Shown in pieces: positions 1-64,000 of a stretch of 64,000 nt of DNA. Source of the DNA: Dysidea avara (lineage: Eukaryota > Porifera > Demospongiae > Dictyoceratida > Dysideidae); assembly GCF_963678975.1 (NCBI RefSeq), contig NC_089273.1, forward strand, positions 32,736,973 through 32,800,972, given 5' to 3'. How positions within the stretch are numbered: position 1 is the stretch's first letter; each line of letters begins with the position of its first letter. The translations under genes and the position numbers were made by a program. The notes beneath the pieces are model-generated. The model saw only the letters and a program-made list of their open reading frames with translations. It did not search any database and was not told the origin of the DNA.

Positions 1-1905
1 CTGCAGCTGAAAAGATGTCCAGCATCTTGGTAACAATGCAGGAAATATGCCCATTGTAGTCTGCAAGCCTTTCAGCTCTGATGAATATCTTGATGACATC
101 AACCATGTGATACTACACCCACAGTGTGAATGTTCATCTCCATGTCAACCTGTAGTACTTTGCAGTAAGATATTTTCAGTAAAGTTGTCTTATCACCACA
201 CACTGACTAATGCATAGACTACACAGCATACTGTATTTATACACAAAAACTACAATAAATAACTTACAAAAATAACCCTGAATACATACAATCTGCATTC
301 ACATAGAAATGATTTAAGATGGTGCTGATTGCATGATACAAAACAGAGTGTTAACACAGTTATATGTTTATGTAAATGAGTTCATACTTCTTTGTTACAT
401 GGTGTGGCTTCTCAGTGTTCCCAGTTGATATTGATAAGGTTACTACAAAACTTTAAGTACCGGAATACATTTAAAATTATGTTTTCTACAACAATTGAAA
501 TTGTATTGTATCAATAGCTATAATAGTACTGTAGTTCTTCTGAACACCGGAAAGTGGGCATGGTCTTTTCCACCAAGGAGTGGTTTTGGTGCAAAACAAA
601 TGCTTTTGTTCAATTCAGAATCATGAAAAACCCCTATTTTGATTCCACACAAGGCAAAATTAAACTTTTTAATTTTTGCGATAATGGTTCAGTTTGGGTA
701 CTCACGCTCCAGCAGCTGTCATGGGCTCCCCCACAGGATTTGAGTTTAAACTTTTTGAAATATGTCATCAGACACCTTTACAAATACATTGGTGAAAAAA
801 TTTCTTGGCAAGGAATTTATTCCCCAGATTTACCAGATATCTGATAATATTCCTTGACTACATGTAAGTAGCACTCGTATTACATGTCCTACCTCCTCTG
901 TGACATGTGGTAGTTCTTGAAAAGTCTTACAAGAAACTGGATTGCATTGGTGAAGGTACCTATTCCCAGTTGAGAGTGTGGCGCATGACTAATATAGATG
1001 CCTTGTCCTGAAATAATTAGACATGCAGTTGAAAAGGGTTGAATCTTTTTAGCACAAAACAGTGAAAACACATCAGATTGTGCAGTAACTCTGTGGTGAA
1101 AATTACATCCCTACAATTGTATTATCTTGGCAAGGTACATCCAATCCAATTTCTATAACTATTAGTGTGAATCAAACGATTACTGAGAAGATCACACACG
1201 TAATTTGACATGTGAAGTCTCATGAGCATATTGTACAGAACTTATTCAATGTACTGCTTATTTCAGCTCATTGTTTTTTGCAAAGCACACGATTTCCAGA
1301 AATTGCATATGTTCTTAACAAACAATAACTAGGAACAAGGTCATTTTTTAATTGTTAAGCCATTTGCAACTAATAAAGTCACTCCTATACAGGTATACTT
1401 CAACCATTAAAAGAAACTTTTCACTTCTGTTTAGCCATGTGATACTGGCTGCCTGTATGCTTTTAGTCTTACTTTTTTTTGTCTACAACCACATGCAGTG
1501 AAACTATACATGCATCAAAAACTGTTCTGAGTGCCAGGACATCTACTAAGGCTTGTACTGTTACTTTATAATTAATTGCAGTGAGTTGCAATTGATCATT
1601 CCAAGTCACACACTGATTGCCATTAGGGTCAGTGGTCAAGAAACCTGATCCAGTTTTACCTACAATCTGCTGTTTTGTATTAGAAACCATCTATTTATTG
1701 AAAAATAAGTATATCTTCGGAATTTACTATATAATTGTAACCATATGCTGTGGTGATTGATGAAATTTTAGCTACCTGCATTTCTGTTTTTGATAGATAC
1801 ACTTGTCCACAGAGTATGCTGTTGTATAATTTGAGCTACTTTTATGTAATCTGTTTACTGTTATCATGTGTGTAATATTTGTTACTCTTCACATTGTAGT
1901 GAACA
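1..1905. other. Intergenic, no supported gene
   Basis: AT-rich sequence without a recognisable domain. The open stretches here (for example 554-844 plus and 1469-1690 minus) are short, have no family resemblance I can name and no supporting splice or promoter pattern. The minus-strand stretch 1469-1690 has a fairly protein-like composition and could be an isolated exon, but nothing confirms it. The last bases before the TRIM start are a pyrimidine-rich tract ending in TAG (about 1887-1899), which could be a 3' splice site for a 5'-UTR intron. Confidence 0.5.
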
Positions 1906-4127
1906 ATGTCAGCAGTGGAAGTGAAGAAAGCTCAAAATAATTTAAGTTGTCCAGTTTGTTATCAATTGTTCAACAACCCCAAGTATCTGCCTTGTTATCA
2001 TTCCTACTGTGAAGGATGTCTGGAGAAGATGCAGGTACAATCCAAGATCATCTGTCCTGAGTGCAGGAAGGAAGCTAAGGTTCCTGCAGGAGGAGTGAAG
2101 GAATTTGCTACCAATTTCTTCATCAACCAACTAGTCGATGATTTAATTCTAAAGAAGAAAGTGGCCAGGGAAGAGAAAGTCAATTGTGACAGTTGCATTG
2201 GAAAAGATCTTGTAGTATCATTTTGCCCTGACTGTAACTCATTTCTTTGTCACGCTTGTAATGACTTCCACAAACGTAGCAAGATGTTTGCCAGTCATGG
2301 CATTGTACCATTAACTGAACTGAGATCAAACAAAGATATACCAACACAAGCTAAACCAATAGTACTACTTTGTAAGGAACATGATGAACAACTGAAGTAC
2401 TACTGTGAGACATGTGATGAACTGGTGTGTATGTATTGTACAATAAAGAAACATAATGGCCACAATCATGACTCAATGAAAAACATGGCCAGTAAACACC
2501 GGTCTCAGTTAAAGAAGGTCACCACTCCAATAGAAGGAATGATCCAAGACCTGTCTGGTGCACATAATACCATCGACGAGATGATGAAGAAGATAAGAAA
2601 ACAAGGTGATGAAATCAACAAGCAAATTGACCAACATTATAATGAACTAGTTGAAAAGCTGATGAAGCAGAAAGATCAAGTGAAGCAACAAGTACATGAC
2701 ACAGTGTCACAGAAACAGAAGGAACTTACAACGCAACTTGATGAAGTGGATGCAACACAAACTGAACTTGTAAGCATGAAGGAACTGAATGATGCTCTAG
2801 AGAAGAACTCTGACCAAGAAGCATTGTCTGCAAACTTGGCAAAGAAGCAAGTGATTGATGGTATGCAGCAACTAACTGGGAAGTACAAGAAACTTAACAA
2901 ACATCCTGTACGATCAGCCTCAATGAAGTTTACACCTAGTAAAGATCCTTTTCCACAATTTGGTTCTTTCTCTGCTGTAAACTTCCATAGTTCTGAGGTA
3001 GCTAATCTACCACAATCCATCATTGCAGGTAAAAAGGTAGAAGTCACTATCATCACCAAGGATAACAATGGAGATCATTGTCCCACAGGAGGTCACAAGG
3101 TATTTGTCCAGCTAATATCATTTACAGGCAATGTTACTGTTGGGGAGGTAAAGGATAACAATGATGGTAGTTATGTGGCTTCTTTTGTAGGTGAACAAGT
3201 TGGAGAGGCAAAGTTACATGTGTCAATAAATGGTCAAGAAATTAAGGGAAGTCCCTATAGCATTGTTGTGATTAGAAATTACCAAGCACTTAAACTGCCT
3301 AACAAGATAGTGAATAATAATGGTAGGATGGGTCAACCCTGGGTCAACCCTGGTGGGGTGTTGTATTTGGTAGGAATGGAGTATGGGCAGTAGATGACTG
3401 CTCCAACCATTGTGTGTATGTGTTTGATGGTCAGAATATGTTAGTTAGGAAGATTGGTAGTGGTGGTAGTAATAATAGTCAATTCAGTTATCCTCATGGT
3501 GTTGCATTTGATAATTACAATCACTTATATGTGGTTGATACTAGTAACCACAGGGTACAGAAGTTTGATGTCAATGGTAACTACTTGCTACAGTTTGGAG
3601 GTCATGGTTCAGGTGATGGTCAACTGTGGTATCCATATTGTATCACAACACATACTGGTAGGGTATATGTTGCTGATTATAGTAACCATCGTATATCAGT
3701 GTTCCAGTACAATGGTCAGTTTTGCATCTCTTTTGGTTCTGATCAGTTACGTGGTCCCTATGATGTAGCAGTTAATGTCAATAATCAGTTGCTTGTTGCT
3801 GACAGTATACGTAGTAATCATTGCATAGTCACTTTTAGTCTTGATGGTCATTATGTAGGCAAGTTTGGTACACAAGGATCTAATAGGGGTGAGTTGAATA
3901 GTCCATATAGTCTTGCCACTGATGTGAATGGCTTCATCTTAGTTAGTGATGGTAATCATCGTGTATCTGTCTTTGACCATGTTGGTAACTTCATTCATTG
4001 CTTTGGATCTAAGGGATCTGCTAATGGTCAGTTTAGTTGTCCTGGTTACATTGCTCTCAGTCCTAATGGTAGCATCTATGTTAGTGACCACTACAACAAA
4101 AGGATTCAGATCTTTACCAACTACTGA
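1906..4127 (+). CDS. TRIM-NHL protein (RING, two B-boxes, coiled coil, filamin, NHL), frame disrupted
   Basis: Tripartite-motif family protein, predicted E3 ubiquitin ligase or RNA/protein scaffold acting in the cytoplasm. Seen in the sequence: a RING finger at residues 15-53 (C15-x2-C18, C30, H32, C35, C38, C50-x2-C53), B-box 1 near 94-131, B-box 2 near 153-190, a Lys/Gln-rich coiled coil about 195-330, a filamin/ABP280-type Ig repeat about 345-455, and about six NHL repeats with F-x-Y-DxxNHRVQ-like cores (3380-4127). The first frame runs 1906-3393 and stops at TAG; the NHL part continues in another frame. The NHL frame is open upstream of 3414 and meets the first frame at a tandem duplication at 3330-3351, so this is one gene broken by about 14 extra bases. 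No intron interrupts it. A TTGTAG-type acceptor just before the start suggests a 5'-UTR intron. A truncated protein lacking NHL repeats, a pseudogene or a minor allele are all possible. Confidence 0.85.
3330..3351 (+). repeat. 11-bp tandem duplication that shifts the TRIM-NHL frame
   Basis: The unit GGGTCAACCCT is present twice back to back (3330-3340 and 3341-3351), followed by a few extra G/T bases. Removing about 14 bases here would connect the filamin part to the NHL part in one frame. 14 is not a multiple of three, which explains the stop at 3391-3393. Confidence 0.8.
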
Positions 4128-5822
4128 CCTTATAACAATAATATAATGTGTTTATATTTTACAGGACTGAAGTGAAGTGACTATGTAAACTATACACTAG
4201 TAGTGTAACACTAACACTGTTGTGTTTTGATGATAATTGAATTAGTAGTTATTTCATTTTATTTTTATTTATTGTTTGTGGTTATAATATTCCAATTTTC
4301 GTAGCTAGGTTACCTTTATGTGTAATTTATTCTGGTTGTTATAGTTACCATCTTGTACAACACTACATAATATTGTAATACAGCATATTAAGTGTTAAAT
4401 GCATGTCTCAAAAGTTTGCAATACACACATGCAGTTGAACAGTTTCACTGAGAAAACTTGAAAATCAATACCACAAGTAAAAATGCTTGTGGTTACTAGG
4501 TTTTAAATACATTTTACTACTGCTATACAGTTGAGACAAGTGACTGGCACCACATAGAAACCTTAAAACCTCATAGAGGCATGGCCTGTGACCACCACTA
4601 AACCATCAACACGTAACTTAATTAAATGCCAAATACCATAATTATGTCTAGCTTCCCCCACATCATTATGGGACACAGTTTGAACTGTTCAACCTGCATT
4701 CAAATGTTCATTTATTCGAACGAACCTTCGAATTCACCTAAGTTCGTTTGGGCCTTACCTTAGATCAATGATTGTGAAAAGCACCTCTTAGACTATTATT
4801 AATTTTCATAGAAGCAATGACTGACACAGAAGTAATTACACAAAATAAGAATACACTGCTGGAATGTTTCAAGCATATTTTTACTGCTACAAAATACTCT
4901 GAAATTCATCGGTTAGTTTCAAGCATTTTCCTGGGGGCATGGCCTCCCAGACACCCTAGTTTAGCATGCTCTACATGCTCGGCTTTTATGTTGTTCTTAC
5001 CTCTGTCTGTCCCCCCAACCATGAGGTACTTGCTATGCCTAAACTGACCATCAGCTACTGTAAAGAAAAATTCAAGTAATTTCACAATGTAACTCAACAT
5101 CCATCTATCAACATACTTGTAGTTACTTTATCAGGCAATCACATTTCCTTGATCCATTCAGCTGAATTATTTAAAATGCATTGAACTGAGTTTGCAGTAA
5201 ATGCAAGTGTGTGCCTTGTAACCATAATGGAACCTGAGGTAACCAACTAAAAACTGAGTGAGTTATATTGTGTTATTTGTGTATGGAATTCAAGTTTCTC
5301 TTTTCATTAAACTGCATCACTGGACTGAGGTAACCTTGAAAGTTGTGCCATGAATCCATGGAGACTTTTTAAAAGGAGGCCAGCTCCACTCTGGAACATG
5401 GTAAATGGAAATTCAGTCTATCTACCTAGTAGTAATATTTCACTATAAACAATTACTCTCCAGCAATGTATCACTGTTTAATCTTACTGTTTAGGCTTTT
5501 AGAATTGCAACTGAAATCTTTAAATTAAGTTCAAACGATTAAAACTATAATAGAGGGGCCTATTGTGTATAAGATGCTGGGAGGTAGCAGTTTCAAGTGA
5601 TTTTGTAGTAAAGTAATGTCTGCAATGAGTATGTATTTGACTGATAAACTGATTTTGGTGTACTGAATTTAGAGAAAACTTGGCAGAATTTCATCAACTA
5701 CAAAGTTGATATTAAAGCTCTTTCAAAAAGTGGTTCCATGGAACCATTTGAATGCCTGGATCTGACCTGTTGTATATATGTAACTATTAAAGTAAATTTC
5801 ACTCAACTTTATACAAACTTAC

Positions 5823-6036
5823 TCACTTTCACTTTGGTATGAAATCAGCATACATTGTGGTTTTTCATGGTATATAACCATGAAAAACCACACATGGTAT
5901 GTACCATGAAAATCCACAGTGTTGATTTCACTTTGGTGCTGATTATAATGTTAATTTCACTTTGCTGATTCCATTACCCATGATACATATAGCATGAAAA
6001 GCCACAGTGCTGATTTCAAACCAAAGTGAAAGTGAA
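5823..6036. mobile_element. MITE-like inverted-repeat element
   Basis: The left arm (about 5823-5870) and right arm (about 5988-6036) are imperfect inverted copies, each starting TCACTTTCACTTTGGT at the outside and running through GAAATCAGCA and a CATGAAAA-containing core. The interior repeats the CATGAAAA/CCACAGTG words in both orientations. It has no coding capacity. Its size and symmetry fit a non-autonomous DNA element. Confidence 0.65.
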
Positions 6037-6667
6037 TCCTTCCATTAAAAAACTGTGGTTGGTTTCTTGGAAACCTTCACATGCAAGTAAAGCTTAATAA
6101 GATGGTTAACATCAGTAGTGCCAAATACATTGCTATAATGTATCATATTGGTATATTTATTTTTATGTGATCATTAACAAAATGTTCACAGGTTATTTTT
6201 CTAGATTAATGTAGCCATTAAACATTGCAACTTAATTTGCTATCCATAGATTTGATGGCATTGCACTGTTTTATGTATCATGTCTATGTTAATTCTGGTT
6301 GCATCACAGTTGACATAAATTATAGCGTTAAACATTTTTCTACACAGTTTAATAAACTGCTATATAGTTAGTATACCATGGAAAAGTTATAGGAAACTCA
6401 AGTGAAAATCTCAGTAATTTATTAAAAATAATCTTTTTGCACATTTAATTTTGAAACTATTAAGCCCGATTAAGCCTCCTTGCTATGGACGATTACTGTT
6501 ACACCCCAGACCATATAGTAATCTACATGTGTGCTGGTACACCAACTTACTTATCAGCATTGAAACCAGGTCACTATATAACAATGCTGACACGGATGAT
6601 GACCCACTGACCCGGATGCGACCCGGATTAATTAAAGCCGAGGCGTGCGATAAGAGCTATGTTTCGG

Positions 6668-6691
6668 GTAGTCTCGATAGAGCGAGACTAC
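6668..6691. repeat. Perfect short hairpin
   Basis: A 9-base stem GTAGTCTCG pairs with CGAGACTAC around a 6-base loop. It sits in a locally CpG-rich patch unlike the surrounding AT-rich DNA. Function unknown. Confidence 0.6.
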
Positions 6692-6976
6692 GTTTTGAGC
6701 GTTCGCTTCGTGTTGAGTAAACGAGTAGTTATGTGATAACTAAGCCGGTAAGTTTATAATTTAAAGTCAGTCAGCAGGTTTGGTTCCACGTAGTTACTGT
6801 GAGTTTACAGACAGCAATTGGGTGTAGCTTCGTGCATACCAAGTATTACAATTTCCCGATGCATTAAAGTGGAAATAATTAGTAATATAAAAACTATAAA
6901 TCTCTAAAATATGTTTTAGATGATAGGAATGCAATTATGTGTCTAGCAGAGTCATTTGTGACATGTTATTTGTTTT

Positions 6977-7012
6977 TAATAGAGCAGTCAAGTAACTACT
7001 CTAATAGAGCAA
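6977..7012 (+). repeat. CTCTAATAGAG motif pair
   Basis: A partial then a complete copy of the palindromic word CTCTAATAGAG followed by CAGTCA or CAATT. The same word recurs at 12,526-12,561, 60,780-60,825, 61,390-61,406 and (reverse) 62,120-62,137, with a degraded copy near 19,580. Confidence 0.6.
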
Positions 7013-7151
7013 TTGATACCTAGATAATTATTAGCTAGCTACCCATCCTAACGCAAATCAGGGTTTCGTTTTATATAATACTGCCATGCCTTGTCATTAA
7101 CGTGATTCTTTAATGTTACGTAGTGTGACCACGCCTTCCCGATAAATCCGT

Positions 7152-7158
7152 CTATAAG
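7152..7158 (+). promoter_or_regulatory. Possible TATA box for the 177-aa gene
   Basis: CTATAAG lies about 140 bases upstream of the ATG at 7295, preceded by a moderately GC-rich stretch. A CAC-containing site about 30-40 bases downstream could be the transcription start. This is inference from position and sequence only. Confidence 0.4.
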
Positions 7159-7294
7159 TAGCGGGACTATATATTCACATACTGCACAACTTTTCTTTCA
7201 CGCAAGCAAAAATTTTGAGTTATAGTTATAGTGCTACTATATCTCTAAAGCTAGTATTGTTGTAGCTATATAGCTACCCTGAACCAATAAAAAA

Positions 7295-7828
7295 ATGGGC
7301 TCAAATGAATCGAAAGGATTTGGTTTGGTAAATTTAACTACTAAAGAAGTTAACGTTGTGCTATCTATGGCTGCTCCACATTATTATGAAAATAAAATCA
7401 AGCCTGGTAACATTTTTTATAGAGATCCTGGCCCAGTTCACTATACAGTGTGTGTCTCAGTGTGGAATGGTGTTGACAGTGAAATGAATGATGAGAAAAA
7501 GGCCGGTACAATAGTAGGTGCAGTTGGAAAAGGTGTAGCTGGACTAGCAATTGGTGTGGGCAGCGCATTGGTAGCGCCGTTAGTGCTGCCATTTGCAGTG
7601 AAAGCAGCGTCAGATGAAATTAAAGCTGAATACTTGGAGAGAGGAAAAGCAGACTACGCGGAAATGAAGTGTTGCTATGGTGGAGGTGACGGAACATGGT
7701 TACTTATTCAAGAGCGTGATGGACGATTGTGCCTTGAGAAAAGCACTAAAAGAGAAGTACTAGAGAAAGGGAATTCTAACTTTACTAATGAATCTAAGGA
7801 GAAGTACGACAAAGCAATGTCATCGTAG
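7295..7828 (+). CDS. Small N-myristoylation-type protein, unknown function
   Basis: An intact intronless frame of 177 residues. I do not recognise the family. The protein starts MGSNESK, which fits an N-myristoylation signal (Gly2, Ser at position 6 after the initiator), so membrane attachment is likely. The N-terminal ~60 residues look like a beta-rich domain with the pattern VNVVLSMAAPHYY and HYTVCVSVWNG. Residues about 68-100 form a Gly/Ala/Val-rich hydrophobic stretch with small-residue spacing, possibly a membrane-associating helix. The C-terminus is charged and lysine-rich. The ATG is preceded by AAAAAA, a good animal start context. A TATA-like box lies upstream. The stop is only 24 bases before a MITE (7853-8479), so the 3' UTR must be very short or run into the element. 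Composition, length and a clean frame argue for a real gene. Confidence 0.65.
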   Translation: MGSNESKGFGLVNLTTKEVNVVLSMAAPHYYENKIKPGNIFYRDPGPVHYTVCVSVWNGVDSEMNDEKKAGTIVGAVGKGVAGLAIGVGSALVAPLVLPFAVKAASDEIKAEYLERGKADYAEMKCCYGGGDGTWLLIQERDGRLCLEKSTKREVLEKGNSNFTNESKEKYDKAMSS

Positions 7829-7852
7829 CACCTTAGTGACTACAATACTATA

Positions 7853-8479
7853 TGTGACCTGATCTTGGAAAACCTACCTTTTTGGCACATGGGTCAATTT
7901 TCTGTTTTATAGCTTAAATGAGATACTGGGTACTCATCTATCTTGTGTTAAAATTTCAGCTTAATATCTTTAAGCATTTCTGAGATATGGCTGATTTTCT
8001 GTCCTGTACATTACAAACTAACTTTTATGGTAATGTATTGAGTTCTGTGGGTGATTAAGGGTGACAAATGGTGACAAATCACTTTGTTTACTAATAATTT
8101 CATTTTTACCATCTAAAATACTTTAAAAGACATTTCTGATAGTTTAATGAAGTATTCTTGGTACATTTCTGCAATTAAATGCCTTGTATCATTGTCTAAG
8201 ACTAAGTTTTAGCCATTCCAGCACCTGAACAAATCACCCAATTTGTAAGTTACTTGTTGTCCCATGCATGTGAAATTACTACATGGTCTGATATAATCAT
8301 CCATATCTCCTAGGAAAAAGAAGCTATGGGTGTGAAACGTCACAGCAAGAAGGTGTAATAGTTGCTTTATCCAAATGTGCAAAAAAATTAATTTAAAAAT
8401 TATTGTTGAAATTTTCATTTGAGTTTTCCCAAAAAGTTAGCTTGTGCCCAAAAGGTAGGTTTTCCAAGATCCGGTCACA
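7853..8479. mobile_element. MITE of the TGTGACC family, 627 bp
   Basis: Inverted termini of about 36 bases: 7853-7888 and 8444-8479, both starting TGTGACC and running through GATCTTGGAAAACCTACC. TA dinucleotides flank both ends, as expected for a Tc1/mariner-like target duplication. There is no coding capacity inside. It is the longest member of the group at 31,220, 41,017, 43,098, 45,633, 58,429 and 59,699. Confidence 0.8.
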
Positions 8480-8573
8480 TATTGTAGCTGTATGAAGCAG
8501 TTTGATAGCTAAATGACATAAGTAATTGTCTGCAAGAAGTTACGATTTTGATAGTAATCTTAACGAAGTGTAT

Positions 8574-11074
8574 ATTTAGGGTGGAGACTATTCTACGGAA
8601 CGGAACGGAACGGAATGATGGACTAAACCACGGAACGGAACGCTTTCTAAAATTGAAGCTTGCAACTTACCATTGCTGAAAATTCCCTTATAAGTTAGCA
8701 GTGGCATCTCCAGTGGGTGATTAAACATAAGATAAAAAGAATTAACGGATCGATTGTGGGTTTTTGTTGGTTGTCATTAGTAACGAAGTATTATTGTGGG
8801 ATGAGCTGTATCAGTGATGTTCATCCATACGGAAGGGAACTTTATGTGAGCTGTTTTTCTTATTTAGACTTTAGAAAACAGTCTGGGCCGGTCTTTCAAG
8901 TCATAAGTCAGTGTATAAATAAAGCAAGCAGGAAGATACTGGTAACAGGAAAGAGCCAGCTGAATTAAAACTTGAAGAATTTTGTGCAGTGTGTGAGGAG
9001 CAAATATTTTGGCAGACCGCAAGGAGGGTATATTCTGCAAACATCTCTGAAGTGTATGCATGGAGTTATTTATATATTAACAGCTGGTGCAGTGGACTAA
9101 TGCCGTATTCAATAGTGAGCTGATTTTATCTGTTGCACAATTCAAGGATGTGTCTGACTGCTAGCCTTGAATCAGGCTAAATGCCAAAACTCCAAGATCA
9201 GCCAAATCTCTATTATAAGCCGCATGTGAAACCATGCCTGTAGCCACCAGGCAAACGTGATTTGGACCAGGATGTGTGTGTAATTTCAATGTATCTAGTC
9301 AGACCTGAAATGGAACACTCACATTAATTACATACCACCTAAGAATCCTAGGATTTCTTAAGTGTAACATTTCACATGCTTCACTTCAAACAAAACAGGT
9401 TAAATTTGTTCGTCTATTTTCAAGTGATTCCCAGTCCAGCTGGTCCATGAAATTACAATGGGATCACATGTATTTGTTACAGTGAGGGCTGTCCTGTGTT
9501 GGATCTACTCTAGAGTTGAGATTTCAAGGTAGACTCACTGCCAATGTACTGACACTAGTACTGTTGTAGCATGTTTAAGTGGAGGACAAATGAAATAGTA
9601 ATGCTAGATTATTTATGTATTTTTCATAATGAAATTGATATCCCATTTTGATTTGTACTTCCACTTTGCAACATATTCAAGAACAAGAAGCTACCACACT
9701 TAATCTCCAACCACTGTCATTAATTAACCAAGATCTCACTAGTCTGTAATTCACCCTACTGTAGTGATTTTATTGATTCATCTGTATGTTTTCTTCATTT
9801 TCCTTTGAAGTTGTACCAAGAGTTCATAATAAGGTGGAGTGTCTAACTTGAACGCATTCACCAAACACCCTGCTTAAAGTAACACCTCGGCCTTATTTCA
9901 GAACAAAGGCTTTACCTTCTTCAGCAACACTAATCAACAGTTTTCTATCCCCCAGTAAAGGTGTTGATTTGATGAAAGGTGAACTTTACGCAGGGTGTTT
10001 GTACAGGCCATACTGAGAGTTAGACACTCTCTCCCATACAAATCAGTATTACGAACTCTTGGTTGTACAGTATAGGTAAACAAAGATAAGTTTCTCTCCC
10101 ATCTTATTCTAGGATTTCTATTGACAAGGAAAATTCAATTATTTGTATACAGGCTCAAAGTTGAGAAAATATAAAGAAAGTGAATTAATATTATACAGTC
10201 AGTTTGCTTTTGGATATTTAATGTCTCCAACCACAACAAAAATTCGATGAATCCATGCATCTCATCACTGGTCGTCTGAACATTCTGAAAGTGATACCTC
10301 ACTCAATCAACCATATAATCTGTTTATTAGACTGAATAAAGTCATGATTACCTAAACAATCACTTAATTAATGTTTTATAATTATCCTATTCCATTTTCC
10401 TGGAGGTTCCACTGATAAAATGCAATTTCAGCAACGATAGCAAGTTGATTCAGAAAGCATTCCATTCTGTAAAATAGACCCCATCCAGAATTCAACTCAG
10501 TACTCAGGCTGAGATATCTGACAATAGTCCACTACTCTGTTAATGAATCATTGATGTTCACACAATATAGCCTCCTTGAGGTATCTGAATGTTTGCCCCT
10601 CACACACTGCACAAAATTCCTTTAGATTCTGCTTAGACTGAGTTGATTCAGCTTGTCACCATACTTGTTTCTTTTGTAGTGTAGCTATACACATACTGAT
10701 TTATGCCGATTAGAAAGGCTGGGCCTCAGACTGTACATTCTAAAGTCAAGTAAGTAAAAATAACTCACATACTAGTAAAAACAAGTCATGCATTAGTTCC
10801 CTACTTGATATATCCGAAGATGAACACACTGAGACAGCTATTCCCATAATTAGTACTTCGTTACTAATGACAACCAACAAGAACCCACAATCGATCCTTA
10901 AATTCGTTTTATCTTTCTTGGGGTAACGTTTGATTACCTGCTGGAAGTGCCACTGATAACTTGTACAGCAATGGTAAGCTGCAAGCTTCAATCTGAGAAA
11001 GCATTCCGTTCCGCAGTTTAGTCCATCATTCCGTTCCGTTCCGTTCCGTTCCGTAGAATAGTCCCCACCTATAT
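8574..11074. mobile_element. 2.5-kb palindromic element with GGAAC-repeat ends
   Basis: The left arm (about 8574-9110) and right arm (about 10,520-11,074) are diverged inverted copies of roughly 540 bases. The outer ends read GTGGAGACTATTCTACGGAA and its complement, followed by 3-5 tandem GGAAC units. Shared inner words include GTTGGTTGTCATTAGTAACG and TTTTGTGCAGTGTGTGAGG. The middle contains another inverted-repeat element (9810-10,068). No transposase-like frame is visible, so it looks non-autonomous. Arm divergence suggests an old copy. Confidence 0.7.
9810..10068. mobile_element. Nested inverted-repeat element
   Basis: The ends carry CCAAGAGTTC and GAACTCTTGG, followed inward by AGTGTCTAACT and its complement AGTTAGACACT. 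Further in, ACACCCTGC and GCAGGGTGT are paired. It lies in the interior of the larger palindromic element and is non-coding. Confidence 0.55.
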
Positions 11075-11168
11075 TTAGCCGGTCACCGGTCACGGTGCAA
11101 ATATGTATTTAGTCGGTTGTCTGTTGTAGCTGTAACTCGAGTATCAAACACACTAGTTGTATGAAGGT

Positions 11169-11273
11169 AAGTTTTTGGGTGAGTTCGAGGCGAGCTAGGG
11201 TTAGAGCGAGCGAAGTGAGCGTCCTGGCGAAGCTCGGCCAACCCTTGTTTGCCTCGAACTCACCCAAAAACTT
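11169..11273. repeat. Hairpin-forming inverted repeat
   Basis: Arms 11,169-11,190 and 11,252-11,273 are exact or near-exact complements (AAGTTTTTGGGTGAGTTCGA on the left). The loop is CpG-rich and contains GAGCGAGCGAAGTGAGCG. Non-coding. Confidence 0.6.
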
Positions 11274-11559
11274 AACTTTATACAAACAGTGAAAGTTATC
11301 ATTATGTTTAACAGGCAAAAATCAGGTTAGCGTTAAGGTTAGGGTTGGGTTCAGCTTTGGTTTCTTCTTCACTGGCATGGGTTAGACTATATAGACTAAG
11401 TGCGCACCACTTTATTACATCATCAAACGCATCTGCCTTTTTGAGGGGAAAAAAACATACGCATTCTATGCCTATGAATTTTTTAATGCTAATACAAAGG
11501 AATCGTGCTAAAAGATAGAAGTTACTGGATAAAAGTATATAACATACTTGCTGCATGGG

Positions 11560-11820
11560 TACACTGTTAAAATGAAGAGTAACCACAACTCTCAAGGAGT
11601 TCCCAGTGTAGGGAGGATTTAACACCCCTGGAGAGTAACCATTACTCTAAAGGAGTAACTGGAGAATAGACCTAACACATGCTCTGAAGGTGGTGTCACT
11701 TACTCTTCAGAGTAATGGTTATTCTCTTCAGAGTGTTGGTTACTCTCCATGGGGTGTTAAATCCTCCCTACACTGGGAACTCTTCAGGGTGGTGGTTACT
11801 CTTTATTTTTAACAGTGTAG
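11560..11820. mobile_element. MITE with TACACTGTTAAAA ends
   Basis: A 261-base element that is palindromic over most of its length. The left end TACACTGTTAAAA and right end TTTTTAACAGTGTA are complements, and the match continues through GAGTAACCAC, GAGTTCCCAGTGTAGGGAGG and ATTTAACACC. The centre is filled with ACTCTTCAGAGT-like words. Open frames crossing it are by-products of the repeat. Confidence 0.75.
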
Positions 11821-12040
11821 CTATTCCGCTTACGGAAGGTTATTGCAATAGGACGCTCGATACTTTTGCCCTCACTTTTCTCTTGAACTATCGTGAAACC
11901 TGAAGCCGTAGCAACCTTTTCCGGTTTTTGCCAGACTACGCCTTGGCACGCACAGGGTCTATAGTATTTTATATTATGTAACTAGGCATTCCAGCCCAAT
12001 TTTAAAATTTTGGAAAAATGGACTTTTTATATGCTTATTG

Positions 12041-12147
12041 TGACCCATACGCGTATACCCATACGGGCTTCCTATACGCGTATGGGACATCCCGTACGCG
12101 TATGGGATACCCATACGCGTATAGGGCACCCATACGCGTATGGGTCA
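12041..12147. repeat. Cluster of CCCATACGCGTATGGG palindromes
   Basis: Five closely spaced variants of a 16-base palindrome centred on ACGCGT in about 107 bases, with spacing near 22-27 bases. The whole block is also symmetric: it opens TGACCCATACGCGTAT and closes ATACGCGTATGGGTCA. It is CpG-rich against an AT-rich background. Confidence 0.75.
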
Positions 12148-12525
12148 TTAGCTTAAATCGATATATTAGCTAAATCCTTCATCCAAGGAGATGATTTAAA
12201 ACCTTCTGGTTAACCAACTATAGCTAGCTAGCTGGCTTTAGTTAGCTACAAAGCTACTCAAGTCCTAACAGCTTCATGCAGTGGCGAATCTAGATGGCTT
12301 TCTTTGGTTTAGACATAATCCCTTTCAAACTTAGCTGAGTAGCTATAACAATTCCAGTAGAGACTGAGCTGTGTTAGCATTTTATCATGGAAAAACTATA
12401 CTGCTATATTAAACAGTATTTTAAAACTATATGCATTCAATTATATTTAACTAGCATCCGTTATATAGCTATTCAACCCGTCCCCGCAAAACTTTTACTT
12501 TTGACTTTATAGAAAGTGATCGAGA

Positions 12526-12561
12526 TACTCTAATAGAACAGTCACTCTAATAGAGCAGTCA
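12526..12561 (+). repeat. CTCTAATAGAG motif pair
   Basis: Two adjacent copies, ACTCTAATAGAACAGTC and ACTCTAATAGAGCAGTC, 17 bases apart. They belong to the dispersed word family also found at 6977, 60,780, 61,390 and 62,120. Confidence 0.6.
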
Positions 12562-12608
12562 GGAAGTACAGCTCTCGCCCTACAGTTAGTTTATTTCACA
12601 GTCTAAAC

Positions 12609-12685
12609 TATTTATTTTTATTAAAACTTCGCAACATAAAAGCTGAAAGTCTACAGGACTCGACGGTCCTGTAGCCTGCATGAAA
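12609..12685. repeat. Fragment related to the SINE-like repeat at 42.8-43.6 kb
   Basis: Contains a TTTATTTTTATTAA stretch, then CTACAGGACTCGACGGTCCTGTAGCC, resembling the TTATTTATTAAGGC ... TGTAGGACACCTGGTCCTACAGCC end of the longer copies at 42,841 and 43,409. Only the tail-proximal part is recognisable. Confidence 0.4.
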
Positions 12686-12689
12686 ACAA

Positions 12690-13175
12690 ATTGAACTACG
12701 TGCAGCATTGCTAGTCTCGCGTGGCCAGACCGCTTTTTCTTCGTCACGGCGCTTATCGATTAGAGATTATAAGCGCCTACTCCGAAATAGGGTCTGGTCC
12801 AGAATCAATATACGTAAACTCGTTTTCACACCCCAAGCAAGAGCTCGGGGTGTTTAATCAACCTTCGTCATAAAACGTATACTTCCTTTTAATTTTCAAG
12901 CCACGTACGCACTGGAAATGCCATGAACGATAGTCGGTAGAGTCGATAAGAAATACAGAGGGTGGTTTTCTAAGGCTAAAAAGAACACGGGTTGATTCCT
13001 TGCTCAGTTCGCCTTCAGTCTTTTCGTTTTCGCAAGGAATCGATCCGTGACTTTTTTAACCGTAGAAAACCAGCCTCAGTGTCTCTCATCAACTCCACCA
13101 CTGAAGGAGTATGTTGCTATGATAAAGAAGGAGCTACCAGAGCCGACTCTTCCCAGTGGAATTCAAGAATGGTAA
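12690..13175. other. CpG-richer leader with hairpins, possibly LINE 5' region
   Basis: Contains a stem-loop GGCGCTTAT ... ATAAGCGCC (about 12,749-12,779) and another ACACCCC ... GGGGTGT (about 12,829-12,854). It precedes the reverse-transcriptase fragment and could be its 5' end or flanking host sequence. The frame at 12,992-13,192 shows no motif I recognise. Confidence 0.3.
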
Positions 13176-14676
13176 GTATGTCTCGTATATGAGCCAAATA
13201 AATCTTGTGGCCCAGACAACTGTCACCCACGTGTGTTGAAAGAAATCAAAGATGGACTTATTTTACCCCTCTATCTCCTATTTAATAAATCGTTACAGGA
13301 GTCCTCTTTGCCTTCATGCTGGAAACTAGCAACAGTCACTGCCATTCATAAGAAAGGTGATACAAATCTTCCTAGCAATTATCGCCCAATCAGCCTTACT
13401 TCAATATTTTGCAGAATGCTTGAGTCAATTATTAAAAATAGGATAATGTCTTACTTCCAAGCAAATGACTTTTTTTGCAATGAGCAACATGGGTTTCGTA
13501 GCAGGAGATCTTGTGAGACGCAGCTATTGACTGTTATGGAACACTGGACTAGGTGTATCGATGATGGAACTAGTGTTGATGTTGTGTACCTAGATTTCCA
13601 AAAAGCTTTTGATAAGGTTCCCCACAGACGTTTGCTGACTAAGTTAGAAGCATATGGTGTTAATGGCTCGATACTTCATTGGATTAAAGCTTTTTTATCA
13701 AACAGGAAGCAACGAGTAGTTGTTCGTGGAGCACTCTCTGAGTGGTCTACTGTCACTAGTGGTGTCCCGCAGGGTAGTGTGCTTGGTCCCATCTTATTTA
13801 TTATATAATTATGTCAACGACCTACCTGACTGTATACAGAGCTATTTGGGTATCTTTGCTGACGACACAAAACTTTATCGCCCCATCTGCTCATCTGAAG
13901 ATTCCTCCATTCTGCAAGAAGACATTGATGCCACTTTGCAATGGTGTGACACATGGCTATCCTTCCTTAACCTTCCTAAATGTCACTACAGCACAATTGG
14001 ACATTCATCAAACACAGAGTATTATTTCTCATCCGAAAATGAAGCAAATATGATCTCCATGGTTGTGGAGGAAAAAGATCTGGGTGTAGTATTTGATAAA
14101 GATTTGAAGTTTACATCTCATGTTAATCAAATTGTAATGAAAGCTAACAGGGTATTGGGAATTATTAAACGTACCTTTGCCTCCAGGGATGCCAACACAA
14201 TAAGATTATTATACGTTACTCTTGTTCGCCCAATTTTGGATTATGCGTCAACTGTCTGGAACCCTCATCTTATGAAAAACATTCGTAAATTAGAAGCAGT
14301 TCAAAGAAGAGCCACAAAACTTATACCCTCCTTCTATAATTTGACATACTCTGAAAGACTCCAAGAACTTAATCTACCCAGCTTACTTTTCCGTCGAACC
14401 AGAATGGATCTGATTATGACTTACAAAATCCTGAACAATTTAGTATCTGTGGACAAAGACTATTTTTTTACTGTTAATACCAACCCCACCCGATCAAATG
14501 GACTCAAACTTTACAAAAATCGCTTTAACACTGCTATTAGAGGTCATAGTTTTTCACAGAGAATCGTCAATGATTGGAACACCTTACCCCAAGAAATTGT
14601 ATCTGCACCTAATGTACTGATCTTTAAGACTAAAGTAGATGCATTTTTATATGACCGCCGGTTTGATTTTATTTAG
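13176..14676 (+). pseudogene. LINE reverse transcriptase, frameshifted
   Basis: Reverse transcriptase of a non-LTR retrotransposon. The first part (about 13,176-13,807) shows KSCGPDNCHP, NYRPISLTSIFCRMLE, EQHGFRSRRSC, the catalytic VVYLDFQKAFDKVPH and SGVPQGSVLGPILFI. The second part (about 13,810-14,676, another frame) begins YVNDLPD and carries the catalytic FADD box (F replacing the usual Y), then the thumb and C-terminal region with ILDYASTVWNP and a final WNTLPQEIV. The frame changes next to the GPILFI/YVNDL junction near 13,805, where about four extra bases (a TAAT-like repeat) are present. So the copy is 5'-truncated and frameshifted but little eroded otherwise. Confidence 0.85.
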
Positions 14677-14747
14677 ATGTATTGAGATTGGTTTTTATAA
14701 GACTTTGTCTTCCTTGTACCAATTAACAAATAATAATAATAATAATG
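13176..14747 (+). mobile_element. Non-LTR retrotransposon (CR1/L2/Jockey-like), 5'-truncated
   Basis: The 3' part of a LINE with reverse-transcriptase and C-terminal coding, a short 3' UTR, and a terminal (AAT)n run at about 14,728-14,747, typical of elements with a microsatellite tail instead of poly(A). The endonuclease region is not recognisable, and the frame is lost upstream of about 13,176. I cannot assign the clade firmly. Confidence 0.75.
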
Positions 14748-15461
14748 AGTAGTGAATGTGTTGGTGGTATGGTGAATTCTCGAATTGTTGCTCTCTAGGG
14801 ATAATTATATAATATTACATACATAGTTCAATGTCTTTAAAAGTCAACTGTTATTTACTAAGAATAATGGTACTGCAGTGTTCATAATGAAAAAGTTCCA
14901 CTGCAGTAGCCACAAATACCCAAGTAATACTGAGTACCTTGTGGTGTTCACTTGGTATCTGAGAGCTTATTAACATACTCAAGTCCATTTTTGGAAACTT
15001 TTCATCTTGGCTACTACCCTCTATGTTTCACTCCTCTTTGTGATTTATTCACTTATATCACACAGATTTAATTTTAATGGAAGGAACGTTTCAATCTTGC
15101 TGTTTATGGCACTGCACAGATTTAATTGTTAGAAGCTATGATCATACTAGACATTATATTGTTCATTCAAAACCCAAGGGTTAATTTTGGGCACAATACC
15201 CTCAACAACTAAAACAATAGTTTGTATGGATGGGACCAGCTGCAGCTGCAAAACAATCTTAAGACTTGCATACAAGTCGTTTTATCAGTATTGAGGGTTA
15301 ACGTAAGGTGAGCCTTATTGCTACAGGAAGGGTCATCTGCAAAAGTATTGTAACAGACATTATCAACAGTCGACAAGTGGGTGTGTCTACATATAAGTCT
15401 ACAGACAGCTACAGAGACCATAAGTGGGCTGTCTTGATGCCAGACTAGTTACCTACCACAT

Positions 15462-15615
15462 GCAAGGAAAATTTTGATGAATTAATTTAATTCGTCAAAT
15501 TTAAATTCCTTAAGCGCCTTTAAAGATACAAGTTTTATCTACATCAACATTTATTTCATCATATCTGCTGAAGTGTAAATTCGTCAAATTTTACTTGCAT
15601 CAAAATGTCCTTGCA
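15462..15615. mobile_element. Short MITE with GCAAGGA ends
   Basis: Termini GCAAGGAAAATTTTGATG (15,462-15,479) and GCATCAAAATGTCCTTGC (15,598-15,615) are inverted copies. The word AATTCGTCAAATTT occurs twice inside, near each end. Non-coding, 154 bases. Confidence 0.6.
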
Positions 15616-15844
15616 TACGGTATAAGCAGTAGCAGCACTCAATCCCTATAAGTGGGAATGATGCCATGCATGCCCACATACAGCAGCATTCAATCCCGAT
15701 AAAATAATGGACATGGATCCATAATCCTGACAAATACCAAAGCACATTCTCGAATGATGGGCATGGCTCCACGTAAGCTCCTTCAGTATGTACATGTATT
15801 CCATCAATAAAATTGAGCTTGTAAATTTATGAACATGTGATCCC

Positions 15845-15950
15845 ATCTGGGTCAGACCCAGATATTCAATAAAGTGGACGAGACCCACTTGACCTGGACA
15901 AAATGCAACCCAAGTGACCCGGATAATCTGGATGACCCGACCCACTTACA
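15845..15950. repeat. GACCCGG repeat fragment with perfect palindrome
   Basis: Starts with a 19-base perfect palindrome ATCTGGGTCAGACCCAGAT (15,845-15,863) and continues with spaced ACCCACTTG / GTGACCCGGAT / GATGACCCG words. A shorter relative lies near 6594-6632. Confidence 0.5.
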
Positions 15951-18056
15951 ATACTGGCACATACGTATGATAAGATTGCTAACTATAGGTAATGGTTACT
16001 AGGTACACTACTAACTTTAAGTTTCTGATAATAGTGCATAGGTACACATATCTCATTCTGATTAGAATATTGTGATTGTGGGGACATAATGTTTCGTTAA
16101 AAATCACATGCCTTTTTCGTTTTTATACAGACTCATTACTAAGGATTCTGACAATCACCTCCTGGCTCTGGTAGCTAAGATCAAGGTACACTTCTGCAAA
16201 GTTTAGTATGCTGCTACATACAATGTATTTCTCTACACAGAAGAGGATGGTTCATGTTACAGTAACTGCTACAAAGATTAACTGCAAGGACATTAATAGA
16301 ATCCTTTACATGTATACTGTACACGAATTTTATGACATCACGATACATGTATTTTATTGAGTTTTTTAAAAGTGTATGATACTAATGTCGTTACGCATGT
16401 ATGTAGTATGTGTGGGGGTATGATTGAAAATGGCATAAGCCATTCCATGTCCATATTCATTTGGTACATATTCAGGGAAAATATATGTGTTACAAATCAC
16501 CACATTTTATTATGACCCATGAGATTATGCACTGCACAAGCTGATCATGACACACAGCTACTTTACACAGTTTGCAATGGCCAAACACAAACAGCAAGTG
16601 CTCTTGTATTTTGTTAACTATGTAGCACTCTGAATAGTAATACTGCTTGTTTTGAACAGTTGCTTAGTAGCTATAGTATGTATATGACTGAGGATATATC
16701 TGACCAAATTATCATAGAGGCTTTCTGTTCGTGTCCTTGTGTACCGTATCATTGTGAAATTTCTATATACTTATTTGTACACGTAGTTTGTAACTGATCA
16801 TGACTAGCTTTCAAATAAATACAAGTGCTGTGTAGAGGGTAGTTTGTAATTATAATCAATGCTTGAACAATAATATAGGTTTATTTTGTGTGTAGAAGAA
16901 CATCTAAAGAGATTGAATAGATTTTTCTCATGCATACAATAATACGCAATTGCCGTTCTTCCCTACCATAACACACACACACACAGCACACCAATAAACA
17001 CAATACAAAACACAACCACTAGACAGACATTGCCGCTCATACACACAAAATTTAACTGCATGATTATTTTAAGTTAAAAGGATACAAAGTCATTATACTA
17101 ATTATTTACAAGTAACATGCAGGCCTGAGTGTGGCAGCAGTGAGAGAGGTCCACCAATTAAGAAGTGGCAGGCAACCGGAAAAACTTTATGGAGCCATCA
17201 CATAATGCAATATTATCTAATAAAGCATACATGTACCACTAGCTACTTATTGGAATGCCCCTCTAATTAATGTATAATACATAACTTAGGCAGCTGAAAA
17301 TATTATTGTAATGACATGAAGTTATAGCTCATAAAAGTTTGAAAGTAGCTATGCAACAAATTAATGTGCTCATGGCCACGTGTACTGTTTTTTGTTGTTC
17401 TAGAGGTGAGACCGTGAGAGGTCTCTATAATAATAATAATATTATTATTATACATTTTCAGCTTTACACATGGCATTTAGACCCCACAGAATCACAGATA
17501 TAGAATAATAAAGTCATAATGATGGACATAACCTACTTCGGGAACAGTCAAATTGAATGTAATAGCTTTGTGCATGTATGCTTTATTAGACAAAATCAGT
17601 TATGAATCAAACTTTTGACCAGACCTGTAAACACAGACCTTCCATACATAACTACATTATTAACTTCATATCAGACTGAGATGCGAACTATACAGAACTT
17701 CAAGCCCATGCCAGAAGCTTCAACATTAGAAGCTGTATATAAGTGGTGATATCTGTGACAAGATAAATAGTGATTGTCACTGCTTACTATCACTAAGAAA
17801 TCCAGTAGCGATCACTATATATCTTATTACCATGGATCTCACCACGTATTTTTTACAGTAATGTTGTGCTCTGTTAAGAACAGCTTATCTCTATGTAGCA
17901 AAATAAAATGTAAATTAATCAGCTATTATAATAGCTAGGAATCTTATATTAGCTACATGCGCATTGAATTCTGTAAGCTAATGCTATTGTAAAGAAGTAG
18001 CGATGCACCATATATATAATCAGTTTATATATAATCTGAGATGCGAACTATAATTA

Positions 18057-18178
18057 ATATATACTATACTATAATATAATTAATACTATACTATACTATA
18101 CTACTATTATACTATACTATTATTATACTATATATATTATATTACTACTATTATACTACTACTACTACTATTAATACT
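18057..18178. repeat. ATACT-type low-complexity tract
   Basis: Runs of ACTAT, ATTATACT and ACT repeats. A similar tract sharing ATACTATACTATAATATAATTAAT occurs at 19,680-19,735, on the far side of the foldback. The stretch between them could be an insertion into a once-continuous tract. Confidence 0.6.
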
Positions 18179-18563
18179 ACTAGTGGGGCAAAAAAATTAT
18201 TAATTTTCAACAAGTAGAATAGGGATCAAATATTTGATTTTGAAAAAAACTGCGTAAACAAGAAGTAATAGGGATGATAATCCACAAAATTCTATGCATC
18301 ATCAGTTCAAAGCAAGTTATTTGAATAGTGTACACTCAATTTGCGATTCCTATTTCAACATTTTAACAAAATTTAACCACAAGTTGAAATAGGAATCGCA
18401 AATTGAGTGTACACTATTCAAATAACTTGCTTTGAACTGATGATGCATAGAATTTTGTGGATTATCATCCCTATTACTTCTTGTTTACGCAGTTTTTTTC
18501 AAAATCAAATATTTGATCCCTATTCTACTTGTTGAAAATTAATAATTTTTTTGCCCCACTAGT
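18179..18563. repeat. Perfect 181-bp foldback repeat
   Basis: The left arm 18,179-18,359 and right arm 18,383-18,563 are exact reverse complements by eye, separated by a 23-base spacer. The outer ends are ACTAGTGGGGC. There is no coding capacity. Perfect arm identity implies a very recent origin or continuing gene conversion. Confidence 0.9.
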
Positions 18564-20615
<2,052 letters not shown>

Positions 20616-20649
20616 ACACACAAATACAAACACACCTAACCAAAATAAA

Positions 20650-20753
20650 CTCTCGGTCTCAAATAAAGGCCCTATTTCGTTACAGACCAGGTAAAAAATG
20701 TTTTTAAAGAAATAGAAACCCAGTTTTTATATGATAGATACGTACACCTATAC
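20650..20753 (+). repeat. Dispersed repeat, copy A
   Basis: Shares GGTCTCAAATAAAGGCCCTATT, ACAGACCAGG and a TTTTTATA...ATACGTAC end with 62,815-62,925. The DNA transposon at 20,761 sits right at its edge, so it may have inserted into this repeat. Confidence 0.5.
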
Positions 20754-20760
20754 ATACAAT
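20754..20760 (+). repeat. 7-bp target-site duplication, left copy
   Basis: ATACAAT directly precedes the left inverted repeat; the same seven bases follow the right inverted repeat at 25,924-25,930. Confidence 0.8.
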
Positions 20761-20830
20761 CAAGAGTATATAATGTGGGAGGGAGAGTGTCGAACTACGC
20801 TATGGCCTGTGAAAAATGAGCCCGTTAAGT
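20761..20830 (+). repeat. Left terminal inverted repeat
   Basis: 70 bases, starting CAAGAGTATATAATGTGGG and ending GCCCGTTAAGT. The partner is 25,854-25,923 with one mismatch (G here, A in the partner's complement, inside the CTAT-GCC word). Confidence 0.92.
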
Positions 20831-20924
20831 CCTATGGCCTCGACAAGAAGTGTAAATAGGTGAGACCGGCGTGCGATGCTGTGGGTTGAGGGCGCGCACG
20901 CTTATATGCACGTGCGTCACAAAT

Positions 20925-22661
20925 ATGGCTGAGTGCAGTTCGACTGAGAATGGAGTTGTAGGTGCCAGAAGACGAAGTACACGGCGCAAACTGTTAGAAA
21001 AAGAAGTAGAATCGGCGAGCAAGCAAAGAAGGACGGACGTAACTCAGTGTGAGACAAATAATGGAGAAAACTCGAATGCAGGAGCGACCACAGCTAGAGC
21101 AGCCCAAGTCACGAAGCAAAAAAAACCCTCGAAAGAAGGCTAGAGCAAGCAATTCCAAGGAATCAGAGTCCACAAACGACGATGGCTCAACTGTAACCAC
21201 GGCTCGAGCATCCCTAGCCACAAAGCAAAAACTCGCTCAGAAGAAGGCCAGTCTAAGAACAAGCAGTTCAAAGGGAACAAAAAGCTCAGAGCTTATAAGC
21301 GGCAAAGGTTCAAGTACTGGAGCAACCACGGCTCAAGCAGCTCAAGCCATGCAGCAGAAAACCTCTCAAAAGAAGGGCAAAACTAGTAAAACTAAAGCAA
21401 TGAAGAAATCAGAGAGGGATGAGTTGTTGCAGTCAATACAAAGTATCAGTAGTGAGGTTATACAGTGGGAAGTAATCAGTAAACTGAAGGAAACTTTTGA
21501 TGATGGTGGATTACTGAAAGATTTTGCAAATGTGTTGTGTACATCAGAGCAGCCTCTTCGAGAAGTACTTGTGCATCACCATCGTTACTTTGGGACACTT
21601 TACATCAGCAGCAAGAAACTTCCAGACTCCTTCTTACGATTCCAGCTAGATTGGCACAATTACTGTAGTGTTTTCCTGCTTAGTGAAGAATATTCTTTGC
21701 AAGACATAGATTACCAAGAGCTGGCTGAACACCCTGTGAATACCCTTCGAAGCACATGGTTGGAATTTTGTAAAGCAAATGGAATGCCTGTTCCCCACTG
21801 TAACAAGGTTATGATAACAGTGTCATCTACTGTGTACCACTTTCTATTAGAACATGTAACTCGATTTCAGAAACAACTTGTTGAGTCTGGGAGTGTAACA
21901 ATAGGAACAGATGAAGACGGCGTGTACTACCGTTTTGGAGGAGCAGCACTTTGTAGTATGTTGCATGCGCTATACAAGGACATCAAACAGTGCTCTGATG
22001 ACCAAAGAAATGTCCTTTCTCAAAAAATCACTGTGCTACAAGCTATCAATACCAAGGACAAATCGTGCATTCCAGGATACTTAAAGTATCGTGACAGGGG
22101 TTACATGTATTTCCCTGATCCACTATTTGTACCATACCTTCGTGAAGTGGACAAGGTCTTAAAGCAGGTGGTCAATTCAAAAGGGTTAAATGAACATGGG
22201 GCTGATTTAATAAAGGTGAACACTGGTAGATAGTTTAACTTTATAGTAAATTCTAAAAACTATTCATCTTTATTAGAGACCATGACTGGGTGTGATAGTC
22301 TCAAACGCTTGTGTATATTTTGAAATATGTTGTTGTCCTTTGCAAATCGAATTATAACTGGTGTTGTTTCTTGCAGGTGGGACACACTACTGTCGCTGCA
22401 CGTGATGATCTACGGGAATCATTTAAAACTGTATTGGCCCAAAAGCTACCAAACATCGAGACTTTCAATGAAGAAGTTTTAGAAAGTGTTTTTGTAGAGT
22501 TTACTAGGAAATTGTGCAATACTAGAATTCAAGAGTTCGTCTCTTCAATGAAACAACAACTAGCAACTAAGAAGGGTGTGGCATCCACTGTAGAAGTAAA
22601 CTTACGGAACACACTGTTAACTCATCACACACAACTGGGGGCTAAGTTCACTGCAATATAG
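20925..22661 (+). CDS. Transposon companion protein, unknown function, 2 exons
   Basis: Not a family I recognise. The start at 20,925 (AAATATGG context) is chosen because the Thr/Ala/Gln/Lys-rich motif GATTARAAQVTKQK in this frame is a first copy of a repeat that recurs twice downstream in the next frame (VTTARASLATKQK and ATTAQAAQAMQQK). The frame change falls in an A8 run at 21,118-21,125; one base fewer would give a 524-residue protein. An alternative start at 21,049 gives 483 residues without any frame break. Exon 1 ends at 22,215 (AAG|GTGAAC) and exon 2 is 22,377-22,661 after TTCTTGCAG. The N-terminus is lysine/serine-rich and disordered, probably nucleic-acid binding. The C-terminal ~350 residues look globular, with YYRFGGAALCSMLH and KYRDRGYMYFPDP as distinctive stretches. 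A possible polyadenylation signal, AATAAAG, is near 22,715. Being inside the terminal repeats, it likely assists transposition. Confidence 0.75.
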
Positions 22662-22765
22662 TACATGCATTCTTGACTGTATGATTTGGCACATATTGTG
22701 CATGTGAAATTTCAATAAAGATAAAGTAGTACATTAAATACACTGGTCAATATATTACAAGTTAA

Positions 22766-25729
22766 CTAGTCCTTTGTGCTTGCTTTACCATACTTGTGCT
22801 TTACTAATGGTAGCTCAATTCCAACAGACTGGTCTCGATAATCTTTCCCAGCTTGATGGCTAGCAACACACTGCTTAACCAAATGAGAACATCTTGCTGT
22901 TGCATAGTTTGCCGCATCCAACTTTCCACCAGCACTGTATTTATATTGGCTAAACAAACTCTCCACTGCAGATCCACAAATTCGAAGGGGTGAAATAAAG
23001 TATGTTGGATAGCAATTAAAAAACCATTTAGCAAAGGCGTTAAAGCCATAGATATCTATCCGTAGAAGGTCCCATGCTACAAATAGAAAAATAGAAAATA
23101 CACACATTCTGAATCAGCTTACTTTGCCATGACAGGAACTCCCTTTGTGTGTTGGAAGTGTGTGGGAAATTTGGGTCTGTAGAAAGAAAACTAAAATCTC
23201 ACACATATGTTCAAAGTAAAATACCGCATTCAAGCAGATCAGTAAGCCATCCGGAAAAGTAGCGGTATCCCTTGTTGATGTTATTCAGCACCTCAGAATT
23301 GAGACCTCTAATTCTTTCATGACTCAGAAACCCATGTTCAAACAGGCATTGACAGGCTTCCAAGTATGCCAATGTTTCAGCTGTCTTAGCTGCTTCTGCA
23401 GGTGTAGTATGGTCCTGATGAATATGCCAGTGGAGCTCTGACAATACCTGTTCTTGCTATTTCACAGCCAGATGACATAAATACACATTTCTCACAAAAC
23501 CACATTATTACCTGCATTATCTTTGCTGGTAAGACATTTAATTTAGTCCACGCATCCCGCAAGCAGTGAGTTTCCTTCAGCTTTGGTACCATTCTTGCAC
23601 AATTAAGCTTCACTCGACTCAATTCTCGTTGATACAAGTCATCAATCGTATTCCATCCAAACTTGCACTGGCCACTGTGCTGAAAATGCTTAGTACCAGT
23701 GCTCTTTGAAGAGAACAGTGCATTCACCATATTTTTGAGCTGGTAGAAAGTGAAAATTTAAGATCATTCGTGCATTATGATTGGTACATACCTGATGAGA
23801 TGGGCAGATTAGCCAGTAAATGTGATGAGGTGGATTGAATGGATTCACCATCCATGGTTTCACTTCAAAAATATCATCTTTGTTTTGAGCAACTGAATAT
23901 ACTCCATTGTGTTTGTGGCTTGCTTTTATGGCTGAAACATTTGAAGATGCGCCATCACAAACCAACAGGCTTGTTTTCATGCCATAAAACTGAAACAGCT
24001 TGACTGTCTCTAAAACACATGCTATGACAAATTTCCCTTCCATGGAAGAAGAAGTTGTAAAGTAAGGTCCCACAATGTCGAATTCACTGGTAAGGTCACG
24101 CCATAGAAACTGGAGTATATAAGATGTTTGCTGTGCACTGTCAGGTTCTTTCAATAATCTATAAATGTCATTAAGGGAAGACAATTCTTGGTGGGTCATG
24201 GCAAGGCCCATCAGCTGATGGCTACGCGAGTTCCACATCAGTTGACATGCAACTTTCACCTCATCAAATATGAGTACCCCATCCGATTTGGGCTCTTGTT
24301 TACCAGCTTCTCTGCACTGTTCCTTAAAGATTACATAACGAGCAACCTGCCTCTCTATGCACTGACTGCTTGCTCCTGGTTCATGCATAAATGCTCCAGT
24401 GTAGGCTTGTAATGTTGACCTGGATGGCAATTGCAAAATTCCAAAACTTTTAAGAGCCTCATAAGCTGCAGGACTCCTGGTATATACTGCTAAGGCTAAA
24501 CATAAAAGTGCTATATAAATGGGGTTTAACATACAAAGTAACTGACCAATTCTAACAGTTATCATGCTCCATTTGTTACCTCGCTCTCCAGAAACTGACA
24601 AACAATCATATAATAATAATATAATCAATTAAACAGTACTGTAAAGCTTACCATTCTTGGACTGATCATGCAGGAACTGCTGCTTCTGACGCTTACTATC
24701 AGTGTACCAGATCTCCTTCATTAAATCACCAACTCCGTGTTCACTACCTTCAAGTAAAATCTTTTCCAACTCTTCAGTCCTAATACTCTCCACAATAGCA
24801 CACATCTCGTCATGTTGTTCATCATTCAACGTTACATCTGACTCGGAACACTTTTCCAACTTTCGTAACAAATTGGATCTCTCACTTTGCGCATGGCATT
24901 TTCTCTTATTCTGGCTAGCTGGAGACATATATGAAAGCCTGGCCCGTGATGATGACAATTGCCTTTTCAGCTTTCGACTAGGGCTTTCTGCTAAAGTACG
25001 GCGTCTTTGGCAATTCAAATAGTGGATTAGCCTCTTACAAGCAGCACAGTGAACTTCCATAGATGCTTTTTCAGCTGCAGTTGCATTGCTGGCCAGCAAA
25101 AACCATAGATTGCAGTTTACTGAGTCTACTCGGGCAAAAGGCTCTGCAGTTTTCCTCACACTTTTAATATCAAAGCGGACAGTTTCAAAATAATGCAAGT
25201 TGTAATACTTTGGGTCAATACCAGGACAAAATTTGTATCCAGAGCCAGCACGAAATTGACGGCACAATTCCTTCACATCCCTGACAGACTTCAAGGTACC
25301 TGAAATCAGTTTCTTCATCATCACATGAACTTCGTACTCCATTCCCCTGATGGTTACTTGGACTCGCGAAGTAAAGCCAAATGGACGGTGAAACATTAGT
25401 GTTTGCTGAGTTATCACTACCATAGAGTTCCCTGCGTCGTCTTGTGCTTTAACAAAACACAGATCCGGAAAATCATTGGTCCCCAGCTCGCACACTTCGT
25501 GATGAAAAAGCTCATGTTCCGCTCGATCCACCTCCCCAATCTCTACAGGACCGTTGTTCTCCTCTCCAGGCACTCCTTCACCTCGTTCTTCACTTACTGC
25601 GTTCGCTTCAGTCCCTTCACTGTCACCGGTGATGCCATCTTGCAACTCATAATTGATTTCCCGTTCAATATCACTGGACATTTCAACATTTTGCTGAACC
25701 ACTGTATGTTTCGAAGGGGTTTCAGCCAT
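22766..25729 (-). CDS. P-element/THAP9-like DDE transposase, 884 aa, 7 exons
   Basis: Predicted transposase that cuts and joins the element ends. My exon model: 25,729-24,652; 24,594-24,547; 24,495-23,792; 23,739-23,512; 23,456-23,225; 23,176-23,123; 23,076-22,766. All introns are GT-AG, and exon lengths sum to 2,655 bases, giving 884 residues without a stop. The N-terminal ~250 residues are acidic then mixed. A Cys-rich patch (HCAACKRLIHYL) is followed by a basic stretch (SPSRKLKRQL), perhaps for DNA binding; no classical THAP zinc finger is visible. The catalytic part has LPSRSTLQAYT, then LIFDEVKV (D near 453), LLVCDGASSN (D near 556) and GSAVESLF (E near 820), the spacing of a P-type DDE fold with a large insertion between the last two. 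CPSHQLKNM marks the conserved H/N region. The ATG at 25,729 has a good context. The gene appears intact and possibly active; superfamily naming is less certain than the transposase call. Confidence 0.82.
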
Positions 25730-25853
25730 CGTTCACTTTGGTTCTTGCGGCCATGAGGTCTTAGCCGCCTTGACATAGACGTGTCGATTCGTGCCTATCA
25801 ACACCAGTCGAGATTACGTAAATACACGTAGGCATCCGTAAATATCCGGAAAC

Positions 25854-25923
25854 ACTTAACGGGCTCATTTTTCACAGGCTATAGCGTAGTTCGACACTCT
25901 CCCTCCCACATTATATACTCTTG
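25854..25923 (-). repeat. Right terminal inverted repeat
   Basis: Inverted partner of 20,761-20,830, with one mismatch over 70 bases. It ends ATATACTCTTG at the outer edge and is followed by ATACAAT. Confidence 0.92.
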
Positions 25924-25930
25924 ATACAAT

Positions 25931-28900
25931 CATAGTTATGTACATGCATACAGATGTAGGCTGATAGTATGCATAATATAGTATATGTCTGCGTATTGTA
26001 TCAAAACACTGTTTCTATATGCACATGGACTTGGAGTGCCCATGCAGATCCATTCCTAGGAGCAAAACAACCCAGTATAGTATACTACTAGAGTAAACAC
26101 ATTAATAAAAACTAGAAGCCCAGCAAATACTATTATATATACCTTGCTTAGACCATCAATAAAATTTTGGCAAATAAATTTTTACGATTTTGTTTAGCAA
26201 TAAAGAATCTCAATATTTTGTGATTCACAAATCAATATTTATTGGTTGCATAATTGCACAAAAGCACTTCAACACAAATACCAGAAATACGTATCTTCTC
26301 AAATCTAAGGGTAAGCCTTGAGACCACTCTCCATTTTATTGCACATATATGAATGGGATATGCTGATTTAAATTTAACTGAATGTGCCACTCCAGACATC
26401 TACGTCATAAACAATTGGTAAACCTTTTTGTAAAGGTTTCACAACTCTTGTTTAGTACACTTATCGGTAAGAAGAAACCATTAGCCTGTGCTGAGTTAAC
26501 ACACACTCTATACAGCAATCATTTCTTAGATATACATTAGCATAATACATTTTGCTCAACTGACTGCAGACAGGTAAACATACATAAGTACACACCCCCA
26601 CACCCACCAATTCACATGGATTTTCAGACAATTTGATGTCAGCAACATAGCCAGCTATGGTGAGCTGAGTGATAGTTCTGCTTAATCAATTATGTCATGA
26701 TAGTGAGTAACATTATGATGACAATAGCATGCAATCGTACTGTCATGATAAATTATGCATATCTGTACTTAAGTCAAAAACATGGCAAACACTGATAGTG
26801 TTGAAGTTGAGGAAACTGTGAAAGTCCAGTAGAACATGCACAACAAAGATTACAACAACAATGGACTGTAAGAAAAGCAGCTAGCTACGTGGTGTGTACT
26901 AGTGTGTCGTTGTGAGACGTTGAGTGACTGCTAGTATAATATCGTAATACTGTTGTTATTGTGATAAGTGATAGCTTTACTATCACTCAGCTCTATATAT
27001 GTAAGCATATACAGTACTTGGATAAAAATTTGCATGAATCGATTTTTTAAAAGAGATTTGTGTAATACTAGGGTATCATAACCACTAAATCAATGCTAAT
27101 AGCAGTCTAGATTTACAATGCACCACCCAGGGACAGGCTTCTTGGACTTATCTTTTGTATACTTCAAACTTTTATGATTTAGTGCGATTACAAGTGAAGG
27201 TAGCACTAAAGGCATAATTATACTCTATGCATGGTTGTGTTAGGACATAATTATATGAACAAGTAGTCTCACAAGCACAGCTGGTTTTTGTGTGTGTGTG
27301 CACGTGTGTGTGTGTGTGCGTGTGTGTGTGTGTGTAGGCATAGAAAAACTGTTTGATAAAAAAAAGCATTTTGTTAGCAGAAGCAATGTAATTTCATGAT
27401 GTTTTCCCTTAACAGAGTTGTCGTGTGTCCTTAGCAACAGTTGTTCGATCCCAAGTGGTATATTGCATCATTTTTTGTGCCAACTGTTTTCATTGGCTCT
27501 GCTAGAATTTTGCCAGTGTCAAATAAAAAGCGGCAAATGTAACCAGATGATATTTTCTACACCTACACGTATATGGAAAAACCAGCTGTACTCGCAAGAT
27601 TATAATGTACAAGAACATCACCATTCTATCAGGGTATTTTTACACATGTCCGTCTTCACCTGGTTTTTAGTACTCTATGCTAGGGTTGGAACGAAGGTCA
27701 AATTTTAACCTTTGAACACACCCACATGGTCACACACTTTTTTGCAGCTGTACTATGCAGGCTCTAGTGTAACTACTTAGACTACAAAATTTGTCAACGA
27801 TACTGTTGCATGCTTCCAGGAATATCTGAGATAATCTCGACATTCCAGATCATGGTTGCTAAGTTTTGGAGGAACAAAACTACCTTCAATGATATCTCCA
27901 AAGGTTCTGAAGCTTCTCTGATTTTGTCTCAGTTACTACTTTTATTATGCCTTCATAACAAATTCATAATAATTAGTTGGTAGTCTTAACTAATCAAATA
28001 AAAGTGCATGCTCATATGGTAATGCTTGCCATGGCACTATATTATCAGAGATTCAGCTGCTTTGTCCACACTACTGTACAAGAACCATTGAAAAGTGAAT
28101 AATTTGAGTGTAGAGTCTACGAGTTCCCTTAGTAGCACTGCTACATGCCTTCAGATTACAGATTCTACACTGTACCCATACACTATTGTAAACAACATTG
28201 ATAGTGGATAATATGGTTACCATGGATACACGTACATCTTACATGGTTTTGTCCCATGAAACATGCGTGCTATCAGTGTTAATATACATGCATGTTTCAT
28301 GTAAGATGCATGGATTTTGGACACTTTCCCAACATGTTGCATGTATGAGACTAACATGCATATTTGTGTTAACACTTTATATATGTCATAAAATGTACTG
28401 ATACTAAATGCTGGCATGCATGTAATGTGCATGGTGTTTGTTACTACTATGATTACTGCTATATCCAATGCTTACCATGCACCCCGGCTGCTATGTAAAG
28501 TATTACTGACTACCACAGTACATATTTAGAACTGTCATACAAACAGGATCGGAGTTGCATAACTATTTCTCACAGTTTTAACAACCATGCAATTGTTGGC
28601 TTTCATTGTGGGATTCTACATGCAGCATGCCCATTATGCATGTACTATGCATGGCAATGGAATTCGGTCCCTACATCCATGGTACATGCATGTCCCCCTC
28701 ACTGTAACATGCACGCTCCATGATACATGCACTTCATATTCATGTAAACCTCATGTTACAGTAATAATGCATGGAGGTTCAAGTTGGCTGGCCAGAGATG
28801 AAGCAATTGCTCTACATCACGCTCTCTTTCTTGTAATGGTAAACAATCTTTCATTACTGTACCCACAACACATATCATATTTTGAACCCTAACCAAATGC

Positions 28901-30038
28901 CATAATCACATTCTACATAACCCTAGGAATTGGCATAAAAAAAAAACAGGACTAATAAGCTGGCCTAGTATAAGAGTGTGCAGGGGTACAAAGTAAAAAT
29001 CTATTAATACTCACATAAAAAGCATATGTACACACATAAGTGGTATCACATCATCACTCCACCAGACAGTTTCTCATCTTACATCTGCAGTCTTTATGTA
29101 TCAACATTTGGGAAGCGACTGGCAAGTTAACAATATCATTTTAAAGTCTTCTTTGTGATCAAACAATGTGGTACATACAGTATGGTATAATTATAGTTGT
29201 AGGTATACAGTACAGTACAATTCAGTATGGTATATAGCAACAGATAAACTAGCATGACTAAGGTAGATACTAAATTTGCAGTTTAGGTGATGATCTCCTT
29301 GTTGAGCGCTTTCATAGCAATGATTCCTATTATGAAGCTTATAATCCCATGCACCATTTCACTAACCAAGGTTAACAGATGGTGAGGCTACAGAATAAGT
29401 GCATATTAAAAGTATTTGTCTCACCACTATAATTCACTTTACAATAGAACCTTTTTAATGGAACATTAAAACACCTTGCACATGAGACGTAGAACTATGG
29501 ACTCATTAAGATCATATTAAAGGGGCTTCATAACCCTGAAACCTTATGTATGTAAAGTAGTCTGGAAACCCATATACACAAGGGGCACTTGAAACAATGA
29601 TCCGATTTGTGTTAGTATACACCATTTAGACCCATGAAATTAGGAAACCTCACTAATAAGGGAACTTTTCATGGACAGGTTCCAAAGCACTACAGCACAA
29701 TACATTGGATTGTTCTGCAGTGACAGAGGTGTCCATCTCAGGGTGTCCATATTGAGGGCTCATGTCTTCAGCATCTGAAAAATTGGTACCAACCTGCAAA
29801 ATGAAAGCAAACAAAGCCTCCGGCAGCCATGCTAAACACAGCTATTACCACCCAGCAAACCAGCACTGGGATTCCTGTGCACCACTCAGGCAGTTGAATC
29901 TTGTGTAGGCAAATCCTCCTGGGGCAGGACTAGTGGATCACAAGGAGAGGTTGCTGAACCTGAAGTTTCACAACTACCCACATACCACTAAAGGACAATT
30001 AAAAATTTGCTTCCCCACTAAATATCAAAGTACATTCC
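25931..30038. other. Intergenic, no supported gene
   Basis: About 4 kb of AT-rich DNA. It includes an imperfect (GT)n tract at 27,287-27,336 and a zone (about 28,190-28,800) unusually rich in CATGCAT/ACATGCA words. Open frames here are short and unsupported. Confidence 0.5.
27287..27336. repeat. (GT)n microsatellite, imperfect
   Basis: About 50 bases of GT dinucleotides with a few CAC/CGT interruptions. Confidence 0.9.
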
Positions 30039-30672
30039 TACATACATACATACATACATACATACATACATACATACATACATACATACATACATACATA
30101 CATACATACATACATACATACATACATACATACATACATACATACATACATACATACATACATACATACATACATACATACATACATACATACATACATA
30201 CATACATACATACATACATACATACATACATACATACATACATACATACATACATACATACATACATACATACATACATACATACATACATACATACATA
30301 CATACATACATACATACATACATACATACATACATACATACATACATACATACATACATACATACATACATACATACATACATACATACATACATACATA
30401 CATACATACATACATACATACATACATACATACATACATACATACATACATACATACATACATACATACATACATACATACATACATACATACATACATA
30501 CATACATACATACATACATACATACATACATACATACATACATACATACATAAATACGTGCGTACGTACATACATACATACATATACATACAATACATAC
30601 ATACATACATACATACATACATACATACGTACATACATACATACATACATACATGCGTACTTGTACATACAT
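30039..30672. repeat. (TACA)n microsatellite, over 500 bp
   Basis: Uninterrupted TACA tetranucleotides from 30,039 to about 30,551 (about 128 units), then an interrupted continuation with CGTGCGTACG changes to about 30,672. Long open frames on both strands arise because the 12-base period contains no stop. Such tracts are often mis-sized in assemblies. Confidence 0.97.
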
Positions 30673-31219
30673 GCGTACTACGTGATTTTCAGTCAACTTT
30701 GGTTAGTTCTATGGTGTCCAGTTTACAGAACAACATGCAAACTAGACACATACACTGGCTGTTGCAAGCATACCCAGTGAAACAATGAGACAGTTTTGCC
30801 TCACGAGTTAATTGTCTGTGCATTCAAAAATCCCACCTACTGTGTGACACGAGACTGTACAGTTGGCAGTTGCTTTCAAGAACATCAAGTCCCCATTGTA
30901 CTGTATACAGCTCGGTTGGCTTTTCCTCAGTTTATAACAGATCACCTGGGAAGAATGGAATGCTTGGTAAAGGAAACGGCAACAACAACTGGGTATTTCT
31001 ATACTTTGCGTGCGATTGCCAAATAATCAGTTATGCTACCATGGAGACATATGCACTACGACACTTAACACACACACACAAATATACACACATTACACTC
31101 ACATCGTAGTACATACAGTAAATGCACAACAACATACACACATTACACTCACGTCATAGTACATACAGTAAATGCATCCATGCACCCACAGAGATCCATA
31201 TTATACTACAAACTGTATT
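30673..31219. other. Intergenic, no supported gene
   Basis: Contains a short local duplication: CATTACACTCAC(A/G)TC(G/A)TAGTACATACAGTAAATGCA occurs twice, near 31,091 and 31,141. No gene supported. Confidence 0.5.
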
Positions 31220-31456
31220 TGTGACCCGGTCTGCGAAAAGGGCTCTTATAGCCTTTCCAATTATCCATGTTTGGCTAATCATAACTCCTAATCTACTAAA
31301 GCTATCATCATGTAATTACACCCACAGCTACTGCCAGGTTAGGGTTGTTGAGTGACCAAATTGTAGGCTTGTACCATATTCACCAGTCAAGTTATGGGTT
31401 ACCATATATATGTAATTGGAAAGGCTATAAGAGCCCTTTTCGCAGACCGGGTCACA
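31220..31456. mobile_element. MITE of the TGTGACC family, 237 bp
   Basis: Ends of about 43 bases match as inverted repeats, beginning TGTGACCCGGTCTGCGAAAA and continuing through GGGCTCTTATAGCCTTTCCAATTA. Flanks are TT rather than TA. The related copy at 41,017 shares the CTTATAGCC word. Confidence 0.85.
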
Positions 31457-33342
31457 TTTTTAATTAATCATTTTAATCTTTTTTATGAGACTAATTACAG
31501 ATGGCATTTATTGGATGCAACCTCTGCTGAGCACTTATTGCAAACACAATTCTCAAAAGGTCACATGCAATTTATACTTCTGGAGTAGTAATGGAAGAGA
31601 CTGTGCCTTAGAGACATAAATTGCATCTACCGTTAGTTCAATAAGGCTTCCTCTAAGAAATTTATATGTACGTATGTCCCACTATAATCAATAAATAATT
31701 GCAGGGAAAATTCACCAGCCCAACATACAGATTACCTTCAACTTTGCATTCGCTTGAGATTAAGAAACCAGACACAAGTTGTCTTAGAATCAAGTCACCA
31801 GCTGGTTTGGGGTTTTCTGTATTGTGATGTTGAGATTCTGACCCCCTGTTATGTTTACATGTTTTTAGTAGCCTTCTTCTTGGTCCCAAGTAGTAATATA
31901 ATATGCATCAACTGTCCGACCATTTTTTTCCATAAATGTATTGTTGAAGATTTAAAATTTATAATTTAGTCAAGAGGCTAAGGAGCCACACCGCAGCCTG
32001 GGATCTGGAATTCCTGCTGCATTCGGAGCTGATGGAGTGATGCAACAGCCTACTTGATCAGTATTTTACTCTCCTGGCACATAAGAGCTGACAAGGTTTC
32101 TATACTATTTAGAGACCCAAAGATGATGTGGGCAAGATTTACGCACAAATTAATTGCCAAGGCTACAGGCTGAGGTAATCAATCGTGGGTAGCCAAGCCC
32201 TGAGGGCTAAATGGCATAGAAACCGATGTTCGCTAGCTCTAGAAAATTTTCCTGAGCAAAGTGGATACAGAAAGAGCAAAAGTAAGTGGAAAAACTGTGG
32301 CTGCTATATTGATATTTTCCTGGCATACCAGTTGATAGTGACAGGTCAGAGCCATTGTGACATTAGTAGGCAGTGGCAGAAAGTAATCAAACAGTAAGGC
32401 TATTTCCCTGCTGAGTAAAGGAGGTAAAGTGAGCAAAGAAACTGACTGTATAGTATTAAGATTTGTCACCAATGACATTTAGTGAATCAATGACAATGAT
32501 GTTTGTCTTGTGTAGAAATAATAAGCTAACAGTAAGAATATTTCCCTACTGAGTGAAGGAGGAAAAGAAAGAGCATAGAAAGTGGCAATCTGTGGCTGCC
32601 TTTGAGTCTTGATAGTCAAACATGGCATCAGTACATTAGCACGAATTTCTTGTCCAGAAATTAAACAAACAGCTAGGCTTTCTTGTTTATGGCTTTGTTG
32701 ATTTTCATTGGATAGATGTAGTGAACAACCACAACTAGACCACGGGTTGCACTTAGTAACCTCAATAAGCATCAAAGCTAAGAAACTGAGCATAAATTTT
32801 CTAATTTGCTTTAATTCTTCCAGTAACAAATCATACCCAAGTCATATTTCATATTACCCTAGGTTTTACAATTTACAGGGCTTGATTTCAGTGCTATGAA
32901 TAAAATGAGAATCTGTAAATTGTATGATGGTTGTGATTTGTGTTCTGAGTATATGGATAGTGTGAGACTCCAAAAATATTCAGCACTTTAATAATCTACT
33001 CTTGTACATAGTTAAGGTAACAGCGTCAACATTTAATCGTAGACTTGTCATGTGCTTTTTCAATAGAACATTTCATCCCATAACTCATAAAAACAATTAA
33101 CAGGGATGGGCAAAACTCTTCAAGAGTTTACAGCATATCAAATGAAGTGTATATACATACCCATGATTTAAAACTAGTGCATTCATAGGTTCTATCCAGG
33201 TAAAGGAACCAAGTTTTTATCATTAGTTCTAATTTTGGCTCTGTCACACTGTAAGTGGTAAGTGATCTGACCAGACTAACTGCCACTCAAGTAGTCTGCT
33301 TGGACCATACAAGATTCAAAGGCGGTAGCAGCAAATGAGCAA
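31457..33342. other. Intergenic, no supported gene
   Basis: AT-rich. A pair of related words (CTATTTCCCTGCTGAGTAAAGGAGG near 32,400 and ATATTTCCCTACTGAGTGAAGGAGG near 32,540) shows a local duplication of about 140-base period. No gene supported. Confidence 0.5.
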
Positions 33343-33430
33343 TGTTACGGTACTGACAACGATTCAACTCTAAATAACGCCTGATCGCCCTCTGGGGCGC
33401 GCGCACTTAAATATTATTATTCTCATCACA
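33343..33430 (-). repeat. 3' LTR, 88 bp
   Basis: On the element strand it begins TGTGATGAGAATAATAATAT and ends ACCGTAACA (TG...CA). By eye it is identical to 38,422-38,509. 88 bases is very short for an LTR and leaves little room for a promoter. Confidence 0.9.
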
Positions 33431-33441
33431 CACCCCCCCAT
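33431..33441 (-). other. Polypurine tract
   Basis: On the minus strand ATGGGGGGGTG lies directly against the 3' LTR, the expected place for plus-strand DNA priming. Confidence 0.7.
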
Positions 33442-33556
33442 GAAAAGAGGGTTGGTACAACAAAACAAATGGCCTAAATACAATAAAATTACATGAACTG
33501 CCTAAAAATACCAGTAAAACAATAAATTCACACATTACAACAATATTATACCAGTG

Positions 33557-36500
33557 TCAAAGTCCTCGCGATAATGCATCTGCAACAACGTTGTGCTTTC
33601 CTGGGATGTGGTGTATGTTGAGGGTGTACTCCTGTAGCATTAAACTCCACCTCAATAGACGCTGGTTACGATTCTTTACGCGATTAAGGAAAACCAAAGG
33701 ATTGTGATCCGTGAAAATGTCTATAGGGAACTGGGCTGGTGTTATGTAGAACTCAAATTGCTGTAGAGCTGATATCAATCCCAATGCCTCTTTTTCGCTA
33801 GTGGAGTAGTTTCTCTGAGCGGCATTAAATTTCTTCGAGAAATAACAGATTGGATGTTCTAACTTGTGTACATCCTCTTGCATCAGAACAGCCCCCATTC
33901 CCAAATCACTTGCATCCACATGTATCATGAATGGCTTCTCGAAGTCTGGCATCGCTAGTACTGGGGCTAAGGTGAGAAGCCTCTTTATTTTAGAGAAAGC
34001 TTGCTGCTGGTCATCTTTCCACACAAAGCTGTGTTTCTTCTGAAGGAGTCGGGTAAGAGGTTCAGCCACAACTGCAAAGTTCTTGCAAAACTTCCGATAG
34101 AAGCCTACCATGCCCAAGAAACTCATTAGTTGATTCTTGCTACTGGGTCTAGGAAAGTTCATTATTGCCTCTACCTTGGCATGAATGGGTTTAATTCCCC
34201 CTCTACCAACAACATGGCCTAGTAAGTTACACATGCCTGACCAAACTCACTCTTGGCTAAATTGACAGTGAGTTGAGCTTGCCTGAGCCACGTCAAAAAC
34301 TGCTGAATCCGCTGCAGGTGCTGCTCCCAGGTATCACTAAAAATAACGATGTCGTCAATGTACCCTTCACATCCTTCTAGGCCGGCAAGAACTTGGTGGA
34401 TAATTCTCTGAAATGTTGCTGGCGCATTCTTTAACCCGAAAGGCATCACTTTATACTGAAAGAAACCAGTAGGAGTCACGAATGCTGTTACTTCCTTTGC
34501 GCGAGGTGTTAAGGGAACCTGCCAATATCCCTTCAGAAGATCAAACTTGCTAACGTACTCGGCACCACCAATCTTGTCTATGCAGTCCTCCACGCGGGGA
34601 ATGGGGTATGAATCCGCTTTAGTGATCAGATTCACCTTGCGGAAATCAGTACAAAATCTGTAACTTCCGTCCCCCTTTGAACGAGCACGCAGGGAGAACT
34701 CCATTGACTCTGGCTTGGTTCTATAATATGGTTAGCCAACATGTACTCAATCTCCTGTCTCACCACTTCTAGCTTCAATGGGTTGACCCGATACGGGTGC
34801 TGCTTAATGGGACTAGCATCTCCAACATCTACATCATGAACTGCTAAGGTAGTCTGCTTCGGCACATCTGGAAATAAGTCCGCAAACTCCAAGAGCAGGG
34901 AAGAAAGTTGAGTCTGCTTGGAAGCTGTAAGGTGCTGCATCTTCACTTCTAAGTTGGCTAAAACACCAGAGTTCTTCAGCTTGACGCTATCTCCTGTCAT
35001 GTCCTTACCCAGAGGGAACTCTTCCCTTTCTGTTGGCTTCTCAACAGCTACCATCAAAGTTGGGTGAACGTCTTGGCTCTGTGTTGGAGCCTTCTCCCAG
35101 TACGGTTTCAACATATTGACATGACAAAGGCGACGAGTCTTACGTCTGTCAGGGGTACTGATGACATAATCAACATCATTCACTTTCTTCAATATCAAAT
35201 AAGGACCAGAATACCTGGCCTGAAGTGTGTGATTCTTAAGTGGCAACAATACCAGAACTTTGTCGCCTACATTGAAAGTGCGTAATTTTGCTTTCTTGTT
35301 ATACCAGCACTTCATCTTGGTTTGGGCAGATTTAAAGTTCTTCTGAGCGAGTTCGCCAGCAGCTGTAAGCCTGGTACGGAGGGCCGAAACCTGATCCAGC
35401 AGGTTTGTGGGAGGTTCTTCTGTAAGCCAGCCTTCCTTCAATAGCTTTAAAGGGCCGCGGACTGTCCGGCCAAAAACTAATTCAAAAGGACTGAAGCCCA
35501 ATGATTCCTGGACAGCTTCTCGCACGGCAAAAAGTAACAAGTGAATCCCCTGGTCCCATTGCTTCTCAAATTGAGAACAGTACGCGCGAATCATAGTTTT
35601 CAGAGTCTGATGAAAGCGTTCAAGTGCTCCTTGGGTCTCAGGGTGATAAGCAGAGGATTTGCATTGCTTAATCCCTAATTGGTGTGTAACCTGTTGCATG
35701 AGACTAGACATAAAATTGGAGCCTTGATCAGACTGTATCAGGGAAGGTAGGCCAACAAGGGTGAAAAACTTGACAAGAGACTTGGCTATTCGGGGTGCCT
35801 TAATGTTATGAAGAGGGATAGCCTCTGGAAAGCGTGTAAATCTGCACATAATTGTGAGCAAATACTGGTTACCTGACTTAGTCTTTGGTAAAGGACCAAC
35901 ACAATCAATAATGACCTGACTGAAAGGCTCACTACACACTGGGATGGGTTTAAGAGGTGCCACTGGAATCGTTTGATTAGGTTTACCAACCTTCTGACAT
36001 ACATGACAACACTTACAAAATTCGGAGACGTCCTTCCTTAGATGTGGCCAATAGAAATGGGTGAGAATTCTGGAGTACATCTTGTTGACACCCAGATGGC
36101 CTGCCATGAATGACTCGTGAGCTAAACTTAGCACTTCTCCTCGGTACTTTCTGGGTACAATTATCTGGTGGACAACCTGCCATTCCTCACCAGCAGGGGC
36201 ATCTCTTGGTCGCCACTTCCTCATCAGTACGCCAGATTTAAGGTAGAAACATTGTGCTTGACGACCAGCCTCTTCCTCACTAACAGCAAACTGCGCCAAC
36301 TGGTTAACCTCTTGATCACTCTCCTGATCAGCAATGAGTTGCCTACTAGATACAGGAAGGTTACCTGCATCTTGTACTGTTCCGCGATCATCATCAGTCT
36401 GGTCACCTCGATCCTGCAGTACTGACTGACTCTCTACAGCCTGGTCAAGTACATCTTGCGCTATTGACAGGTTGTCTTCAGCCTGGTCATCTCCCTCGTC

Positions 36501-38180
36501 ACTTCCAGTATCCGGCTGGTTGGTAGGTGCACAATTCTGTTGTGCCTGAGCACGTCGCGCTGCTGCTCTTGTCACCACACAAGCTGGGAAAGTGTCCGAA
36601 ACCCCATCAGTAGTAGGTCTTGAACACAGTATTTGCTCAGTGTTGCTAATAACTTGCAAGTCAGGTTGAACCTTGCCACCGGCCAGATTGTTGCCCAGGA
36701 TTAGAGATACACCTTTCACTGGTAAGCTAGGTCTGACTCCTACTACTACGCGGCCAGATACCAAATCCGACTGAAGGTGTATCTGATGAAGTGGTACTCT
36801 CATTACATCCAGGCCTACTCCTTGGATGAGCACACTTGCACCAGCAGAAGTCTGATCCGACAACGGCAAAACATGGGAAGCAATAAGAGACTGTGTGGCA
36901 CCAGTGTCACGTAAAATCTTCACAGCCATAGTATCTCCACCCTCTGGAAGGGACACGCGCCCTTCGGATACAAATGGACGATAACTATCCAAGTCCTGGG
37001 GCTTGGGACTAGGAGAGGAAGGTCTATTCACAGCTTGAACCAATGAGTGGCCAGTAGGATGATTCCTCCTCTTTTCCAAAGTGCGACATTCTGAGATCAC
37101 ATGCCCTCTCCGTTTGCAATAATTACAAATTGGTCCACCAGAGGTAAACCTTTGCATATTCCTCTGAGGGTCTACTGCACTACCCGTGGACTTGGAATCG
37201 GCATGAGTGCGAGTAGTGTCACTGTGCAACCCTCTATTGTGCGAATTATGTGAACTGTCCGAAAAAGAACTATGGGTTAGGGAGTAGTCGTCGGCGAGTA
37301 CTGATGCCTGCTGGAGACTGTCTGCCTTTTGCTCATCGATGTAGGTTTTGATACTATTGGGCAAACAACTCTTAAACTCTTCTACAAGTATGAGCTGGCG
37401 AAGCTTCTCAAAATCTTTTACTACTTCTTTAGAAGCACACCAACGATCAAACAAGGCTTCGTTGTCCCTGGCAAACTCCCTGTATGTTTGTTTGTCCTGC
37501 TTCCGACAATTCCAAAAATTCTGACGGTAGGCTTCGGGAACGAGCTCATACGCCTTCAACATAGCCTGCTTGACATTGTCATACTGCCCACTCTGTTCTA
37601 CACTCATAGCTGAATACACCTCCCTGGCCTTTCCAATAAGCACACTCTGGAGCAAAACCATCCACACATCCTTCGGCCACACCAGACTAGTGGCCACTTT
37701 CTCAAAGTGCAGAAAGTACTTGTCTACCTCCTTCTCTTGAAATGGCGGGACAAAGCGGATGTGCTTGCTCACATCAAAGGGTAATGGAGGTCCAGGGGAA
37801 GGTGTTGAAGGAGCTACTGTTGCTGCCTCTAATTCTCTCAACTTCAGTTGCAGTGACATTTCCTTCTCACGTACTTCCAACTCGCGAAGCTTCACTCTAG
37901 CCTCTCGTTCCCGTTCACGGTCTTGAAGCTCTAGACGCTTCAACTCTACGACACTGGGGTCTACAACTGGGGATTGAGATTCATCGATCTCCTCTTCGGA
38001 AACTAGCTCTTCATCTACTAAATGTTGAGTGACTAACCAACAGAGTTCGTTCTTTCTAGTAGACGAAGTGAACGTTAAGTTAAGCCTTGTGGCTATTTGC
38101 TGTAGCTGAGACTTCTTCAGCGACTTTACCACTTGAAGCGAAGGATCGCTAAGAAACGAGTCAACATTGAAATCTGACAT
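33557..38180 (-). CDS. Gag-Pol polyprotein (Gypsy-like, integrase before RT), two frame breaks
   Basis: Retrotransposon polyprotein. The start is taken at MSDFNVDSF (38,180); an earlier GTG is not used. In order: gag with a charged coiled region (EREREARVKLRELE) and capsid-like part; a CCHC knuckle CNYCKRRGHVISEC (about 37,085-37,130); protease with DTG (about 36,920); an integrase zinc finger with H..H..CKCCHVC (about 36,000-36,130); an integrase core with IIDCVGP, QSDQGSNF and ETQGALERF (D, D, E); and GPY/F-like RYSGPYLILKK. Then come reverse transcriptase with TDFRKVN and YIDDIVIFS (34,219-34,680) and RNase H with HVDASDLGMGA, SEKEALGL and TDHNPL, ending PGKHNVVADALSRGL at 33,557. The first frame stops just after 34,632; breaks of one missing base each lie near 34,675 and 34,226. 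Allowing for them, total length fits about 1,541 residues. They may be mutations or assembly errors. Confidence 0.88.
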
Positions 38181-38399
38181 GGAGCGAAAGTCGACGATAG
38201 AACCCTTTACAGGTGCCTGTAAACCCGGCACCAAGGACTTTTAGAGGTGGGTTAAGAAAAAAATGGCGGACGCCTTGGAAGAATCCGCTCTGAACAACGA
38301 CGATATCGGCTTTTCACCGTAGGCGAAGGTTGCAAAGGTTCCAATATAAAATTCTTTTGTCGATAGGTAGGGTTGAAAGGTAGAACATCGACGTATCGT

Positions 38400-38417
38400 C
38401 TCCCGGACAAGCCCCCA
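38400..38417 (-). other. Primer-binding site, tRNA-Pro type
   Basis: Four bases inside the 5' LTR, the element strand reads TGGGGGCTTGTCCGGGAG. This resembles the complement of the 3' end of tRNA-Pro, starting with the TGG that pairs with CCA. The tRNA identity comes from recalled knowledge of tRNA-Pro primer sites, not from a search. Confidence 0.7.
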
Positions 38418-38421
38418 AGTT

Positions 38422-38509
38422 TGTTACGGTACTGACAACGATTCAACTCTAAATAACGCCTGATCGCCCTCTGGGGCGCGCGCACTTAAATATTATTATT
38501 CTCATCACA
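38422..38509 (-). repeat. 5' LTR, 88 bp
   Basis: Direct copy of 33,343-33,430 with no difference seen. Contains the GC-rich word GGGGCGCGCGCAC (plus strand). Followed outside by GCAA, matching the GCAA before the other LTR. Confidence 0.9.
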
Positions 38510-38513
38510 GCAA

Positions 38514-40047
38514 GTAGCAGTTTTGTTCCATCGAATGCACCAAACAGGAGACTACTTATGGCAGAGGGCCCGGATCAGTCAAGATCTGTTAGGCATAACA
38601 TAAGTTGTCCAACCGGACAATTTGCAGTGTTGAAGGGGACCAAGTAGCTATAGTTGTGCTGTAAGACCCTATCTAGTGAACGGTCCATGGGACTGATCAT
38701 GGTGATATAAACTGTGACAGTGCCTGGCATAGCCATATTAAACTTGTGTTCCCCCATTCCTGTCCCATCCCAGTCATAAAAAGCGCTAGTTATATATATG
38801 CCAAAACAGAAGTGGGTGTAGACAACAAATTGTACCTAAATACTCTCCAGATTCCTGGCCTCGACCTACTCGCTGGCCGCAGTGTATCCGCGCCAGCCTC
38901 CGGTATGCTTTTCCTGTCCTTCTATTTCTAAAGGATTTATGATTCTAGGACTAAATTACCCAAAACATGTTAACAGTAACTCAGGTAGAATCTGGTGACT
39001 ACGGTTAACAACTACCGGGTAAGTACCCGGATAACAATGCGAGAACCGGGTGGTTAACCAACAATAGACTCCAAGTGGCAACAGAGTTGCTAGCCTGTAC
39101 AATAGGATCCTAATAAATTCACACACAAATCAATCGTTTTGTGCATGCACCCCCATAGAGCAGTGATGTGTCACTTGGGTAGGGCTAGGAGACAGCCAAC
39201 AGTTTATAGGTAAGGCATATTTTTAACATCAGATCTGACTTTGTAACTAGAGGCTTTCCAGTTGGTGATGGTGATTCCATAGCTACGGATTCTCGTGTGA
39301 TACCTGTAGCTTCACCTCTACATTATTTTATTTTTGTTCGTGAAATTAATGAAAGTGGGCCCAAAATTAGCCACAAGAGGTACGTAAGTAATCATGACAC
39401 CAACTCAGTTACCAAAGGAATTTCACTTTACTGGAATTATACAACATTGTTCTAACAACGTGGTTATAGTTAAAGTACTGCATAATCTGCCATGGGGTCA
39501 ATTTTCAAAAAAAGTAATATATAGTGATGTCAGTTCTTAACAGTATTCATACCCTTGCCTACTGATCTATATGCAAATTTCATTTCATTGTATAAAAGTA
39601 ATTGCCACATCACAAAATGTTTATACTTGGCTACCTAAAATGCAAAAACAAGTTACAGAAATAGTCAACAGCAGTTGTACCATGTTACAAAAACAGCAAG
39701 CAATACATATACTGTAATTTTGCTTGTAATTTACTTGTGTTTAATATATAACTGTAATTTGCTGATTCCGACACATTTGTTGTGAATTTATACAGTTGTG
39801 AACCCAAACCACACTCCTCTCACACTCTTTTCAAGATTGAGCTACGAATCACAGGTACCTCATACAAAATGAACCAATCAATAAAACTATCAAATTCACT
39901 TGTACTATATAGCTAGTAGTTGCTATTTCCTGGCCTTTCCTTGTGTGATCAGCATCTGTAAGCCCTTCAACATACTCTGTACCCAGCTTCTTTCCAAAAA
40001 CATCATCAAGAATTTCTACTGAAGCTGTGATGGAACATTACATTCAC
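38514..40047. other. Intergenic, no supported gene
   Basis: Contains a short symmetric patch at about 39,003-39,059 with GGTTAAC, CCGGGT, ACCCGG and GGTTAACC words. No coding signal. Confidence 0.5.
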
Positions 40048-40311
40048 AAAGCTTGTTTTTAACATTTCTGTGAACATGAATGGAACATGTCAGGTGCTGA
40101 GCAAGCCCAAATTCATGCTTAAAAGCGTCAAGGAGAGCCTTTTACCATGCATCAGTACCTAGCACTCTGATACCCTAAAGTTTCTGACACTGACCAACCA
40201 GCGTACATGCAAAGAAAAGATAAGACACAAATGAATGTGTTAAATCTATGTATTTAAGTAAAGATGTGTGTTAGTAATTAGTAACACACAGAAATGTTAA
40301 AAACAAGCTTT
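40048..40311. repeat. Inverted repeat pair, 25 bp arms
   Basis: AAAGCTTGTTTTTAACATTTCTGTG (40,048-40,072) is exactly complementary to 40,287-40,311. The right arm abuts the foldback that begins at 40,313. Non-coding. Confidence 0.7.
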
Positions 40312-40312
40312 G

Positions 40313-40554
40313 CCAGTTATTGTTGGTCCACCATGTATCCATTTCAAGAAGATTTGATTTGACTTATTATTATTCTCTTTGCAATTGGCTTCAGCTATTC
40401 TTCCTAGTTTTGCTTTTGTGTCTGTTTGTGCTGTACGTAGCTATGTGTTTTAGCTCTCGTAAGGAAGAATAGCTGATGCCAATTGCAAAGAGAATAATAA
40501 TAAGTCAAATCAAATCTTCTTGAAATGGATACATGGTGGACCAACAATAACTGG
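40313..40554. repeat. Foldback repeat, about 92-bp arms
   Basis: Arms 40,313-40,404 and 40,462-40,554 are nearly exact inverted copies (outer ends CCAGTTATTGTTGGTCCACC), separated by about 57 bases. Mismatches are one or two (GGCTTCAGC against GGCATCAGC). Non-coding. Confidence 0.85.
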
Positions 40555-41016
40555 TGGTTGGCGAAATCGCTTCACTTGTAATAAAAGATTATGGTATGTT
40601 ATTAAAGTCATGCTAAAGAAAACATTGGATCAACAGTGAGCACACAGAAATCAACAGGAGAAGTACAGAAAGTGGACAATATCTGTAGACTGGGTATCTG
40701 TTGCTACCACTACAGCTGGTTCAGGTGCAGTGTTTACATCTCTAACAGACTTATTAGAAGGGTCCTTAGTGTATGCCTACTGCATTACAATAAAAAGATT
40801 GTCAGCTACATTGGACCAGTGGCTACTGGACAGTGCATTGGACCTAATACGTATGTTGTACAAATACACAATATAATTGCAGATTGTAGCAGCAAAGAAA
40901 AACTTGACCAAAATAATCTCACCCATCCCGTCACAGTGCATCACAATGATAATAGTTATGTGTGTAATATCATTTTAATTCTTGCTTGTAATTTAGTAAA
41001 ATCAAAAATTTATATA
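40555..41016. other. Intergenic, unsupported frame
   Basis: An open frame of 167 codons (40,636-41,139, plus) runs through here into the MITE at 41,017. It has no recognised motif and its end is made of MITE sequence, so I do not call a gene. Confidence 0.45.
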
Positions 41017-41247
41017 TGCGCCCTGGTCTGCGAAAAGGGGTCTTATAGCCTTTTCAATTGTATGTACTTGACAACCTATAACTTGACTTGTGAATGTGGT
41101 ATCTCCCTGAAATTTAGTCCCCTTATACCCCTAACATAGCACTATGGCTTGGTGTAATATGAAGGTGATAGGTTCAAAACATGAGGAATTACAGTATGAT
41201 TAGTCAAATGTGACAATTTTAAAGGCTACAAGAGCCCCTGTTGCACA
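41017..41247. mobile_element. MITE of the TGTGACC family, degraded copy
   Basis: Left end TGCGCCCTGGTCTGCGAAAA followed by GGGGTCTTATAGCCTTTTCAA; right end AAAGGCTACAAGAGCCCCTGTTGCACA. The inverted match is imperfect. The closest relative in the window is 31,220-31,456. TA flanks are present on both sides. Confidence 0.6.
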
Positions 41248-42840
41248 TATGCTGTTTATTCACAACATTCACACCATTACTCAGCCCTACTATATACGTA
41301 CTGTAGTAATTAGAGCTGGTACCCTAAAACAATTTAAACTAAATAGTTTATGCATCCCCAGAAGTCAATGAATCTGTTTAAGTAAACTTTAATAATAAAT
41401 GTTTATTAGAGTGTCCAGGAAAAGCCTAGCCATTACCAAATTCAATCTCAGTAGACTAATTTGCAAACTTTTCCTAAGGGGGCATGCCCCTAGACCAATT
41501 TAGATAGAGGATGCTGAGTGTGCTTTGTACACTCTGGAGTTAGTTGTATCAACCAATCAGATAGTCGTCACTTTTCCTCCCACCCATTATAAATGCCCCC
41601 TGTTAGCACACCCCCTTCTTCTGAAATCCTAGATCCACCTCTGGACCACATGTAGGTACCAATGTTCATTATTAAACGTGCAAGGAAATATATTAGCTAG
41701 GAATCAAAGAAATGAAAATTAGCAACCACTGCTCATATTCTGGGTAATTGTAAAGTGGCATTAATTCAGCAGAGGTATACTTCCAACAAAACCAAGTGTT
41801 ATATAATAGTGACTAAGTTGAAACTTGAAAGCCCTTCTGTCTGGCCATGAAGACCTCAGTTTATGCTGATTTACAAGGTTTGTGTTATCCGATGATTGAA
41901 CTCCTCAAGAAACCATTCTGTCATCGATATTGGTCACCCCATATCAACCAGACATTGGTCATTTCCAGTCACATTCCACCAAGGCAATCAAAGATGTTAC
42001 TAGTTTTACACAGCCAGATCGATTATTACTATCTACAGCCACTATCAAATAACACGACAAGAACTTCAGTTTGTGCTTCTGAAAGAATTTTCTAAATTAG
42101 CTAGCAGGTATTGTAAGGAATGGACAGATAGTTCAGACTAACTACTTACTGTGGATGTAGCTTCACACACATTTCATTGTCTTTGCCGTGCCCACTATAT
42201 CCCTACAATTGTAAGTCCTTTTGGTGGTTACATATTGTCCAAGGACATCACATGCTCATTATTTTTGTTTTTGTACTCACACTTTTTCATCTGCATGATA
42301 ATCATCTCAATAAATATAATAATGTAACCAGATTTGCACATACACATCAGCAAACAAAAGGATGTACCACTTACCTAATTGACTTGCTCTTAGTTTCAAA
42401 ATGCAGCCAGATACTTTAGCTACACTCATAGAAATTTTCAGACAATTATATACCATGTCAAAGTTTTGAAGCTTCAAAGTTCACAAAATGGATCAAATTA
42501 TGTGTGGAAAAGGTACAGTACTGTGTCTTTTGCAAATTCAGTCACATATGAAACAAAGGGAGGTCATGTACACCTGAATTAAAATAATGCTGTTTGTCAG
42601 AATACAACATAATGCTATGTTGCAATCAGCATATTTTCAGGATCTTCACTTAAGAATAAGCCAGGCAAATTTTGTAAGGATTTCAATTTTTATCCAGCTG
42701 CTCTAAGCAGACATATGAAAGTCAAGTTTCAGCTATGGCTGACTGATGATCATTTTTACCTACAGCCAATGTGATTAGTACAGTACTAGCTTGTGACTTT
42801 ATGGATAACCTTTTTGATAAGACTATACTCTCTTTTTTCA
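41248..42840. other. Intergenic, no supported gene
   Basis: Contains GGGGGCATGCCCCTAGACC near 41,478, resembling GGGGGCATGGCCTCCCAGACC near 4933, likely remnants of one repeat. No coding signal. Confidence 0.5.
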
Positions 42841-43092
42841 ATTAATTTATTTATTAAGGCTTTACAGCACAACTGCTGAAGATCTGTAGGACACCTGGTC
42901 CTACAGCCTGTTTAAAGTTGTTACAGAAAGTGTGTTTGAAAAGATGGAGAAAGGAGAAAAAAAATCCATGACTGGACCTAGGCAGCCTCAAACTTGCAGC
43001 CATCCAATTAATGCTCGAACGCTTACAGGAGTCTGCCAGGTGGTCAGGATGTTTTCTCCTTGTCAATGTCATGTATATGTATCCAAGGAACT
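42841..43092 (-). mobile_element. Candidate tRNA-derived SINE, copy 1
   Basis: On the minus strand the repeat begins near GAGAAAACATCCTGACCACC, has an A-box-like TGGCAGACTCC and about 44 bases later a B-box-like GGCTGCAAGTTTGAGGC (RNA polymerase III promoter, one or two changes from consensus). It ends in an A/T-rich TTAATAAATAAATTAATT tail. Copy 2 (43,409-43,645) is about 90% similar by eye. A MITE interrupts its 5' edge at 43,098. Confidence 0.5.
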
Positions 43093-43097
43093 CTATA

Positions 43098-43336
43098 TGT
43101 GACTGGATTTGCGAAAAGGGATCTTCCACACACATCCAATTCTATGAACTTGGAAGACCATAACTTAGTGACAAAGAAAGACATTAGCCTGAAATTGTCT
43201 CCATCTGCTAAGCTATGTTGGTGTACACTATTGACTAAATTTCAAGTCAATGGCCTTTTCAAATCTGAAGTTATGGGTCATCAAACGTGGTAAATTGGAT
43301 GTGTGTGGAGGACCCCTTTTCACAAATCTGGTCACA
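43098..43336. mobile_element. MITE of the TGTGACC family, 239 bp
   Basis: Ends TGTGACTGGATTTGCGAAAA and its complement, followed inward by GGGATCTTCCACACACATCCAATT on the left and its partner on the right. TA repeats flank it. It lies in copy 1 of a local duplication; copy 2 lacks it (AACTCTAGAGAC near 43,635), giving an empty site. Confidence 0.85.
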
Positions 43337-43408
43337 TATAGTGAGTGACTTATTATGAGTGACTTATTATCTCAAAGTAGCCCATGTGGAACCAAATGGA
43401 TATTAGTT

Positions 43409-43645
43409 TATTATTTATTAAGGCTTTAAGGTCTGTAGAGCACCTGGTCCTACAGCCTGTTTAAAGTTGTTACAGAAAGTGTGTTTGAAAAGGTGGAGAA
43501 AGGAGAAAAAATCCATGACTGGACCTAGGCAGCCTCGAACCTGCAGCCATCCAATTAACGCTCCAATGCTTACAGGAGTCCGCCAGGTGGTCAGGATGTT
43601 TTCTCCTAGTCAATTTCATGTATATGTATCCAAGGAACTCTAGAG
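43409..43645 (-). mobile_element. Candidate tRNA-derived SINE, copy 2
   Basis: Closest relative of copy 1 and better preserved at the B-box: on the minus strand GCAGGTTCGAGGCTGCC, with A-box-like TGGCGGACTCC upstream and the tail AATAAATAATAAACTAAT. The sequence after copy 2 (CTTATTATCTCAAGTACCCC) matches the sequence after the MITE in copy 1, so the repeat and its flank were duplicated together. Confidence 0.5.
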
Positions 43646-43689
43646 ACTATCTTATTATCTCAAGTACCCCATTAAAATCTGTACCTGTT

Positions 43690-45340
43690 CAGTGTCATTG
43701 ATTTTCTCCTCTTTATATGTTCAAAAAACTTGTGGTGCTGATGGTCTCCCAACTTTGTTTGTTAGAACCTTTCCTTATATTTATGGCAAGGCTTGCGAAT
43801 GTTATTATCAATAAGTGTATTGACTATTGAATTTTTCCTTGGTTCCTTTTCAGTAGAGCAGATCCATTCTTAAAAAATAATGTAGGCATGCGGTGTACAA
43901 GCTTGTTCAATCTCTGCACTAACTGTACATGTTTTGTCCAAGGTTTTTGAGTGTGTGCTGCATAACAATAATGGGGATCTCAGTCATCTCACTACATAAT
44001 GGACAAAAGGAAAGTTGAAACAATTCAACATACTCTTAAGCAGAGCAACTAAATTGATCACCAGTTTACATGATAGTGACTATAGCACGAGATATGCTAC
44101 ACTTGAAGAATTAAGGCTTCCTTCATGCAATTGTCATGATATGCTTATATTAAATATTCAACAGTTTAGTGGACATTGATATCAATGATTTATTCACACA
44201 ATCTTCTGTAATTACCAGAGGACATGAATTAAAACTTTACAAGTACCATTCCTCTTGTTTGTTACGAAGTAAATTTTCTCTTACCATGTAGTGAATACAT
44301 GGAACAATTTAATTACCACAACATGTTATTGAAGTACGCTCCTTAAACAGATTCAAGTCCAAACTGGATACACATTGGACACACAGTAATAATTCTGTAC
44401 AATTATTTTTGTATAATATGTTGGTGTACGGGCTATTTTTGCCTTCTTGGTTCTTGTAAAAATAATAATCAAAATTAATGTAATCACACTTAAAAAATAA
44501 TATCAATCTGGATTTTATGCAGGCTATTCTACACATGATGTGTTACTCATGTAATGGATGAATGGCTGAAATTCAAAAATGCTGATGAAGATATTAATAA
44601 TTAATTTTATACTGATGCAGCTAAGGCTGTCAATACTGTAGAGATCTATATTTGTAGAGCTATACACATTGTAGCCATTCTGTTTTGCAAATGGTGGAAA
44701 CATGTTTACAGTTTGACTGGCTACTAGGCTTCATTCATAGTTCTCATTTACGTTGAAATATATTATAAGCTAATTGTATGCTTACTGGAAACTGTCAGAG
44801 ACTGGCAAGTAAAGCTGTGAGTGTTTCAGCTGGTGGTTAAGTGTTGACTTAAGTTAATCCTGTTTGGTATTTGGATGCTTTGATTGACCTTCTATTATCT
44901 TGGACCTTGCATATTCATAGCATGGATCAAAACTTGCTTCAGTTGTTTGTTATAATGGTTCGCTGCCACCTGCAGTGCTGTGTGTATTATACTCAGTTTT
45001 TGTGATGCCACCTTATGACTATTGTGATATTATTTGGTCTCTGTCTATTAAAAATCTGAATTGCTTGAATTTAAAAAAAATCATTCCAAGTTTATCGACA
45101 ACCCGCAACTGTCTTACCATCCAGATTTCCCTTTACATAGACTGAGGGTTGTAGATTTCACACAGCTATTCAGATTTTCAAGGCTTTATATACATCAGTA
45201 TTTCTCCTACTTACATGTTTATATAGCATTATTTTTTTCAATTTCAATAGGCATAACAGGCCATGGACTGTTAGCCAGAATATTAATGGACTCTTTGTCC
45301 TCACAGTGTAAAAGAAGTACTTTTATCTTATGAAACAATT
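43690..45340 (+). pseudogene. Decayed non-LTR retrotransposon fragments
   Basis: Scattered reverse-transcriptase-like words across frames, interrupted by many stops: CGADGLPTLF near 43,735, SKVFECVLHN near 43,940, RATKLITSLHDSDYSTRYATLEELRLPS near 44,047-44,130 (shown here in pieces across frames), GHELKLYKYHSS near 44,220, QAGYSTHDVLL near 44,520 and PPYDYCDIIW near 45,008. The order (C-terminal words before a second internal set) suggests two fragments or a rearranged copy. Too eroded for a product. Confidence 0.5.
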
Positions 45341-45549
45341 TAATGTTACTGAGGTACCACATTACCACTATTTAATTTCTTTTATCTTATTTTTCTTGAT
45401 GTATTGATGTTGTAGTTTTTGTTTAGGTGGTATGTTGATGGTGCCACCTCCAAACCAATTAGTGCAATTATACTTATAGTGGTGTACGTCAAAGGAGAGT
45501 GCTGGAGCTACTACTATTGTAAGTCAATGACATCACTACCTACTTATCA

Positions 45550-45999
45550 TTGGTCCTGAGAAAACATGGGAATGTGGGCACAAACTACACCCTGTCACAC
45601 TCAAGGTCATATCTCAGTACTGGAACAGAATATGTGACCGGATTTGCGAAAAGGGGTCTTCACACACATCATCAAATTTGATGACTCATAACTTCTGATT
45701 GGAAAAGGCTATTGACCTGAAATCTAGTCACAAGTGAGCATCAATACAGCTTAGTGGATGGAAAAGTTTCAGATGATCGGATGTGTTTCTTGAGCACCGA
45801 GTTATGGACTTCTGAGTTCATAGAACTGGATGTGAGTGGAAGACCCCTTTTTGCAAATCCGGTCACATATTTGCATTCTGTAACTTGCATCATACAGCCA
45901 ATGAAATACTTACTGCCATAGCATAATGGTATAAAAAATTATATGAGTCAAGGAGTTTGAAAAAGTAGGCATGTGCCTATTTTCGCAGGCCCAGTCACA
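45550..45999. mobile_element. MITE copy interrupted by another MITE
   Basis: Same family as 59,699-59,943: shared AATGTGGGCACAAACTACACC, TTTGCATTCTGTAACT and CCTATTTTCGCAGGCC. The left end is degraded. The TGTGACC element at 45,633-45,867 lies inside it; the other copy shows the uninterrupted sequence. Confidence 0.8.
45633..45867. mobile_element. MITE of the TGTGACC family, nested, 235 bp
   Basis: Ends TGTGACCGGATTTGCGAAAA and complement. Left junction CAGAATA|TGTG and right junction CACA|TATTTGC against the uninterrupted AGAGTATTTGC at about 59,776 show a duplicated TA. The interior resembles 43,098-43,336 (CTTC...CACACATC, AGTTATGG). Confidence 0.88.
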
Positions 46000-47021
46000 T
46001 TTCTACATGTACTGATACTGAAATACAAGAAGATTAATTTGCAAATATTGAAAGAAATTTGTAGGAAATTAAATAATTATAGGGAAAAGTATGATTGATA
46101 TGTATTGACAGTCATGTTAAAACATAATCCTTACATCACCAAATACAAGCACCCTAGCTCCATGGCAAATACTGATAATTTAATATGTTGCAAATTAATG
46201 CTAAGTACTTGATCAAGCAAGTTTATTTGTATGTGGACACTGTCTGCTACCGAGTTTATATACACATTGTCGCGTTAAGCTATACATATATACCTATAAG
46301 ATATTTTTGTCTTGCCAATTCTGAACTACACAGTCTACGTACGCTGCAACATTCTGGTCTGCACACAATAAATCATTAAACTTGAGACTATAGTCCTGCA
46401 TATGGTCTGTACATGTAACTAACTGACTCTCACAAATAATATTACAATACAGTACATCAGCATTTAAAATTGAAATCATGATCATCCATACATTGCCTCT
46501 TGATGTTTGACACAAGATTGTCTACCACCTAATAGAGCAGTTATATTGTACACTCTACACGATGCAGTTCAAGAGAAAATCGGAATGAATAATCTATCTG
46601 CTACTGTTGGCACATACGTACAAATTTATCCAAGACCTATTATCAAAAGTCCATAATAGAACTTCTATTATGGATTATCCTATGGAATAAACCACGAATT
46701 AGTAATTATTTCTTCACTTTCGATTTTGATAGTGTTCTTCAGTTAATACTGACATGATTATAATTTTAATGAATAACACTACTTAATTAATCTATTCATT
46801 ATAAATAAAACGCTTGGAAGGAAATAGAACCCTAGACTGGAAATACAGTAGCTTTACATGTACATGTAAAAAAATACAAAGGGCAATACTTGCATGTGCA
46901 CACAATAAATTTGCTGCTCACTACAACATAATCACTTTTATACTACTACTACTACACTACATGCTTTGGAATAATACTAAATCTATAGCTAATATGTATA
47001 AAATAGCTACACTACATAAAT
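46000..47021. other. Intergenic downstream of the NLR gene
   Basis: AT-rich, without a supported gene. It should contain the NLR 3' UTR. Short frames here have no recognised motif. Confidence 0.5.
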
Positions 47022-50000
47022 CTAATATTTAGCTACTAATTTGAGTTCATTCTGAAGCGAATTCCTTTTTAACATCATATGTTTGTGAGGGGCTACTAAC
47101 TCTGACAAGTGATCAACTGTGTGTTCTATTGGATTAAAACTGATGTCAACAACCTGTAAATTGGCAACATTTAGTGCACTAGTTACAATTGTGATTGCAC
47201 TATCTTCTTGCATCTCACAGCTTGCAAGTATTAATTCCTTTAGACTTTTGTTGTTGGAAATCAAAGTAGCAATTTTATCTGCTACTGCAACATCGATTTT
47301 ATTACCACCAATGTTCAAGCAACATAAGGATGTCTTATCCATTATGGCATCCAGCACTTCTGATACCTGATAAAATGACAGTTTGCAGTTGTTCAGATTC
47401 AACTCATATAGCCATTGCTGTAGGGCAACACAGTCTCGTAGGATGCTTGTAGAATGTTGAGGAAAGTCGTTGTAACTGAAGTCAAGAGTTTTCAGGACTT
47501 TCACGTTTTCTAAAGCATTTAAAATTTTAGTGACCTGTGGATGTTCTCTGAGTCCACAATTAGACAAGTTCAAGTAAGTTAGATAAGGAGCTTGTGTGAT
47601 AGCAAGTGCTATACATCTTGTAACATACTCTGAAAGAAGCTGACAGCTAAGGTCAATCTCTGTAACATTTCTTGCACTAAAATTGACTATTGCTTGAAAG
47701 ATTGCCTTAACTCCATCATCTTCTAACCTACAATCAGACAAATGCACACTTTGCAACTTGCTGTATTCAACCAACGACGCAACGTAAATAGCTGCTTCAT
47801 TTGAAATTCTGCTGGAGCTCAAGTTGATGTACTTCAAATGGGAACACTTTGATACTACATGAGAAACTGCAAGAACTTCTTCCTCACATAAATTGCAGTT
47901 TGATAAATTTAAATACGCAAGCAAACTATTTTCAATGGAAGGAACAGTTGCATTAGGATTCTGCACTGAAATATTGTTATTGCTAATATCAAGATGCCGC
48001 AATGAATTTTTTACTCCAAGTATATCAAACAAAATTTTAATCCCAGTTTGGTCTATTTTGCACTTTGACAAATCTAAATGCTGTAAACTAGCATTGTTGC
48101 TAACAAGTTGAATCAAGCCTTCCACATGTGAACCAGAATCATTACCACTCAGATTCAGATATGTAAGAGTTGATACACTTTGCAATGCTATTAAATTAGT
48201 AGAAAATTTTGCTGGATCAGTGAAACTACCAGACAATTGTAATACTTCAACAGCATGAAGCGAATTTGTGAGCTTAATACAAGAGCCACTAGAAATATAA
48301 TTTTTACTAATGTTTAGATGTTCTAATAATATACTTAGATATTTTATATTACAAACCGTGGATAGTTTTTGAGCTATAAATTCTTGACTTAATTTACAGT
48401 CACAAAGGTCTAACAATCGTAAATTGGTGCTATTAGATACAGCGATTGCTAATTTGTTTTCAAGTCGATCAGTGATGGTAATCCTACTAAGACTTAGATA
48501 CTCCAGTGAGGTGACTAATGTTAATGCTTCAAAGATATTTCCAATTCCTCCTAAAATCTTGCAGTTTTTCAGACTAAGATGCTTCAGTGTAATTTTATTG
48601 CTACTCAATACCATGGCAAGGCCATTGCTCATGTCTTCAGTCAAAGTATTTTCACTAAGATCAATATGATTCAGTGAAATATTGCAATAATTAGGTCGTC
48701 TCCAAGCATCTAGAATTTGACTGAAGTCATCATCTTGCACCAATAAGCCAGACATATTCAAATATTGTATATCAATATTATTAGCAATAATATTACCAAT
48801 TGCAAAGGCTGCTTGGCTAGAAATAACATTGTAACTGAAATCTAGATGATTAAGAGTGGTGATTTGTAAATGGTCAGTAAAGACTTTCTCCTCCTTTTGA
48901 TGCAGTCTGCAATTAGATATGTTCAAATGTGACAACGTGATAGCAGAGTTACTCGAAATTATGTTCAAGACATCCAACGTCACTAGAAAGTGTACATCAT
49001 TAAAGCTAACATTTAAGTAGCGTAACGATGTCTTGTATTTCAATTTATGTGCTATTTTTAGAAGTCCAGATGCTTTCACCTTGCAATTTGATAAATTTAA
49101 ATGTTCCAAATCAACACTGCTATGTAATAATTCACAAAGTTGCTCAATGGGCTGTTCACCTATATGGTTTGAGCTTAGGTCTATGTGGCGAAGTGATGCA
49201 ACACATTTAAGTCGAGAAAGAATCAGGCTGATACTTCCTAACCTCAGCCAACAACCTGACAAGTTTAAAACTGAAAAGTCAGCATTCTTGTTCACAATAC
49301 CTACTGTTAAATACACTACTTCTTTAGGACAATTGTCAAAAATTAACTCGAAATGCTTCATTGTACAATGTTGCTTCATATTATTTAGCATTGTTGACAT
49401 CTGAAAATCCTTTCGTTTTAATTCAGAAAGAATTAAGACATTCCATGGCATAATATCAGTTACACACTGGAGCAATGGCAACAGATCAATTAATACTTTA
49501 GTATTTGTTATTGTAAAACTCAAATCAAGACAGGACAGATGACAAAATTTCTTTTGTAAAATGGCAACGATTTCCTTTAATCCTTTAATGGAGAATTCAC
49601 AGTCAGAAAGCTTTAGTTCTCTCAAGTGTGTATTATTGGCAATGACATTAGCTATGTTCAGGACAGCTTCATCATTGAAGTAACTGTAACTTAAATCAAG
49701 ATATACCAGTGATGTCATCTTTGCTAAAGCAAAAGTAACTTTTACAAAGTCATTTATTTCTGTGTGGACACCAGCTAGTTTCAAGGTTTCCAAAGAACAA
49801 GACAAAATCAAATGAACAAGTTTAACAGAAGTCTCACGTGTAAAGTAATGAAATCTAAGATCCATGTATTTTAGCTTCTTTTGTTCTTTAAGACAGTACA
49901 CAATAGTAGACAACTCTTTCTCATTGATAAGACAGTGAGCAAGCTCAAACCTCTCCAGGTCATTGTTGCAGTTACATATGCTTACTATGTGTTTTGCAGC

Positions 50001-53000
50001 AATGCTAGTAATGGTATTGTGGCTAAAGTTGACATGTTTCAAGCTCGTTAGCTTAGCACTTACTATTTCAAACAGCTGAGTACTAGCACATGATAGAACA
50101 CACCCAGCAATTTCCAAGTGAGTTAGTTTAACACTTTTAGAAATCATTGCTGCAAACTCTTTGATCAGATTTCTCATTTTGATATTATTTATATTGAGAT
50201 ATTGTAAACCATTCAACATTGAAAAAATGTTTTCCAGTTCAGTTTCAGGTATATCACAATATGCTAAACTAAGACCTCTAAGATTTGTGTTAGAGGAAAC
50301 TACATGAGTTAGAATGGTAGCTACCTCATTACTAACAACGCATCTTTCAATGTAAAGGAATTCCAAAGAAGCAAATTTTCTTAAGTTACTGTGGAGCATA
50401 TAGAACTCAGTTTCAAATAAGAAGATTGCCTTAGCATGAAACAATTGTAAATATGTATTGCTGTTGAATAAACTTGGTATGTTCTTTACTACAGCAGGAT
50501 CAGTAAGAAAGGTGGACCTAAAGTCTATAACTTTACAATTCGTCAGATTTCTAAGTGCCATAGCAATTTCTTTTATTCCCTCTTTCTGTAGAGTACATTG
50601 TGGCATTAGTAGATACTCAACAGCAGGATTTGTATGCAAGAAGTTAGCAACTTCATGTGCTACTCTATTTGTGATACTACTGGAAGTGGTTTTAAAAAAT
50701 TTTAATGAAATGTTATCTTGAAATGCTTTTACAATACTAATCATATCTTCTTCTGGAATTTCACCATACAGTTCAAAGTGTTCTAAATATGAATTACGAC
50801 AAAGTGTGTTTAGAACAGCCTTAGTGATACTAGTTGAAATACAAGTGATATTAACACTGAGGTGTTTCAATGTAGTAATTTTACTAGATGCATTCAAAAC
50901 TGCCAATAATCCTTCTTTTTGAAGATTACACGATGCCAAGTTTAAGTATTCCAGTTCACTGTTATTTAAAATCACACCAGCTATTTCTTGTGCTGTATCA
51001 TCACTATCAAACTTCATACTAAGATGCTTTAATGATGTTAAGTCTTTAAAAGCGGAAGCAATCTTTGCAGCTGCAGTTTTTTTCTAAAACACAACCAGAC
51101 AAATCTACTTGCTCCAGAAGACTGGTGGAAGTAGTCATATCTGCTATACAACAGGCTGACTTGTATGTAATCTTATTAAAACTTAAATCAATACAGTGAA
51201 TAGGCCCATTTCGAACACTATTAAGGATGGCAGTAAACCCTTCCTCTTGCAATTGAGTTTTAGATATCATCAAATTTGTTATCATCAATCGTTCCAGCAA
51301 CTTTCCCAAACACATACTTACATGATGAGAAATACTGTTAGAGCTTAAATTTAGACATTGTAGATGGTTATTGTTAGTCGCAAGTGCCTCGAATATTTTC
51401 ACAATAGCTGCTTCTGATATGTTGCAGCCAGCTAGCTCAAGGTGTTCTAAATTGGTGTTGTTGGCTATCACTGCAGCTATTCCAACTTCATCTCCATCAC
51501 TTATTGGAACAAAGTTGAGGTTTAGGTATTGTAATGCTCTGACACGTTTAAGTGAATTAGTGATTATGTCAAGTACCCCAGCTGCAACAGTGCAGTTTTC
51601 TAAGTTGAAAAACTGAAGATTGCTATTGTTAGTTAGACTAGATGCCAGTGACTGAACACTTGAAGCTGTTAAACTGACACTATCAAATACAATACTGTTT
51701 AAATTGTACATAATTGAGAAGCACTGCTGCAAAATGTCAAATCCCTTCTGAGATAAATATATTTTATTCAAATTTAATAGCTTTAGCATTGTGTTACTAG
51801 CAATAGCAGCTTCTAAACTATTAGCCAAAGTATCATTAATAGTACATGTGGACAAATTCAATGTCTCCAAAACACTAACATTGGTTGCAATAGAATGTAG
51901 GACTATAGCAAGTGCAGCATCAGAGAGGCTTGTAAATGGCAAGCCAAAATACATCATTTTCTTATTGTTCATAAATAATGAAGTGAACAGTGTAACTGTT
52001 TTGTCTGAAATATTTGTACAGCTCAAATCTAGATGTCTTAATTCCCTACTGTCTTTCAATCCTTTACAAATACTCGCAGTCCCATCTTCTGTTAAACTGG
52101 TCCCTTCCAACATGACACACTCCAGTTGACTATTACCTATGAGCACCTCCGCCAACGTGATTGCTGACTGAAATCCTATGTTATTGTTACGCAAATCAAT
52201 GTGGTTTAGACTGGTCGTACCCTTCAATGCCTCTACAACAAAATAGCTACCAGTTTCAGTTAATTTACAATCACACATATTTAGAAACTGTAAGGCAACG
52301 TTGCTACACAGAACCTTAGACAATGTTTGACTGACTTCATTTGATAATGCATTGCAAGATACATCAAAGTACTTTAAGGAATCACAAGATTGCAAAGATC
52401 CAAATACAAGCTGTGCTCCTTTTTCTGTTAATGCACATTTAGAGAGATCAAAATGCGTAATGGTAAATGTCCCCATCAAATAACTAGCAACATTAAGTGC
52501 AACATTGTCAGAAATAAAGTTTCCAGAGACATCCAAGTGCTTTAAACTATTAGGAAGAACATCCATCAATTTTTGAAAGCAGGTATCTTGAAGTTTACAT
52601 CGAGCTATCTCAATATGAATTAACTCCATCTGGTTGTCAATGACGTTACAAAGCCTATCAGCACTGGAATCACTAATAATGATGTCATTGAGTTTAAACT
52701 GTTTTAATGACTGCATATTTGCTAGTTCAATTAGAATGGAGCTAATTCCAGCTTCTGAAATATTACATGCTGACATATTTAGGTGGCTAATATTATCATT
52801 TTGTCTAATACAATCAGCAATGACATTTGCTTCACTATCAGCAATGTCAACTTGATTTAGACATAGTTGTTGTAAACATTTAACCTTATTAAGATACTTT
52901 ATGAGCACCTTAAAACCTTTTTCGTGTAATGAAATATGAGACAGCTTAAGATGTTTTAGAGCAAAATTGTTAGCAATTACTGTTGTAACGTCAACTGCCA

Positions 53001-56000
53001 CATCATCAGTGACATGTGAAGATCTTAAATCAAGAAATTTCAAAAATACATGATATTTGAAGGCTCGAAATATGGTTTTCAGATCCTCATTCTGTATAAG
53101 ACAATTAGATACATCAAAGTGTTGAAGATACACATTTTTACTTATGATTTTAGTCAATGCAGCAACAGTTTCGGCAGCTACACCAACATTGTCACTTAGA
53201 TTTAGATGTCTAAGTGTTCTTGTAGTGGAAATGATTTTACAGATGGTTGAAATTTCAGCTCTTTGTAAATTACAACTAGAAAAATCAATAAACTCAATCC
53301 TAGTAAGCTTACATTTTCCATCACTTATTGTGGTAGCTCCAGGTTGGCTAGATGACAAGTTAAAGCCAAAGCTAATATGCTTCATAGCTTCAGGTCGGAC
53401 TACCAACATAGAGATCAATTGTGAACATTCAATACAGCATTTAGGCAAAATTAAATGTTCTAGGAAAACATTTTGCTCTATTATGTTTCGAATGGTACTC
53501 ACAGCTTCACTATTTAGCTTACAACCCCCAAGGTTAAGACACTTTAAACTTGTCATATTTGATAAAGTAGCACAAATTCTTAAAACCATTTTTTCCTTTA
53601 GCTGACAGTTTGAAAGATTTGCATACTCCAATGTATTAGTGACACTTAGAAGATTGACTAATTCATTGCCTACTTTATTGGTAACAGCATTACCATTTAA
53701 ATCTAGGTATTTTAAACTTACAGTTTGTTGCAAAGCCTTTATGATTGCCCAGAATCCTTCCTGCTGCAAATTACAATTTGAGATACACAGAGTCTTTAAA
53801 TTATTACTTTCATAAATTACTGCTGCCAATGCAAGCATCACTTCGTAGTTACCATTATTGTAACTCAAATCAACATTAGTGATATAGGAGTGCTTTTTCA
53901 TTGATTTCAAAATCTCCATAAGACCAAAGTCTGTTAAAGCACACTTCGAGAGACTCATACAACTTAAGGAAGCATTGTTGGAGATTACCTTAGCAACTGT
54001 AACAGCTGCTTCATCATTAAGCACATTAAAACTAAAATCTAATGACCTTAGCGATTTCAGGTTTTGAAGACTCTTAAAACATTTTATGTCTTTAATGCTA
54101 CAGTTTGACAAACTTAAGTGTTCCAAATTAACATTCTGATAAACTAATAATGCAAAGTTAGTACTGACTACTTCAGTGAACTTGTGACCACTTAAAACCA
54201 AGAACTTTAAACATGAATTTTTTGCCAACATTTCAGTAATGTGAATCAAAGTTGGTGTTGGAAGATCACAGTCAGACAAGTCTACATGTTCGAGATGCGG
54301 ATTATTGGAAACAAGGGCAGCAATGTTTAAAGAATCATTATTGTTAATCACATTACATCCAAAATCAACTTGTCTTAAATTTTCCTTTGTAAGCAATTCA
54401 TGTAGAATTGGCTTTATACAAACACTGCACAGCTCACAATTACTTAATAAGAGAGTTTGTAAGTTACTGTAGCTATCTAGTACCGTAGCAATGTTCATTG
54501 CTCCAGTTGCTGTGATTACATTTCCACTAAAATCAAGTGTCTGCAATTTTTTGACTTTTTGAAGACTTTGGGCAAGCACTGAAATCCCTTCCTCAGTCAA
54601 ATTACAGTTTGACAAATACAAATGCTGCAACTTGCTTTTATTTCCAATGGAATACTTAGCTATAGCTTTGGAAACTTGCTCAGTGATACAATTATGACTT
54701 AAATCAAGGTAGATTAGACCTTTACAATCTTTCATTGCAGCCATAATAATAGTTAAATCCTTTTCAGCTACTGTACAGCCAGATAAGTTTAGGTATTCCA
54801 GTGCATTGCTAACACTGATTAGACTGGCCAGTTTAGTGGCAGCCTTTCCATAAATTGCAATCTGACTAAATTCAATACGTTTCAGTGTGCTTGATTTCTC
54901 TTTTAGAGCTCGAAAAATACTGGTCAGTTCTACCTCTTTCAGATCACATGTATCTAACCTTAAACAACTGAACATATTACTGTAACCTATCACGGCACTT
55001 AGGTTATCTGCAAAATTACCAATACTGCATAGACCTTTAAGATGAAACACGTTAAAATTTCTTCTTAAATGAAGTTTGCTCAACCAATGAGTAACCCACT
55101 CACTTTTTAGACAACCCTTAACACAGATAGTACCCTTATGACAGTGTTGGATAAGAGACTCACAAATATTGTTATCTTTATTATTGTTTACATTGCATAT
55201 ATGGATAGGTAAAGGGTTATCACCAAGCTGTACAGCTAATTTGCAAGTTACAGTCAATTTCTCAATAGCAGCAGCAACCATTGCTGCAGATACACCAAAA
55301 TCCTGTAAAAGCATTTTGCAATGTGAATAAGGGTGTACTGGAAGCAAAAGATAGTTTGTTACAAGGGGAAAAGGAATAGCATTGTCACACAGGTACATGA
55401 TGACATGAGGTTTGTGACTTTTACTAAAGGAATGTAGCCATTCAATTGCTCCAAAAACATCTTCAGTGAAGTTGCACTTCAGCAAATACAAGCCTGTAAA
55501 ACAGCACGAATCAAACTCCCTTTTAATTTCACTGTACTTTGCTAAACAAGCTATCATAATATAATGCTGGGCGACATCTAAATGTACTATCTTACCAGAA
55601 TCACAATTGTCTTGCAAAGCCTTTGCTAATACATAGATATCTTCCTGCAATTTATTAGCAGTAATTTTAAGAGTACAGATATTCCAGGATAAAATAAGCT
55701 TTGCAAGTTCAGTGACTGATGAAGATGATATACCATTGCACGACAGATCTAATATTTTAATTACTGTATTACTTTTACAATCATTGGAAAATGATTTCAA
55801 TAGGTTTTTGATTCCATCATCGCCAATAGAACACATAGATAAATTCACTGTTGTCCACACTTTAGTAGTGGATCTTGCAAGGAACAATGACAAAGTGTGT
55901 AGATCTTTACCCAACAGTGCTTGACCACTGAGATCAATATTGCCATCTTTCAACAATTCTCCTACCTGCTTACACATGACATCATCTTCTGCCTCTGAAA

Positions 56001-57711
56001 AGCACTGAAACAGCTGGAGACGCTTTACTTTACTTTGTATTATGCTGTTTGATATGCCTGTTGTTCCAATAAGTCGACTTTGCCATACAAACGTGTTCCC
56101 AGACAAAAAGTGAGCAAAGGGAAATGATTTACCTTTTGTTAATCCAACATACATAACCCACATGTTCAAAAAATCACTTACCCAGAAAGTTTTATCTAAA
56201 AGTACAATTTGTTTGTCTTCATGGAGCAAACTTACATGATATGCTGCCAAAAATTCTTGTATTGAGAAGTGCAAGAAATTGTAGGATACTATGCTTGTGC
56301 CTTGCTCAAAACTGAAAAAGGACACAGCTTTAAGCAAGCCTAAACCAGACCAATTTTGTTCATGTAATGTAAGGTGTGGACACAATGGTTTAATTTCTTT
56401 TTTAGTGAAAACAATTGAATCTTCCTGTAATCTTGTAAAAGCTAACATGGCAAGCTCATTTAAGATTTGTCTATGAGGAGCACAGAGATCAGAGAGAACA
56501 GACAAGTTATCTGTGGTATCTGATGTTTTTCGTAAAAACCTCAAAATGGTAATGCATATAAATTTATGATTGAGCTCCGTTTGAGTTTTAGGTAAGTCTG
56601 TGCTACGTTCCAAAAATAAACAGCAAAGAATGGTCATGTTTAACGGTATGTAACAAAAGGCATTGATTGCTGAGTGTTTCTCTAAAAAATCCAACATAAA
56701 TGCAATTTTGTCATTTTCACCTTTAAATGTATGGCGGATATATTCTACCCTACTTTCTTCTGAAAACCCCAACACTTCTATTCGTCGATCAACATTATTA
56801 TGAAGACAAGCAGATGCACTTGGACGAGATGTAACTACAACAGTGCATTTGGTTAAGTGAACGCTGCGTCCATTTATTAAGTCAGCTAAAAAGGAGCGCT
56901 GCCTGAGAGCAAGTGGAAGTTCATCATAACCGTCCAGCACTATTGCTATATCTTTTCCAGACATATTGCTTATAAATTCTGTTGCAAAAGCAGATACATT
57001 TGAAGAACTAATATAATCAATAAAGTCTCCAAAATGCCGAATTTTTTGCACTTTTGGGTCCCGTAAATAAACTAAAAACAAAAGTCGTTTATCAGTAAGT
57101 AGGTTTCCGTTAGCCCATTGATATGCTATTTCTTTGCACAAAAAAGTTTTGCCAATACCTGGAGCTCCTTCTATTAATATAGTACTTGGATGAGTGGTTA
57201 CGCTACCCTCTACTTCTGTTGGTAGGAATATTTCTCTAACTTCTTTAGTGTGCTCATATCCATCAACATTGCCTGATTTTTGCACACGTGCTAATGCAAC
57301 AAGCTGTTCTCTGGTCACAAGTTTGTCTTTGTGGTGAAAAAGAGCAACACTGTTAAAGTGCTTAGGTTGATAAAGAGGCCATTCATCTTCTGACGTTTTG
57401 TACCTTGTTCCTGTATGAAGCTGCTTTAAGGCATTCTCCAAATTAGCAACAGCTTCTGGCAATGAGCTAATAGACAAGAAACAGAAACATTTTGTATCAA
57501 TAATGAATATAAGTTCAGCCCATGTGGCAGTAGGAAATGTATCTAGCCATCTATCCCACAGCTCATTACAGCACTTCTCAGTGGTCTGAAAGTCACAATT
57601 TATAATTTCAAGTACACCATTTTCAAAACCAAGAGACTTTCCAATGAACTTCCACTGAGCACCGTATGCAGGAGTGACCAATTCTGACAAATGTTTGAGT
57701 TCAGGTCTCAT
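47022..57711 (-). CDS. Giant DEATH-NACHT-LRR (NLR) protein, one single-base frame break
   Basis: Intracellular pattern-receptor-type ATPase of the NLR family, presumed cytosolic sensor that oligomerises through NACHT. Start chosen at MRPELKHLSEL (57,711), just after a possible acceptor TTGATAATAG; the frame upstream adds a non-conserved hydrophobic tail. Domains: DEATH-fold about 1-85; linker; NACHT with Walker A GAPGIGKT (182-189), Walker B IAIVLDGYDEL (about 255-265) and a TSRPSA sensor-1 strand; winged-helix/HD2 region with FLHFSIQEFLAAYH; then about 2,900 residues of ribonuclease-inhibitor-type leucine-rich repeats, alternating LxxLxLSxC and LDLSxNxI units of ~28 residues (roughly 100). 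The frame runs 57,711 to about 51,080, and an equally clean LRR frame runs from there to 47,022. They meet at a T7 run (A7 on the coding strand, 51,077-51,083). One base fewer makes 3,562 codons without a stop. No intron within. Confidence 0.88.
51077..51083 (-). other. Homopolymer frame break in the NLR gene
   Basis: Seven A on the coding strand. The N-terminal frame reads on into CSCKDC and stops at 51,046, while the C-terminal frame is open upstream of its first Met and carries the expected LRR continuation (TAAAKIASAFKDLTSLKHL) right from this run. Confidence 0.85.
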
Positions 57712-58428
57712 TTTACACTCTATTATCAAAAGAAACAACATATTATACATTATAATAATGTACAAAATATGTAAATGAATATAATATTAAAGGGGCAATG
57801 CATCCTGAATTGTTTATACGTGAAGCCGTCCAAGTTTATGATGTAATCATTTAAAACAAATTGCGTCATTGTGTTATGGATCACGTGTGTTATTAAAGTG
57901 ACAGTCTTTATATAATTGTCCTTGTATGAAGATTGTAAGCCAGATGAGCTAGAATGCCCCCTGGGCTGTCTATAACATTGTAACAAAGCCGATACATGAT
58001 GGTAGAGGGCGTGATCATCTTGTTCAAAACGAAGAGTTTCATTTCATACAATAACAATGCTGTCTGGTTGTGATACGTGAACACAAGTTGCCGTGTAGTG
58101 TCAATTACTCCCCAGCTGCTTGTTTATTCCTTTTACAGCAATAGAATAAAATCTGTGTATAGTTTTTAAGATTGTTCTCCCATCCACTGACACACACATG
58201 TGATTTTATTGTACACAAAATAATCACGTGTTTCTGCAATCTTGAATGGCTTTACAACAAAACAAATTTGCGACGCATTGCCCCTTTTATTGCTATGCAC
58301 CCGCACATGTGTATCTACATATGCATGTACAGAATCACTAATGTTACTGATACTGAGCACTATGCACTTTTCTACATGTAGAGGGTCAGCATATGTACAT
58401 TAACAGCTCTTTTTCACAACACATAAAT
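57712..58428. other. Probable NLR 5' region
   Basis: Upstream of the NLR start on the minus strand. A TTTTGATAATAG just before the coding start could end a 5'-UTR intron. No TATA box or upstream exon can be fixed from sequence alone. Confidence 0.35.
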
Positions 58429-59007
58429 TGCGACTGGATCTGCAAAAACCCGACACAATCACGCAGTTATTGAATTCCTGTTTATTAAATATTTATAATC
58501 TACTTAGTCAAGTGTACCCTCTCGCAAAGTTACAGCTTCATATGCCAAGATTTATACAGCAAGTATAGGGAAAATAAATTACAGGGGCTTACTAAAATGA
58601 TTGTAAGAATGGAATGATGTACAGAGTTGAAATTTGTACCATCGTGGTCGCCATGAACAAGGGAATCAATTACTGGGTACGATTTTGCCTTTCTTCATTG
58701 CATACAAAGGCGAAATTTATGAATCGCGTACGATCACTTCAACGTGACATAAACAAATGCCCATAACTTGCATGTCCTTAGGTCTACTGCAATGAAACAA
58801 AGATTTTCGAACTCTCTTAAGTACATAGGTGAATAAGATGATATCCAGGATTTTATTGTAAGTCCCTCCCTTCACTAAGAAAAAGACGTTCAAAAATGTA
58901 CAGAATTTTTTCAACAATACACAAATATTTCACCTATTGTATTCAATGCTTTATACTATAAATTTTGGCTTGTGCGATTATGTTGGGTTTTCGCAGATCT
59001 GGTCACA
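58429..59007. mobile_element. MITE of the TGTGACC family, 579 bp
   Basis: Ends TGCGACTGGATCTGCAAAAA (58,429) and, on the other strand, TGTGACCAGATCTGCGAAAA (59,007), both followed by CCCRACAYAATC. Flanks are AAAT/ATTT. The interior is different from the 235-base members. Non-coding. Confidence 0.75.
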
Positions 59008-59698
59008 ATTTATCTGTACAATGCATGGGAATTTGTATATTTGTATACTCATGAACTCTTTGTAAACTCTTCTTTGATTACTTGTTCTTATGCAAACAGT
59101 AAAACACAAAACTTAATTGTACTGTACATGAAGTCCACTAAAAATGTTTTCTGAAACTGCAGCAACTACACTCTGAAACTTGTCAACTGCCACATGTTAT
59201 GTATGTAACAATGTAAGTGTATATATATTACAAGTTTGGTTATAAATTATATCATCATTTTGGTTACTTCTGGTGATTTAAAATTTTATGCAAGCACATG
59301 ATCAACAGTGCTTCATTTCTCATATGCAGTGCTGTATAACTAGTGCTGTATTTTTCTTTCAGTGCTGTATGGAAATAATAGCACTCTTATTCGTTTGATC
59401 TTTGCCCATGCAAGTCCTTTAAGTACCCATAACTCACATATATGTATGAACATGCACGAAGCAAGTATTTTTTACTCTCCATGAAATGACAAATCCGATG
59501 GTCTATAAAGGTTTTATTCATTTTAGCACTGTTTCAGTATGTACTGAAGAAATTAAACTGTACATATTTTTATATAGCACATGTATTGTTAGACGGTTTA
59601 TTTCAATACTATTTAATAGCAAGTTTTGTAAAAAAAAATGACCGGTTTTTGCTCGGCTGGTCGTATTTGTTTTATTTAATCTTGGTTGATACTGCATA
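59008..59698. other. Intergenic, no supported gene
   Basis: AT-rich; nothing recognised. Confidence 0.5.
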
Positions 59699-59943
59699 TG
59701 TGACCAGGCCGGTGAAAATAGAGCATGTGGGCACAAACTACACCTCATCACATAACAGACAGTGCTGGAATAGAGTATTTGCACTCTGTAACTATTATTA
59801 TAGTGCCAATGAAATGTTTAATAAGTACTGAAAATTATGTGGCTATAGCACAATGGCATAGAAAGTTATGAGTCATGCAAACGTGAAAAAGTATAGGCAA
59901 ACTTTATGTGCCCACATGCCCTATTTTTGCAGGCCCGGTCACA
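59699..59943. mobile_element. MITE with TGTGACC ends, 245 bp, intact copy
   Basis: Ends TGTGACCAGGCCGGTGAAAA and complement TGTGACCGGGCCTGCAAAAA, then AGAGCATGTGGGCAC (left) and its partner (right). TA on both sides. It is the uninterrupted relative of 45,550-45,999. Confidence 0.85.
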
Positions 59944-60283
59944 TATATTTGAATTGTCTGATGGATAAAAATTGACATGGTTTGAGTAAATTCTCTGAAC
60001 AAAGACAAACAGAAAGCTCTATAAACCAGTTAAAACACTGCCATGCTCATGTAATATGGTAATAAAATAGCACTCTGGCACAGTCTCAAACCGAACACAG
60101 CAGTCAGTTTCACCTCGTACTGTATTAGTCTCTCACCCATGCTTCCATGCTATTTTTCCCATATTACACTTGTGGCAGTATATTTGTTTATGATGTGGTA
60201 AAAAATACAGTTTACCACTGTCATTTACTTGTTGGAAATAGTCTTTTTCACACAGACTAGTACAGGGAAATCACTATACCATA

Positions 60284-62925
60284 CATATTTCCTCGTATAA
60301 AGGCTGTGTTCGATTAAACGCCTATCTCGATTATAAACTGGGGGGCCTCCAGCACCTTTGGAATATAAATGCCAGGTTACAAATAGAGGCCCGGGCTATT
60401 ACTTGAGTCTACAGTTAGTGGCTTTAAATGTTTCCCTTGTTGCTACTGCTTCTTCATACTTGAGTTTAGAGCCTTCTGAGGGTTGAAGGTACATGTACTA
60501 CGAGTTAGGGCTGCCATTTTAGTATCGCGATCGATACTAAAGCCACTACTGACGATACTGAAGAGTTCATGATACTTACATATAAGTCAATCATAGCTGG
60601 TGCTACAGTATATAGTGCATTGGATAAGTAGAATTAGAGGAAAACGGGAATGGAAAGCAGGAACAGGAACGACTCATGAAAAACACCTGATAAATAATAT
60701 ATTGGTTGGATAGGTTGGATTTTACAGCACAATGTTTCTTTGCAGCATTGTTTGGACCCTTTTGCTAAAATGATCAAAACACTCTAATAGAGCAGTCACC
60801 TGCATTAAAATACTCTAATAGAGTAATCAAGAATGTTTTGTTAACTATCCCACCAGGGACCCATATTGCTGGCCTGTGAATTGATGAGTTATAGCTGACA
60901 TAGATAGGTATATAGACTAGCTAAGTCATCAACATTGAAAGTTAGCTACTCCTTTGAAACCTTTCTTTTAATAATTGAATTAATACTGATGACAACTGAG
61001 ATTCACGAAGTACTCTAGCTAACTGACATCACATACTATAGGTTTCGAAAACTGCACCTACTGCTTCCAAATAAAATTCATAGCTTTGATACAAGTATGC
61101 ATGCAGCACTGGTATGTTTGTCAAACTGTCTTTAGTCTCCCCATTGGAGCCATGCACCTACACATACTTCAGCTGCCACATGCCCATCATGTGAGACGTA
61201 GCAGGTTCAACTTCCCACATCTATATATAGGACCTAATTTTAGAAAACCGTCGATATCCGCACAATTTTCAAAATGCATTTTATTTGTTCTCTGTTTTCC
61301 ACAGGGACGTAGGAATGGACTAGCCAAGTTTCAGCTTCCTAAGTTAAGCAGCGTTGGAAATACAGCATTAGACAGCCGGACAAGCAAAATACTCTAATAG
61401 AGCAGTAAAAAAAATGTTTCGGTAGCTATCCCACCAGGGACCCATATTGGTGGTCTGTGAATTGATGGGCTATAGCTGTCATAGATAGGTATATAGACTA
61501 GCTAAGTCATCAACATTGAAAGTTAGCTACTTCCTTGAAACCACCATTACATGTATATCATAATATCTAAACCATTATAAGTTTATAAAAGGATTCTAAT
61601 TAACTGACAGTGCCTTCATGTGTGACCGAATTTTGGAAAACCGTCGATATACATGCAACAGTACTTTTGTAATAAAACGCATTTAAAAACTATGGGTAAA
61701 AAATGCAAGCTCCAGAAAAAAAAAATGCAAGTTTTTATCGCCTCGCTGGTGGGCGAATTAAGCCGTCAATGGATAAATCCTGGGCATCATCGTGTTTGCC
61801 TGTCCATAGGGAGTACAAAAATCTTTGTTTCATCTCCATACACGAAAAGATTCCAAAGTTACAGACGTTTGTTTATGTTGCAGTGATGAAAGAATTTACC
61901 GACGATCGTTTTCAGTGAATTTGCCTTCCTTTTCGAACAAAGAAGCATGCCTAGGGAAAAAACTATACCTTGGTGGATGCACAAATTCATGGCAAACACA
62001 ATGAGCCAAGATTCAATTCTGTACGTCGTTGTATCAGTAAGTTATGATGGTTTATGTAAGCATCTGTAGATTGTTTTCTCGATAGCTTCTGTACATATCA
62101 AATTATTTACTAAAGGTGACTGCTCTATTAGAGTGTTTCGATCATTTTAGCAGAAGAATCCAACAATGCTGTAAAGAAGCAGTGTGCTGTAAAATCCAAC
62201 CTCTATAATTATATTGGCATAAAGACCTTTATCAGACATTTTCCACAGGTTGTTCCCGTCCCGTTCCCATTATCCTAAAATTCTACTTACTCGTATTGCT
62301 CAGTATTCCTGCAAGAAGTCTTTTAATGTAGTACCAAGCTAGCCACTATCACCCTTGTTTACAGTAACAGTTATTGTAACACATGCTTTGAGGTTATGTT
62401 ATGGTGTTCACACCTCTCTGCAGGGGTAACCAGGTGGGTAGGCTTTATCACTTACAAGGATTCTTAGCCAAGTAATGCATAACAAATGGACTTTTAATGA
62501 CAGTAAATGGATTTTTAATGACAGTAAATGTATAGGCATGGTGTCACGATAGTCAATAACAAAACATCGCGATATCGATACTCTCAAAATATCGCGGTAT
62601 ATCGTTAAAACGATAATACTGCTCAGCCCTACTACAAGTAATCACATGAGTAGTCCGGACGAGTCCTAGTGCATGCAGAGACAACTATTTTCCAATCATT
62701 AAGCCTTACCTTACACTTATTTATAGTCAACACACTGTATCACTGTTTTCATTACAGCAATCCCGTCCTACCACCACCCTAATTCAATCTAAACAATGGG
62801 CATCGGATGGACCAATCCAAAATAAATGCCCGGTCTCTAATAAAGGCCCTATTCATTTACAGGCCGGATCAATAATGCTGGGAAAGAAATAAAGTCCCAG
62901 GATTTTATACGAGGAAATACGTACA
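60284..62925. mobile_element. Composite palindromic element, about 2.6 kb
   Basis: Nested inverted repeats. Outer words: TACATATTTCCTCGTATAAA (60,284) against TTTATACGAGGAAATACGTA (near 62,907). Middle: TAGGGCTG with TATCG-rich sequence near 60,507 and 62,630. Inner arms (about 60,620-60,810 and 62,112-62,285): GTTGGATTTTACAGCAC, GCAGCATTG, AAATGATC and ACTCTAATAGAGCAGTCACC with their complements. Inside, a segment of about 120 bases is directly repeated (60,840-60,960 and 61,420-61,545). No transposase-like frame. Confidence 0.7.
60840..61545 (+). repeat. Direct repeat pair inside the composite element
   Basis: Two copies (60,840-60,960 and 61,420-61,545) share CTATCCCACCAGGGACCCAT, GATAGGTATATAGACTAGCT and AAGTCATCAACATTGAAAGT. 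Each is preceded by ACTCTAATAGAG and followed further on by TTT(A/G)GAAAACCGTCGATAT (about 61,238 and 61,631). So a unit of about 580 bases was tandemly duplicated. Confidence 0.8.
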
Positions 62926-63017
62926 GTATGTACCTTGGATTTGCTTGTCTGTTTATAGTGAACTGATTGAATCAAAATTCCTTTTTGTAACTTGTTTTAG
63001 TCATGAGTTAAATATTA

Positions 63018-63352
63018 ATCTAAACCAAAACAGCCAAGCTGTAAAAAGAGTGTGGCCCCCAAAAAGGCCAAGGTGAAAAAAGATGTGAAATCCAGGGTGG
63101 CGACCAAGAAATGACTGTGATGGTAGGTTAATGGTAAAATTTTAATTACGACAATTCAGGTAAATTTGAGTTGCCTCCTCCACTAGGATTCGACACCAAA
63201 TTCACCTGAATTGTCGTAATTAAAATTTTTGCCATTTTAACCTACCATCACAGCCATTTCTTGGCCGCCACCTTGGATTTCACATCTTTTTTCACCTTGG
63301 CCTTTTTGGGGGCCACACTCTTTTTTTAAAGCTTGGCTGTTTTGGTTTAGAT
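63018..63352. repeat. Foldback repeat, about 150-bp arms
   Basis: Arms about 63,018-63,167 and 63,203-63,352 are inverted copies with a few mismatches and a ~35-base spacer. Shared words: AACCAAAACAGCCAAGCT, GTGTGGCCCCCAAAAAGGCC, GAAAAAAGATGTGAAATCCA, TGATGGTAGGTTAA, AATTTTAATTACGACAATTC. Non-coding. Confidence 0.88.
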
Positions 63353-63565
63353 ATCACTTCTTTTTGAATTACAAGCCACAAAGCTGGCCATAAACTGGCT
63401 TTGATGCTTCCTTGTAACTTGTTTATTTTCTTTACTACAGGAATTGTGGAACAAAGGAAGTAATTGTGTGTATAGTTTTTGTCTGATTAAATATTTGTAT
63501 ATTTAACATTGAATGATGATTATCACATACTTTAGTTAATAACGTGACTTTGTACATAACTAAAC

Positions 63566-64000
63566 TGTAGCTGAAATTATCATTGTTTGTAGCTGAAACT
63601 ATCATTGTTTGTAGCTGAACTCTTTTCAGAGTGACTTGTTTCTATAGCTAAACTCTCTACAGGATAATTTGTTTCTAGCTGAACTCTCTACAGGGCGATT
63701 TTTTTGCAGCTGAACTCTCTACATTGTGGTTTCTTTGTAGCTGAACTCTCTACAAGGTAACTTGTTCTAGCTGAACTCTATACAGGGTGGCTGAACTCTC
63801 TACAGGTGATTTGTTTGCAACTGAACTCTCTACAAGATGATTCGTTTCTAGCTGATCTCTCTATAGTGTAACTTGATTGTAGCTGAACTCTCTACAGGAT
63901 GGTTTCTTTGTAGCTGATCTACCTACAGGGTGACTTGTTTCTAGCTGATCTCTCTACAGGGTGACGTGTTTGTAGCTGAACTCTCTATAGGGTTATCTGT
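63566..64000 (+). repeat. Tandem repeat, ~30-bp unit, runs off the window
   Basis: About 14 diverged units of the form GTAGCTGAACTCTCTACAGG plus a spacer like GTGACTTGTTT. The core GTAG...CTAC is self-complementary. Unit length varies from about 25 to 31 bases. Confidence 0.88.

Follow-up and report, generated by a model that had tools for sequence, protein, structure and literature searches.

The locus raises the question of what kind of mobile element carries two genes facing each other between long, almost identical inverted ends, and whether both genes serve its movement. The explanation that we favour overall, and regard as very probable, is that of a P/THAP9-type DNA transposon moving by cut-and-paste with an RNase H-type transposase; its second protein is most likely a co-worker of that enzyme. 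The positions given (Table 1) are those of the window, the whole stretch of 64,000 nucleotides that was analysed.

Table 1. Features of the element and their positions in the window
Feature	Position	Strand	Remarks
Target-site duplication, left copy	20754-20760	.	ATACAAT; direct repeat of 9 bp if the first two bases of the element are included
Left terminal inverted repeat, 70 bp	20761-20830	+	Starts CAAGAG, TATATAA close to the tip; 69/70 bases equal to the other end
Second gene, first part, frame A	20925-21143	+	Starts MAECSS, stop at 21141-21143; coding-like until the run of eight A; ORF list
Second gene, frame B part of exon 1	21061-22215	+	Internal ATG at 21061; 396-codon stop-to-stop frame, coding score; body starts past the A run by coding scores
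Three imperfect 56-nt repeats	21086-21379	+	Lysine-rich head of second gene; frame change inside the first repeat, at the eight-A run
Second gene, intron	22216-22376	+	161 nt
Second gene, exon 2	22377-22661	+	With stop; AATAAA at 22714
Transposase exon 7	22766-23076	-	E817 and stop; splice model and coding score
Transposase exon 6	23123-23176	-	54 nt, least certain exon; splice model, expected frame not top-scoring
Transposase exon 5	23225-23447	-	Splice model
Transposase exon 4	23512-23739	-	Segment from CPSH to E817, the place of the GTP-binding insertion in P transposase; splice model
Transposase exon 3	23792-24495	-	D453, D556, CPSH (C606); PF21787 match and residues
Transposase exon 2	24547-24594	-	Splice model
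Transposase exon 1	24652-25729	-	N-terminal 359 codons and one base; THAP finger not detected
Right terminal inverted repeat, 70 bp	25854-25923	-	69/70 match
Target-site duplication, right copy	25924-25930	.	ATACAAT; direct repeat

Ends of the element and target site

The original prediction had described 70-base inverted ends with one mismatch, a 7-base flanking duplication and two convergent genes, and all three were confirmed at this locus. A repeat finder extended the match of the inverted ends to 72 bp, the two extra bases being part of the flanking duplication. The length of the direct repeat around the element is ambiguous, with readings from 6 to 9 bp, since CA stands both at the start of the element and in the continuation of the right flank. 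Only the 7-bp reading ATACAAT leaves the symmetrical ends CAAGAG...CTCTTG, and it is therefore best taken as the target duplication. A search of the window for 27 bases taken from the end, allowing at most three mismatches, hit only two sites, both at the ends of the element, and two matches were reached in none of 100 shuffles. Elements of the P superfamily also carry subterminal repeats, inverted or bound by the transposase; when the first and last 250 bp were compared here, ATGGCTGA at the start codons was the sole exact 8-base word common to both ends outside the terminal repeats. Since the flanking repeat is perfect and the ends differ at a single base, recent activity of the element is suggested, but only suggested. 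Moreover, as the two genes run inward from near-identical ends and TATATAA is present in both of them, each 70-bp end probably doubles as a promoter.

The transposase gene

Removal of six short, AT-rich GT-AG introns is predicted to join the gene on the minus strand into one frame of 881 codons (intron length 46-64 nt; GC 29% in the introns versus 40-46% in the exons); the six introns and the single frame proposed earlier were retained, whereas the proposed length of 884 codons had to be corrected. Internal stops are absent from the expected frame in all seven exons. This frame also has the top coding score in six of the seven, the exception being exon 6, with a codon usage that was not trained on the transposase gene.

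A profile search of the transposase model had been proposed as a check, and the model matched the Pfam family PF21787 (TNP-like RNase H) with 38.2 bits when spliced and 40.8 bits for a 312-aa piece, against a curated cut-off of 24.6 bits. No second Pfam family was matched by the transposase at E up to 1. We take 'TNP-like' to denote the set of P and THAP9 transposases. The residues D453, D556, C606PSH609 and E817 occur in this order, having been placed by eye and not from a structure-based alignment; the two aspartates agree with the original prediction, which had put the third acidic residue at E820. Compared by eye with the signature order of the P superfamily given in the available part of PMC8230255 (D, D, [C/D](2)H, E), the residues D453, D556, C606 and E817 fit. 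The profile match together with this order leads us to class the element, on its sequence, as a P-type transposon, as had been proposed. With an RNase H-type enzyme of this kind, the 70-bp ends would be cleaved and then inserted at a staggered target, which would leave the 7-bp duplication ATACAAT; that length lies within the 7-8 bp range of the P superfamily.

Between C606 and E817 there is an insertion of 211 residues in which no Pfam match was obtained. As PF21787 stands alone among the Pfam matches at E up to 1, the GTP-binding insertion and a P-type C-terminus are without profile support. A THAP finger was likewise not found in the transposase, as originally noticed: PF05485 was unmatched at E up to 1 and the C2CH pattern is absent. 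This counts against the P assignment, because THAP is reported for all known P proteins in the portion available of an article of 2006 (PMC1562414). A divergent finger may nevertheless be present, or an upstream exon may have escaped the model. The missing finger, the 70-bp ends and the 7-bp duplication could also speak for another superfamily with RNase H transposases (hAT, KDZ/Zisupton, Kolobok or Dada), but this is very improbable, because the transposase matched PF21787 above the cut-off and no other Pfam family at E up to 1, the P/THAP9 meaning being assumed as before.

The P transposase was not found by a PDB sequence search with the transposase. The top matches were coronavirus nsp4 chains (E 0.11 to 0.54, the two best of them listed as RNA-directed RNA polymerase), which are weak and were read as chance, as was a match to the Pfam nsp4 model (E 0.027, under its cut-off). 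A single-sequence fold of exon 1 was too poor for use (mean pLDDT 35.5).

The second gene

The second gene looks coding, its open frame of 396 codons comparing with a longest frame of 211 codons across 300 first-order simulations. Frame A has the best coding score, though a weak one (-2.0 and +2.2), in two windows over 20925-21104, and frame B is best from window 21045-21164 onward. Judged from the coding scores and from the three 56-nt repeats, the frame changes at codons 65-67, within the stretch of eight A at 21118-21125. The transposase frame is whole, but the description of the element as apparently intact is unproven for the second gene, which is still open only with an internal ATG start (21061 or later) or with a weak and unproven intron. 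Over the tested range such a bridging intron has 121 formal GT-AG solutions, of which even the best has weak sites only, and none was adopted because part of the repeat array would be lost. Given a frame change so near the start, the present copy may depend on other copies for the second protein, unless the internal start suffices.

In the frame-B model the protein has a basic head, its first 120 residues containing 30 K/R and 10 D/E. Nothing above the curated cut-offs was obtained for this model in Pfam or NCBIfam; the library searches covered the second gene from frame B onward, the frame-A head (20925-21117) lying outside them, and the PDB search covered exon 1. Five Pfam matches fell below cut-off, the best with E 0.018. 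The NCBIfam matches of exon 1 to TopJ (E 0.00039, 19 bits, cut-off 300) and sigma-54 (E 0.0058, 15.6 bits, cut-off 499) and the single PHROGs match, of exon 2 (E 0.096), were dismissed as composition, and S100-B in the PDB (exon 1, E 0.26) was read as chance. The frame-B model contains neither the C2CH pattern nor a Myb/SANT match (Pfam, E up to 1). The fold predicted from the single sequence of a 281-aa piece was too poor for use (mean pLDDT 38.3). Presumably the second gene and the N-terminus of the transposase resemble unnamed cnidarian and sponge proteins.

Other copies and earlier descriptions

A 280-aa piece of the second protein gave five pattern stretches in the collection viral_contigs and 14 in genome_contigs, and transposase exon 3 gave another 14 in the latter, none of them confirmed. 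In viral_contigs there was no match for the 312-aa piece or exon 1 of the transposase, nor an exact one for a 33-base pattern from the element ends. A second copy of the element was not seen in these scans, a point against the favoured reading. Neither tblastn against phages with a 233-aa transposase piece nor Rfam returned a match. Among the matches listed from the open-licence literature on P-type or related transposons (titles and abstract openings), none describes a two-gene or THAP-less P element.

Role of the second gene

The reading that survives best, and which is quite possible, is that the second gene encodes a required partner, one that takes the place of the absent THAP finger or provides the integration function, in the manner of the Myb-like protein of Harbinger or mudrB of MuDR. 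The convergent layout, in which each end has the start of a gene close by, is consistent with this, as are the basic head and a transposase in which no THAP was found. In addition, mudrB is needed for insertion whereas elements without it still excise (PMC8224964, available part), and the Harbinger Myb-like protein interacts with the transposase, is imported jointly with it into the nucleus and binds the ends (PMC9179366, available part). On the other hand, no DNA-binding domain was recognised in the second protein with Pfam, NCBIfam or PHROGs, its gene shifts frame near the start in the present copy, and the scans of viral_contigs and genome_contigs found no relatives in which the pair travels together.

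It is rather unlikely that the gene is a passenger, or a host gene captured between the ends, with no role in transposition. This would agree with a single frame change beside a whole transposase frame and with the absence of known domains (Pfam, NCBIfam, PHROGs). It would also agree with the blastp comparison with the transposase, in which no significant similarity was seen (best E 0.66) and which leaves the second gene unsupported as a duplicate of part of the transposase gene. The layout, however, is mirror-like, the ATG of the second gene being base 165 from its end and that of the transposase base 195, and both proteins start with MAE from the common ATGGCTGA, although an 8-base word may be shared by chance. 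Somewhat less likely still, the gene could encode a regulator such as a transposition repressor, or it could be whole and the frame change a sequencing or assembly error, which the homopolymer at that site would favour.

The likeliest working of the element would be cut-and-paste driven by the transposase, to which the second protein would be an accessory in the way known from MuDR or Harbinger; this protein, which has a basic head, most likely acts together with the transposase in recognising the ends, entering the nucleus or integrating the element. A bolder proposal, which we consider doubtful, is that the element represents a branch of the P superfamily that has lost the finger and has divided its tasks between a transposase lacking THAP and a partner, also encoded by the element but driven from the other end, a two-protein machine like MuDR or Harbinger. 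If this were true, end recognition in the P family would be achievable by other means, and a finger-less P-type element with a partner gene would be a direct test of the purpose of the finger.

Comparison with known systems

The RNase H transposase profile and the D-D-[C/D](2)H-E order are common to this element and to the P element and THAP9. From the residue numbers in the available part of PMC8230255, the insertion between C/D and E has 211 residues here versus 192 in the fly and 199 in human, a similar length, whereas the two aspartates are 103 residues apart here and 73 and 70 in the same two proteins. In zebrafish the distance is 87 (PMC10983969, available part; the residues are numbered otherwise in PMC8230255), and the longer spacing found here counts against the P assignment. 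The ends start with CA as in zebrafish Pdre2 (CATACC), and are 70 bp long against 31 bp in the Drosophila P element and 13 bp in Pdre2; the duplication has 7 bp against 8 bp in the P element. Differently from the P element and THAP9, no THAP finger was found here and a second, convergent gene is present.

Galileo, a member of the P superfamily in Drosophila, has long ends as here (PMC2775673), and the 7-bp duplication is on record for it in the available parts of both articles, with 7 bp in most copies and 7-8 bp overall according to PMC4168063. A THAP domain, not found in the present transposase, occupies residues 14-93 of the Galileo enzyme (PMC4168063), the Galileo ends are internally repetitive, and a second gene goes unmentioned in the portions available of these two sources. 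A palindromic target motif of the Galileo kind was not seen, 2 of 12 mirrored positions pairing.

Harbinger also has two genes, for a transposase and a second, DNA-binding protein (PMC9179366, available part). That protein is Myb-like, a match absent from the one described here, and the transposase is different. Mutator is a different transposase superfamily. MuDR nevertheless offers the same arrangement of a transposase and a second gene, and mudrB adjoins its own terminal repeat, TIRB (PMC8224964, available part), just as the second gene described here starts near its own end.

The transposon and its transposase

The element, the P-like transposon of the window with two convergent genes, is indeed a transposon of the P type, and its transposase frame looks whole. 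Its terminal inverted repeats, noted as near-identical 70-base ends with a single mismatch, agree at 69 of 70 bases; they start with CAAGAG and carry TATATAA close to the tip. With up to three mismatches, a 27-base piece of the end occurs within the 64-kb window at these two ends alone, and as many matches were reached in none of 100 shuffles. The noted 7-base duplication ATACAAT was also present on both flanks. As the element starts with CA and the right flank runs on with CA, readings of 6 to 9 bp are possible for the direct repeat, but only with 7 bp are the ends symmetrical. The exact flanking repeat and the similarity of the ends are compatible with a recent insertion, without giving a date.

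Position of the transposon and its gene parts in the window
Feature	Position	Strand	Remark
Element	20761-25923		5,163 bp
Transposase exon 1	25729-24652	minus	
Transposase exon 2	24594-24547	minus	
Transposase exon 3	24495-23792	minus	
Transposase exon 4	23739-23512	minus	
Transposase exon 5	23447-23225	minus	
Transposase exon 6	23176-23123	minus	54 nt
Transposase exon 7	23076-22766	minus	
Gene 2 intron	22216-22376	plus	single intron

The six GT-AG introns and unbroken transposase frame of the original prediction were recovered, with 881 residues in the spliced model rather than 884. The introns are of 46-64 nt and 29% GC, against 40-46% in the exons. The expected frame lacks internal stops in all seven exons. 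In all except exon 6 it also scores highest by a codon usage learnt from a host gene plus gene 2, the transposase gene being left out.

The profile search that had been proposed returned PF21787 (TNP-like, RNase H N-terminal domain; cut-off 24.6 bits), at 38.2 bits for the spliced transposase and 40.8 bits for a 312-aa open frame around exon 3. The matched stretch, residues 441-567, includes D453 and D556; CPSH follows at residue 606, and E817 sits in VESLFSQYKYSAGG. The D/D/E layout of P/THAP9 had been foreseen correctly in its order and first two residues, the third being E817 and not E820. The succession agrees with the D, D, [C/D](2)H, E signature described for the P superfamily in part of PMC8230255. 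The D-D spacing is 103, whereas it is 73 in fly and 70 in human (PMC8230255, same part) and 87 in zebrafish (PMC10983969, in part), for which PMC8230255 gives other residue numbers; the C/D-to-E distance is 211, compared with 192 in fly and 199 in human (PMC8230255, in part).

As noted before, no THAP finger was visible: a Pfam search reaching E 1 gave no THAP match in the transposase, and the C2CH pattern is absent from it and from the frame-B (main body) model of the second protein. Pfam has separate models for the P-type GTP-binding and C-terminal parts. Within the same E limit no Pfam family besides PF21787 matched the transposase, and the P transposase in PDB gave no match. Judged by profile, the catalytic half is P-type and the remainder is divergent beyond these tools.

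The second gene

Gene 2 has a plus-strand stop-to-stop frame of 396 codons; frames in 300 first-order simulations of the element reached at most 211. Its stop lies at 22661 and an AATAAA at 22714. Frame A, the first part, is weakly favoured from ATG 20925 to 21104 (scores -2.0 and +2.2, against -12 or less for the other frames). In the windows that follow, frame B takes over, its scores past 21373 being partly circular because that stretch was in the training set. Moreover, three imperfect 56-nt repeats keep their protein register only with a frame change inside the first repeat, at an eight-A run (21118-21125). From these scores and this register, the reading frame of gene 2 is broken at codons 65-67 in this copy, barring a start at an internal ATG (21061 or later), use of a weak predicted intron, or a sequencing error; the description "apparently intact" is therefore doubtful for gene 2.

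The head of the second protein is rich in lysine: in the frame-B model its first 120 residues include 30 K/R against 10 D/E. Nothing exceeded the curated cut-offs in Pfam or NCBIfam, and the best PHROGs match had E 0.096; the lowest E of the three was 0.00039, for NCBIfam TopJ (19 bits, cut-off 300). Exon 1 (385 aa) gave a best E of 0.26 against PDB, and a single-sequence fold of 281 residues had a mean pLDDT of 38.3, below usable level.

Neighbouring sequences

The viral and prokaryote contig scans gave no relatives, as expected for an animal's transposon. Of the two copies of a dispersed 95-bp repeat (20634-20728 and 62811-62905, 76% alike), the first stops 32 bp short of the transposon. A perfect inverted repeat of 181 bp around a 23-bp spacer (18179-18563) adjoins a TA-rich stretch and has the look of a recent hairpin or miniature element. 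The region 13176-14676 holds two overlapping open frames, the first with a PF00078 reverse transcriptase match; judged by eye, the region is probably a LINE-type element. An LTR retrotransposon (33343-38509, minus) has 88-bp identical direct repeats and a coding part broken into several open frames; its long frame holds SCAN then integrase domains, before reverse-transcriptase-like frames (the latter by eye), an integrase-first order as in Gmr1-like Gypsy elements. There are also a TRIM-like gene with RING, B-box and filamin repeats (1903-4127), with apparent NHL repeats by eye downstream in another frame; very large minus-strand open frames (47022-57786) of 2246 codons, with NACHT and leucine-rich repeats, and 1353 codons, with leucine-rich repeats; and a ~31-bp repeat array of at least 12 copies (63606-64000) continuing past the window end. 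The TRIM-like gene and the NACHT and leucine-rich-repeat genes indicate an animal host; tentatively, it may be a sponge.

Proposed working and comparison with known systems

The element is of interest as a two-gene P-type variant with no detectable THAP finger and an unusual second gene. The second protein may, tentatively, be a partner of the transposase, by analogy with other two-gene systems. That the gene is a passenger seems rather unlikely, and it is a little more doubtful that it is a regulator or that its frame change is a sequence error.

P element transposase pairs and cuts the ends, with staggered insertion (PMC7776569, in part); by analogy, the transposase described here would bind and pair the element ends, cut, and then insert the element at a joint staggered by 7 bp. 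Duplications of 7 bp are also found in Galileo, of the P superfamily (PMC4168063 and PMC2775673, both in part). Since the genes face inward, with the ATGs of gene 2 and transposase at bases 165 and 195 from their own ends, the two closely matching ends probably also act as promoters. For the putative partner, the best models would be mudrB of MuDR, required for insertion while excision can proceed without it (PMC8224964, in part), and the Myb-like partner of Harbinger, which helps the transposase to reach the nucleus and the ends (PMC9179366, in part).
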